From Liolophura sinensis (Eukaryota; Mollusca; Polyplacophora; Chitonida; Chitonidae), in NCBI RefSeq assembly GCF_032854445.1, contig NC_088300.1:81272101-81336100 (forward strand): a DNA stretch of 64,000 nt, written 5' to 3'. The stretch's first letter is position 1, and each line of letters opens with the position of its first letter. A program made the translations under genes and the position numbers. Under the pieces are notes generated by a model. That model was given only the letters and a program-made list of their open reading frames with translations. It was not told the DNA's origin and made no database searches. This document shows, in pieces, positions 1 to 64,000 of the stretch.

Positions 1-167
1 CCCTAAAATACACAGAATTACATTTGTCCCTCCTGAAAAATGGAAGTATTAATGGGGGTCTATGTCCTTCTGACATACTTTTGTTTTCACAATGTCACAT
101 TTTTATGTGGCTTCTGATATGCTGGAAAAGTAATAAGGATTTTTTATGTAATCTACATTTGTTTTAG

Positions 168-240
168 AGGCTTGTGGATGTTATTACTGAACCGCTAACT
201 GATGTGGCAGCAGGCTTGAGACATGCTGCAGCTGTAACAG
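168..240 (+). CDS. SERGEF: SERGEF exon (first visible)
   Basis: The acceptor is TTTTAG before 168 and the donor is CAG|GTACAG after 240. It encodes LVDVITEPLTDVAAGLRHAA, an RCC1 blade end. It ends in phase 1. The exact acceptor could be two bases to the right (AG at 168-169). Confidence 0.85.
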
Positions 241-3200
241 GTACAGGTACAGCAATAAACAATATATTTTTTTGTAAAATTTGATACATATTAATTCTGG
301 TAAATTTGAAAAAGTATTCAGATATTATATTTTAAAGGTTTATATGAGTGTTATGTTTTGTAAGTGTTGTATCTGCTGATTAAATTTGGTGGTCTCCCTG
401 ACATCTGTTCTATTCTGTTAGCCAGTGGTATTCTCTACACCTGGGGAAGTGGCAGAAGAGGTCAGCTGGGCTGGACAGACAACACAGGAAAACCACCTGG
501 TCAGGTGTTCACCCCATCTCCAGGTGAGTCTGTACAAGTGGTAGGAAAGGTCATCTGGGTCAGACAACACAGAGAAACCACTTGGTCAGTTGTTCACACT
601 ATCTCCAGGTGAGTCTGTACAAGTGATAGGAATGGTCAGCTGAGTCAGACAGTCAACACAAGAAAACCACCTGGTCAGGTGTCCACACCATCTCCAGGTG
701 AGTCTGTACAAATGGTAGGAATGGTCAGCTGAGTCAGACAGACAACACAAGAAAACCACCTGGTCAGGTGTTCACCCTATCTCCAGGTGAATCTGTACAA
801 GTGGTAGGAAAGGTCATCTGGGTCAGACAGACAACACAAGAAAACTACCTGGTCAGATGTTCACCCTATCTCCAGGTGAGTCTGTACAAGTGGTAGGAAT
901 GGTCATCTGGGTCAGACAACACAGGGAAACCATTTGGTCAGTTGTTCACCCCATCTCCAGGTGAGTCTGTACAAGTGGTAGGAATGGTCATCTGGGTCAG
1001 ACAACACAAGGAAACCACTTGGTCAATTGTTCACACTATCTCCAGGTGAGTCTGTACAAGTGGTAGGAATGGTCAGCTGAGTCAGACAGACAACACAAGA
1101 AAACCACCTGGTCAGGTGTTCACCCCTTCTCCAGGTGAGTCTGTACAAGTGGTAGGAAAGGTCATCTGGGTCAGACAACACAGGGAAACCACTTGGTCAG
1201 TTGTTCACACTATCTCTAGGTGGGTCTGTACAAGTGGTAGGAATGGTCAGCTGAGTTAGACAGTCAACACAAGAAAACCACCTGGTCAGGTGTCCACACC
1301 ATCTCCAGGTGAGTCTGTACAAGTGGTAGGAATGGTCAGCTGAGTCAGACAGACAACACAAGAAAACCACCTGGTCAGGTGTTCACCCCATCTCCAGGTG
1401 AATCTGTACAAGTGGTAGGAAAGGTCATCTGGGTCAGACAACACAGAGAAACCATTTGGTCAGTTGTTCACCCTGTCTCCAGGTGAATCTGTACAAGTGG
1501 TAGGAATGGTCAGCTGAGTCAGACAGACAACACAAGAAAACCACCTGGTCAAGTGTCCACACCATCGCCAGGTGAGTCGACCAGCCTGGATAGCACAGTT
1601 GGTAGAGTGTCCACTTCGGGACCGATAGATCCAGGATCAATCCTTGATCGAGTCCCACCTAAGACTTTAAAAGAGGAAGTTGTAACTTCCTCGCTTGGCG
1701 TTCACCATGAAGGGAATAGTGCAACGACTGTTTGACCCGTATTAGTATAATGGCTCAGTCGGGGCGGCTTACTTGCCTTCGGTAAGTAGTCTCAGTGAAG
1801 CAGCACTAGATTAAAGAGCGGTGGAAATGCATCCTGCTACAAGGAGGCACATTACACATACATGCACCCTAAGGATTCCTTCGTCGTCATATCACTGAAA
1901 AATTGTTGACTATGACGTTAAACCCCAAGCACTCACTCACTCCAGGTGAGTCTGCAGAAGTGGTAGGACTGGTCAGCTGAGGCAGACAGACATCACAGGG
2001 AAACCACCTGATCAGTTCTTCACATCATCTCCAGGTAAGTCTGCAGAAGTGGTAGGAATGGTCAGCTGTGCCAGGCAGACAACACAAGAAAACCATTTGG
2101 TCAGGTGTTCATACTATTTCCAGATGAGTCTGCAGAAGTAGTAGGAATGTTCAGCTGAATCAGGCAGACACAAGTGGTAGGAAAGGTTAGATGAGTCAGA
2201 CACATAAGACAGAGAAACCACCTGGTCAAGTGTCCACATCAACTCCAGGTGAGTCTGTACAAGTGGTAGGAATGGTCAGCTGAGTCAGACAGACAGTACA
2301 GGGAAACCAACAAGTCAGGTGTCCACAGGTGAGTCTACAAAACTGTACATCATAAGTGTCAGTATTCCAGATGCTTCCCCTACTATTACCTATCTCCATC
2401 TAACTGTCTTTATTTGTGCCTCACTACCTCCACCCCACCACATGTATCTCTCAGTGCCTCTGCCTCATTACCTCTATCTCATTGCCTCTATCTCAACACC
2501 TCCACCCCACCACATGTATTTCTCAGTGCCTCTGTCGCACTACCTGCATCTCATTGCCTCTCACAACCCCCACCCCACCACATGTATCTCTCACTGGCTC
2601 TTTCTCTACCTCGCCAGCCCTACATGTGCCTCCACCTCATTACCTCTGTCTCTATCTCACTACCTTCACCCCACCACATGTATCTCTCACTGCCTCTGTC
2701 TCTACCCGACTACCTCTATCTCATTGTCTCTATCTCACTCCCTCCACCCACCACATGTATCTCTCACTGCCTCTGTCTACCTCACCACCTCTATCTCATT
2801 GTCCCTATCTCACTACCTCCACCCCACCATGTGTATCTCACTTCCTCTGTACCTCTACCTCACTACCTCTATCTCATTGCCTCTATCTCACTACCTCCAC
2901 CCTAGCAAATGTATCTCTAACTGACTGTCTCCACCTTACTACCCCTACATGTATCTCTACCTCACTACCTCTATCTCACTAGTTTTAAATCTACTTGTTT
3001 CTCGATTACAGTGGATTTCCCATCAGATTCTGGGCGGCCTGTCTCAGTGACTGCTGGATCCCTGCACACTGCAGCCCTCACAGGTAATTCAGCTGTCAGT
3101 TTGTATGAACTTTTTACTGTGTAGTGATCGCATTTCACAATTAACCTAATTCGTTGTCAGTCAGGTCAAACATTATCTTGTTCAGACAATCAGTTCTGTC

Positions 3201-6200
3201 CGTCTCTCAGATGGTCATTTCTGTTTGTCTTTCAGACGGTCATTTCTGTCCATCTCTCAGATGGTCATTTCTGTTTGTCTTTCAGATGGTCATTTCTCTC
3301 CATCTCTCAGACGGTCATTTGTGTTTGTCTCACAGATGCTCATTTCTCTCCATTTCTCAGACGGTCATTTCTGTTTGTCTCACAGATGGTCATTTCTGTT
3401 TGTCTCACAGATTGTCATTTTTGTTTGTCTCACAGATGTTCGTTTCTCACCATCTCTCAGACGGCCATTTCTGCTCGTCTCACAGATCTTCATTTCTCTC
3501 CGTCTCTCAGACAATCATTTTTGTTTGTCTGACAGAGGGTCATTTCTGTTTGTCTGACAGGTGTTCATTTTTCTCTAACGGTCATTTCTCTCTGTCTCTC
3601 AGACAGTCATTTCTGTTTGTCTGACAGATGGTCATTTCTCTCCATCTCTCAGATGTTCATTTCTGTTTGTCTGACAGTCATTTCTCTCCATCTCTCAGAC
3701 GGTCATTTGTGTTTGTTTGACAGGACGGTCATTTCTGTTTGCTTCATAGATGTCCATTTATCTCCGTCTCTCAGACAGTCATTTCTGTTTGTCTGACAGA
3801 TGTCCATTTCTCTCCAATTCTCAGACTCTCATTTCTGTTTGTCTGACAGATGGTCATTTCTCTCCACCTCTCAGATGGTCATTTCTGTTTGTCTGACAGA
3901 CGGTCATTTCTCTCCATCTCTCATACGGTCATTTCTGTTAATCTCTTAGACAGTCATTGCTGTCCATCTGTCAGACGGCCATTTCTCTAAATCGCTTAGA
4001 AAGTAATTTCTCTCCATCTCTCATTGGGCTGCATCATTTCTGTCTATCTCTCAATCATGTCTGTCCATGTGTGTCTCAGACATCCATTTTTCTCCATCTG
4101 TTAGACAGGGGTGAAGTGTTTATTTGGGGTTGTAACAAGCATGGCCAAGGCTCGCTTCCACCTAGCACAGCAATCTCCATAAACAAACCCTTCAGAGTGG
4201 AATCCTTTAAGCTGGGAGACGTGCAAATCTCCGCTGTCAGAAGTGGATGGACACACATTCTGTGCCAGACAGGTAATTGGCCCACCAACCTAATACTCTG
4301 CTTCTTCAGGCAATGGAAGTTTTTGTGGTTGATGAAATCCAAAAAATTGGTTACAGGTTTTAAGCGTTGAATAACTGATTGATCGGTTTCGCCACGATGC
4401 GAAAACAGACCAGTCGTTCACGCAAATAGATTCCGTGAAAATGTGAAGATAGTCATCTACGTTGTACAGTACTTCGTAGCAGATTTTTTCATTTTATTAC
4501 TGTAACTTCGCCAAAGTCTATTAATTTGCGTATGAAGTAGGTTGTATAGCAGTACAGTCCGCTATCACACATATAGCGGAATTCTCAGATAGCACAATGG
4601 CTACATCGGGTGCCACAGTATGAACAGTGATCAGCACACATCAGCGTGGATCAGGAAGCCACTATAAAACATATTGGTTACACACACCGAGCATCACATG
4701 GATTTCAAAGCCTGACCAGCATGTGTTATATTCCTGAGTATTTTTATTTTCTTTTGATGATTAATAATTACTTTTACATTTAGTGACTTGTAGTGTGTGT
4801 AGTACCATGCGTTCTCAATAATTTCAGACGCATTTTTAGAAAATGTATACCATGATGCCTTGCAGGTGCTATTGTCTTTAAGTCGTACACTCTCTGTGGG
4901 TGAGTAGGGAATTACGGGTAGTTGGTAATCTCCGTCACGCATCAGTCAGCCTTACCAGCTTTGCAAGAAGGGGAAAGACACTGCCGGGTTTTGAAGAGAT
5001 TTAACTTCTTGTGTGATTGGAAGGCTGTTTTTCAATCATGCCAATAACGTTTAAATCACTGCACACGTTGGTAGACATACATAAACTACAAAATTGCAGA
5101 ACAGACGTTTCCTGAATTTTTGCTTGTAACACGTTGGTGCATCGTATGTATGTATGTATATGTAGCGGTGTTCAACTGAACGTCGGCCAATAGAATTTCT
5201 TCTTGGATTCTCGAAATTTGAAAGCTAATAATTTGTCATTCATAGCAACTGGTGGCATTTACACGAAGACTATCCGAAATAATTGTTTATTTTAAACATC
5301 GTTGTGTAAACCGGCGGGCAGTAGAACACTATACGAGCGCACGGTAGAAATAATTCTGGAGAAACTACAAATGAGACGCAACTCGGCAATGAATTCTGTA
5401 GTAGTTAATGTGTGTTTGCCCAATACAAGGAAATCTTGGCTTGGAATGTAATTAAGAATACCAATGTTAATAGTTCGTGTCCATTCTTGGGACTCCTGAT
5501 GTGGCCAGAGGTGTTTGGTGTTGAAAATGAAACCTGGATCAAAAGTTTTTTCACAGTAGGTAATGAGTCATTCATTAGCCATTTTATGTACCTGTAAGCC
5601 CGCTGATGATTTGGGAAAGCTCTTTAAAAATATATTTTCAGCGGCATGCATAAAACCTGCGAATTTCTATAATATTTTAATCTTGCTTTTTGTTGTGAGT
5701 TTATCTGATAGTTATTTCTGAAACCAATACCTGTCGCGGGAGATGTGTATGGGGTCTTGATTTTTGTGAAGTCTAAGTGAATTCGGACTAAGTGAAGTCC
5801 GAATGAACTGAGTGAGGATTCCGAGGGATGGGTGTTTAGGTACCTGGTAATGTACCTTACTGAGGCCATGTCATACCCTGCATCATTCGTAACTTTTGAG
5901 CATACCTTTAGAGTGATTAGTAGATAAATTCACATGAGAATTAGACACGTCTTCTTTTTAACTTAGAGTTTTATTAGGACACTGAACATATGATATGTAT
6001 CGTTTTGCGTCTGCAAATGGCCTTCCAGAGGCTCTCATGTCCGATTCCTGCAGGTGCCAGATGAAATCCACCTTGTTTGTATTCTCGGAACAGGGAAATC
6101 AGGCCTGTCATCTTTTCACTTGGATCTAACCACTTGAACTTTGTTTTCTGAGCAAACATTGTTTATATATTTTCTGTGAAATTACCGATGCCATCTACAG

Positions 6201-9200
6201 CAAAACGCACTCCTCAGAGCTCGATATTCTCCCAAGGTCGTCTGGTACGTATATCGGTGGGTTTTGAAGGCATTTGTATGGTAAAGTTTAAAGCCAGGTT
6301 TGGCTAATTTAATGACATATATACATGAATGTACATGTATTACTAACTTTTTTTCTTGAAATGCCTGTGGTAATATGTTGCAAACTATATTTTTAAAATT
6401 AATCCAAAAAGAGGGTAGCCGGTCGGTAGATTCAAGACAATCCTGCGGATATAATACCTGATGCGGCGAGGCGTTGGATGCTTCCCTGTAAATGCCACTC
6501 AACCGTCCACTTCAAATATTGGATAGCATAGTTTGTAGCACACAACCCGAAAAACGGCATGGTAAGTCTTTTCAGAAGAGAAAGAACAAAGATAAATTTT
6601 CACTAGATTTATGTTCCGGTATCAACATTTTAATCTTTTTTTAAACAAGCGTGTATACTGAAAAATGACATCTAAATTTGCTGTGTACAAACTGTCCGGA
6701 AACACTGGCTTCCTAGGCCAGGGTAGGCCCATACTCCAGCTGGGGAAGCTGGCACGGTGATGTTACTCGCGGTGAGCGCTTCGCAGGAGATTTCTCTGAC
6801 CTACCCGCTTGCTTTCAGTGTGTCTCAGTTAGCAAGTGTCTGTAATTATTGAGAACGTATTGTAGCCAGCTGGCTTAGGGAGCCCTCACCATCCCTTTCT
6901 GATGAAATGGTTTTGTCCACAGGGTGAAATAATATAACCATTGGCACGAGGTAGTGTCATCGATAACAAATTTGCAGAAAGTTGGTGACTCGTGAAAGTT
7001 TAAATTATGTTCAAATTAAATGTCACCTTTCTCCACCTACCCCTTGCCCGCCGAGAGCACAATACATGACTGACGAATGTTGCCAGCTAGTATGTGTTGT
7101 GTACATAATGTGACGTGGGAAATGAACGAAACACACACACAACTTGTGGTTGCGAGGTCTTCATGTCTATAATTTCATTCACGGGTCCCGTGAATAACCC
7201 TATCAACATAAACACAGAATGTGACATAAGTAATGTAACACAGATATGTTCATTTCAAACAAATGCAATAAACCATTCGTGTAAATTAGAGAATAATGCA
7301 TATGTAAGAATCGTTAGCCCAAAGCGATGGTTATTAGTTATTATCAAATACATATTTACTAATATACACAGTAAACGCTTAATTACCCCTGTTGACCAGG
7401 AGATAAACGGCGTATCCAGACCAGTATACCGGTTCATCACGCAGTCAAGACATCCGTGTCTACCTAAATACACAAACATTAATTGTGTAAAGCAAAGTAA
7501 CCATTAAATGGTACTAGAGACAAGAAATCCTAATTGACTGCTGAATTAACAGATATATCTGGCAAGTCTGATATAATTGCACGACAGTTCAGTGAAACAT
7601 ATCGTCACATAGCTGCATTGAAAACTAGTGCGCAATAGTGGTAAAACCAAGTCCTAACAAAATTCAGCATAGAACGAACCATTTATCTCACTGAAAGTAA
7701 TAGAAAAGTCTACAGAATAGCGTAACGTTATGATGCAGAAATAGGTAAATGACATTGAACATGTGATGATCACTCGTACAACTTGCGCACAGGGTTGGCC
7801 TTTCCGCTTGCTGTAGCTATGTTGTTCGGTGGCAGCCATCTTACCTAGCACAAGCGAAACGTCGTTACACTAACACATCGACACATAAATAAAGCACAAA
7901 TGCAGCTTACGAAAAGGATATATAAACGCTAACACTAACACTAAGCAAGCTCATTATCATATGGTCAGAATCCTGTAATCAGTATGGTTTCTACATACGA
8001 GATATCGCCAAGAACTCGGCAGTAAAATAATATAAAGCACTCCTTTCAGAATAGCTGCAGACGATAGAGTAGCGAAGAGTGACGTCATACAAACAGCATC
8101 ATAACATGACGTATCCCCAGCGCGTCATAGCTAACCTGTTCCGGGGGGGGGGGGGGGCGATCAGGGACAGTGGATGCCCGTTTTATATGAATAACGAGTA
8201 AAAAATAAAAAAAAAAAATAAACAACAAAACAAAACAAATGACTGTCCCAATAACAAAGAAGATTTTGTTTTAACACGGAAGCCTTCTCGCGAGTCACCT
8301 ATAGGCCTTCACGAAGTTAATAGTTTTGTAGACTTGACGACACAAATGGCAGGACACAGCGCAAATGCACGGACATCAAAACGAAATCAAAATCAACCAG
8401 CAACTGACAGGACTTAATTTTGTGGCACCTGTCACTGAGCATGACCGTGTGTGGGGTAACTGTAATAAAGTAATATACCCGTTGAACGCTACGCAGTTCA
8501 AGCGCAGCATTTGTGGGAACGTTGCAGGGGACAGATCAGCGTAACACATAACTGACACGTGAACGATCGTTTCGTTCGCGCTAAATTTCGTGGCCTGTAC
8601 CTGTACTTTTGTGCATATAATTAAGAACGAATTTCCAGTGCGATACAACAGTTAGTAAACGCTGAGGTTTACAATTTTCAGCAATTTCTAATATTTACCT
8701 GGCTGAATGTTTAATCGTTGAATTAAAAAGCCCTGTACGTCCATGCCACAAGGCACTTTGCGGGACGCAGTGGGCATTTAAATCCACTTTGAAACGGCTG
8801 CACACGCCAATTTCTGGTGTGCATTAAAGAGAATGGGACCTTTATTGCCACTCCCGCAAGTTTAAATCCATTTCTGAGTCGAAATGTTGTTGAAAACCAC
8901 AGAAGTATTTCCTTCTCCCTCGTCAAAATAACTTGGTGCTGCGTGGCAAGTCAGGTGTACTTAAATCTCAGAACCGTATGCCAAAAGACAAGGTCACAAA
9001 AAAAGGTCTTAGATGACAACTACAGGTGATTTCATTGGTCATCATGGATGTAGAGTAGAAAGAACAATCTGCTGAGTCAGTTGGTTCGAAAGGCTCCAGT
9101 CAAGGCTTGCGAATATCATGTGCACATCTGCCTGTGGCCACAGAAACAATCCGGATTGTGGATGCACCCAATGCGTCGCGCGTGCATACCGCGATATTGA

Positions 9201-10290
9201 AAAGAAAAATGTCAATACTTTATGACGTTTTCTGCATACAATTAGTCTGAAATTGATTGAAACTTACAGAAGTGATCGAAAAGACCCATCTCTTCTCATT
9301 TCACACCAGAAATCGACGTGCCGTTGTTTTGGGGTGGATTCAACGGCCAACTTCGTTCCGCAAGTGCCTACATTACGAATTGAACATCAGAAATTGCAAC
9401 AGACCTCAACGTTTAATTTAACTTGCTAATGGCCCATAATTATGGTAGACTCCAGTAAGACCTATAACCGCCATGGCATGTGTGTATAAATGTTTTGTAT
9501 CCTCAGAGACGGGTTATGTGATGAGTTGGGGGAGAGGTGACTACGGTCAGTTGGGTCGTCCGTGTACTGAGGCCTTCTCTCACACTCCGGGGAGGATCCC
9601 AGACTTGATCAGGGTCAGCCAGATAGCGTGTGGGTCTGAACACAACCTGGCTGTTACAGGTACATGTAATCAGCAGTGACCAGGTGTTCTATGACACTCT
9701 ACACTTCGTTGTACCAGATATCTGTTATCATTATATACCTATGTACCGGTACACTCAAACATTTAACTTGCATCTACATCTACTCATGCTATTTTCTGTC
9801 TAGTGTAAAACACCAATCAATTAAATCAAATAAATATTTTTTGTATGAACAGGTCACTGAAGATAACTAATAAATGTTTTTACAGTGTGTCTTCACATCT
9901 TGCCTATCCTGGGGTGAAGCATATCAGGCAGGTGTGGAATTGTGAACATATTAAAACGTGTGGCTTGAAATTATTATGCAATAAATGTATATGAACAAGG
10001 GACTTCATACTCCCCCTCATATAAGCTTCTTCCATTGGAAAAATGTTACCAAATATGAGATTTTTTGTAAAGAAATGAGTCAAGAAATCAGTAATGGTAT
10101 CCTGTTTTTATCAGTGATATTATTTGCAGATGGCAGACTGGTATCCTGGGGATGGGGAGAACACGGTATGTGTGGCCAGGGAGCAGAAAGAAATGTGGAA
10201 TACCCTCTTCTGATTGGTCAGCTGAAGAGCACAAAGGCCACCCTGATTGGCTGTGGAGCTGGCCACTCCTGGGCAGTGGTAGAGATCTGA
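168..10290 (+). CDS. SERGEF: SERGEF (secretion-regulating GEF, RCC1-repeat protein), 3' part, six exons
   Basis: Exons at 168-240, 422-523, 3012-3083, 4105-4272, 9507-9659 and 10130-10290 join in frame and give about 242 C-terminal residues; the 5' exons lie left of the window. The product consists of RCC1 blades. Recognisable family stretches are AAGLRHA, GEVFIWGCNKHGQ, SGWTHILCQTETG, WGRGDYGQLG, CGSEHNLA and WGWGEHGMCG, ending GCGAGHSWAVVEI-stop. The order and spacing match animal SERGEF (DelGEF), a seven-bladed propeller protein reported to bind the exocyst subunit Sec5 and act in secretion. All five introns seen are phase 1 and fall at equivalent points after a blade. The extended human C-terminal tail is absent. 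Introns 2 and 3 (of those visible) are filled by minisatellites carrying splice-site copies. It converges on the minus-strand membrane-protein gene. Confidence 0.93.
422..523 (+). CDS. SERGEF: SERGEF exon (second visible)
   Basis: The acceptor is CTGTTAG and the donor is CTCCAG|GTGAGT. It encodes SGILYTWGSGRRGQLG followed by a threonine/proline-rich end (TDNTGKPPGQVFTPSP). It is phase 1 at both ends. Its last 60 bases plus the donor are the source of the 85/89-bp minisatellite that follows. Confidence 0.92.
463..2335 (+). repeat. 85/89-bp minisatellite made from the end of a SERGEF exon plus its donor site
   Basis: The first unit is the 3' end of exon 422-523 itself. About 18 units follow. 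The GT dinucleotides are at 524, 609, 698, 787, 876, 961, 1046, 1135, 1220, 1309, 1398, 1483 and 1572, and continue after a SINE. Spacings are 85 or 89. Nearly all units keep CAG|GTGAGT or CAG|GTGAAT. Later units (2124 onward) are degraded. See findings. Confidence 0.92.
1580..1941 (+). mobile_element. tRNA-derived SINE inserted in the minisatellite
   Basis: A tRNA-like head has an A box (TAGCACAGTTGG, from 1591) and a B box (GGATCAATCC, 1634-1643). A body follows, then a tail containing CCTTCGTCGTCATATCACTG and TGACGTTAAACCCC, ending in (ACTC)n. The same tail recurs in reverse at about 49373-49445 and, truncated, near 37335-37395. It splits the 85/89-bp array. Confidence 0.8.
2400..2985 (+). 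repeat. CT-rich minisatellite in SERGEF intron
   Basis: Irregular units of the type CTCTATCTCACTACCTCCAC with CCACCACATGTATCTCTCAC are repeated for about 590 bases. The long open frames on the plus strand here are a product of the stop-poor repeat. The array ends just before the acceptor of exon 3012-3083. Confidence 0.88.
3012..3083 (+). CDS. SERGEF: SERGEF exon (third visible)
   Basis: The acceptor is GATTACAG and the donor is CACAG|GTAATT. It encodes DSGRPVSVTAGSLHTAALTG, a blade end of RCC1 type. It is phase 1 at both ends and too short to stand out as an open frame by itself. Confidence 0.9.
3180..4104 (+). repeat. Minisatellite of pyrimidine-tract/AG units ending at a SERGEF acceptor
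   Basis: Alternating half units of about 24 bases, GGTCATTTCTGTTTGTCTGACAG and GGTCATTTCTCTCCATCTCTCAG, are repeated some 35 times. Each half unit is a T/C tract closed by CAG, and the last one merges into the true acceptor of the exon at 4105. Confidence 0.88.
4105..4272 (+). CDS. SERGEF: SERGEF exon (fourth visible)
   Basis: The acceptor is CTGTTAG and the donor is GACAG|GTAATT. It encodes GEVFIWGCNKHGQ through SAVRSGWTHILCQT, very close to the vertebrate SERGEF blade. It is phase 1 at both ends. The acceptor is the last member of a long pyrimidine/AG minisatellite (about 3180-4104). Confidence 0.93.
4273..9506 (+). other. Large SERGEF intron without recognisable genes
   Basis: About 5.2 kb. 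I see no convincing exon on either strand; the open frames here are short and lack family motifs. Notable only are a run of G at about 8143-8157, a following A-rich stretch (8200-8240), and a small inverted repeat around 5779-5805 (GAATTCGGACTAAGTG / GTCCGAATG). Confidence 0.6.
9507..9659 (+). CDS. SERGEF: SERGEF exon (fifth visible)
   Basis: The acceptor is TATCCTCAG and the donor is TACAG|GTACAT. It encodes TGYVMSWGRGDYGQLG through CGSEHNLAVTG. It is phase 1 at both ends. Confidence 0.93.
10130..10290 (+). CDS. SERGEF: SERGEF terminal coding exon
   Basis: The acceptor is ATTTGCAG. It encodes GRLVSWGWGEHGMCG through GCGAGHSWAVVEI and stops with TGA at 10288-10290. The protein ends right after the last RCC1 blade. 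Confidence 0.93.
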
Positions 10291-10399
10291 TAAATGTGAA
10301 TGTAACATTCAGGCATCAGGTTTGCTGCTGCTGCTTGAAAACATTGCAAGTCAGGAAGTAGTTCCTGGGACTGTCTGATAAAGTTACGACGGTATGTCT

Positions 10400-10805
10400 C
10401 TACACAAACAGGTTCCCCACTTTGGAGTTATCGCTGCCTGACTTTTTTACACTGACGGGTTCCTCAGTGAGGAGTTACTGTTGTCTCTCCCTACACTAAT
10501 GGGTTCCCCACTGAGGAGTTACAGATGTCTGTTCCTGCATTGATGGGTTTCCCACTGAGAAATTACCACTGTCTGTTCCTACATTGATGGGTTTCTCACT
10601 GAGGAGTTACCACTGTCTGTTCCTACATTGATGGGTTTCCCACTGAGGAGTTACCACAGTCTGTCCCTACACTGATAGGTTCTCCTCCGAGTAGTTTCCA
10701 CTGTCTGCCCCGCACTGACAGCATTGGCACTGACTAGTTACCACTGTCGGTCCCTATACTGACAGGGTTTGCACTGAGGAGTTACCACTGTCTGTCCCTA
10801 CACTC
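10400..10805 (+). repeat. Minisatellite in the SERGEF 3' UTR
   Basis: About eight imperfect units of roughly 46-57 bases contain GAGTTACCACTGTCTGT and CTACACTGATGGGTT. No relation to an exon edge is visible. Confidence 0.8.
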
Positions 10806-11036
10806 AGGGAACACAAAACATTTCAGAATGAAGTACATGTAATATAAATTTGTTCTATTCTATCAAATATCATTTGTTACATTTTAATGAAACATGTATA
10901 CATTCTCTGAATGGTTCCTCTGAAGATTCTGAATACAGAGTATGCTACAGTAAAGAAAGCTACAATCGTTGAACATTCATTTTTACTGTGTTGTCACAGA
11001 TGTCTGTTTATTGTTTGTCTTTACACATTGTTTTAT

Positions 11037-11061
11037 AATAAAAGTATAATTGAATAATAAA
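11037..11061 (+). terminator. Two candidate polyadenylation signals for SERGEF
   Basis: AATAAA occurs at 11037-11042 and again at 11056-11061, about 750 bases after the SERGEF stop. A TG-rich stretch (GTTTGGGGTCAGTGGGTG) follows at once, as is usual for cleavage regions. Confidence 0.5.
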
Positions 11062-11573
11062 TTGTTTGGGGTCAGTGGGTGATCTTTCCCCAGCTGAGTA
11101 TCTGCACAGTCAATTTAGATTTCAAGGAGCAATATTTACACCTGTAATGATATGAAATGAGACCACATTGATTAACTGAAGATTAAAGCTATCCTTACAA
11201 CTGGTGTATTAAAAAATATGTCTGTTATATGTAAATAAAAAATATGTATATAACTGTACAAGAACATATTGTATTCTGCTGCCCTATATCTCATTATCAA
11301 GGGCAGTAAATCTAGGACGAGACCGCTTTAGTCCATGTATGAACACGTCACACACTTAGTACATGCTTACAACCATTCTGATCAGTATACTGCTGGGCGT
11401 CTCTAAAGAAGCTGTGAGATACTGAAGCAGACAAATAAAGCATTCCGATTTTAACCATGTTTTTAACCAAGCATCTGAGGAACAAGTCTGAACAACACTG
11501 ACAAACTGGACCACCCAAAATCCACTAACCCTGACATACATGTACATGAGGTATAAAACATAGGGTAACAAGT

Positions 11574-11845
11574 ATCAAGTGGTGCTAAGCCACATGGACA
11601 TGGGGTAATACAAGTGGTGCTAAGCCACATAGACATGGGGTAATACAAGTATCAAGTGGTGCTAAGCCACATAGACATGGGGTAATACAAGTATCAAGTG
11701 GTGCTAAGTCACATAGACATGGGGTAATACAAGTATCAAGTGGTGCTAAGCCACATGGACATGGGGCAATACAAGTATCAAGTGATGCTAAGCCGCATGG
11801 ATATGGGGTAATACAAGTATCAAGAGGTGCTAAGCCACATGAATA
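11574..11845. repeat. 42-bp tandem array
   Basis: About seven units contain CAAGTGGTGCTAAGCCACAT and GGGGTAATACAAGTAT. It lies between the two convergent genes. The minus-strand open frames here are repeat-derived. Confidence 0.9.
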
Positions 11846-11894
11846 TGTAAGACCACCTAGACAGGATTCTCCAGAAAACTTCATACATCAGTTG

Positions 11895-12245
11895 TGAGCA
11901 GGCAATGAGTTAACACCAGAACACCTGTCACAAGAACCTGATCAGCAAATATCCCACTAAAGGTCCTATCACAGACATTTACACAAACACAGCCTCCATC
12001 CATCACATCAGGTGTGAGCAGGCATTGTGTTAACACCAGAACACCTGTCACAAGAACATGATCAGCAATATCCCACTAAACGTCCTATCACAGACATTTA
12101 CACAAACACAGCCTCCATCCATCACATCAGGTGTGAGCAGGCATTAACACCAGAACACCTGTCACAAGAACATGATCAGCAATATCCCACTAAAGGTCCT
12201 ATCACAGACATTTACACAAACACAGCCTCCATTCATCACATACAT
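11895..12245. repeat. 117-bp tandem repeat, three copies
   Basis: Three units contain ACACCAGAACACCTGTCACA and CCTATCACAGACATTTACAC. The copies are nearly identical apart from small deletions. Confidence 0.9.
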
Positions 12246-12249
12246 CTAT

Positions 12250-13330
12250 ATACGAAACCATCAACGATCTCTCTCATGACTGCCTTCATTGGCCTGCCTT
12301 CATAAGAAACACATCAGGAAATCACATTATGGAAAATTACTACCAATTATCAAAAGCTTATTACAAATTTTATATTTACACAATTATCACAGAAATCTCA
12401 CATTGAAAAATATCCTACCTACAGTTGCTTATAAAATATATGTACAAATATACAAATTATAGTCAGCATTAACATATTTTCATTTACATACATGTAGTAT
12501 AGGAGTTGCCACACAATCTAATCCAATGGCATGGGTCTTTAACCAGACCTACAGGAAAATCGGGATTACATGGTCAGTAGCTATTCACCTACAAGTGGTT
12601 GTTACTACATGCATCCTCTCTCTGTCAGCAGATTAGTATTGTGTAGTGTATGTTGACACGGGACTTGATTAGAGTGTGACATCACAGGTGATGTCTGCTG
12701 TTCCTATAAATGATGCTTTGGCACTTGACTGGCCAATAATCTCAACATCTTAGCACCAACACACACAGTGTGACACAATTCAGTCTTTCATCAACAAGCT
12801 AGTCGACTTAATCTATTACCGGGTATCTCCAGTGCCTAAGACTAGACATATAGGTGTAAATATATTCTCAGTACAGCTTTCTGGCCATATTTATACAGGC
12901 CTATATGTATGTATTGCTATTCCCATTGACAGAATCAATGGACAACATTACAACTCTTTCTCAGTAGAACCGCTACATGGAATTAAGTGTTCATAGAATA
13001 TGTACATTATGCTATCAATATGTTTCCATGATAATATATTTATGTAAATCTGCTTTGTTCTGGTTAAGAAATCTGATTTGCTGCGGTAGAATAAATAAGG
13101 CAAAAACCATACAAAAAAAACAAAGCACCATGAAAGGGTTATAGTGAGATGAAATATCAAGTTAAAATGTCCAAAAAAATTGTATACCATGAAGTGTTGC
13201 ACATAGACTTGTAGAAGTTCAAATCATTATACACCATGTACCTACTACATGATTATGAGTGATCACAGCATAGAAATACATGAGTATTTTTACTGGAATT
13301 GAGTCAGGGATTGTGTTAAAATACCATATA
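12250..13330. other. Intergenic/3' flank between the convergent genes
   Basis: No exon, RNA gene or mobile element is recognisable. It is AT-rich and may hold the 3' UTR of the minus-strand gene. I found no clear AATAAA on the minus strand between the stop at 13460 and the SERGEF signals, so the 3' end of that gene is undefined. Confidence 0.5.
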
Positions 13331-13333
13331 CAC

Positions 13334-13520
13334 AGTGCCTCTGCTAGCTGTGGACTGAGTTAAGGCTTGAGTCAGAAAGGATGGCTGTTATAATCCTGTG
13401 TAGAGAGTGACTCTGCTGGCTGTGGACTGGGTCAAGGCTTGAGTCAGAAAGGATGGCTGTTATAATCCTGTGTAGACAGTGCCTCTGCTGGCTGTGGACT
13501 GAGTCAAGGCTTCCCGCTCT
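13334..13520 (-). repeat. 71-bp repeat of the gene's C-terminal coding end, in the 3' UTR
   Basis: About two and a half units contain GACTCAGTCCACAGCCAGC and GGATTATAA (minus strand). The first unit is the coding end itself, including the stop codon; the others lie after the stop. Confidence 0.85.
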
Positions 13521-13593
13521 CCCTGATCCATTAACCTCCTTCGTCGTTTTCTATAAAACTGTCCTACTACACACAGCGTAAAGAGGATGACCA
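13460..13593 (-). CDS. Membrane-protein exon 14 (second half of TM helix, tail, stop)
   Basis: The acceptor is CTGCATTTCAG. It encodes VVILFTLCVVGQFYRKRRRR and an acidic/polar tail ending SRGTVYTGL. The stop is TAA at 13462-13460. The hydrophobic run plus the five-of-six basic cluster is a classic single-pass stop-transfer. Confidence 0.85.
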
Positions 13594-16500
13594 CTGAAAT
13601 GCAGAGAGCATCTTGTCACAAAACTGACCAGGAACTAGTGATTAAATCACAGGTATGATACACTAACTGACAGGTATGATACACTGACGGAGCACTATTG
13701 ACTAAATCACTGCTATGATACACCGACATGTATGCCACACTAATTGACAGGGCACTACTGATTAAATCACAGGTATGATACACTAACTGACAGGGCACTT
13801 GATTAAATCACAGGTATGACACAGACAGGTATGATACAATAACTGACAGGTCTCTAGTGATTAAATCACAGGTATGACATTAACTGACACGGCACTACTG
13901 ATTAAGTCACAGGTATGATACACTCACTGTCCGGGTACTATTGATCAAATCACAGGTATGATATACTGACAGGTATGACAGAAACAGGGCACTATTGATT
14001 AAATCACAGGTATGATGCACTAACTTAAAAACATTATTTATTACATGACAGGTATGATACACTAACTGACAAGGCACTATCGATTAAGTTAAAGGAATGA
14101 TGCACTAGTGGATGGGGCAATATTGATTGCATCATGCACTAACTGACCAGGCACTATTTATTGTATCATGCACTAACTCACTTTATGCTGAAATGTAACT
14201 GCTACAAACACAATATACAAATGTCCTGCATTTATATGGCATAGAATATTTTCTCTCTGTTAGGTGTTAGCCGAGTTATTGCTTACCTGTGGCAGATATT
14301 AGTTGTGTTCCTACATGTACATGTACTCACCTATGGTAGGTGTTAGCTGTGTTCCTGTTCACCTGTGGCAGGTGTCAGTTGTGTTCCTGCTCACCTGTGG
14401 CATGTGTTAGCTGTGTTCCTGCTCACCTGTGGTAGGTGTTAGCTGTGTTCCTGCTTACCTGTGGCAGGTGTTAGTTGTGCTCCTACGTGTACATGTACTC
14501 ACCTGTGGTAGGTGTTAGCTGTGTTATTGCTCTTCCGTGGTAGGGGTTAGCTGTGTTCCTGCTCAACCTGTGGTAGGTCTTAGCTGTGTTCCTGCTCACC
14601 TGTTGTAGGTGTTAGTTGTGTTCCTACATGTACATGTACTCACCTGTGGTAGGTGTTGACTGTGTTCCTGCTCACCTGTGGCATGTGTTAGTTGTGTTCT
14701 ACATGTACATGTACTCACCTGTGGTAGGTGTTAACTGTGTTGCTGCTCACCTGTGGTAGGTTATAGCTGTGTTGCTGCTCATCTGTTGTAGGTGTTAGCT
14801 GTGTTGCTGCTCACCTGTAGCAGGTGTAAGCTGTGTTAATACATGTCCTCACCTGTGGTAGGTGTTATCTGTGTTGCTGCTCCCCTGTGGTAGGTGTTAG
14901 GTGTGTTCCTGCCTACCTGTGACAGATGTTAGCTGTCTTACTACTCACCTGTGGCACAGCCTCCAATGATAGCTAGCAGCTCCTCTGAGGCCGCACACTT
15001 ATCCCCTTCTATCCTGAACAACGGCTGATTGCATGTGTCAGTTGCTTGTTACCCCCTGGGCACAATGTGTTCTTGGGGCATGGTTGTGGGTCACAAGATG
15101 CACACTGTATGAAAACAAGCATATTACATGTATTAATAGTTTGTATCATCATCCATTAAGAGCGCGCACTTGCTCAGAAGGTGAAACGCTTCCTCGCTCT
15201 GGCAGTTTGTGCAACATAAGGGAAAACGTTTTATCAGATGAAATTTTTTTTATTTTATCAATGAAATATGCAGCATTCGTTAAACATGTTAAAATGTCAT
15301 GAGTATTGAAAAAGAGGAAATGTCTGGCTGCTGCCTGATCTAAATGTCAACATGATACTGACAGTAATGTGCTTGACAACAAAGTCACAAGGTCCCTGTC
15401 TGACTTACTGGACAGAAGTGGCCACCCGGACAGCCGATACAGTCCTTACAACAAAGTCCCTGTCTGATTTACTGACAGAAGTGGTCGCCCGGACAGCCGA
15501 TACAGTCCTTACAACAAGGTCCCTGTCTGACTTACTAGACAGAAGTGGCCACCCGGACAGCCGATACAGTCCTTACAACAAGGTCCTGTCTGACTTACTA
15601 GACAGAAGTGGCCACCCCGACAGCCGATACAGTCCTTACAACAAGGTCCCTGTCTGACTTACTGGACAGAAGATGCCCTGTGGACAGTCCTTACAACAAG
15701 GTCCCTGTCTGATTTACTGGACAGAAGTGGCCACACGGACAGTGCTTAAAACAAGGTCCCTGTCTGGCTAAATATTAGACAGAAGTGGCCACGTGGACAG
15801 CTGATACAGACCTTTACAAGGTCACTGTCTGACTTACTGGACAGAAGTGGCCAGGTGGACAGCTGATACAGTCTTTACAAGGTCACTGTCTGACTTACTG
15901 GACAGAAGTAGCCAGGTGGACAGCTGATACAGACTTTAACAAGGTCACTGTCTGACTTCCTGGACAGAAGTGGCCACGTGGTCAGCTGATACAGACTTTA
16001 CAAGGTCACTGTCTGACTTATTGGACAGAAGTGGCCACGTGGACAGCTGATACAGGTCTTTACAAGGTCACTGTCTGACTTACTGGACAGAAGTAGCCAC
16101 GTGGACAGCTGATACAGACTTTACAAGGTCACTGTCTGACTTACTGGACAGAAGTGGCCACGTGGACAGCTGATACAGACTTTACAAGGTCACTGTCTGA
16201 CTTCCTGGACAGAAGTGGCCACGTGGACAGCTGATACAGACTTTACAAGGTCACTGTCTGACTTACTGGACAGAAGTGGCCACGTGACAGCTGATACAGT
16301 CCTTATAGCAAGGTCCCCTGTGTAACTTCCTGGACAGAAGTGGCCACGTGGACAGCTGATACAGACTTAACAAGGTGACTGTCTGACTTACTGGACAGAA
16401 GTGGCCACGTGGACAGCTGATACAGACTTTACAAGGTCACTGCTCTGACTTACTGGACAGAAGTGGCCACGTGGACAGCCGATACAATCTTTACAAGGTC

Positions 16501-19500
16501 ACTGTCTGACTTACTGGACAGAAGTGGCCACGTGGACAGCCGATACAGTCCTTATAGCAAGGTCCCTGTGTAACTTCCTGGACAGAAGTGGCCACGTGGA
16601 CAGCTGATACAGACTTTACAAGGTCACTGTCTAACTTCCTGGACAGAAGTGGCCACGTGGACAGCTAATACAGACTTTACAAGGTCACTGTGTAGCTTCC
16701 TGGACAGAAGTGGCCACGTGGACAGCTGATACAGACTTTACAAGGTCACTGTCTGACTTACTGGACAGAAGTGGCCACGTGGACAGCTGATACAGACTTT
16801 ACAAGGTCACTGTCTGACTTCCTGGACAGAAGTGGACAGCTGACACAGTCTTTACAAGGTCACTGTCTGACTTACTGGACAGAAGTGGCCACGTGACAGC
16901 TGATACAGACTTTACAAGGTCCCCGTGTAACTTCCTGGACAGAAGTGGCACGTGGACAGCTGATATAGACTTTACAAGGTCACTGTCTGACTTCCTGGAC
17001 AGAAGTGGCCACGTGGACAGCTGATACAGACTTTACAAGGTCACTGTCTGACTTACTGGACAGAAGTGGCCACGTGGACAGCTGATACAGTCCTTATAGC
17101 AAGGTCCCTGTGTAACTTCCTGGACAGAAGTGGCCACGTGGACAGCTGATACAGACTTAACAAGCTCACTGTCTGACTTACTGGACAGAAGTGGCCACGT
17201 GGACAGCTGATACAGACTTTACAAGGTTACTGTCTGACTTACTGGACAGAAGTGGCCACGTGGACAGCTGATACAGTTTTTACAAGGTCACTGTCTGACT
17301 TACTGGACAGAAGTGGCCACGTGGACAGCAGATACAGTCCTTATAGCAAGGTCCCTGTGTAATTTCCTGGACAGAAGTGGCCACGTGGACAGCTGATACA
17401 GACTTTACAAGGTCACTGCCTAACTTCCTGGACAGAAGTGGCCACGTGGACAGCTGATACAGACTTTACAAGGTCACTGTCTGACTTACTGGACAGAAGT
17501 GGCCACATGGACAGCTGATACAGTCCTTACAACAAGGTCCCTGTCTGACTTACTGGACAGAAGTGGCCACATGGACAGCTGATACAGACTTTACAAGTCA
17601 CTGTCTGACTTACTGGACAGAAGTGGCCACGTGGACAGCTGATATAGACTTTACAAGGTCACTGTCTGACTTACTGGACAGAAGTGGCCACATGGACAGC
17701 TGATACAGACTTTACAAGGTCACTGTCTGACTTACTGGACAGAAGTGGCCACGTGGACAGCTGATACATACTTTACAAGGTCACTGTCTGACTTCCTGGA
17801 CAGAAGTGGCCACGTGGACAGCTGATACAGACTTTACAAGGTCACTGTCTGACTTACTGGACAGATGTGGCCACGTGGACAGCTGATACAGTCCTTATAG
17901 CAAGGTCCCTGTGTAGCTTCCTGGACAGAAGTGGCCACGTGGACAGCTGATACAGATTTTACAAGGTCACTGTCTGACTCACTGGACAGAAGTGGCCACG
18001 TTGACAGCTGATATAGACTTTACAAGGTCACTGTCTGACTTACTGGACAGAAGTGGCCAGGTGGACAGCTGATACAGTCTTTACAAGGTCACTGTCTGAC
18101 TTACTGGACAGAAGTGGCCACGGGGACAGCTGATACAGACTTTACAAGGTCACTGTCTGACTTACTGGACAGAAGTGGCCACGTGGACAGCTGATACAGA
18201 CTTTACAAGGTCACTGTCTGACTTACTGGACAGAAGTGGCCACGTGGACAGCTGATATAGACTTTACAAGGTCACTGTCTGACTTCCTGGACAGAAGTGG
18301 CCACGTGGACAGCTGATACAGACTTTACAAGGTCACTGTCTGACTTCCTGGACAGAAGTGGCCACGTGGACAGCTGATACAGACTTTACAAGGTCACTGT
18401 CTGACTTACTGGACAGAAGTGGCCACGTGGACAGGAGATACAGTCTTTACAAGGTCACTGTCTGACTTACTGGACAGAAGTAGCCAGCTGGACAGCTGAT
18501 ACAGTCTTTACAAGGTCACGGTCTGACTTATTGGACAGAAGTGGCCACGTGGACAGCTGATACAGACTTTACAAAGTCACTGTCTGACTTACTGGACAGA
18601 AGTGGCCACGTGGACAGCTGATACAGGCTTTACAAGGTCCCCGTGTAACTTCCTGGACAGAAGTGGCCACGTGGACAGCTGATACAGACTTTACAAGGTT
18701 ACTGTCTGACTTCCTGGACAGAAGTGGCCACGTGGACAGCTGATACAGACTTTACAAGGTCACTGTCTGACTTACTGGACAGAAGTGGCCACGTGGACAG
18801 CAGATACAGTCTTTACAAGGTCACTGTCTGACTTACTGGACAGAAGTAGCCAGGTGGACAGAGGATACATTTCTTAGCGCCAAAGTCCGTCTGGTATGAT
18901 CCGTCCGCACACTGCTCACACAGGTCACTACCTGGAATGGCTTTTGCTTTTCCTGTCAAACAATCATTTATTTATTTCATGTTTATTTGCATGTTGCTTA
19001 ATGCTATACAGAAGGATTTTTCACATATGGGATGGAGGAAGTGTCCTCTGACCTTTGGCAAGTGACTGACAAACATGTGCAGACATATTCAGCAGACAAG
19101 TGGTTTTCAATGATAGTTCAAAGGATAGTTTAGGCAAACACCCAAACAAGCATTGTTATTCACCCAGTGTCACCAAGGCCTTGCAGGCAGTGGAGTAGAA
19201 GAATTCAACAAGCTGTGCATGTACTTGAACTTGATACCTTTCTTCTAGTGGAATAAAGATTTCATGCTACATACACACTTCTAATTAGACTGTACGTGTA
19301 AACATAGATTTACCTGCTTTTATTACCTTTTTTTATTGATTTGAAGCAATACCAAAATAAAAGCAAAATAGACAGGCATGAAAGGTAGTGACTAGCCTCA
19401 AACACATGGCCTTTACTCCATACCTAACAGTCAACTTACATACCCACTGACTCACATCCTCATTGTACACCTACATTCTTCAATACCAGCCTTGCTCTCC

Positions 19501-22500
19501 CCTGTGTAATATTTCAGTCACAAAATACTGAGACACATGCAATGTATACGCTACCTGGTTCACACAAAGTACAGTTTTCCGCGCCTTCCTTCACAGCTTC
19601 CTCGCCTGCAGCACACACCTCACAGACTTCACAGGCCGGTTCACTGCAACATGATCAGGGGTAAGAATCAGCCATTGTACACAGACACCACAACATTGCT
19701 CACCTACATAACATGCATGTACACACCTCACAGACTTCACAGGCCAGTTCACTGCAACATGATCAGGGGTAAGAATCAGCCATTGTACACAGACACCACA
19801 ACATTGCTCACCTACATAACATGCATGTACACACCTCACAGACTTCACAGGCCAGTTCACTGCAACATGATCAGGGGTAAGAATCAGCCATTGTACACAG
19901 ACACCACAACATTGCTCACCTACATAACATGCATGTACACACCTCACAGACTTCACAGGCCGGTTCACTGCAACATGATCAGGGGTAAGAATCAGCCATT
20001 GTACACAGACACCACAACATTGCTCACCTACGTAACATGCATGTACACACCTCACAGACTTCACAGGCCAGTTCACTGCAACATGATCAGGGGTAAGAAT
20101 CAGCCATTGTACACAGACACCACAACATTGCTCACCTACGTAACATGCATGTACACACCTCACAGACTTCACAGGCCAGTTCACTGCAACATGATCATGG
20201 GTAAGAATCAGCCATTGTACACAGACACCACAACATTGCTCACCTACATAACATGCATGTACACACCTCACAGACTTCACAGGCCGGTTCACTGCAACAT
20301 GATCAGGGGTAAGAATCAGCCATTGTACACAACATTGCCATTGTACACAACATTGCTCACCTACATAACATGCATGTACACACCTCACAGACCTCACAGG
20401 CCGGTTCACTGCAACATGATCAGGGGTAAGAATCAGCCATTGTACACAACATTGCCATTGTACACAACATTGCTCACCTACGTAACATGCATGTACACAC
20501 CTCACAGACTTCACAGGCCGGTTCACTGCAGCATGATCAGGGGTAAGAATCAGCCATTGTACACAGACACCACAACATTGCTCACCTACGTAACATGCAT
20601 GTACACACCTCACAGACTTCACAGGCCGGTTCACTGCAACATGATCAGGGGTAAGAGTCAGCCATTGTACACAGACACCACAACATTGCTCACCTACATA
20701 ACATGCATGTACACACCTCACAGACTTCACAGGCCGGTTCACTGCAACATGATCAGGGGTAAGAATCAGCCATTGTACACAGACACCACAACATTGCTCA
20801 CCTACATAACATGCATGTACACACCTCACAGGCTTCACAGGCCGGTTCACTGCAGCATGATCAGGGGTAAGAATCAGCCATTGTACACAGACACCACAAC
20901 ATTGCTCACCTACATAACATGCATGTACACACCTCACAGACTTCACAGGCCGGTTCACTGCAGCATGATCAGGGGTAAGAATCAGCCATTGTACACAGAC
21001 ACCACAACATTGCTCACCTACATAACATGCATGTACACACCTCACAGGCTTCACAGGCCGGTTCACTGCAGCATGATCAGGGGTAAGAATCAGCCATTGT
21101 ACACAGACACCACAACATTGCTCACCTACATAACATGCATGTACACACCTCACAGACTTCACAGGCCAGTTCACTGCAACATGATCAGGGGTAAGAATCA
21201 GCCATTGTACACAGACACCACAACATTGCTCACCTACGTAACATGCATGTACACACCTCACAGACTTCACAGGCCAGTTCACTGCAACACGATCATGGGT
21301 AAGAGTCAGCCATTGTACACAACATTGCCATTGTACACAACATTGCTCACCTACATAACATGCATGTACACACCTTACAGACCTCACAGGCCAGTTCACT
21401 GCAACATGATCAGGGGTAAGAATCAGCCATTGTACACAGACACCACAACATTGCTCACCTACATAACATGCATGTACACACCTCACAGACTTCACAGGCC
21501 AGTTCACTGCAACATGATCAGGGGTAAGAGTCAGCCATTGTACACAACATTGCCATTGTACACAACATTGCTCACCTACATAACATGCATGTACACACCT
21601 CACAGACCTCACAGGCCAGTTCACTGCAACATGATCAGGGGTAAGAATCAGCCATTGTACACAGACACCACAACATTGCTCACCTACATAACATGCATGT
21701 ACACACCTCACAGACTTCACAGGCCGGTTCACTGCAACATGATCAGGGGTAAGAGTCAGCCATTGTACACAGACACCACAACATTGCTCACCTACGTAAC
21801 ATGCATGTACACACCTCACAGACTTCACAGGCCGGTTCACTGCAGCATGATCAGGGGTAAGAATCAGCCATTGTACACAGACACAACAACATTGCTCACC
21901 TACATAACATGCATGTACACACCTCACAGACTTCACAGGCCGGTTCACTGCAACATGATCAGGGGTAAGAGTCAGCCATTGTACACAACATTGCTCACCT
22001 ACATAACATGCATGTACACACCTCACAGACCTCACAGGCCGGTTCACTGCAACATGATCAGGGGTAAGAATCAGCCATTGTACACAGACACCACAACATT
22101 GCTCACCTACATAACATGCATGTACACACCTCACAGACTTCACAGGCCGGTTCACTGCAACATGATCAGGGGTAAGAGTCAGCCATTGTACACAGACACC
22201 ACAACATTGCTCACCTACATAACATGCATGTACACACCTCACAGACTTCACAGGCCGGTTCACTGCAGCATGATCAGGGGTAAGAATCAGCCATTGTACA
22301 CAGACACCACAACATTGCTCACCTACATAACATGCATGTACACACCTCACAGGCTTCACAGGCCGGTTCACTGCAGCATGATCAGGGGTAAGAATCAGCC
22401 ATTGTACACAGACACCACAACATTGCTCACCTACATAACATGCATGTACACACCTCACAGACTTCACAGGCCGGTTCACTGCAACATGATCAGGGGTAAG

Positions 22501-25500
22501 AATCAGCCATTGTACACAGACACCACAACATTGCTCACCTACATAACATGCATGTACACACCTCACAGGCTTCACAGGCCGGTTCACTGCAGCATGATCA
22601 GGGGTAAGAATCAGCCATTGTACACAGACACCACAACATTGCTCACCTACATAACATGCATGTACACACCTCACAGACTTCACAGGCCGGTTCACTGCAA
22701 CATGATCAGGGGTAAGAATCTGCCATTGTACACAGACACCACAACATTGCTCACCTACATAACATGCATGTACACACCTCACAGACTTCACAGGCCAGTT
22801 CACTGCAACATGATCAGGGGTAAGAATCAGCCATTGTACACAGACACCACAACATTGCTCACCTACATAACATGCATGTACACACCTCACAGACTTCACA
22901 GGCCAGTTCACTGCAACATGATCAGGGGTAAGAATCAGCCATTGTACACAGACACCACAACATTGCTCACCTACATAACATGCATGTACACACCTCACAG
23001 ACTTCACAGGCCGGTTCACTGCAACATGATCAGGGGTAAGAATCAGCCATTGTACACAACATTGCTCACCTACATAACATGCATGTACACACCTCACAGA
23101 CCTCACAGGCCAGTTCACTGCAGCATGATCAGGGGTAAGAATCTGCCATTGTACGCAGACACCACAACATTGCTCACCTACATAACATGCATGTACACAC
23201 CTCACAGACTTCACAGGCCAGTTCACTGCAACATGATCATGGGTAAGAATCAGCCATTGTACACAGACACCACAACATTGCTCACCTACATAACATGCAT
23301 GTACACACCTCACAGACTTCACAGGCCAGTTCACTGCAACATGATCATGGGTAAGAATCAGCCATTGTACACAGACACCACAACATTGCTCACCTACATA
23401 ACATGCATGTGCACACCTCACAGACTTCACAGGCCGGTTCACTGCAACATTGCACACACCTCAAAGATAACTCTTGCTCAACTACAGAACATTTACACAC
23501 CTCAGAAATAAACCTTACTCACCTACATAATAAGTACACACCTCAGAGATAACCCTTCTCACACAGAGAACATTTGATCACCCACAGAACACGTCCACAG
23601 CACACAGACAACACTTGGTCACCTATAGAACATACCCACAGCACACAGACAACACTTGACCACCCACAAAGCATGCCCACAGCACATGGGCAATACCTGA
23701 TCACCCACACAGCACATAGACAGCACAGAGGCAACACTTGATCCCCCACAGTGCACGCCCACAGCACACGGATAACACTTGATCACCCAAAGAACAAGCC
23801 CACAGCACACAGACAACCCTTGATCACTCACAGAACATGCCCGCAGCACACAGACAACCCTTGACCACCCACAGAACATGCCTGCAGCACACAGACAACC
23901 CTTGACCACCCACAGAACATGCCTGCAGCACACAGACAACCCTTGACCACCCACAGAACATGCCTGCAGCACACAGACAACCCTTGACCACCCACAGAAC
24001 ATGCCTGCAGCACACAGACAACCATTGATCACCCACTGAGCATGCCTACAGCACACAGACAACACTTGATCACCCACAGAACATGCCCACAGCACACGGA
24101 CAACACTAGATCATCTATAGAACATGCCCACAGCACACGGACAACACTAGATCACCTACAGAACATGCCCGCAGCACACGGACAACACTTGATCACCTAC
24201 AGAACATGCCCACAGCACATGGACAACACTTGATCACCTACAGAACATGCCCGCAGCACATGGACAACACTTGATCACCTACAACACATGCCGACACCAC
24301 ACAGACAACCCTCGCTTACCCACAGAACATGCCACACCACTCATACTTGCTCACCCACAAAACATGCCCACAGTACACAGATTACAGCTTGTCCCTCCAC
24401 TATGGTTGATGTAGGTGCCGGGGGCACAGTCAGAGCAATTTGTGGCATTTCTGTGCTCACTAAAGTGACCTGTAAAACAGAAGTACAAGAATACAGATTC
24501 CATTATACTTTCTTTTTTCCTACAAAATGTCAATTTGTCAAAAGTCAGAGACAGTCGTAGCACTTGACCTTGTCATTTCAAAGTACTGAGGTTCTTGCAG
24601 GTTTTCATCCCACTTGTCAAATGAATTCATCGACACAGACATCAGTACAATCACACGAATAAATAAACAAGACATCATAAGTGCACAAAAACTGAGTTTA
24701 AAATGTATGTGTAGATGTCATGGTGGTAAGGTCAGCCACTTTTTATATATTAAAAACAATCTGAAAAAAACAGGGTAAAGCAACTGTAAAGCACTTGAAA
24801 GAGAATGTGTAGTCCTACAAGGCATAGACTATGTCACATGTAAGTTTGATGGATGTAGGAAGACAGGTTGTCTGTAAATAAGCCACTGCACAAGTAACTG
24901 AGGAACTTTTTGCATATTGACATCTGAATTTCCTGTACATGTGAGACTTCCTGAACAGACCTACTAACGGTGTCATCAAATTACATGTATTGCCATCAAA
25001 AGCCCAAGGGGAATGGAAATCAAGCTGTGTGGGAGCGAGGAACTTGAGGTTACTCCAACTGAAGAGGACTATAAGATTTATTTATTTATTTATTTATTTA
25101 TTTGACTGGTGTTCTACAGAAGCCCTCAGGACTATAAGAAGCCCAGCTTTTACCTTTTGTGTACTTTATAGAAACCTGTAATTTAAACACTGCTCCAATC
25201 ATCATCATGAAAAACCTACCAGGAGAGCACGGCTGACACATTTCCTTTGACATGCTGTGTTTGAAATATCCCTTTTCACAGCCAGTACAATTTGTGGCTC
25301 CAAGAGCTCTGAAAATGAAAGATGATGGTAGCGATAAGAAAAGAAATGCTAAAGAGACAATTCTTATGAGCTTTTTAAACTTAAATGAATGATAATAAAT
25401 GGTTTATTTTAAGTTCCAAGTGAAGCAAACATTTTACTGTCTGACAGAGTTTATCCCGAGAGGAACTGCAGGTACACACGGCACAAATATATCTGTATAC

Positions 25501-28500
25501 ACATGAGTTGTTTATACACCAACCTGGTTTCAAATCCTGCTGGGCAGGGGAGACAATTGGTTTGACCTTCTTTGTCTTGATACTCGCCTGCAGAAGAGAA
25601 TGTATAAAACAAACAAAATCAAACAGACTTTGATGTTCACTGTAGCCATCTAAACAAATCATAATGAAGTCATTTTCTGATTCAGAAAGGCATTTAATTT
25701 CCTACAACTGAACATTGCCATACAAGAGAAGTAGTTTATAATACATTTATAGAAAAAACCACCATCTAAAATTACAGTCTATATGGAACTACAGAACATG
25801 GAATTATTTTTCAGTAGTTTTCAGTACAAAATTCTCACCAAGTTGACATGCTTTACAGAACTTGTTGCCTTTGGAGTCAGAGTAGTTCCCCTTGGGACAG
25901 CTGGAACAATTCACACACCCAGAAATACTGAAAAAGGAAAACAGAGAATTGGTTTTCAGAGAAAATATTTGATGAATTATTACACTTTCTGGACACACAG
26001 CATTCTATTGTACAAAGAATCAAAACTGTAATCTTTAATAATCCACCCGTCACCAAGATGATCAAATAGAACACAGCCTGAACAAGGCTTAAAATATACT
26101 CAGACTACAACTCTGGTGACACTCAATCCAGCTTTCTACAACTGACACACACCTGTGCTGCAGTTTTTGTACTCTCTAAGAACTTGATTTTGTTAAATAC
26201 ATCAGATGAGTCAATCATTTCTGGAAGTCTGGGGAAGTATGTATAAGTCAGCCTAATAGCTACAATTAACAGTTAAATCTGGGTCAGTTACATATACATG
26301 AACAGTCACAGACAAACATTATACTGTAAACGCCTTTTTATTCGCGTGGTACTAACATCTGTGGCAAACACATTTCCGCAAACACCACCCATGTAAGTAA
26401 TTTATTAATGTAGCATGCATTACAGCTATAATATCGCTAACAAGCACTACAGTTCTAATACTTTTTCAAACATGTTAATTAGAAATACCTAATTAGAATG
26501 TACTCCGGCTTTCACAAATCCAGCTTAACCAATCGTCATTTAATCTTGCTCTCTTTTATGGAGGCTTAGCTCCATCTAAGTATTGCCCCATTGCAACATT
26601 GTTGTTGTTGTTGATTCATTGCAGCGGTTAGAGACATACAAATTGATGATTTGTACTGGGCGTGTGTACATGATACGATATACATACGATGAGAAAGGCT
26701 GTTTTTTTATTAACTGTACTTGCCTTCCAGTCAGATCACCTTTCCAACATGCCCGATACATTGCTCGGGGGTTTCCACACTTCAAACTTCCTTTTCATAA
26801 TGACGATTTCTGAGAAGTTTAGTCAAATCTGTCACAGTTCACTCAAACATTCACTCAGACTGCTGATGCATTTATATCACATTTAATCCTTCGTCGTCGT
26901 TTGCTCACACAGCAGGTAACGGCATCGTCTTATAAAGATTAACAGTCTTCCTTTGTCTGATCAAGTTACTGTATTGTATAGAATGTTTTGCCACATCTTG
27001 TAGGTACAAACAAGAAACAAGTTTAAATGATAACATTGCTACTTGAATGCTTGAGTTGTTTTATTATTTGACGTTTCTGTATTGAAGTTTGATTTTTCGT
27101 TTATCAAGCGTCCAAAAATTCTGTTAACATCCGCGAAGGTTGACTCCCGCGAATATGTCTTCTTACCTAATCCGCAGAAGTTTATCCCGGGAATAACAAG
27201 ACATTTACATTAGACGTGAACAGTCACAGACAAACATCATGTACATATGAACAGTCACAGACAAACATGATATACATGTGAACAGTCGTAGACAAACATC
27301 ATGTACCTGTGAACAGTCACAGACAAACATCATGTACCTGTGAACAGTCACAGACAAACATCATGTACATGTAAACAGTCACAGACAAACATGATATACA
27401 TGTGAACAGTCACAGACAAACACGATATACATGTGAACAGTCATAGACAAACATCATGTACCTGTGAACAGTCACAGACAAACATCATGTACATGTAAAC
27501 AGTCACAGACAAACATCATGTACATGTAAACAGTCACAGACAAACATATTATACATGTGAACAGTCACAGACAAACATGATATACATGTGAACAGTCATA
27601 GACAAACATCATGTACCTGTGAACAGTCACAGACAAACATGATATACATGTGAACAGTCACAGACAAACATCATGTACATGTGAAGTCACAGACAAACAT
27701 CATGTACATGTGAACAGTCACAGACAAACATCATGTACATGTGAACACTCAGACAAACACCATGTACATGTGAACAGTCACAAACAAACACAACATACAT
27801 GTGAACAGTCACAGACAAATGTCATGTACATGTGAACAGTCACAGACAAACATCATGTATATGTGAACAGTCACAGACAAACATCACATACAAGTGAACA
27901 GTCACAGACAAACACCATGTACATGAGAACAGTCAGACAAACATCATACACATGTGAACAGTCACAGACATACAGCATGTACATGTGAACAGTCACAGAC
28001 AAATGTCATGTACCTGTGAACAGTCACAGACAAACATCATGTATATGTGAACAGTCACATACAAACATCACATACAAGTGAACAGTCACAGACAAACATC
28101 ATGTACATGAGAACAGTCAGACAAACATCATGTACATGTAAACAGTCAGACAAACATCATGTACATGTAAACAGTCAGACAAACATCATATACAAGTGAA
28201 CAGTCACAGACATACAGCATGTACATGTGAACAATCACAGACAAACATCATGTACATATGAACAGTCACAAACATACATCATATACATGTGAACAGTCAC
28301 AGACAAACATCATACACATGTGAACAGTCACAGACAAACATCATGTATATGTGAACAGTCACAGACAAACATCATACACATGTGAACAGTCAAAGACAAA
28401 CATCATGTACCTGTGAACAGTCACAGACAAACACCATACACATGTGAACAGTCACAGACAAACATCATACACATGTGAACAGTCAAAGACAAACATCATG

Positions 28501-31500
28501 TACATGTGAACAGTCACAGACAAACATGTACATGTGAACAGTCATAGACAAACATGATATACATGTGAACAGTCACAGACAAACATCATGTACATGTGAA
28601 CAGTCACAGACAAACATGTACATGTGAACAGTCACAGACAAACATCATACACATGTGAACAGTCACAAACAAACATCATGTACATGTGAACAGTCACAGA
28701 CAAACATCATGTACATGTACATATATATATATATATATACAAATACACATGTAGAAAGAAGGCTGCATACATGTGAACATGTGGGCCACCTTACCCAGGG
28801 CAAGAGTGCTGAACTGACTAGCAAACTGCAGGTTTATTTATTTATCTGACTGGTGTTTTAGACCATACTCAAAAACAGAGTATTTAGCTTATGCAACAGT
28901 GGCTAGCATTATGGTGGGAGAAAACCTGACAAAGGCTAGGGGAAAACCCTCAATCATCGGCAGCTAAGTGGCAAATCTTCCGACATACAACATAGGAGGA
29001 AGCCAGCACGAATTGGACTTGAACTAACAGCGACTACATTGGTGAGATGCTCTGGAGTCCTTGAGCTACGCTGGCTGACCACATGGCCACGGAGAGCTTG
29101 CAGTGTTTTACTTACTTGCAGTATGTACCCTCTTCACACAAATGACATGTCTGCTGGCCTGTATCATTCTGATAATGCCCATAGTCACACCTATAGCACT
29201 CAAGGAGGCCAGTCTTGTTAGCATAGAAACCTGCAGCAGAAGAGGTCATACATGGCTATGGGTGCATTTAAGATAGGTATACCTGTGTACCAGTCACACA
29301 GGTGTACCTGTCAAACATGTGTACCTGTCAAACATGTGTACCTGTCAGAGATATGTGTACTAGTGTACCTGTCCAATCTGTGTACCTGTTAGATCTGTGT
29401 ACTTGTGTATCCAGCCAAATATGTCTACATGTACCTGTCAGAGTGATGTATGTGTACCTGTGTACCTATCAAATCTCTGTACTTGTGTATGTCAGATCTG
29501 TGAACCTGCCAGATATGTGTACCTGTCAGATCTGTGTACTTGGGTATCGGACAAATCTATGTAATATGTACTTGAGTATTTGTCAGATCTATGTATTTGT
29601 GTATCCGTCAGATCCGTGTACCTGTCAGATATGTGTACTTGCCAGATTTGTGTACCGACTAATTTCCCAAGGAAAACATGTCCAGAACATTAACAATTGT
29701 GGAGTACAGAACTTACCAACTTCCCACGGAAAACATGTCCAGAACATTAACAATTGTAGAGTATAGAACTTACCAACTTCCCAAGGAAAACATGTCCAGA
29801 ACATTAACAACAGAGAAGTACAAATCTTACCGGCTTCACAAGGAAAACAAGTACTGCACCCTTCAAGACTGAAACAAAATTGTTTGATAAAGTATTCATT
29901 AAGCTCAAAATTCATCTAAATAAACAACAGAAATGACCAGTACATGTACATGTAATTACTATTACAATGTAATTAGTATTGCATGTGTTCCCACTACCAC
30001 CAAGCAAGATGCCAGTTCAATAATATTATTAAATGGGTTTAATATGTTACCTTGACTCGCTTGCACAATGGGATTGTGACTACTTATCTAAATTTTAAGC
30101 CAACAACTGATTTACAATAGACTGTGAAAATAAGTCTAGACTTTTGAGGTGGTAGTAACTTTTTGTAGTTACGATCACAATCGGAGGCCAAACTTGACTT
30201 ACATAACGGTGGTTTGTATAAATGTACCGGTCAACAACTTTTCCTTGCTTTCATTATTAAAATAATTCTGCATCATAATGGTTTAGCACATAAAAACAAC
30301 AAAATGCTAGAAAAGTCTTGCAACAACTTTTTGAGACAAATAAACTGAAATAAATTTTAAGATAAGGCTACGACCAATATCTTACTGATTTACAATAGCT
30401 TTATAGCCTTTGTCAACTAAAATTGTATGAGGTTAACAAGGGATTGTTTATGGTGAAGACAGATGAGTTTTGTGTCATTTGAAAGCATACAAAAATAAAA
30501 GCCTTGTGACAAAGGAGAGACATGTCAGATCAAATCCTTTTACAGACTACGTACACAACACAAAACTGGTAGATTGGACATAATAGATGCAGCTGCAGGA
30601 GATAACCTGACACCCAAACATATGGGCTGTATGAAGTAAGCACATAGTGGTCGTACTTGCAGAAGGTGCCTTTAGCACAGCTGACACAGGTGGTTTGCCT
30701 GGTCTGGTTTTGAAAGCTTCCAGGTTTACAACTGAGACAGTCTGGTTGTCCCTGCTGAGGCTGGTACTTCCCCTGGCAGCATTCATCACAGGTCAGGGAG
30801 CGGGGCTTTCGGGCATGGGTGCCTGCAAAGACAGGGACAATAAGGAAATCATGACTGAGGTCTAACTATGCCACATTGACTGGGAGAAGGCCGTACATGG
30901 ACACTGTTATTCTTGAAGTCAGTGCTTTAACTTCACATAATATGACATATTTTAAGAGACTGGTACATTTTATGCAAACTTACCAACTTCCCAAGGAAAA
31001 CATGTCATGTACATTAACAATTGGGGAGTATAGAACCTACCAACTTCCCAAGGAAAACATGTCCTCAACATTAACAATTGTGCTGGGTGTGTTTGTATCT
31101 TACCTGCATCACACTTTTCACAGGATGAAGCTCCTGTCTGATTGCTGAACCAGCCAGGTGAACAGTCATAACATGTTGTCTCACCAGCATTTCTGAAAAC
31201 AGGATGTAATAAACACTAACACAGTGTTATACAAAACAGGATGTAATAAACACTAACACAGTGTTATAAAAATCAGGATGTAATAAACACTAACACAGTG
31301 TTATAAAAAAAAAAAAAAAACAGGATGTAATAAACACTAACACAGTGTTATAAAAAAATAGGATGTAATAAACACTAACACAGTGTTATAAAAAAACAGG
31401 ATGTAATGAACACTAACAGTGTTATAATGACTGTGACAGGGATTTATAGTGAACACGTACATGTACCCTCTCAGCCAATAGTCACATGTTACAAGCACAA

Positions 31501-33391
31501 TTCAACATTATCACTTTATTTGAAAGTGAATTGCTATTAGTGTGATGTAAAAAGCCAAGCATAACTATGTAAAATGAAAGTGAAAGTGAACAATTCTCTA
31601 CATGTAAAGCAGTTGTTATAAAGCTATAAACTATACACACTCTGACATTTGTGTTCAGGTCCCTTCTCAGATGGATACGCTGATTTGACTAATTCGTTCA
31701 TTATTTTGTTGATTGGATATAAATTTTCAACATGTTCAAGAGTATTTTTGTTCATCTACTCAATCCCTGAAGTTTTCATCAGTACTTACTGTGGCGGTCA
31801 TCTTTATGGATTTAGGAAATAAAGGTGCCTTGATTCAATTTTTTATCTTTGGCATGTTACTGACAATCTCTTCCATGTGACATACACACTTCTTCTAGTA
31901 CCAATGAAAGGACAATGGTCTTCAAACACACATGACAGGCCACTAGGCCCTATGGACAGCAAGGAAGTCTAAACACCATATCCTATGTAATAGTCCAATC
32001 AGACACAACACTTGAGAACATGTGCCCACTAAGCCCTACACATCTGGAAAAAGCAAGCTCTGACAAGCTGTGGGGATATGTTGCTGTTTCACCAGCATAT
32101 AAAGATTTACCCTGAATAAGTGCCCTCTTCACAATGGGAACAACTCTAGACTTTGGTTGTGCGCTGGTAGTACCCACATTTACTACAGAGGAAGACTTAC
32201 TCAGAACAGGTGCCCTCTTCACAAGGGGAACAACCCCAAGCTGGGCTCATATTTACTGTAGAGGAAGACTTAATCAGAATAAGTACCCTCTTCACAAGGG
32301 GAACAACCCCAAGCTGGGCTCATATTTACTGTAGAGGAAGACTTACTCAGAATAAGTACCCTCTTCACAAGGGGTACAACTCGAGGCTTCGGTTGTGTTC
32401 TGGTAGTATCCAGGTTCACATTTACTACAGCAGGAGGCCTCACAGCAAAAACCTGGCTGTCGATTGCAGCATCCACAACATGTCACGGCTTCAAGAGAAA
32501 CAAGCCACGTGGTATCAAACTTCAACTGTAAAGGTAACTGGTAACAAAAATCCAGAGTGCAAGCTTTGGTGGATTGAAGCTTGCTACATGATACAATGAC
32601 CACACAGGTATGGTCGGAAATTCAGCAGGCCTGAGAAATCAAAACCCAGAAATCTCACCTGCTTAAATTATATATGATTCATATGATTGACTGGTGTTTT
32701 TTTCACGCCGTACTCAAGAATATTTCACTTATACAACGACGGCCAGCATTATGGTGGGAGGAAACCCCTAAATTTAGACATCTGGTCTTTCCTTGGTATT
32801 AAATTTTAATGGTAATACAAAACTTCGGTAAAACCTGAAAAACAACAGATTCACTTTAACACTTTTTTCATAAACTATTATTGTTCAACATCATGCTTGA
32901 TCAGATTAATTACAGTTATTAAAAAGTTACATGTAAATTTTTTTTTATAAATCTATTTTAGCTCCCTTAATATCAGTGAGCTTGTCTAGACTACAGGTTT
33001 GTGTATTTTTAATCCTGGTCAATAATACTTTCTGTTTTATGGATTTGTATTTGTCATGATGTTATCGTGTAATAGGACCATTTGGCCTATTGATTTTTTT
33101 CAAATTAACATCCATATTTATTACCTTATCGACAACATTCCATGTACACAGACATGTACACATATGTTATTTGTAATTATCACTGAGAGTTTCAGAAAGC
33201 TTACTGTTATTTGCATACTGTCCTGCCTGGCATGGGAAACAGTTTTGTATGACCTCAGAACAGTTCAGCACAGGGGTGAACTCATCCAGATATACTTCAG
33301 ACCACCCTTGGCTAATAAGAACTACCAGCAAAACTGGAAAGGAAACATTCATACAAAATATCATTACAAACACTACGAAGATGTGTGGCAT
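13460..33391 (-). CDS. Type I membrane protein with ephrin-receptor-like/TNFR-like cysteine-rich repeats, complete 14-exon model
   Basis: From 5' to 3' the coding segments are 33391-33205, 32488-32347, 31192-31104, 30822-30657, 29868-29831, 29230-29116, 25927-25839, 25587-25524, 25308-25220, 24469-24355, 19643-19555, 18931-18837, 15024-14949 and 13593-13460. They total 1488 bases, 495 residues plus stop, with no frame conflict. Residues 1 to about 31 form a hydrophobic signal peptide (VFVMIFCMNVSFPVLLVVLI). About 40-426 carry repeated CxxC...G.Y...C..C.PG modules of the ephrin-receptor-like (GCC2/GCC3) kind with many NxT/S sites. About 442-465 form a transmembrane helix split between the last two exons, then RKRRRR and a short tail. 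Intron phases alternate 1 and 2 through the ectodomain. Likely a cell-surface protein; ligand and orthologue are unknown. The exon at 15024-14949 has a weak pyrimidine tract and is the least certain join. Confidence 0.85.
13610..14180. repeat. Irregular 40-50-bp minisatellite
   Basis: Units contain GATTAAATCACAGGTATGAT and CACTAACTGACAGGGCACTA, decaying to the right. It sits in the last intron of the membrane-protein gene. No exon parent is evident. Confidence 0.82.
14255..14950 (-). repeat. 33-bp minisatellite derived from the donor edge of exon 13
   Basis: About 20 units. On the minus strand each reads roughly ACCTACCACAG|GTGAGCAGGA followed by ACACAGCTAAC. The real exon end GCCACAG|GTGAGT is the first member. 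Confidence 0.88.
14949..15024 (-). CDS. Membrane-protein exon 13 (juxtamembrane and first half of TM helix)
   Basis: The donor is CACAG|GTGAGT (strong); the acceptor is GCAATCAG (poor pyrimidine tract). It encodes PLFRIEGDKC and EELLAIIGGCAT. Phase 0 in, 1 out. The frame fits exactly between exons 12 and 14. Confidence 0.7.
15053..15104 (-). other. Possible cryptic cysteine-rich exon
   Basis: A good acceptor (GTTTTCATACAG) is followed by an open 52-nt segment, CASCDPQPCPKNTLCPG, and GTAACA. Its phase (0 in, 1 out) does not fit exon 13, so it is left out of the model. Confidence 0.25.
15375..18837 (-). repeat. 61-bp satellite (about 57 units) derived from the donor edge of exon 12
   Basis: On the plus strand units read CTGGACAGAAGTGGCCACGT + GGACAGCTGATACAGACTTT + ACAAGGTCACTGTCTGACTTA. 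On the minus strand this is TGTCCACGTGGCCACTTCTG + TCCA|GTAAGTCAGACAGTG, matching the exon 12 end CTGTCCACCTGGCTACTTCTG + TCCA|GTAAGTCAG. It fills almost all of the intron. Confidence 0.93.
18837..18931 (-). CDS. Membrane-protein exon 12
   Basis: The acceptor is CCATTCCAG and the donor is TCCA|GTAAGT. It encodes SDLCEQCADGSYQTDFGAKK and CILCPPGYFCP. Phase 1 in, 0 out, breaking the alternating phase pattern. Its 3' edge seeds the 61-bp array. Confidence 0.87.
18932..19554 (-). other. Intron 11 of the membrane-protein gene
   Basis: About 620 bases of ordinary AT-rich sequence with no array. It stands out because the introns on both sides are almost entirely tandem repeat. Confidence 0.6.
19555..19643 (-). 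CDS. Membrane-protein exon 11
   Basis: The acceptor is CATGTTGCAG and the donor is CCAG|GTAGCG. It encodes EPACEVCEVCAAGEEAVKEG and CTLCEPG. 89 bases, phase 2 in, 1 out. The first 29 coding bases and the acceptor recur in every unit of the 108-bp array upstream on this strand. Confidence 0.87.
19644..23457 (-). repeat. 108-bp array (about 36 units) with a splice-bounded 48-nt cassette per unit
   Basis: Units are 108 bases with 9-base length variants (99, 117). On the minus strand each contains CATGTTGCAG|TGAACCGGCC, the start of exon 11, then TGTGAAGTCTGTGAGGTGT, GTACATGCATGTTATGTAG and |GTGAGCAATG. The AG and GT remain in all units I followed, and substitutions are few. Both strands are open across the whole array only because the unit is a multiple of three without stops. 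Confidence 0.95.
23560..24375 (-). repeat. 42-bp minisatellite derived from the donor edge of exon 10
   Basis: About 18 units. On the minus strand they read GTGTGCTGTGGGCATGTTCT + GTAG|GTGATCAAGTGTTG, compared with exon 10 CTGTGGGCATGTTTTGTGG|GTGAGC. The middle units have GTGGTC instead. Confidence 0.88.
24355..24469 (-). CDS. Membrane-protein exon 10
   Basis: The acceptor is TTTTACAG and the donor is TGTGG|GTGAGC. It encodes HFSEHRNATNCSDCAPGTY and CNLCTVGMFCG. 115 bases, phase 1 in, 2 out. Its 3' edge seeds the 42-bp array that follows. Confidence 0.9.
24470..25219 (-). other. Intron 9 of the membrane-protein gene
   Basis: No gene. It contains a short SINE-tail relic, a (TTTA)n run then GACTGGTGTTCTACAG, at about 25077-25120. 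Confidence 0.55.
25220..25308 (-). CDS. Membrane-protein exon 9
   Basis: The acceptor is TTCATTTTCAG and the donor is CCTG|GTAGGT. It encodes ALGATNCTGCEKGYF and MCQPCSPG. 89 bases, phase 2 in, 1 out. Confidence 0.87.
25524..25587 (-). CDS. Membrane-protein exon 8
   Basis: The acceptor is CTTCTGCAG and the donor is CCAG|GTTGGT (weak). It encodes EYQDKEGQTNCLPCPAGFET. 64 bases, phase 1 in, 2 out. It lies just outside the duplicated unit. Confidence 0.82.
25839..25927 (-). CDS. Membrane-protein exon 7
   Basis: The acceptor is CCTTTTTCAG and the donor is CTTG|GTGAGA. It encodes ISGCVNCSSCPKGNYSDSKG and CKACQLG. 89 bases, phase 2 in, 1 out. It is the last exon inside the 11.7-kb duplicated unit. 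Confidence 0.9.
25928..27190 (-). other. Intron 6, part without repeats
   Basis: AT-rich, no exon or element recognised on either strand. The open frames (for example 26583-26813) have no family signature. Identical sequence lies at 37652-38915. Confidence 0.5.
27215..28715. repeat. 31-bp minisatellite, copy A
   Basis: About 48 units of GTGAACAGTCACAGACAAAC + ATCATGTACAT with small length variants, ending in a (TA)n run. It lies in intron 6. No relation to an exon edge was found. Confidence 0.93.
28833..29097 (-). mobile_element. Degenerate tRNA-derived SINE, copy A
   Basis: In plus-strand order: (TTTA)n, CTGACTGGTGTTTTAGACCA, CAGTGGCTAGCATTATGGTG, TTGGACTTGAACTAACAGCG (reverse B-box region) and GCTGACCACATGGCCACGGA (head). 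It is on the minus strand and much more diverged than the copy at 36265-36535. It ends about 20 bases from exon 6. Duplicated at about 40557-40822. Confidence 0.75.
29116..29230 (-). CDS. Membrane-protein exon 6
   Basis: The acceptor is TGCTGCAG and the donor is GCAA|GTAAGT. It encodes FYANKTGLLECYRC and GHYQNDTGQQTCHLCEEGTY. 115 bases, phase 1 in, 2 out. A degenerate SINE head lies about 20 bases past the donor. Confidence 0.88.
29285..29655. repeat. 25-bp GT-rich minisatellite in intron 5
   Basis: Irregular units of GTGTACCTGTCAGATCTGTG. Duplicated at about 41008-41378, where one GA is missing. Confidence 0.85.
29655..29830 (-). repeat. 57-bp repeat (three units) of the donor edge of exon 5
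   Basis: On the minus strand units read ACATGTTTTCCTTGGGAAGTT + G|GTAAGTTCTGTACT, next to exon 5 TGTTTTCCTTGTGAAGCCG|GTAAGA. Duplicated at about 41378-41553. Confidence 0.85.
29831..29868 (-). CDS. Membrane-protein exon 5 (38-nt micro-exon)
   Basis: The acceptor is TTTGTTTCAG and the donor is GCCG|GTAAGA. It encodes LEGCSTCFPCEAG. Phase 2 in, 1 out. Its 3' end and donor are copied in a small minisatellite directly downstream. Confidence 0.82.
30657..30822 (-). CDS. Membrane-protein exon 4
   Basis: The acceptor is CTTTGCAG and the donor is TGCAA|GTACGA (weak). It encodes two modules, CDECCQGKYQPQQGQPDC and CKPGSFQNQTRQTTCVSC. Phase 1 in, 2 out. Confidence 0.87.
30980..31080 (-). repeat. Two further exon-5-edge units displaced into intron 3
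   Basis: CTTACCAACTTCCCAAGGAA and CCTACCAACTTCCCAAGGAA each carry the same 57-bp unit as 29655-29830, more than 1 kb away and on the other side of exon 4. Duplicated at about 42702-42802. Confidence 0.85.
31104..31192 (-). CDS. Membrane-protein exon 3
   Basis: The acceptor is CTGTTTTCAG and the donor is GCAG|GTAAGA. It encodes NAGETTCYDCSPGWFSNQTG and SSCEKCDAG. 89 bases, phase 2 in, 1 out. Confidence 0.88.
31196..31430. repeat. 38-bp repeat abutting the exon 3 acceptor
   Basis: Six units of ACAGGATGTAATAAACACTA + ACACAGTGTTATAAAA; each contains the near-palindrome TAACACTGTGTTA. The array begins inside the pyrimidine region of the exon 3 acceptor. One linker is a run of about 17 A. Duplicated at about 42918-43152. 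Confidence 0.88.
32113..32346 (-). repeat. Three partial copies of the exon 2 end in intron 2
   Basis: Reading on the minus strand after exon 2, CCCCTTGTGAAGAGGGTACTT recurs. One copy has its donor changed to TTAAGT, the next keeps GTAAGT, and the last has a TAG in the exon frame and a shifted GGTAAAT. They are not in the model because exon 2 joins exon 3 in phase without them. Duplicated at about 43835-44068. Confidence 0.83.
32347..32488 (-). CDS. Membrane-protein exon 2
   Basis: The acceptor is TTTCTCTTGAAG and the donor is CTGA|GTAAGT. It encodes a very cysteine-rich stretch (VTCCGCCNRQPGFCCEASCC) and CEPGYYQNTTEASSCTPC. Phase 1 in, 2 out. Its 3' part is repeated downstream in the intron. 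Confidence 0.8.
32683..32770 (-). mobile_element. Truncated SINE tail, copy A
   Basis: GATTGACTGGTG, ACGCCGTACTCAAGAATATT and CGGCCAGCATTATGGTGGGA match the 3' part of the SINE at 36265-36535. Duplicated at about 44405-44492. Confidence 0.75.
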
Positions 33392-33396
33392 AAAGC
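33205..33396 (-). CDS. Membrane-protein exon 1 (signal peptide; start codon)
   Basis: A strong acceptor (TTGTTTTGCAG) precedes it, so a non-coding 5' exon probably lies upstream. The exon starts GCTTT and then ATG at 33391. Two further in-frame ATGs follow (33364 and about 33352), and either would still leave a signal peptide. It ends NCFPCQAGQYANN, phase 1, donor GTAAGC. Confidence 0.82.
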
Positions 33397-34576
33397 CTGC
33401 AAAACAAATTCAGTCCACAGACAGTCCCCTTGTATGCAGTTCTTATGAACTACATTCATTCATGCATTCAGATCATTAGTCAGGACAACTATGGGACTAT
33501 GTTAAGTATATATGTGTTTATATGTAGCGGATGGGATTAATATATAAACTGTTCCATTAGTCCTAGGTACCAGTAAGGCTTATTTTTGGATGGCCGTACT
33601 TTAAAGAAAAGACAAAAAACCTGATTTATAAATGTATCAGTAGAGTATAAGGTTATAAAGCATACCATATTATTTTTGTTATTGTTGATTTGTGCAGTTA
33701 CCAAGAACACGAGGAAACAATTCCCATTCAAAACATGGTAGATGTTGGTTCACCTTGTTTGATTCAAAAGTTTGAATGGCTGGATTACTGTTAAAAAACG
33801 GTTTACCGATGCTTGCTTTGACATATCAGATGACATATAAGGAATATGTGCATACCAAAATTAGAGTCTGTTTCATTAGGTTCACTTAGCTAATTAAGCC
33901 CTTAACTAGCATGACAATTAATGTATATTGTGTATGTGTGTATGTGTGCTTGGGGTTTTACGTCGTTCCGGGAGTATCATTAATGTACAACAAATGACAA
34001 GCTTCCCTTTACAAAATTACAGGTTCAATTGTGCCTTCGAACACAAAATCTCCCGCAGTTACATGCAATCACAGTGAAGCAAGAAATTGTGCTTATGTCA
34101 AACATCGAAAATACTCTTTTTTCATGTATATCCGTGAACGCCGTTCTGTCCATCTTCAGCTTTCCTGACTATCGTATGTAAGTGCTCAACACAGTAGTAG
34201 CTCTAGGACTAGGCTGTTGGTATCCAAATGAATCAGACGTTGTACAAATGTACATGCTAGCCTACAAACTAAACTGAAGTTCACCATCGCCATTCGTCTG
34301 TAAGGACAGCCTGCCCAAGGTTTGATTATAAACCCACCTGGCACGTTCCACAAGACAGTGGTTGACTGTCTACGCAGAGTTTCTGTCATGTTTTTGACAT
34401 TTTCAACAAAATAGAAACTTATCAAAGCTTAATGTCAACACAAAACACCCAACAAGACTTAGTACGGAAACTTTTGTCATACGCCATTTGCTTGTCATGT
34501 GACCACCAAATGCATTCATGGGGAGATAACTGTAGTGACCAACTGAAACTCGCCTAGCGTGCTCTGACACACGTAT
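33397..34576 (-). other. 5' flank of the membrane-protein gene
   Basis: A non-coding first exon and promoter are expected here because exon 1 starts at an acceptor, but none can be placed by eye. A relic of the second SINE family (GCTTGGGGTTTTACGTCGTT) is at about 33948-33970. Duplicated at 45119-46298. Confidence 0.4.
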
Positions 34577-35230
34577 AAAGCTGAGATTCCATATACGCGG
34601 TATGCGGTTTGCGGTATACTCCACGCGGTACGCGGATACGGCATGCGGTATGCGCTTTCTCTGATTCCATTTATGCGGTAACCTATGCGTTTTCTTTCAT
34701 TCATGGTACGTTTTTATCAGAGCAAACATGTCGCATTCCTCCATTTCACGACGTGTGGCTTTAGAGCAAGATTCAGACCTTGCCATAATAGCAATGTCAT
34801 ATAAGTTGTTGCAACTAAAGAAGCGTAAAAAGAGAAAACACCGATGGTGGGTCCACAGTATTTTGCGGCAAAGAGCTCAGCAGGGAGCTTTACATAACTT
34901 GGTCTCGGAATTGCAGCTGGATGGAGAAAAATTCCAACAGTACTTTCGTCTAACCAGAGAACAATTTAAACAAGTTCCGACCACGTGTCGGGGAAACACC
35001 CCACCAGTGACGTCATTTCTTGGGATACTCTGTCCGGTTTTGAAAACGCATACCGCACCGATCGCTACATGGTGCGATTGATTTTGCCGTATACGTTTCC
35101 GCTTGAAAAAACGGATCCGCGACCGTACCTATGGAATCATTGCAACTTATTTTAACTATTTCGATTTTTTTGCGGCGTACCGCATACCGCGTACCGTATA
35201 CCGCTACCGCATGTAAGGAATCTCAGCTTT
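34577..35230 (+). mobile_element. Non-autonomous PIF/Harbinger-like element, copy A
   Basis: The terminal inverted repeat AAAGCTGAGATTCC...GGAATCTCAGCTTT bounds about 654 bases. Subterminal GCGGTA/TACCGC motifs are repeated on both sides (for example GGTATGCGGTTTGCGGTATA left, TACCGCATACCGCGTACCGT right). An open frame sits inside. Flanking bases do not give a clean target-site duplication. Confidence 0.72.
34728..35081 (+). pseudogene. N-terminal remnant of a Harbinger-type transposase, copy A
   Basis: 117 residues. The stretch KKRKHRWWVHSILRQRAQQG, then LDGEKFQQYFRLTREQF, resembles the N-terminal part of PIF/Harbinger (HARBI1-like) transposases. Afterwards the similarity stops and no DDE catalytic region is present, so this is an internal-deletion derivative. 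The element's TIRs flank it. Identification is from memory of the family pattern. Confidence 0.65.
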
Positions 35231-35563
35231 AATCACATGTAGGTAACACCATATATGATTTCAACTGTGCACGTTTAGATGCCTGTATATACCGTGTCTA
35301 TTCACTGTATGGTACAGAGAAGTATGAGTGGGATTTATTTTATTTTGTAAATCCACGTAGGACATTCTATTAAAGAGAAATGCTAATCTTGCGTAGGCTT
35401 TAAGTAATAACAAACAAAAGTCTAGGGACAAATCAACATGCGAGACTTGTAACCACTGTATGCCCACGGGAGAGACATGTTTTGGGTCTAAACAAGATTA
35501 TGGTTACTTTCCCAATAAGGGTTTCCACACTGTCATGATGTCTCACACGCCTGTAATTGTCAC

Positions 35564-35804
35564 TTGACCGAGGTGGTTAGCGTGCCAAAATAATCCAGGA
35601 GCCTCTCGCACATGCGGTTGCTATGAGTTCAAGTCCAGCCCATATGCTGGCTTCCTCTGCCTCCATCCCCCGCCGACCCCCCAGCCTGACGTGAGAAGAT
35701 CTGCCAGCAGTATGTGGATGGTCGTAGGTTTCCTTCGGGTTCTGCCTGGCTTCCTCCCAGGCAGAATATTAGTGAGCATGGCGTAAGCACTAACCAAATC
35801 CCGG

Positions 35805-35836
<32 letters not shown>
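35564..35836 (+). mobile_element. tRNA-derived SINE with (AAAT)n tail, copy A
   Basis: Head GAGGTGGTTAGCGTGCC (A-box-like) and GAGTTCAAGTCCAG (B box), a C-rich body and an (AAAT)n tail. Flanked by a near-perfect target-site duplication, TAATTGTCAC at 35554-35563 and TAATTGTGAC at 35837-35846. Duplicated at about 47286-47558. Confidence 0.8.
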
Positions 35837-35841
<5 letters not shown>

Positions 35842-36264
35842 GTGACTAGCTACCGCAACGCAGACTATATGTAAGTACGTATAATGGTTTTGTGCATCTG
35901 CCTTTTTTTCATGTTTTGTTAGGTGAACATTTTAGAGTTACAGGTATGGTTTCAATTTCTGGTCGTGATATTCACGGAGTAATGAATAAAAAGATCCATA
36001 CCTGTGATTTCAGTAAGGCCAGATTTAACGCCGGTTATATCACTTAAAGCTTAATCAGAGGCCGGTCGTGAGCATCATTTTGTTGAGAAGGGAGGTGGGA
36101 ATTTGTCCTTACTATCACATATGTAGCTGGATGTACATGGTGTCTTGTGTATTCTAGGCCCACGTTGGCTGATCTATACGAAAAGTCAGTCTCTTTGACC
36201 AATGAAGGCGAGTGTTCCATTCAAGCTGCTAGCGGTTGAGGCTTCAAGTTGTCGTAAAAGCCTG

Positions 36265-36535
36265 GTTTTTTTTTTTTTTTTTTTTTTTTTTTTGATTGGT
36301 GTTTTACGCCGTACTCAAGAATATTTCACTTATACGACGGCGGCCAGCATTATGGTGGGTGGAAACCGGGCACAGCCCGGGTAAACCCACGACCATCCGC
36401 AGGTTGCTGAAAGACCTTCCCACTTACGGCCGGAGAGCATGAGCTGGACTTGAACTCACAGCGACCGCATTGGTGAGAGGCTCCTGGGTCATTACGCTGC
36501 GCTAGCGCGCTAACCGACTGAGCCACGGAGGCCCC
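36265..36535 (-). mobile_element. Full-length tRNA-derived SINE, copy A
   Basis: On the minus strand: GGCCTCCGTGGCTCAGTCGG (A box), GAGTTCAAGTCCAGCTCATG (B box), a body, the conserved tail ATAAGTGAAATATTCTTGAG + TACGGCGTAAAACACC, and a poly-A of about 25. A 12-bp target-site duplication CGTAAAAGCCTG flanks it at 36253-36264 and 36536-36547. Confidence 0.9.
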
Positions 36536-36886
36536 CGTAAAAGCCTGAGTACCGTGGTATAAGACTGACTATCGTTGTATAAGCCTATAGTCTGTTTCTT
36601 TTAGCGAGTCGCCTATATTCAGCTGTCGGTAAAATCAGTCCTATTCGCTACCAAAATTACCTTTAGTCAGTGACATGTAACATATTCTTGCAAAGAAAAG
36701 TAAGAATACTTTTTCTAATTCTTAATGTTAAACTGCATTAGCTCGGTTTCGACGGCAAGAACTCATAGCATTCGGTGACGTCAAAAGTGTTAAAAAAAAA
36801 CGGCGTCATGCTGGACAATGGACGTGGAGAGCTATTTTCTTTACAATGATTTAACAGGCAGCTTAACATAGGCAGCTAAAGAAACT

Positions 36887-37160
36887 GACCACCGTCGTAT
36901 TAGCCTGACCACCGTAGCATAAGGCTGACCACTGTCGTATAAGGCTGACCACCGTAGTATAAGGCTGACCACCGTAGTATAACGCTTACCAGCGTAGCAT
37001 TAGCCTGACCACCGTAGTATAAGCCTAACCATCACCGTATAAGGCTGACCATTGTCGTATAAGGCTGAGCACCCTCCTATAAGGCTGACCATCGTAGTAT
37101 TAGGCTGACCACCATCGTATAAGGCTCACCACTGCAGTATAAGGCTGACAACCGTAGTAT
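36887..37160. repeat. 21-bp minisatellite, copy A
   Basis: About 13 units of TATAAGGCTGACCACCGTAG with variants. Duplicated at about 48609-48882. Confidence 0.88.
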
Positions 37161-37406
37161 ATTTATTTATTTGATTGGTGTTTTACGCCGTGCTCAAGAA
37201 TATTTCGCTTATACGACGGCGGCCATCATTATGGTGGGTGGAAACCCACGACCATCCGCAGGTTACTGGCAGGCCATCCTAGGTACCAAATACAAATAAC
37301 ATCCCCCAGGTTTCCTCGTGAGCCTTTGTATGTATGTCGTCCTTTGAAATTTTTCAGTCATATGACGACGATTAGCCATTAGGTGTGCGTACGTATACTG
37401 TGTCTT
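37160..37406 (-). mobile_element. Two truncated SINE tails at the end of copy A
   Basis: First a fragment of the tRNA SINE tail (GATTGGTGTTTTACGCCGTG, CGGCGGCCATCATTATGGTG), then the tail of the other SINE family (TTTCAGTCATATGACGACGA). The second is cut by the duplication breakpoint at 37406; in copy B it continues into a longer SINE. Confidence 0.7.
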
Positions 37407-37562
37407 TTAATTTCCATTTAATTTCCTACAACTGAACATTGCCATACAAGAGAAGTAGTTTATAATACATTTATAGAAAAAACCACCATCTAAAATTACA
37501 GTCTATATGGAACTACAGAACATGGAATTATTTTTCAGTAGTTTTCAGTACAAAATTCTCAC

Positions 37563-40500
37563 CAAGTTGACATGCTTTACAGAACTTGTTGCCTTTGGAG
37601 TCAGAGTAGTTCCCCTTGGGACAGCTGGAACAATTCACACACCCAGAAATACTGAAAAAGGAAAACAGAGAATTGGTTTTCAGAGAAAATATTTGATGAA
37701 TTATTACACTTTCTGGACACACAGCATTCTATTGTACAAAGAATCAAAACTGTAATCTTTAATAATCCACCCGTCACCAAGATGATCAAATAGAACACAG
37801 CCTGAACAAGGCTTAAAATATACTCAGACTACAACTCTGGTGACACTCAATCCAGCTTTCTACAACTGACACACACCTGTGCTGCAGTTTTTGTACTCTC
37901 TAAGAACTTGATTTTGTTAAATACATCAGATGAGTCAATCATTTCTGGAAGTCTGGGGAAGTATGTATAAGTCAGCCTAATAGCTACAATTAACAGTTAA
38001 ATCTGGGTCAGTTACATATACATGAACAGTCACAGACAAACATTATACTGTAAACGCCTTTTTATTCGCGTGGTACTAACATCTGTGGCAAACACATTTC
38101 CGCAAACACCACCCATGTAAGTAATTTATTAATGTAGCATGCATTACAGCTATAATATCGCTAACAAGCACTACAGTTCTAATACTTTTTCAAACATGTT
38201 AATTAGAAATACCTAATTAGAATGTACTCCGGCTTTCACAAATCCAGCTTAACCAATCGTCATTTAATCTTGCTCTCTTTTATGGAGGCTTAGCTCCATC
38301 TAAGTATTGCCCCATTGCAACATTGTTGTTGTTGTTGATTCATTGCAGCGGTTAGAGACATACAAATTGATGATTTGTACTGGGCGTGTGTACATGATAC
38401 GATATACATACGATGAGAAAGGCTGTTTTTTTATTAACTGTACTTGCCTTCCAGTCAGATCACCTTTCCAACATGCCCGATACATTGCTCGGGGGTTTCC
38501 ACACTTCAAACTTCCTTTTCATAATGACGATTTCTGAGAAGTTTAGTCAAATCTGTCACAGTTCACTCAAACATTCACTCAGACTGCTGATGCATTTATA
38601 TCACATTTAATCCTTCGTCGTCGTTTGCTCACACAGCAGGTAACGGCATCGTCTTATAAAGATTAACAGTCTTCCTTTGTCTGATCAAGTTACTGTATTG
38701 TATAGAATGTTTTGCCACATCTTGTAGGTACAAACAAGAAACAAGTTTAAATGATAACATTGCTACTTGAATGCTTGAGTTGTTTTATTATTTGACGTTT
38801 CTGTATTGAAGTTTGATTTTTCGTTTATCAAGCGTCCAAAAATTCTGTTAACATCCGCGAAGGTTGACTCCCGCGAATATGTCTTCTTACCTAATCCGCA
38901 GAAGTTTATCCCGGGAATAACAAGACATTTACATTAGACGTGAACAGTCACAGACAAACATCATGTACATATGAACAGTCACAGACAAACATGATATACA
39001 TGTGAACAGTCGTAGACAAACATCATGTACCTGTGAACAGTCACAGACAAACATCATGTACCTGTGAACAGTCACAGACAAACATCATGTACATGTAAAC
39101 AGTCACAGACAAACATGATATACATGTGAACAGTCACAGACAAACACGATATACATGTGAACAGTCATAGACAAACATCATGTACCTGTGAACAGTCACA
39201 GACAAACATCATGTACATGTAAACAGTCACAGACAAACATCATGTACATGTAAACAGTCACAGACAAACATATTATACATGTGAACAGTCACAGACAAAC
39301 ATGATATACATGTGAACAGTCATAGACAAACATCATGTACCTGTGAACAGTCACAGACAAACATGATATACATGTGAACAGTCACAGACAAACATCATGT
39401 ACATGTGAAGTCACAGACAAACATCATGTACATGTGAACAGTCACAGACAAACATCATGTACATGTGAACACTCAGACAAACACCATGTACATGTGAACA
39501 GTCACAAACAAACACAACATACATGTGAACAGTCACAGACAAATGTCATGTACATGTGAACAGTCACAGACAAACATCATGTATATGTGAACAGTCACAG
39601 ACAAACATCACATACAAGTGAACAGTCACAGACAAACACCATGTACATGAGAACAGTCAGACAAACATCATACACATGTGAACAGTCACAGACATACAGC
39701 ATGTACATGTGAACAGTCACAGACAAATGTCATGTACCTGTGAACAGTCACAGACAAACATCATGTATATGTGAACAGTCACATACAAACATCACATACA
39801 AGTGAACAGTCACAGACAAACATCATGTACATGAGAACAGTCAGACAAACATCATGTACATGTAAACAGTCAGACAAACATCATGTACATGTAAACAGTC
39901 AGACAAACATCATATACAAGTGAACAGTCACAGACATACAGCATGTACATGTGAACAATCACAGACAAACATCATGTACATATGAACAGTCACAAACATA
40001 CATCATATACATGTGAACAGTCACAGACAAACATCATACACATGTGAACAGTCACAGACAAACATCATGTATATGTGAACAGTCACAGACAAACATCATA
40101 CACATGTGAACAGTCAAAGACAAACATCATGTACCTGTGAACAGTCACAGACAAACACCATACACATGTGAACAGTCACAGACAAACATCATACACATGT
40201 GAACAGTCAAAGACAAACATCATGTACATGTGAACAGTCACAGACAAACATGTACATGTGAACAGTCATAGACAAACATGATATACATGTGAACAGTCAC
40301 AGACAAACATCATGTACATGTGAACAGTCACAGACAAACATGTACATGTGAACAGTCACAGACAAACATCATACACATGTGAACAGTCACAAACAAACAT
40401 CATGTACATGTGAACAGTCACAGACAAACATCATGTACATGTACATATATTATATATATATATACAAATACACATGTAGAAAGAAGGCTGCATACATGTG

Positions 40501-43500
40501 AACATGTGGGCCACCTTACCCAGGGCAAGAGTGCTGAACTGACTAGCAAACTGCAGGTTTATTTATTTATCTGACTGGTGTTTTAGACCATACTCAAAAA
40601 CAGAGTATTTAGCTTATGCAACAGTGGCTAGCATTATGGTGGGAGAAAACCTGACAAAGGCTAGGGGAAAACCCTCAATCATCGGCAGCTAAGTGGCAAA
40701 TCTTCCGACATACAACATAGGAGGAAGCCAGCACGAATTGGACTTGAACTAACAGCGACTACATTGGTGAGATGCTCTGGAGTCCTTGAGCTACGCTGGC
40801 TGACCACATGGCCACGGAGAGCTTGCAGTGTTTTACTTACTTGCAGTATGTACCCTCTTCACACAAATGACATGTCTGCTGGCCTGTATCATTCTGATAA
40901 TGCCCATAGTCACACCTATAGCACTCAAGGAGGCCAGTCTTGTTAGCATAGAAACCTGCAGCAGAAGAGGTCATACATGGCTATGGGTGCATTTAAGATA
41001 GGTATACCTGTGTACCAGTCACACAGGTGTACCTGTCAAACATGTGTACCTGTCAAACATGTGTACCTGTCAGATATGTGTACTAGTGTACCTGTCCAAT
41101 CTGTGTACCTGTTAGATCTGTGTACTTGTGTATCCAGCCAAATATGTCTACATGTACCTGTCAGAGTGATGTATGTGTACCTGTGTACCTATCAAATCTC
41201 TGTACTTGTGTATGTCAGATCTGTGAACCTGCCAGATATGTGTACCTGTCAGATCTGTGTACTTGGGTATCGGACAAATCTATGTAATATGTACTTGAGT
41301 ATTTGTCAGATCTATGTATTTGTGTATCCGTCAGATCCGTGTACCTGTCAGATATGTGTACTTGCCAGATTTGTGTACCGACTAATTTCCCAAGGAAAAC
41401 ATGTCCAGAACATTAACAATTGTGGAGTACAGAACTTACCAACTTCCCACGGAAAACATGTCCAGAACATTAACAATTGTAGAGTATAGAACTTACCAAC
41501 TTCCCAAGGAAAACATGTCCAGAACATTAACAACAGAGAAGTACAAATCTTACCGGCTTCACAAGGAAAACAAGTACTGCACCCTTCAAGACTGAAACAA
41601 AATTGTTTGATAAAGTATTCATTAAGCTCAAAATTCATCTAAATAAACAACAGAAATGACCAGTACATGTACATGTAATTACTATTACAATGTAATTAGT
41701 ATTGCATGTGTTCCCACTACCACCAAGCAAGATGCCAGTTCAATAATATTATTAAATGGGTTTAATATGTTACCTTGACTCGCTTGCACAATGGGATTGT
41801 GACTACTTATCTAAATTTTAAGCCAACAACTGATTTACAATAGACTGTGAAAATAAGTCTAGACTTTTGAGGTGGTAGTAACTTTTTGTAGTTACGATCA
41901 CAATCGGAGGCCAAACTTGACTTACATAACGGTGGTTTGTATAAATGTACCGGTCAACAACTTTTCCTTGCTTTCATTATTAAAATAATTCTGCATCATA
42001 ATGGTTTAGCACATAAAAACAACAAAATGCTAGAAAAGTCTTGCAACAACTTTTTGAGACAAATAAACTGAAATAAATTTTAAGATAAGGCTACGACCAA
42101 TATCTTACTGATTTACAATAGCTTTATAGCCTTTGTCAACTAAAATTGTATGAGGTTAACAAGGGATTGTTTATGGTGAAGACAGATGAGTTTTGTGTCA
42201 TTTGAAAGCATACAAAAATAAAAGCCTTGTGACAAAGGAGAGACATGTCAGATCAAATCCTTTTACAGACTACGTACACAACACAAAACTGGTAGATTGG
42301 ACATAATAGATGCAGCTGCAGGAGATAACCTGACACCCAAACATATGGGCTGTATGAAGTAAGCACATAGTGGTCGTACTTGCAGAAGGTGCCTTTAGCA
42401 CAGCTGACACAGGTGGTTTGCCTGGTCTGGTTTTGAAAGCTTCCAGGTTTACAACTGAGACAGTCTGGTTGTCCCTGCTGAGGCTGGTACTTCCCCTGGC
42501 AGCATTCATCACAGGTCAGGGAGCGGGCTTTCGGGCATGGGTGCCTGCAAAGACAGGGACAATAAGGAAATCATGACTGAGGTCTAACTATGCCACATTG
42601 ACTGGGAGAAGGCCGTACATGGACACTGTTATTCTTGAAGTCAGTGCTTTAACTTCACATAATATGACATATTTTAAGAGACTGGTACATTTTATGCAAA
42701 CTTACCAACTTCCCAAGGAAAACATGTCATGTACATTAACAATTGGGGAGTATAGAACCTACCAACTTCCCAAGGAAAACATGTCCTCAACATTAACAAT
42801 TGTGCTGGGTGTGTTTGTATCTTACCTGCATCACACTTTTCACAGGATGAAGCTCCTGTCTGATTGCTGAACCAGCCAGGTGAACAGTCATAACATGTTG
42901 TCTCACCAGCATTTCTGAAAACAGGATGTAATAAACACTAACACAGTGTTATACAAAACAGGATGTAATAAACACTAACACAGTGTTATAAAAATCAGGA
43001 TGTAATAAACACTAACACAGTGTTATAAAAAAAAAAAAAAAACAGGATGTAATAAACACTAACACAGTGTTATAAAAAAATAGGATGTAATAAACACTAA
43101 CACAGTGTTATAAAAAAACAGGATGTAATGAACACTAACAGTGTTATAATGACTGTGACAGGGATTTATAGTGAACACGTACATGTACCCTCTCAGCCAA
43201 TAGTCACATGTTACAAGCACAATTCAACATTATCACTTTATTTGAAAGTGAATTGCTATTAGTGTGATGTAAAAAGCCAAGCATAACTATGTAAAATGAA
43301 AGTGAAAGTGAACAATTCTCTACATGTAAAGCAGTTGTTATAAAGCTATAAACTATACACACTCTGACATTTGTGTCAGGTCCCTTCTCAGATGGATACG
43401 CTGATTTGACTAATTCGTTCATTATTTTGTTGATTGGATATAAATTTTCAACATGTTCAAGAGTATTTTTGTTCATCTACTCAATCCTGAAGTTTTCATC

Positions 43501-45118
43501 AGTACTTACTGTGCGGTCATCTTTATGGATTTAGGAAATAAAGGTGCCTTGATTCAATTTTTTATCTTCTTTGGCATGTTACTGACAATCTCTTCCATGT
43601 GACATACACACTTCTTCTAGTACCAATGAAAGGACAATGGTCTTCAAACACACATGACAGGCCACTAGGCCCTATGGACAGCAAGGAAGTCTAAACACCA
43701 TATCCTATGTAATAGTCCAATCAGACACAACACTTGAGAACATGTGCCCACTAAGCCCTACACATCTGGAAAAAGCAAGCTCTGACAAGCTGTGGGGATA
43801 TGTTGCTGTTTCACCAGCATATAAAGATTTACCCTGAATAAGTGCCCTCTTCACAATGGGAACAACTCTAGACTTTGGTTGTGCGCTGGTAGTACCCACA
43901 TTTACTACAGAGGAAGACTTACTCAGAACAGGTGCCCTCTTCACAAGGGGAACAACCCCAAGCTGGGCTCATATTTACTGTAGAGGAAGACTTAATCAGA
44001 ATAAGTACCCTCTTCACAAGGGGAACAACCCCAAGCTGGGCTCATATTTACTGTAGAGGAAGACTTACTCAGAATAAGTACCCTCTTCACAAGGGGTACA
44101 ACTCGAGGCTTCGGTTGTGTTCTGGTAGTATCCAGGTTCACATTTACTACAGCAGGAGGCCTCACAGCAAAAACCTGGCTGTCGATTGCAGCATCCACAA
44201 CATGTCACGGCTTCAAGAGAAACAAGCCACGTGGTATCAAACTTCAACTGTAAAGGTAACTGGTAACAAAAATCCAGAGTGCAAGCTTTGGTGGATTGAA
44301 GCTTGCTACATGATACAATGACCACACAGGTATGGTCGGAAATTCAGCAGGCCTGAGAAATCAAAACCCAGAAATCTCACCTGCTTAAATTATATATGAT
44401 TCATATGATTGACTGGTGTTTTTTTCACGCCGTACTCAAGAATATTTCACTTATACAACGACGGCCAGCATTATGGTGGGAGGAAACCCCTAAATTTAGA
44501 CATCTGGTCTTTCCTTGGTATTAAATTTTAATGGTAATACAAAACTTCGGTAAAACCTGAAAAACAACAGATTCACTTTAACACTTTTTTCATAAACTAT
44601 TATTGTTCAACATCATGCTTGATCAGATTAATTACAGTTATTAAAAAGTTACATGTAAATTTTTTTTTATAAATCTATTTTAGCTCCCTTAATATCAGTG
44701 AGCTTGTCTAGACTACAGGTTTGTGTATTTTTAATCCTGGTCAATAATACTTTCTGTTTTATGGATTTGTATTTGTCATGATGTTATCGTGTAATAGGAC
44801 CATTTGGCCTATTGATTTTTTTCAAATTAACATCCATATTTATTACCTTATCGACAACATTCCATGTACACAGACATGTACACATATGTTATTTGTAATT
44901 ATCACTGAGAGTTTCAGAAAGCTTACTGTTATTTGCATACTGTCCTGCCTGGCATGGGAAACAGTTTTGTATGACCTCAGAACAGTTCAGCACAGGGGTG
45001 AACTCATCCAGATATACTTCAGACCACCCTTGGCTAATAAGAACTACCAGCAAAACTGGAAAGGAAACATTCATACAAAATATCATTACAAACACTACGA
45101 AGATGTGTGGCATAAAGC
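37563..45118 (-). pseudogene. Duplicated 5' half (exons 1-7) of the membrane-protein gene
   Basis: Exon equivalents are 45118-44927 (start codon at 45113), 44210-44069, 42914-42826, 42544-42380, 41591-41554, 40955-40841 and 37651-37563. They have the same splice sites and sequence as copy A except exon 4, where one C is missing on the minus strand (run at about 42525), which brings a TGA into frame a few codons later. Exons 8-14 are not present in this copy; transcription would run on into copy A. Exon 7 ends in phase 1 and exon 2 of copy A accepts phase 1, so a joined transcript with a doubled ectodomain is formally possible if the missing base is a sequencing error. Otherwise this is a truncated copy or an assembly artefact. 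Confidence 0.6.
38939..40442. repeat. 31-bp minisatellite, copy B
   Basis: The same array as 27215-28715 within the duplicated unit. The unit order and variants are identical, differing only in the (TA)n run at its end. Confidence 0.93.
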
Positions 45119-46298
45119 CTGCAAAACAAATTCAGTCCACAGACAGTCCCCTTGTATGCAGTTCTTATGAACTACATTCATTCATGCATTCAGATCATTA
45201 GTCAGGACAACTATGGGACTATGTTAAGTATATATGTGTTTATATGTAGCGGATGGGATTAATATATAAACTGTTCCATTAGTCCTAGGTACCAGTAAGG
45301 CTTATTTTTGGATGGCCGTACTTTAAAGAAAAGACAAAAAACCTGATTTATAAATGTATCAGTAGAGTATAAGGTTATAAAGCATACCATATTATTTTTG
45401 TTATTGTTGATTTGTGCAGTTACCAAGAACACGAGGAAACAATTCCCATTCAAAACATGGTAGATGTTGGTTCACCTTGTTTGATTCAAAAGTTTGAATG
45501 GCTGGATTACTGTTAAAAAACGGTTTACCGATGCTTGCTTTGACATATCAGATGACATATAAGGAATATGTGCATACCAAAATTAGAGTCTGTTTCATTA
45601 GGTTCACTTAGCTAATTAAGCCCTTAACTAGCATGACAATTAATGTATATTGTGTATGTGTGTATGTGTGCTTGGGGTTTTACGTCGTTCCGGGAGTATC
45701 ATTAATGTACAACAAATGACAAGCTTCCCTTTACAAAATTACAGGTTCAATTGTGCCTTCGAACACAAAATCTCCCGCAGTTACATGCAATCACAGTGAA
45801 GCAAGAAATTGTGCTTATGTCAAACATCGAAAATACTCTTTTTTCATGTATATCCGTGAACGCCGTTCTGTCCATCTTCAGCTTTCCTGACTATCGTATG
45901 TAAGTGCTCAACACAGTAGTAGCTCTAGGACTAGGCTGTTGGTATCCAAATGAATCAGACGTTGTACAAATGTACATGCTAGCCTACAAACTAAACTGAA
46001 GTTCACCATCGCCATTCGTCTGTAAGGACAGCCTGCCCAAGGTTTGATTATAAACCCACCTGGCACGTTCCACAAGACAGTGGTTGACTGTCTACGCAGA
46101 GTTTCTGTCATGTTTTTGACATTTTCAACAAAATAGAAACTTATCAAAGCTTAATGTCAACACAAAACACCCAACAAGACTTAGTACGGAAACTTTTGTC
46201 ATACGCCATTTGCTTGTCATGTGACCACCAAATGCATTCATGGGGAGATAACTGTAGTGACCAACTGAAACTCGCCTAGCGTGCTCTGACACACGTAT

Positions 46299-46952
46299 AA
46301 AGCTGAGATTCCATATACGCGGTATGCGGTTTGCGGTATACTCCACGCGGTACGCGGATACGGCATGCGGTATGCGCTTTCTCTGATTCCATTTATGCGG
46401 TAACCTATGCGTTTTCTTTCATTCATGGTACGTTTTTATCAGAGCAAACATGTCGCATTCCTCCATTTCACGACGTGTGGCTTTAGAGCAAGATTCAGAC
46501 CTTGCCATAATAGCAATGTCATATAAGTTGTTGCAACTAAAGAAGCGTAAAAAGAGAAAACACCGATGGTGGGTCCACAGTATTTTGCGGCAAAGAGCTC
46601 AGCAGGGAGCTTTACATAACTTGGTCTCGGAATTGCAGCTGGATGGAGAAAAATTCCAACAGTACTTTCGTCTAACCAGAGAACAATTTAAACAAGTTCC
46701 GACCACGTGTCGGGGAAACACCCCACCAGTGACGTCATTTCTTGGGATACTCTGTCCGGTTTTGAAAACGCATACCGCACCGATCGCTACATGGTGCGAT
46801 TGATTTTGCCGTATACGTTTCCGCTTGAAAAAACGGATCCGCGACCGTACCTATGGAATCATTGCAACTTATTTTAACTATTTCGATTTTTTTGCGGCGT
46901 ACCGCATACCGCGTACCGTATACCGCTACCGCATGTAAGGAATCTCAGCTTT
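46299..46952 (+). mobile_element. Non-autonomous PIF/Harbinger-like element, copy B
   Basis: The identical element within the duplicated unit; the transposase remnant is at 46450-46803. Confidence 0.72.
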
Positions 46953-47526
46953 AATCACATGTAGGTAACACCATATATGATTTCAACTGTGCACGTTTAG
47001 ATGCCTGTATATACCGTGTCTATTCACTGTATGGTACAGAGAAGTATGAGTGGGATTTATTTTATTTTGTAAATCCACGTAGGACATTCTATTAAAGAGA
47101 AATGCTAATCTTGCGTAGGCTTTAAGTAATAACAAACAAAAGTCTAGGGACAAATCAACATGCGAGACTTGTAACCACTGTATGCCCACGGGAGAGACAT
47201 GTTTTGGGTCTAAACAAGATTATGGTTACTTTCCCAATAAGGGTTTCCACACTGTCATGATGTCTCACACGCCTGTAATTGTCACTTGACCGAGGTGGTT
47301 AGCGTGCCAAAATAATCCAGGAGCCTCTCGCACATGCGGTTGCTATGAGTTCAAGTCCAGCCCATATGCTGGCTTCCTCTGCCTCCATCCCCCGCCGACC
47401 CCCCAGCCTGACGTGAGAAGATCTGCCAGCAGTATGTGGATGGTCGTAGGTTTCCTTCGGGTTCTGCCTGGCTTCCTCCCAGGCAGAATATTAGTGAGCA
47501 TGGCGTAAGCACTAACCAAATCCCGG

Positions 47527-47563
<37 letters not shown>

Positions 47564-47986
47564 GTGACTAGCTACCGCAACGCAGACTATATGTAAGTAC
47601 GTATAATGGTTTTGTGCATCTGCCTTTTTTTCATGTTTTGTTAGGTGAACATTTTAGAGTTACAGGTATGGTTTCAATTTCTGGTCGTGATATTCACGGA
47701 GTAATGAATAAAAAGATCCATACCTGTGATTTCAGTAAGGCCAGATTTAACGCCGGTTATATCACTTAAAGCTTAATCAGAGGCCGGTCGTGAGCATCAT
47801 TTTGTTGAGAAGGGAGGTGGGAATTTGTCCTTACTATCACATATGTAGCTGGATGTACATGGTGTCTTGTGTATTCTAGGCCCACGTTGGCTGATCTATA
47901 CGAAAAGTCAGTCTCTTTGACCAATGAAGGCGAGTGTTCCATTCAAGCTGCTAGCGGTTGAGGCTTCAAGTTGTCGTAAAAGCCTG

Positions 47987-48257
47987 GTTTTTTTTTTTTT
48001 TTTTTTTTTTTTTTTGATTGGTGTTTTACGCCGTACTCAAGAATATTTCACTTATACGACGGCGGCCAGCATTATGGTGGGTGGAAACCGGGCACAGCCC
48101 GGGTAAACCCACGACCATCCGCAGGTTGCTGAAAGACCTTCCCACTTACGGCCGGAGAGCATGAGCTGGACTTGAACTCACAGCGACCGCATTGGTGAGA
48201 GGCTCCTGGGTCATTACGCTGCGCTAGCGCGCTAACCGACTGAGCCACGGAGGCCCC
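47987..48257 (-). mobile_element. Full-length tRNA-derived SINE, copy B
   Basis: Identical to 36265-36535, including the length of the poly-A run and the flanking target-site duplications. Confidence 0.9.
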
Positions 48258-49029
48258 CGTAAAAGCCTGAGTACCGTGGTATAAGACTGACTATCGTTGT
48301 ATAAGCCTATAGTCTGTTTCTTTTAGCGAGTCGCCTATATTCAGCTGTCGGTAAAATCAGTCCTATTCGCTACCAAAATTACCTTTAGTCAGTGACATGT
48401 AACATATTCTTGCAAAGAAAAGTAAGAATACTTTTTCTAATTCTTAATGTTAAACTGCATTAGCTCGGTTTCGACGGCAAGAACTCATAGCATTCGGTGA
48501 CGTCAAAAGTGTTAAAAAAAAACGGCGTCATGCTGGACAATGGACGTGGAGAGCTATTTTCTTTACAATGATTTAACAGGCAGCTTAACATAGGCAGCTA
48601 AAGAAACTGACCACCGTCGTATTAGCCTGACCACCGTAGCATAAGGCTGACCACTGTCGTATAAGGCTGACCACCGTAGTATAAGGCTGACCACCGTAGT
48701 ATAACGCTTACCAGCGTAGCATTAGCCTGACCACCGTAGTATAAGCCTAACCATCACCGTATAAGGCTGACCATTGTCGTATAAGGCTGAGCACCCTCCT
48801 ATAAGGCTGACCATCGTAGTATTAGGCTGACCACCATCGTATAAGGCTCACCACTGCAGTATAAGGCTGACAACCGTAGTATATTTATTTATTTGATTGG
48901 TGTTTTACGCCGTGCTCAAGAATATTTCGCTTATACGACGGCGGCCATCATTATGGTGGGTGGAAACCCACGACCATCCGCAGGTTACTGGCAGGCCATC
49001 CTAGGTACCAAATACAAATAACATCCCCA

Positions 49030-49320
49030 GGTTTCCTCGTGAGCCTTTGTATGTATGTCGTCCTTTGAAATTTTTCAGTCATATGACGACGATTAGCCAT
49101 TAGGTGTGCGTACGTATACTGTGTCTTCTAGCGACAGGGCAAGACCATGCCGCAGAAGCGCTCCCGCCAGTGAAGGCATCATGCCGAAGGCACCAGGTTT
49201 GACACCCCCACGTAGTCACATCATACTGGCACCGGGCCAACCAGTCCTGCTTCATGGCTGAGTGCTGAGCGCCAAGTGAGGCAGCAACAAGAACCATTTT
49301 TTAAAAGTCTTTTGTATGAT
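49030..49320 (-). mobile_element. SINE of the CATATGACGACGA-tail family
   Basis: On the minus strand the body (TGCCTCACTTGGCGCTCAGC, GAAGCAGGACTGGTTGGCCC) is followed by a tail ATCGTCGTCATATGACTG. Body and tail order match the element at 1580-1941, with divergence. The duplication breakpoint at 49127 lies within it. Confidence 0.65.
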
Positions 49321-49369
49321 GCGACCCGGGTTTGATCCCTCCGGCTTTGAACCCGGATCTTCCGACTTC

Positions 49370-49660
49370 GAGTGAGTGATTGAGTGCTTGGGGTTTAACG
49401 TCGTACTTAACAATTTTTTCAGTCATATGACGACGAAGGAATCCTAAGAGTGCATGTAATGTGCTTCCTTGTTGCAGGACGGGATTTCCACCGCTCTATC
49501 TAGTGCTGCTTCACGGAGACGCCTTACCGACGGCAAGTAAGCCTACCCATTACACTGATACGGGTCAACCAGTCGTTGCACTATCCCCTTCATACTGAAC
49601 GCCAAGCAAGGTTCCGACTTGGATGCGGGCGCTCTAATCATGGGCCACAGGACATTCACA
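49370..49660 (-). mobile_element. Second SINE of the same family
   Basis: In plus-strand order: GAGTGAGTGATTGAGTGCTT + GGGGTTTAACGTCGTACTTA, AGTCATATGACGACGAAGGA, TCTAGTGCTGCTTCACGGAG and CTGAACGCCAAGCAAGG. This is the reverse complement of the order in 1580-1941. Confidence 0.78.
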
Positions 49661-50620
49661 TCTCCTGTTCACAAGCGACAGCTTATGCACACAGGTAAAC
49701 GTGTTCACCACAGTAAAGACTGAAAACTTGCAGTCTCAGTAGATTAACTATTACAGGTTGACCCCACGTTCACGGGTAGGCACCTATACTGTAATTTTCA
49801 TCTGTGTATATGTACATATATATAAGCTCTCGCGTGCAGAGTGACATTATCAGCTAGGCAGTTTCTCTGCTAATGTCTGTACATCAGTAAGAATCATGTA
49901 GCCGTTCCATTGGTGCATGAGTTTATAGTGAATGGCGTCTGAGGTCTACTGACCAGCGAAAACAGCCACTTGACTTCGTTTCATTCAGCTTCACATCAAC
50001 ACGTTTGGGCTCCTCATAGTCCTCAAGCGACTTCAAACTACATGTCACGAAATCCCATACAATTTGAACTGACCGAGTCTTTCAGTGGGTCACAAAAGGG
50101 GCGGGGTCACGTGGGGAATACCGGCTGCTCGGTTAGAATATACGGTAACATATTCTCTGTCACGTTATTTCGCGGAAGGCTGTTTAATTCATGTATTATA
50201 TGGTGGAACATGACAGGAAATCAGGGAACAAGATTATCACCGTTACATGAAGCTTTCTTCATCTTTGGAAATCGTTTCAGTTTCAGGGTTATACCAAAAA
50301 AACGAACGAGTGACTGTATCAAATTCTCCCAGTAAATAGGATCTATATGTGTTAATGCGGGTATCCGACAAACAAAGTTTTTCACGGTATATGCTTCTCT
50401 TTCAACCTATGGTAAAGTCCTATTGTCAATGTTTTCTACCAAGACTAATTCTCTCTTCGCTTGTCGCACATGTATAGATCACACAGGCAGGCATACCGGT
50501 CGTTTTTTTCCTTTGTCCAATCCTAAAGTTTGTATATTTTACTTGTGAAATCATTCTGTGATAATAGTCGCCAGTCAGGCAATGTTCAGTTTTAGAATCA
50601 TTATCTGGATTGCACACAAG
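49661..50620. other. Region without recognisable gene
   Basis: No exon supported. Bases 50125-50620 are a diverged duplicate of 56397-57310 (see findings). Confidence 0.5.
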
Positions 50621-52480
50621 GTATCTAACCCGTCCTGCCCACCAGGTATCTAACCCATCCTGCCTACCACGTATCTAGCCCGTCCTGCAAACCAGGTATC
50701 TATCCTATCCTGCCCACCAAGTATTTAACCCATCCTGCCCACTTTCAACCCATGTATGTAACCCATCCTGCCCACAACGTATCTAACTCATCCATAAGGT
50801 AGCTAACGCATCCTGCCCACCAGGTATCTAACCCATCCTGCCCACAACGTATCTGACCCATCCTACCCATCCTACCTATCCTGCACACCAGATATCTAAC
50901 CTTTCTACTCAGCAGGTATCTAACCCATCCTGCCCATAACGTATGTAACTCATCCTGCACACCAGGTATCTAACCATCCTGCGCACAAAATATCTAACCC
51001 ATCATGCACACAAGGCATCTAACTCATCCTGCACACCAGGTATCTAACCTATCCTGCACACAAAATATCTAACCCATCTGCACATAAGGTATCTAACCCA
51101 TCCTACCATACCAGTACCTAACTCACCCAAGTATCTAACTCATCGTGCGCACCAGGTATCTAACTCATCCTACCATACCAGTACCAAACCCATCCAAGTA
51201 GCTAACCCATCTGCACATAAGGTATCTAACCCATCCTAACATACCAGTACCTAACTCACCCAAGTATCTAACTCATCGTGCGAACCAGGTATCCAACCCA
51301 TCCTACCATACCAGTACCTAACCCATCCAAGTATCTAACCCATCCTGCGCACCAGGTATCTAAAACATCCTAACATACCAGTACATAACTCACCCAAGTA
51401 TCTAACTCATCGTGCGAACCAGGTATCCAACCCATCCTACCATACCAGTACCTAACCCATCCAAGTATCTAACCCATCCTGCGCACCAGGTATCTAAATC
51501 ATCCTAACACACCAGTACCTAACCCATCCAAGTATCTATCCCATCCTGCACTCCAGGTATCTAACCTATCTTGCACACAAAATGTCTAACCCATCAGCAC
51601 ATAAGGTGTCTAACCCATCCTACCATACCTGTACCTAACCCATCCAAGTATCTAACCCATCCTGCGCACCAGGTATCTAACTCATCCTACCATACCAGTA
51701 CCAAACCTATCCAAGTATCTAACCCATCCTGCGCACCAGGTATCTAAATCATCCTAACACACAAGTACCTAACCCATCCAAGTATCTATCCCATCCTGCG
51801 CACCAGGTATCTAACCTTTCTACACATCAGGTATCTAACCCATCGTGCCTAGCCCATCCTACACGCAAGGTATCTAACCGATCCTATACACCAGCTATCT
51901 AACCCATCCTGCACACAAAGTATCTAACCCATCCTGCCCACACGTATCTTACACATCCTGCCCACCAGGTATCTAACCCATCTGCACACCAGGTATCTAA
52001 CCCCTCCTGCCTACAACGTATCTAACCCATCCTACCATACCAGTGCCTAACTCATCCAAGTATCTGACCATCCTGAACACCAGGTATCTAACACATTATG
52101 CACGTCAGGTATCTAGCCCATCCTGCACACAAGGTATCTAAGCAATCCTACCATACCAGTGCCTAACTCATCCACGTATCTAACCCATCCTGCACACCAG
52201 GTATCTAGCCCATCCTGCCCACACGTATCTAACCCATTCAACCCATAAGGTAGGTAACGCATCCTGCCCACCAGGTATCTAACCCATCCTGCACACAAGG
52301 TATCTAACCCATCCTGCGCACAAGGTATTTAACCCATCCTACCATACCAGTGCCTAACTCATCCAAGTTTCTAGCCCATCCTGCACACCAGGTATCTAAC
52401 ACATTATGCACTTCAGGTATCTAGCCCATCCTGTCCACCCAGTATCTAACCCATCCCGTCCACCCGTCACCCCTCCCGCA
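50620..52480. repeat. 25-bp minisatellite, about 1.9 kb
   Basis: Units of CACCAGGTATCTAACCCATC + CTGC, with interspersed longer units containing CCTACCATACCAGTACCTAA. Higher-order blocks of 70-130 bases repeat within 51100-51800. Confidence 0.92.
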
Positions 52481-52699
52481 AACCCCACCACACGCAAACC
52501 CCGGCACACCCGGTACACCGCTACACCCGGTAAACCTCCCACAAACTGCACCACATCACTCCCGGGTACCTTCTCGGTACACCCGGTACCCTCCAACAAA
52601 GCGTGGCGGACATCGCCTTAACACAACGAAACCGCCTTGACATTCGGCCCCACTCGGTCTGTAAAACCTTCCGCAAGCTCCCCGACATTGCCGCGCTCC

Positions 52700-53330
52700 T
52701 GTCTGTCAAACTTTCCCAATTCCGCCTATACACCCTGCATTCTGCGAGTAAAACCTGCCACAGCGACACCCCGTCCGTGTTCTCTGCATTCTGCGAGTCT
52801 CCCGTAAAACCTGCCACAGCGACAACCTGCCCGTACTCTCTGCATTCTGCGACTCTCCCGTAAAACCTGCCACAGCGACACCCCGCCCGTATTCCCTGCA
52901 TTCTGGGATCCTCCCGTAAAATCTGCCACACCGACTCCCAGCCAGTGCACCCTGCATTCTGCGATCCTCCCGTAAAACCTGCCACAGCGACACCCCGCCC
53001 GTACTCTCTGCATTCTCGGAGTCTCCCGTAAAACCTGCCACAGCGACATCCCTCCCGTACACTCTACATTCTGCGATCCTCCCGTAAAAACCTGCCACAA
53101 TGACACCCCGCCCGTACACCCTGCATTCTGCGACCCTCCCGTAAAACCTGCCACAGCGATGCTACGCCCATATTCCCTGTATTCTGCGATCCTCCCGTAA
53201 AACCTGTCACAGTGACACCTCGTCCGTACACCCTGCATTCTGCGATCCTCCCGTAAAAACCTGCCACAGCGACACCCCGCCCGTATTCCGGCATTCCGCG
53301 AGCCTCCTGTAAAACCTGCCACACTCCGCC
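52700..53330. repeat. 55-bp GC-rich minisatellite
   Basis: About 11 units of CTGCATTCTGCGATCCTCCC + GTAAAACCTGCCACAGCGAC + ACCCCGCCCGTACAC. Several overlapping minus-strand open frames (up to 227 codons) arise from it and are not genes. Confidence 0.92.
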
Positions 53331-54475
53331 CGTATACCATGCCGAACTTAAATCGGGCGCAAATCCTTCCCCACTCCATCCGAAAGGCATTTAAACTGCG
53401 AATACTCATTGTTGAAGTGAAATATAATTACTTCACCACTTAATGAAGCTGGCTATACGTTACATGACACACTCAGCTAGGTACACACTGTGTCTATCCG
53501 CATACGTCTGCTAATGATTATTGGTCTCGTATATATTCTGGAATATTTCACACAATAGCGGTGGACAGGACTATTGGTGCACTTTATTGTTGTCATTATG
53601 GCCTGGGTCCTCTGTACAAAACACGGAATAGTTCCTATTGAAAGACTCTTGGCGCCTGAAGGCAACAGATGCACAGAGGCTACGTGTCCTGGTTTCTGCA
53701 TAACAGTTATGTAACCGCTGACAGTAATAGATTGCAGCTGAAAAAGATACACAGGTGATCTGATGATGCAGCTATATGCACACAGTACATATAAACAATG
53801 CAGCAGTAGAGATGTGTCATGTGCCATTGTCACCGTATCACAGGTGGGTTAGCTCCTTCACTGCCAGCTTTTCTAACGGGTGTGTGAATTAACAATAGTA
53901 TAAGATTCTGCCATCTGATATAGGCTGACTAGGCTTAGCATATACAGGGTAACAGTACAGGTTCCTTGGCACAAAAAGTCATACAGCCATCTTTGTTTAT
54001 TAGACCACTTCCTAGGCGACCACAAGAAATTATGGTGTTTTTTTTTTCATTCCTATTGTGGTTTGATTAACGTTCACCATGTTCCATATACTGGCCAGAA
54101 AAGAGCAAGAAGCATCATATATGAAATATACTACAGTCTATATATACCCACTTACAAAAATCAAGTCAATTCACTTGCATGTGTTTGCATGAGCAAATCC
54201 TTTGCACACAAATAAGCGCAAGTCATTAAAATGCACAAAAGACAAGTGACATCTCACTGGTTTCAGTCAAAACGGTACTGTACCAAATTCTTTTGTTTCC
54301 CAGCTCTTATGTGTAGGTCGCCACGATATGGCTGAAATATTGCCGGTGTGATCTTCTGTCATAATCAATCACTTATTCTTAAGTGCTCAAGATCCTATTC
54401 ATACGGTGACTAATTTCTTCTTTTTTGCTTCCGGTATTTTCGTCTGTGGCATCAGTGGCATTCACTGCCCATCTA
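53331..54475. other. Region without recognisable gene
   Basis: No exon, RNA gene or mobile element was recognised between the GC-rich array and the Tc1-like element. Confidence 0.5.
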
Positions 54476-56124
54476 CACTGTTGACCATAAAGTTGGAATA
54501 AATTAATTCGACGACTGAATTCGGAGTTATTCTAATTGTACGCGGTGTTGAATGCTTGATTATGGCGTAGATATCAGCATAACACCAAATGTTGGTCTTC
54601 TCTACACATATCAGCCTATTGTAATCTTTAATGGATCGATTATAGGCTGTAGAACGGCGTCAAAACAAAAACTGGCATTTCAAGACGAAAGGATTGAAGG
54701 CTTTACTGCAATGTCTCCATATCACAAACATAAACGTATTTGTTCCCTTCGTATTATAAGTTACAGACAATACAGTTTGTAAGAGAAACAGTCATTAATA
54801 TCTCGTATGACCACCCCTGACACGAATCAATGCGTCAAGACGTCGTTGCATGCTGTCGACCAGATTGTTAATGAATTCAATGGGCAGAACGTTCCACTCA
54901 TTGATCAGAGCCTGTGCCAGTTCTTGCAGATTTTCAGCAATATTGTCGCGTGCGTTGATGGCTCGCCCTAACTTGTCCCAGGCATGTTCTATTGGGTTCA
55001 TATCAGGGGAACACGATGGCCAAGGTAACTGCTCCACCCCTTGTGCCCGAAGAAATTCTCGTGTTGCAGCGGCCCTGTGTGGTGTAGCGTTGTCGTCTTG
55101 CAAACGAAAATTGTCTCCATAACCCTTCGTGCGTATGGAAGGCAATGGTTTTCAAGGATATCAATGTACACGACGGCGTTGACGTTTTCGTCGGGCACCA
55201 CCAACGGCGTTTTTCCACCATAGTGAATACCGGCCCAAACCATTACTGAACCACCACCCCTTGATTGTTTTCCTGCACACAGTTATCTCGAAGGCTTTCT
55301 CCTCGCAAACGACGAACCCTTTGCCTTCCGTCCACAGGTTTCAGGAAGAAGCGACTCTCATCCGTGAAGAGCACATGTCGCCAATGCCCTAACTGCAATT
55401 GTCTGTGCTCCCTAGCCCAGCGAAGCCTTTGGACTCTATGTTGGGAGGTTAGGCGGGGACATTTGGTCATACGTCTTGCTCGATAACCATGCTGAAGTAA
55501 TCTGCGATTCACCGTTGTTCGGGAAACATTGATTCCGTAATGCCTCCGCCACAAACGGCGAAGATGGTTCGGAGACATTTTCCGGTTTGTGCGAGAGAGA
55601 TTGAGCAGTCGGCGGTCATCCCGTCTCGTAGTCAGTCGTGGTCGTCCTGGAGTTTGACGTGGCCGCAAATGACCCACGTCTCGATGACGTCTGATGATTT
55701 TGCTGACTGTACTTTGCGATATGCCTACAAAATCGGCAACATCGGACTGTTTGTAGCCTTCTTGATGGAGGGCAATCACTCTCCGGCGTATTGGCATTGG
55801 AGTCGCACGAGGCATAGCCGGAATCCCCGCTACACTACTTTTTGTTCCATGCGAAACGGAGAACTCCGTTATGCGCGAGGTAATTTGACCTCTCTCTGAA
55901 TGAAGATCACTGGAGAAGCACCAGGTACAGGGCTTTTTATCACTACCATCAGAGCCTCTTATGTAATTCTCATATTAGCATAGAATAAAACATTTTTGTA
56001 CACGTAGTAGAGAGAGATTATGCATCAATTCGTGTCGGCTTATATTATTTTTGAGGCGAAAAATAATATTAAACTTCTGGGATTGTGGCTAAAATATTTT
56101 ATTCCAACTTTATGGTCAACAGTG
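54476..56124 (-). mobile_element. Full-length Tc1-like DNA transposon
   Basis: 1649 bases bounded by 27-bp terminal inverted repeats, CACTGTTGACCATAAAGTTG + GAATAAA (54476-54502) and its reverse complement (56098-56124). A TA dinucleotide flanks each side, the expected Tc1/mariner target-site duplication. It contains a transposase gene broken by two frameshifts. Confidence 0.95.
54795..55815 (-). pseudogene. Tc1-like DD34E transposase, two frameshifts
   Basis: Starts at 55815. The N-terminal part holds a paired-like helix-turn-helix (HQEGYKQSDVADFVGISQST) and a second DNA-binding region, then FTDESRF with the first catalytic Asp. The frame breaks at about 55245-55255 in a G run before the GGGSVMVWAGI-type motif, and again at about 55120-55125 before DDNATPH (second Asp). 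The last part has SPDMNPIEHAWD with the Glu 34 residues after the second Asp, and ends at 54795. Each break is compatible with a one-base change. Without correction it cannot make a full transposase. It would act as a nuclear cut-and-paste transposase. Confidence 0.93.
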
Positions 56125-56134
56125 TATATATGAT

Positions 56135-56365
56135 TTTAGTGAATAATCTGTGTGTACACAAGGCAAACACGATTTACCTGTGAATAATCTGTGTGTACAC
56201 AAGGCAAACATGATTTACCTGTGAATAATCTGTGTGTACACAAGGCAAACATGATTTACCTGTGAATAATCTGTGTGTACACAAGGCAAACATGATTTAC
56301 CTGTGAATAATCTGTGTGTACACAAGGCAAACACGATTTACCTGTAAATAATCTGTGTGCACACA
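56135..56365. repeat. 42-bp tandem array, about 5.5 units
   Basis: Units of GTGAATAATCTGTGTGTACA + CAAGGCAAACATGATTTACCT. It begins ten bases after the Tc1-like element. Confidence 0.92.
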
Positions 56366-56488
56366 ATGCAGTCAAACCCTCATATTAACAAGGTCACAGA
56401 TATCCTCTGTCACGTTATTTCGTCAAGGCTGTCTCATTCTTGTATCATATGATCCTGGAACAGGACAGGGAATAAGCCAACAAGAAAG

Positions 56489-57061
56489 TTAAAGGAGAAG
56501 AAAACTTAAATCAATGACACTATAGGCTGAAGAGAGAACATTTTTTTTTCAATCTGGTGGTGCCTGCTGCATAATTTTGCGATTTTTCCTCGCCATACAC
56601 GTAAAGTCTGAAAACAGCAAAGCTGGCATAAATCGCTCAGTTCATCGCGTCCTCCATCTTTAACACCCTGTAATTTATGTTGGGGGTCTGTCGCCACAGC
56701 AGCCAATGAGAGTGGTTAAAACTGCCAGGTTTGATCGTGTAAACTCGGAACCTGTGTCCAACTTTCCGGTTTCCCGACTGTAAGGCGGAAAACGAACTGT
56801 ACTGTTCACTACCTTCTGGGAGTTCTATCGGAAATGTACGAACTGTACTTCGGCGGTTTCCGACGACAATTCTCCTCCTAACACAGAAGACTTCAGGACT
56901 AGTTCTTAGGCAAAATGGAGTCGCCCACAGCGGATTTTGGCGCTGACTTAATTTATCAACTCGAGGTACATATTAGAATTTTTTTATGGCATGCACCTGC
57001 GAGGAAAGGCATACTCTTTTCAATGGTATTTATTTGATATTTAAATTTTCTTCTCCTTTAA
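56489..57061. mobile_element. TTAA-flanked MITE-like element
   Basis: The ends are TTAAAGGAGAAGAAAACTTA and TAAATTTTCTTCTCCTTTAA, inverted repeats of about 23 bases with one mismatch. TTAA at both edges is compatible with a TTAA target-site duplication. It interrupts a segment that is continuous in the related copy near 50240, which supports insertion. There is no transposase; a short open frame starts at about 56914 (MESPTADFGADLIYQLE). Confidence 0.72.
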
Positions 57062-57734
57062 CATCGATACAAGAACGTTTCTTCATCGTTTCAGTTTCAG
57101 GGTTATGCCAAGCAATAATAACGAGGGGGTAAATAGGATCTATATGTATAAGGACTGGTATACGTCAAACGCACGTGGCCCAAGGTTTTCACGGTATATG
57201 CCTCTCTTTCAACCTATGGTAAAATAGTTTTGTCAATGTTTTGTACCAAGACTTCCTCTCTTCGCTTGTCGCTCAGGTTCAGGTTCACAATCATTATCCA
57301 GATTCCGCACGAGCTGTCTGTGGACAGTCTGTAGCCAGGTTTACCAAACTTATACATCATGTACACTCAGACATTACATCTAATTTTAGACTGTCATTTA
57401 GGTTTCTTTTGTTAATTTAAGCCATATTTTCAGAGAGGATTGTAAACACAGGATCTCTTCTAAAAAATTTTCATCAAAATTGCACCACATGTGCACCTAG
57501 TCATGTAGTAAAAAAACAGACTTTTTCTTGCACCTTAATCCGCTTTTCATGGTTGTTGATTTTGTGTCGGTATTACATCGGGAATATTTCTTCTTGTATT
57601 ATTGTATTGAACGCTTGTATTTCGATAGCCTTACCAGACTAACACTCGCTTTGCTACCTCGTTACCTCGCTGCCTCGTCCTGTATTAGAAAGGTCGTGGT
57701 AGCAAGATGTCTTCCATCGGCTTCCATAAGATTA
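57062..57734. other. Region without recognisable gene
   Basis: Bases 57062-57310 are the second part of the diverged duplicate. The rest shows no exon or element. Confidence 0.5.
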
Positions 57735-58060
57735 ACCTGACAGCCAAGGCTGAGAATGGCCTTTCCACCAGTTCATCTCACAGTCAATTTCTTTTTTTCT
57801 ATCAGTTGCCCTTAGAACCAATGCTGAGAAATCTTTTCCCCACAATTTGATCTGAGAGCCAAGGCTGAGAATGGCTTTTCACCAGTTCATCTGACAGCCA
57901 ATTTCCCTTTTGTACCAGCTGGCCCATAGAGCCAATGCTGAGAACTCCCTTTTGTACCATTTGTTCTGACAGCCAACGTTGGGAATTGCTTTTACACCGG
58001 TTCATCCGACAGTCAATTTTTTTTATCTACCAGTTGATCTCAGAGAAAATGCTGAGAACT
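57735..58060. repeat. Degenerate long-period precursor of the 41-bp array
   Basis: Units of about 75 bases with CTGACAGCCAA, AATGCTGAGAA and TTTTCACCAGTTCATCTGAC. They share the core CTGACAGCCAA...GAGAA with the homogeneous array to the right. Confidence 0.75.
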
Positions 58061-59420
58061 CCTTTTCCCACCATTTTACCTGACAGCCAACGCTAAGAAT
58101 GACTTTTCCCACCATTTTACCTGACAGCCAACGCTAAGAATTACTTTTCCCACCATTTTACCTGACAGCCAACGCTAAGAAGTACTTTTCCCACCATTTT
58201 ACCTGACAGCCAAAGCTAAGAATTACTTTTCCCACCATTTTACCTGACGGCCAACGCTAAGAAGTACTTTTCCCACCATTTTACCTGACGGCCAAAGCTA
58301 AGAAGTACTTTTCCCACCATTTTACCTGACAGCCAACGCTAAGAATTACTTTTCCCACCATTTTACCTGACAGCCAAAGCTAAGAAGTACTTTTCCCACC
58401 ATTTTACCTGACGGCCAAAGCTAAGAAGTACTTTTCCCACCATTTTACCTGACAGCCAAAGCTAAGAAGTACTTTTCCCACTATTTTACCTGACAGCCAA
58501 CGCTAAGAAGTACTTTTCCCACCATTTTACCTGACAGTCAACGCTAAGAATTACTTTTCCCACCATTTAACCTGACAGCCAAAGCTAAGAAGTACTTTTC
58601 CCACCATTTTACCTGACAGCCAACGCTAAGAATTACTTTTCCCACCATTTTACCTGACGGCCAAAGCTAAGAAGTACTTTTCCCACCATTTTACCTGACA
58701 GTCAAAGCTAAGAAGTACTTTTCCCACTATTTTACCTGACAGCCAACGCTAAGAAGTACTTTTCCCACCATTTTACCCGACAGCCAACGCTAAGAAGTAC
58801 TTTTCCCACCATTTAACCTGACAGCCAAAGCTAAGAATTACTTTTCCCACCATTTTACCTGACAGCCAACGCTAAGAATTACTTTTCCCACCATTTTACC
58901 TGACGGCCAAAGCTAAGAAGTACTTTTCCCACCATTTTACCTGACAGCCAAAGCTAAGAAGTACTTTTCCCACTATTTTACCTGACAGCCAACGCTAAGA
59001 AGTACTTTTCCCACCATTTTACCTGACAGCCAACGCTAAGAATTACTTTTCTCACTATTTTACCTGACAGCCAACGCTAAGAATTACTTTTCCCACCATT
59101 TTACCTGACGGCCAAAGCTAAGAAGTACTTTTCCCACCATTTTACCTGACAGCCAACGCTAAGAAGTACTTTTCCCACTATTTTACCTGACAGTCAACGC
59201 TAAGAAGTACTTTTCCCACCATTTTACCTGACAGCCAACGCTAAGAATTACTTTTCCCACCATTATACCTGACAGCCAACGCTAAGAAGTACTTTTCCCA
59301 CCATTTTACCTGACAGCCAAAGCTAAGAAGTACTTTTCCCACCATTTTACCTGACAGCCAAAGCTAAGAATTACTTTTCCCACTATTTTACCTGACGGCC
59401 AACACTGGGAATTACTTTTT
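58060..59420. repeat. 41-bp homogeneous minisatellite, about 33 units
   Basis: TTTTCCCACCATTTTACCTG + ACAGCCAACGCTAAGAAGTAC. Variants (ACG/AAG, GTAC/TTAC, CAGC/CGGC) recur in blocks, suggesting multi-unit amplification. Confidence 0.95.
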
Positions 59421-59858
59421 GTACAAATTTTTCTGACAGTCATTACTTAGAACGGCCTTGTTCATCGGTGAAAAATTCACGATATGGCAAACGGTCCATA
59501 TAGAACAAAGGTATGAAAGATATATTTATAGGTTATTGGATTGTATGGTCCTGTACTCGCAAGCTTGTCTCTTTCCTGGGCGCCCAGGGCGAGTCCATAC
59601 AGGACCGTACAATCAAATAACCTATTTATTATACACCCACGTGTCAAAAACGTAAGTAAATAAACTCGAACGCTAAGCAAATTGGGTAAAACCGTGCTAA
59701 TTATTTCATATCGCGTAACAATAGCCGATAGCCGGTTGCGGATGAATATGGAATACTGAATGGAGCACTTTCATTGGCTGGCGGAAAACTGGGTCAGGCG
59801 CACTTGGCCGAAGCGGCATTTTACAAATAGAGGTGTAAAGAAAAGAAATGCAGACGTT

Positions 59859-60473
59859 TCAGTGAAAATTAAAAGTGCAGTTATTGAAAACTGCGCCACC
59901 GAACAGGCTATTGTAATCTTTACAGGATGAGGACGAAAGAGAAGTAGAGTTTGCTGACAAAGTTAGCTGATTATCCTTGGGATTCTGTGCGGAAGTTGAT
60001 GGCATCGGAGTCGTGAAAACTTCGTTTGTGTGCACTTGAACTGACCGGCCAGGGAGTGGAAGCGCGAGAGATGGTGGACTGAAGGCGTGATTGCCCTGAA
60101 GTAAACTCGACATTTGCTTCTGCTCTACGTGATCTAATTTAGAATCATACTCCTGGATGCTAGCAAGGATTTGTGTCCGGGTGACCTGCATAACTTTATG
60201 TGGAGCGACGTCAGATTTTACAAGGGTTTGGACGGTTGTTTTTCGGACCGAGTGATTTATTTTCCGGCCTTTCAGTCCAGCAGCCTCGACTGCCATCTTC
60301 ATTAGCTCTCCCAAACGATGCTCTCCCGTTCGAGTGGAGTAATACCACACAGCTGCATCAGGTTTGAGGCGACATTCGGGAATTGGTGTGAGGTAGAACG
60401 GACTGTCCGGAGACACAGATTTTTCAGGACGAACACGGACGAACATCGTGTTGTGTCGTTTGCTTGTTGACAA
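59859..60473 (-). pseudogene. Crypton-type tyrosine recombinase C-terminal part, left arm
   Basis: 204 residues, open. The pattern SPFYLTPIPE...VWYYSTRTGEHRLGELMKMA...AGLKG...NHSVRKTTVQTL resembles the DUF3504 domain of Crypton-derived proteins (KIAA1958, QRICH1, ZMYM relatives). NHSVRK holds the HxxR residues and IQEYD the presumed nucleophilic Tyr. The expected VTGHKS is here VTRTQIL, explained by a base gained and a base lost a few positions apart when compared with the right arm. A serine/threonine-rich tail follows. The N-terminal part of the recombinase is missing, so the copy should be inactive. Confidence 0.75.
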
Positions 60474-60617
60474 ACAAAAAGTAGTAATAATTATTATACA
60501 CCTAAGTGTCCAGCGCCTACTATATTATGTAGTAAACACAACTGTCCGATATTTGTAATATATTGGACAGTTGTAACTGTGACGTCACACGCACGGACTA
60601 CTTTTTTTTGTCAACAA

Positions 60618-61201
60618 GCAAACGACACAACACGATGTTCGTCCAGAAAAATCTGTGTCTCCGGACAGTCCGTTCTACCTCACACCAATTCCCGAATGTT
60701 GCCTCAAACCTGATGCAGCTGTGTGGTATTATTCCACTCCAATGGGAGAGCATCGTTTGAGAGAGCTAATGAAGAGGGCAGTCGAGGCTGCTGGACTGAA
60801 AGGCAGGAAAACTAATCACTAGGTCCGAAAAAACAACCGTCCAAACCCTCGTAAAATCTGGCGTCGCTCCACATAAAATTATGCAGGTCACCGGACACAA
60901 ATCCCTTGCTAGGATCCAGGAGTATGATTCTAAATTAGATCACGTGGAGCAGCAGCAAATGTCGAGTTTACTTCAGGGCAATCACGCCTTCAGTCAACCA
61001 TCTCTCGCGCTTCCACTCCCTGGCCGGTCAATTCAAGTGCACACAAACGAAATTTTCACGACTCCGATGCCATCAACTTCCGCACAGAATCCCAAGGATA
61101 ATCAGCTAACTTTGTCAGCAAACTCTACTTCTCTTTCGTCCTCATCCTGTAAAGATTACAATAGCCTGTTCGGTGGCGCAGTTTTCAATAACTGCATTTA
61201 A
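60618..61201 (+). pseudogene. Crypton-type tyrosine recombinase C-terminal part, right arm
   Basis: The inverted copy of the left-arm gene. It has a small deletion after KRHNTMFV that shifts the frame, a stop where the left copy has the Ser of NHS, and an extra A in the following run. From 60881 it is open again, with VTGHKSLARIQEYD intact, and ends at 61201. Codons in the shared tail are nearly identical to the left arm. Confidence 0.75.
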
Positions 61202-61569
61202 TTTTCACTGAAACGTCTGCATTTCTTTTCTTTACACCTCTATTTGTAAAATGCCGCTTCGGCCAAGTGCGCCTGACCCAGTTTTCCGTCAGCCAATGAA
61301 AGTGCTCCATTCAGTATTCCATATTCATCCGCTATCGGCTATTGTTACGCGATATGAAATGATTAGCTCGGTTTTACCCAATTTGCTTAGCGTTCGAGTT
61401 TATTTACTTACGTTTTTGACAAGTGGGTGTATAATAAATAGGTTATTGGATTGTACGGTCCTGTATGGACTCGTCCTGAGCGCCGCAAAGGGACTCGCAA
61501 GCTCGTCCCTTTCCTGGGCGCCCAGGACTCGTCCATACAAGACCATACAATCCAATAACCTATAAATAC

Positions 61570-64000
61570 ATCCACCTTAACTGGATTTAAAGAAAACCGC
61601 AAAGGCTTTTATGATGATGATAGATTTTATTTGGACCTATATTTGTGCAAAGATCAAAACGGTTTCCTCTTTTGCAGACTTTATGACAAGACATTCATGT
61701 AGATTCATGTTTGACATTGTAAATTATCCTTACTTGGACACAATATACCAAAGCGTGTTGCATACTGCGTGTACAAAACTCGCCTTGTATCATCTGTTAG
61801 ATCATATGTGTTATGTGACAATTTCAATCAACGTCACAAGTTATTACGGCAGAAATGGGGTGTCAGGGTTATTCCATCAAACGTCCTCACTCTGAGTTTC
61901 GTAAGTTTTACAATAAGTATAATTTTCTTGTAAGTAATTATCGACAGAGCTTCCAGGATGTCTGGCACTCCGCTTCATGATTGTGTCTAATTCCGCTGAA
62001 CATGCTGGCTGCATGGGGACGGTATATTCATGGTGTTGAATTAGATCGCCACATTGGTTATATGGACCGTTGCAAAGTGCAGCTGAGATGCACATATTAT
62101 TATCGACAACTTATATACTCGTACTGGCACTGTACACGATTTGAATACCGATTTCACTTATTCGCCTAGAAACCACCCTGCGGCTTTCCAACGTCACTGA
62201 AAGCTGTTGACTGCTTCTCTTGGTGTGATTCCGTCGTACGAATACTCTCTTAGTGCTAAGCGTCGTTTTGGGAATTTGCCTTGCCATTATTGACATATTT
62301 TTTCTTGACATGTCAAGTTCATAAAATTCATAGCGCTTTTTACAAATTTTTTTTACAAAAATCGTGACTTTTGATGACAATTCCGTACTAGGACATGTAC
62401 TCATGACAATTTAACTTTTGTCATGACCGTGCCAACCGTGACATGCAACCAGGAAGGGTAACATAATACAGACCTGCCCAAAGGAATGAAATAAAAAAAA
62501 GAGGAGGGAAAAATAAGCTGGCATGCTTGTGGTCTGATATAAAATAGCTGGGTATGGAAGAGTTCAGTTCACTTGGTATATAGTGATTTGCGACATACCC
62601 ATACATGCGTTTTACTTTCTGAGAACAAGGCATTTTATAGTATTGTCGGTAACATTTCTTTGTCTTTTGGCAAAGTACAAACGGGTGTAAGTCATGGTTA
62701 TACAGTTAAGTGGGGGAATGTTTAATGCAATATATTTCACACCAAGAAACGAGCAGCTCAGTGCTCACTGTGATCAAAAATCAGAATTGTTCAACGTTCC
62801 GCTTTTTCGTTCATATCATAGCTGTATGTAGCAGCCGTGGGTAGCATTCTTGGCCACTTGTCTTTCGTTCATCTCCGCATAATGATCAACTTCTGATATA
62901 GACTCACCACCGAAACATTAATTTGGGTAGCATTCTTGGCCACTTGTTTTTCGTTCATCTCCGCACAATGCTGATCATCTTCTGATACAAACTCATTACC
63001 GAAACATTAATTTCTACAGTGTTTGATTACTTAACGTCCAAATTTTTCATTTCTATACATGTCCATGCCGGCGCTAAGATTTACGGGAGGTGGAATCGCG
63101 GATTGCCTGAAGTAAAACTCTGCATGCCCTTTGCATATACCTGACAAATCTTCTAAATAAGAAGCCAAATTAAGGAGAACTGGATTCGAGCCTGCGACCA
63201 CATTGGCCGGGATCTGACCCACTGCGGTCAACACAACATGCACTTAGACGACGGAGTGAGTGAAGAACTTAACACACATTCGTTATGCACTTTAAGCCTA
63301 ATTAACAGTGGAACGAATAAAGAAGGAAAACAATTTTTTCCGTTGAACTTTATCAGATGTCAAGTAGATTATTTCTATATTTGCGCAGGGTTGTGAGCGT
63401 TCAGTCAGCCAGATCTGTCTGAATGCATGGGCATCATGACTATTGTTATGTGCCCCATACATGTAGACCTATACGACTGGCAATTATAACACTGGTTTTA
63501 CCCGCCTCAACCTCGTAGACTATAGTCGGCTTAAAACCGTAATTAATAGGTACATCTGTTTTTAATAGGTTATGTTTAGATAGAGGTTTTCCCTGAGCTC
63601 TGCCAATGACCATCGTTGTAATCCACTTCACTGCAAGATCACTGTACAGACACTCACGCTCGGTGAACCACGTCTGTATCAGATATATTTCAAGACATCA
63701 TTCGTTTTCCACAGATCAACGATCAAAATCAATCAATCATTTAAGCAATCCATCAATCCTATATATATCTTCTATGTATAAAATGCGTATTTATACATAC
63801 ATTATATACTGTCCTTAAATGTATTGGGATCAAAACGATCATAACCTCGAGTGTAATCAGTGTATGATAATCAGTACCGGTATACAACTGCGCATGCTCC
63901 CTCGGCCCACCTGTATAATCGTACAACTCCATATGTACGCCAATGTCATTCCATATCATCACATTAACCAGTGGGTGCATGTCGTTCACAGAGACTCATG
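61570..64000. other. Right end of window, no gene recognised
   Basis: No exon or element could be supported. There is a two-copy repeat of about 85 bases at 62841-63010 (GTAGCATTCTTGGCCACTTG). A SINE-head relic may lie at about 63170-63245 on the minus strand (GGCTCGAATCCAG, B-box-like). Confidence 0.5.

Follow-up and report, generated by a model that had tools for sequence, protein, structure and literature searches.

The 64,000-nucleotide stretch of Liolophura sinensis DNA analysed here (contig NC_088300.1, positions 81,272,101 to 81,336,100; hereafter the window) carries on its minus strand a gene for a putative cysteine-rich surface protein. A 12-exon model of this gene specifies 421 residues and has, by eye, a signal-peptide-like start. 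Pfam matched the 421-residue model to Ephrin_rec_like (PF07699; seven stretches, E 3.2e-41) and to NCD3G (PF07562; one stretch, E 3.5e-14). Beyond the 12-exon model lie a cysteine-rich exon 13 and an exon that, by eye, resembles a transmembrane segment with a basic tail. At the junctions that follow exons 1 to 11 the phase alternates 1, 2, 1, 2, and exons 3, 7, 9, and 11 are each 89 nt long and run from phase 2 to phase 1. Exons 10 to 12 are firm, whereas the start of exon 2 (acceptor score -5.0, picked to suit the phase) and exon 13 are the doubtful parts of the model. Exon 13 (14949-15104, minus strand) contains an internal change of reading frame, which may be due to a missed junction, an error in the sequence, or a frame shift. 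Screening of positions 13000-33500 against Rfam returned nothing at the gathering threshold. Elsewhere in the window, positions 25691-37406 and 37415-49127 form a tandem copy of 11.7 kb (99.9% identical) that holds the first seven modelled exons and is either a recent duplication or a pair of unmerged haplotypes, and positions 54795-55974 (minus strand) hold broken open reading frames resembling, by eye, a Tc1/mariner-type transposase. The features between exons 10 and 12 are, in the direction of transcription:

24355 to 24469, minus strand: exon 10, 115 nt, phase 1 in and phase 2 out, donor GG/GTGAGC (gene model)
23560 to 24381, minus strand: 41-bp array that starts within exon 10 and repeats the exon 10 3' end and donor, 20 copies (TRF)
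23442 to 23559, minus strand: transition zone from the 41-bp to the 108-bp array, with pieces GAGGTGTGTAC...ATTATGTAGGTGAG, probable source of the donor half of the cassette
19704 to 23441, minus strand: array of 35 cassettes of 48 nt each with intervening spacers, first cassette 23441-23394 and last 19751-19704, bounded by AG and GTGAGC (minus-strand parse and TRF)
19644 to 19703, minus strand: last spacer, 60 nt, identical to the consensus spacer and ending in the exon 11 acceptor (parse)
19555 to 19643, minus strand: exon 11, 89 nt, phase 2 in and phase 1 out, its first 31 nt being the head of every cassette unit (gene model)
18837 to 18952, minus strand: exon 12, phase 1 in and phase 0 out (gene model)

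Within the window, TRF placed a 108-bp array at 19613-23450 (35.4 copies, 95% matches). A pattern parse of the minus strand resolved this array into 36 acceptors, 35 donors, and 35 cassettes, every cassette being exactly 48 nt long. The first cassette base is 23441, and the last (36th) acceptor is that at which exon 11 begins (19643). All 35 cassettes are preceded by TG(C/T)TGCAG and followed by GTGAGC. These observations confirm the tandem array of splice-bounded, frame-neutral 48-nt cassettes that a first-pass annotation had described, along with its statement that AG, GT, and the open frame persist, which held in 35 of 35 cassettes. Its copy number of about 36 is accounted for by 35 cassettes plus the acceptor of exon 11, and the sequence that it saw shared between cassette and exon 11 is indeed shared, although over 31 nt rather than 29. 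Spacers of 60 nt, as it had given for the array as a whole, separate 29 of the units, but four spacers measure 69 nt and two measure 51 nt. Similarly, the CTGAT motif that it placed about 24 bases before the AG is present in the consensus 60-nt spacer, with its adenosine 24 nt upstream of the exon (counted by eye), but is altered in some of the 29 such spacers (column 34 in two, column 37 in three).

The 35 cassettes comprise nine distinct sequences that encode six distinct peptides. The single peptide originally reported, EPACEVCEVCTCMLC, is the commonest and accounts for 14 cassettes, while the other 21 carry P/L, V/A, E/K, and C/R variants. Each cassette would add 16 residues, including five cysteines in 29 cassettes and four in the six that have lost a cysteine to arginine. 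A chance origin of the array is plainly ruled out.

The gene model bears out the earlier reading of the phases, with exon 10 ending and exon 11 starting in phase 2. Joining contiguous sets of cassettes between these exons kept the frame and introduced no stop codon in 630 of 630 non-empty sets (665 were tried, of which 35 were empty). This, together with the presence of AG, GT, an open frame, and a length of 48 nt in every cassette, speaks for a working array of variable-number exons, in which zero to many cassettes would be spliced in and the ectodomain would differ in length according to how the transcript is spliced and, between individuals, how large the array is. Scored with a small position-weight matrix built from 13 donors of the host gene, the cassette donor reached 8.3 (6.6 with exon 10 omitted), higher than the donors of the flanking exons 10 (4.5) and 11 (0.6), which also speaks for use. 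The acceptor of exon 11, of which the units carry little-altered copies, scored 4.75, the fourth lowest of 13. At 51-69 nt, the spacers are much shorter than even the smallest of 12 modelled introns (215 nt) and in this respect argue against use. However, a human intron of 56 nt, in which donor and branch site are 27 nt apart, is described as being spliced (PMC8363638), and introns between non-adjacent cassettes would be longer. Splicing of the cassettes is thus feasible in principle. Entry into a cassette whose donor is then left unused leads to a stop codon after one residue, as checked on the last cassette.

The array is also traversed by long open reading frames on both strands (1289 codons at 19591-23460 on the minus strand and 1333 codons at 19510-23511 on the plus strand), which are a trap for gene predictors. 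We rejected these frames as coding because the unit is a multiple of three and the differences in spacer length are multiples of nine, because the minus-strand frame is not entered from exon 10, and because read-through past the last cassette in the real frame stops after one residue.

Whether the persistence of splice signals and frame reflects use can be evaluated from the substitutions among units. Variable columns numbered 6 of 48 in the cassette (35 cassettes) and 6 of 60 in the spacer (29 spacers of 60 nt), a difference that is not significant (Fisher P 0.76). All six changes in the cassette are transitions, of which four are nonsynonymous and two synonymous, against expectations of 4.0 and 2.0. 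Given 12 variable columns among 108, the probability that all four columns of the splice dinucleotides are invariant by chance is 0.62. In the frame of the consensus cassette, a stop codon is created by none of the 45 possible transitions and by 10 of the 135 possible substitutions, all of them transversions. These tests involve six events and have little power, and within that limit neither column variability nor the nonsynonymous to synonymous ratio shows the cassette to be conserved above the spacer. Because cassette and spacer vary alike, because the ratio of 4:2 matches neutral expectation, and because no transition makes a stop, the fact that AG, GT, and the open frame persist is as expected under neutral drift and is not evidence of use. 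Selection on the cassette, given the neutral pattern in this low-power test, and the open frame, given that 0 of 45 transitions yield a stop, were accordingly both rejected as proof of use. The neutral pattern, along with the loss of a cysteine to arginine in 6 of 35 cassettes, argues against a working exon array.

Comparison with homologs points in the same direction. Among the matches listed, the top relative and also the best named one was a sea-urchin protein (P0001; E 1.4e-47), and BLASTP aligned it to the model in two segments (209 and 206 bits) that are offset by internal repeats. The junction of exons 10 and 11 is ungapped in both segments, and the first segment continues free of gaps through exon 12. 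P0001 thus has no cassette, which implies that zero cassettes is the conserved form of the protein, as judged from alignment to this relative and putative ortholog. Likewise, four cassette-like words occurred in 0 of 175 listed relatives (lists of 60 and of 120 of 125), and a 197-residue query of eight cassettes followed by exons 11 and 12 had no match among 3783 candidates; in each of these searches, the candidates were proteins of lengths not far from that of the query. The listed relatives are mostly nameless and none bears a lancelet name. The absence of the cassette from P0001 and of the words from the listed homologs both count against a working exon array. Exon 11 measured from the last acceptor is 89 nt, like exons 3, 7, and 9, and is therefore of normal length for this gene. 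On balance, we regard variable inclusion of cassettes as unlikely. It is equally doubtful that this minisatellite, with its complete splice frame, constitutes a splice-generated protein VNTR in the ectodomain of a cysteine-rich surface protein, with its own range in each individual and perhaps in each cell lineage.

The layout of the unit suggests how it could have arisen. Each unit comprises the first 31 nt of exon 11, a short piece that ends in a donor, and a spacer that ends in the acceptor of exon 11. The part that does not match exon 11 aligns to the tail and donor of exon 10 with a score of 44, a value attained by 2 of 1000 shuffles, and to the distal zone of the 41-bp array with a score of 47, attained by 0 of 1000. 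Pattern matching identified 19 decoy donors in 23451-24354, all 19 of which lead to a stop. We infer that a 41-bp array grown from exon 10 met the head of exon 11 at a shared GAGGTGTGT stretch, that unequal exchange fused the two, and that the fused unit was then amplified to the present array. A cassette that is phase 2 in and phase 2 out could arise in this way without selection, because both of its ends would come from one phase-2 intron and join, by eye, at corresponding cysteine codons. The 73-bp array at exon 2 likewise contains both kinds of splice site (55-nt insert and 18-nt spacer, by eye) and is not frame neutral, which indicates that frame neutrality is no general property of such arrays.

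The first 31 nt of exon 11 and the 60 nt that precede them are identical to the array consensus. This identity could mean that the array serves exon 11 as a reservoir, with unequal exchange replacing those 31 nt from the array such that the protein is changed by turnover of DNA and not by splicing; the P/L, V/A, and E/K variants of the array fall within the same 31 nt. However, the same identity would be expected of a young array derived from exon 11 by copying, and the one assembly available gives no sign of selection for the variants. We consider a reservoir very unlikely. It is also conceivable that the units were made or multiplied by an assembly artefact, as the 11.7-kb copy in the window may be a haplotype duplication and the copy number may consequently be wrong. 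However, the units differ by scattered substitutions and by three spacer lengths, and unrelated arrays are found at five other junctions, which renders an artefact very improbable.

Arrays occur at five other splice junctions of this gene as well. In 13300-33420, a splice site lies inside 6 of 11 arrays, namely the donors of exons 2, 5, 10, 12, and 13 and the acceptor of exon 11, where the 11 arrays are the outcome of merging TRF rows by hand, with omission of nested or overlapping rows and of the rows at 23446-23575, 23493-23557, and 25076 (ATTT). In addition to those given above, the arrays at boundaries are:

15387 to 18869, minus strand: 61-bp array, about 50 copies, repeating the exon 12 3' end and donor (TRF)
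29664 to 29849, minus strand: 57-bp array over the exon 5 donor (TRF)
32178 to 32380, minus strand: 73-bp array over the exon 2 donor, with both kinds of site (TRF)
14326 to 14956, minus strand: 32-bp array over the exon 13 donor (TRF)
460 to 1578, plus strand: 89-bp array in the neighboring gene, with repeats of the 3' end and donor of an exon judged RCC1-like by eye (TRF)

When seed units were placed at random on the collapsed gene, 1.44 arrays with a site were expected versus the six observed (P 0.001), and margins of 3 and 10 bases gave P 0.002 and 0.0003. Relocation of whole arrays placed a site in a mean of 4.96 arrays, against which the 6 of 11 observed were no excess (P 0.32), whereas arrays with exactly one site were in excess (6 versus 1.30, P 0.00035). 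We adopted the seed-placement null because the whole-array null is a poor one, since long arrays swallow exons and the condition that no exon be swallowed left 7 of 400,000 placements. Two further arrays adjoin gene features. A 37-38-bp array at 31196-31427 ends four bases before the acceptor of exon 3 and covers the pyrimidine tract but not the AG, and a 72-bp array at 13332-13512 extends across the end of the transmembrane-like exon, the stop codon, and beyond.

The real site is a donor in six of the seven boundary arrays (the six in the host gene and that at 460-1578). Copies of a donor may be harmless because the first donor would be defined together with its exon. Copies of an acceptor precede the real site in the transcript and may have been tolerated since each unit offers an in-frame exit.

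Collectively, these observations suggest that the array is probably a two-sided, symmetric, and large counterpart of the lancelet boundary minisatellites known as mirages, lying across the acceptor of exon 11, mostly skipped, and representing a neutral repeat as opposed to a selected generator of diversity. The normal transcript would join exon 10 to exon 11 and skip the array. Should an early acceptor be chosen in error, the cassette donor would allow splicing to continue in frame; such errors would be cheap because that donor restores in-frame splicing, which may explain the tolerance of 35 extra acceptors. The first-pass annotation had set an array of micro-exons beside a field of decoy sites without choosing between them. 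The anatomy common to both (sites, phase, and frame) stands, and the decoys are now favored because of the neutral pattern of the cassettes, the ungapped junction in P0001, the arrays at five other junctions, and the lancelet precedents; the length of exon 11 and the alignment of the unit with exon 10 also support a two-sided mirage. Several points weigh against it: the donors of exons 10 and 11 score lower than that of the cassette (6.6-8.3), such that weak sites do not explain skipping; the neutrality tests comprise six events; the cruder null gave P 0.32; and known mirages are described from lancelets and as repeats of one boundary. With 36 near-equivalent acceptors, all but the last followed by a good donor 48 nt on, the locus offers a test of exon definition versus first-come splicing. 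If cassettes are used, it would exemplify a direct route from minisatellite to new exon.

Several known systems resemble this one in part. The micro-exon genes of schistosomes, described as having exons of 3-81 bp and introns of up to 5 kbp, share with it short exons in genes for secreted proteins (PMC10526429). Unlike those genes, the array described here is a minisatellite of near-identical cassettes set 51-69 nt apart. Tandem units that carry spliced exons are found in LPA kringle IV and in the W repeats of Epstein-Barr virus, with inclusion in RNA established. There, as here, each unit holds exon material between splice sites and copy number could alter the length of the protein, but here the unit is only 108 bp and its inclusion in RNA is hypothetical.

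The closest parallel is with the lancelet mirages, which are reported at Adh3, the globins BflGb6 and BflGb9, TnC, and PGBD5, and which reportedly leave regular splicing undisturbed (PMC3087553, PMC3902484). For the globin mirage, a hypothetical model was put forward in which one of the copies becomes recruited as an exon (PMC3087553), and the 108-bp repeats of PGBD5 were predicted as an exon, a possibility that the authors excluded (PMC3087553, PMC3902484). A two-sided, frame-neutral array is not reported in the open-licence papers searched, including the lancelet passages of PMC3087553, PMC3902484, and PMC2632668. Like the mirages described there, the present array is a tandem repeat over an exon-intron boundary (31 nt of exon 11 plus its acceptor), has AG and GT signals within its units, and has the real boundary as its terminal copy (exon 11 at 19643, the 36th acceptor); its unit length of 108 bp is also that of some repeats at PGBD5. 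Unlike them, it is large, with 35 units as compared to 3 or 6 in the globin and 3 or 6 of 108 bp in PGBD5, and whereas theirs are described as repeats of one boundary, each of its units has a symmetric 48-nt cassette flanked by an acceptor and a donor.
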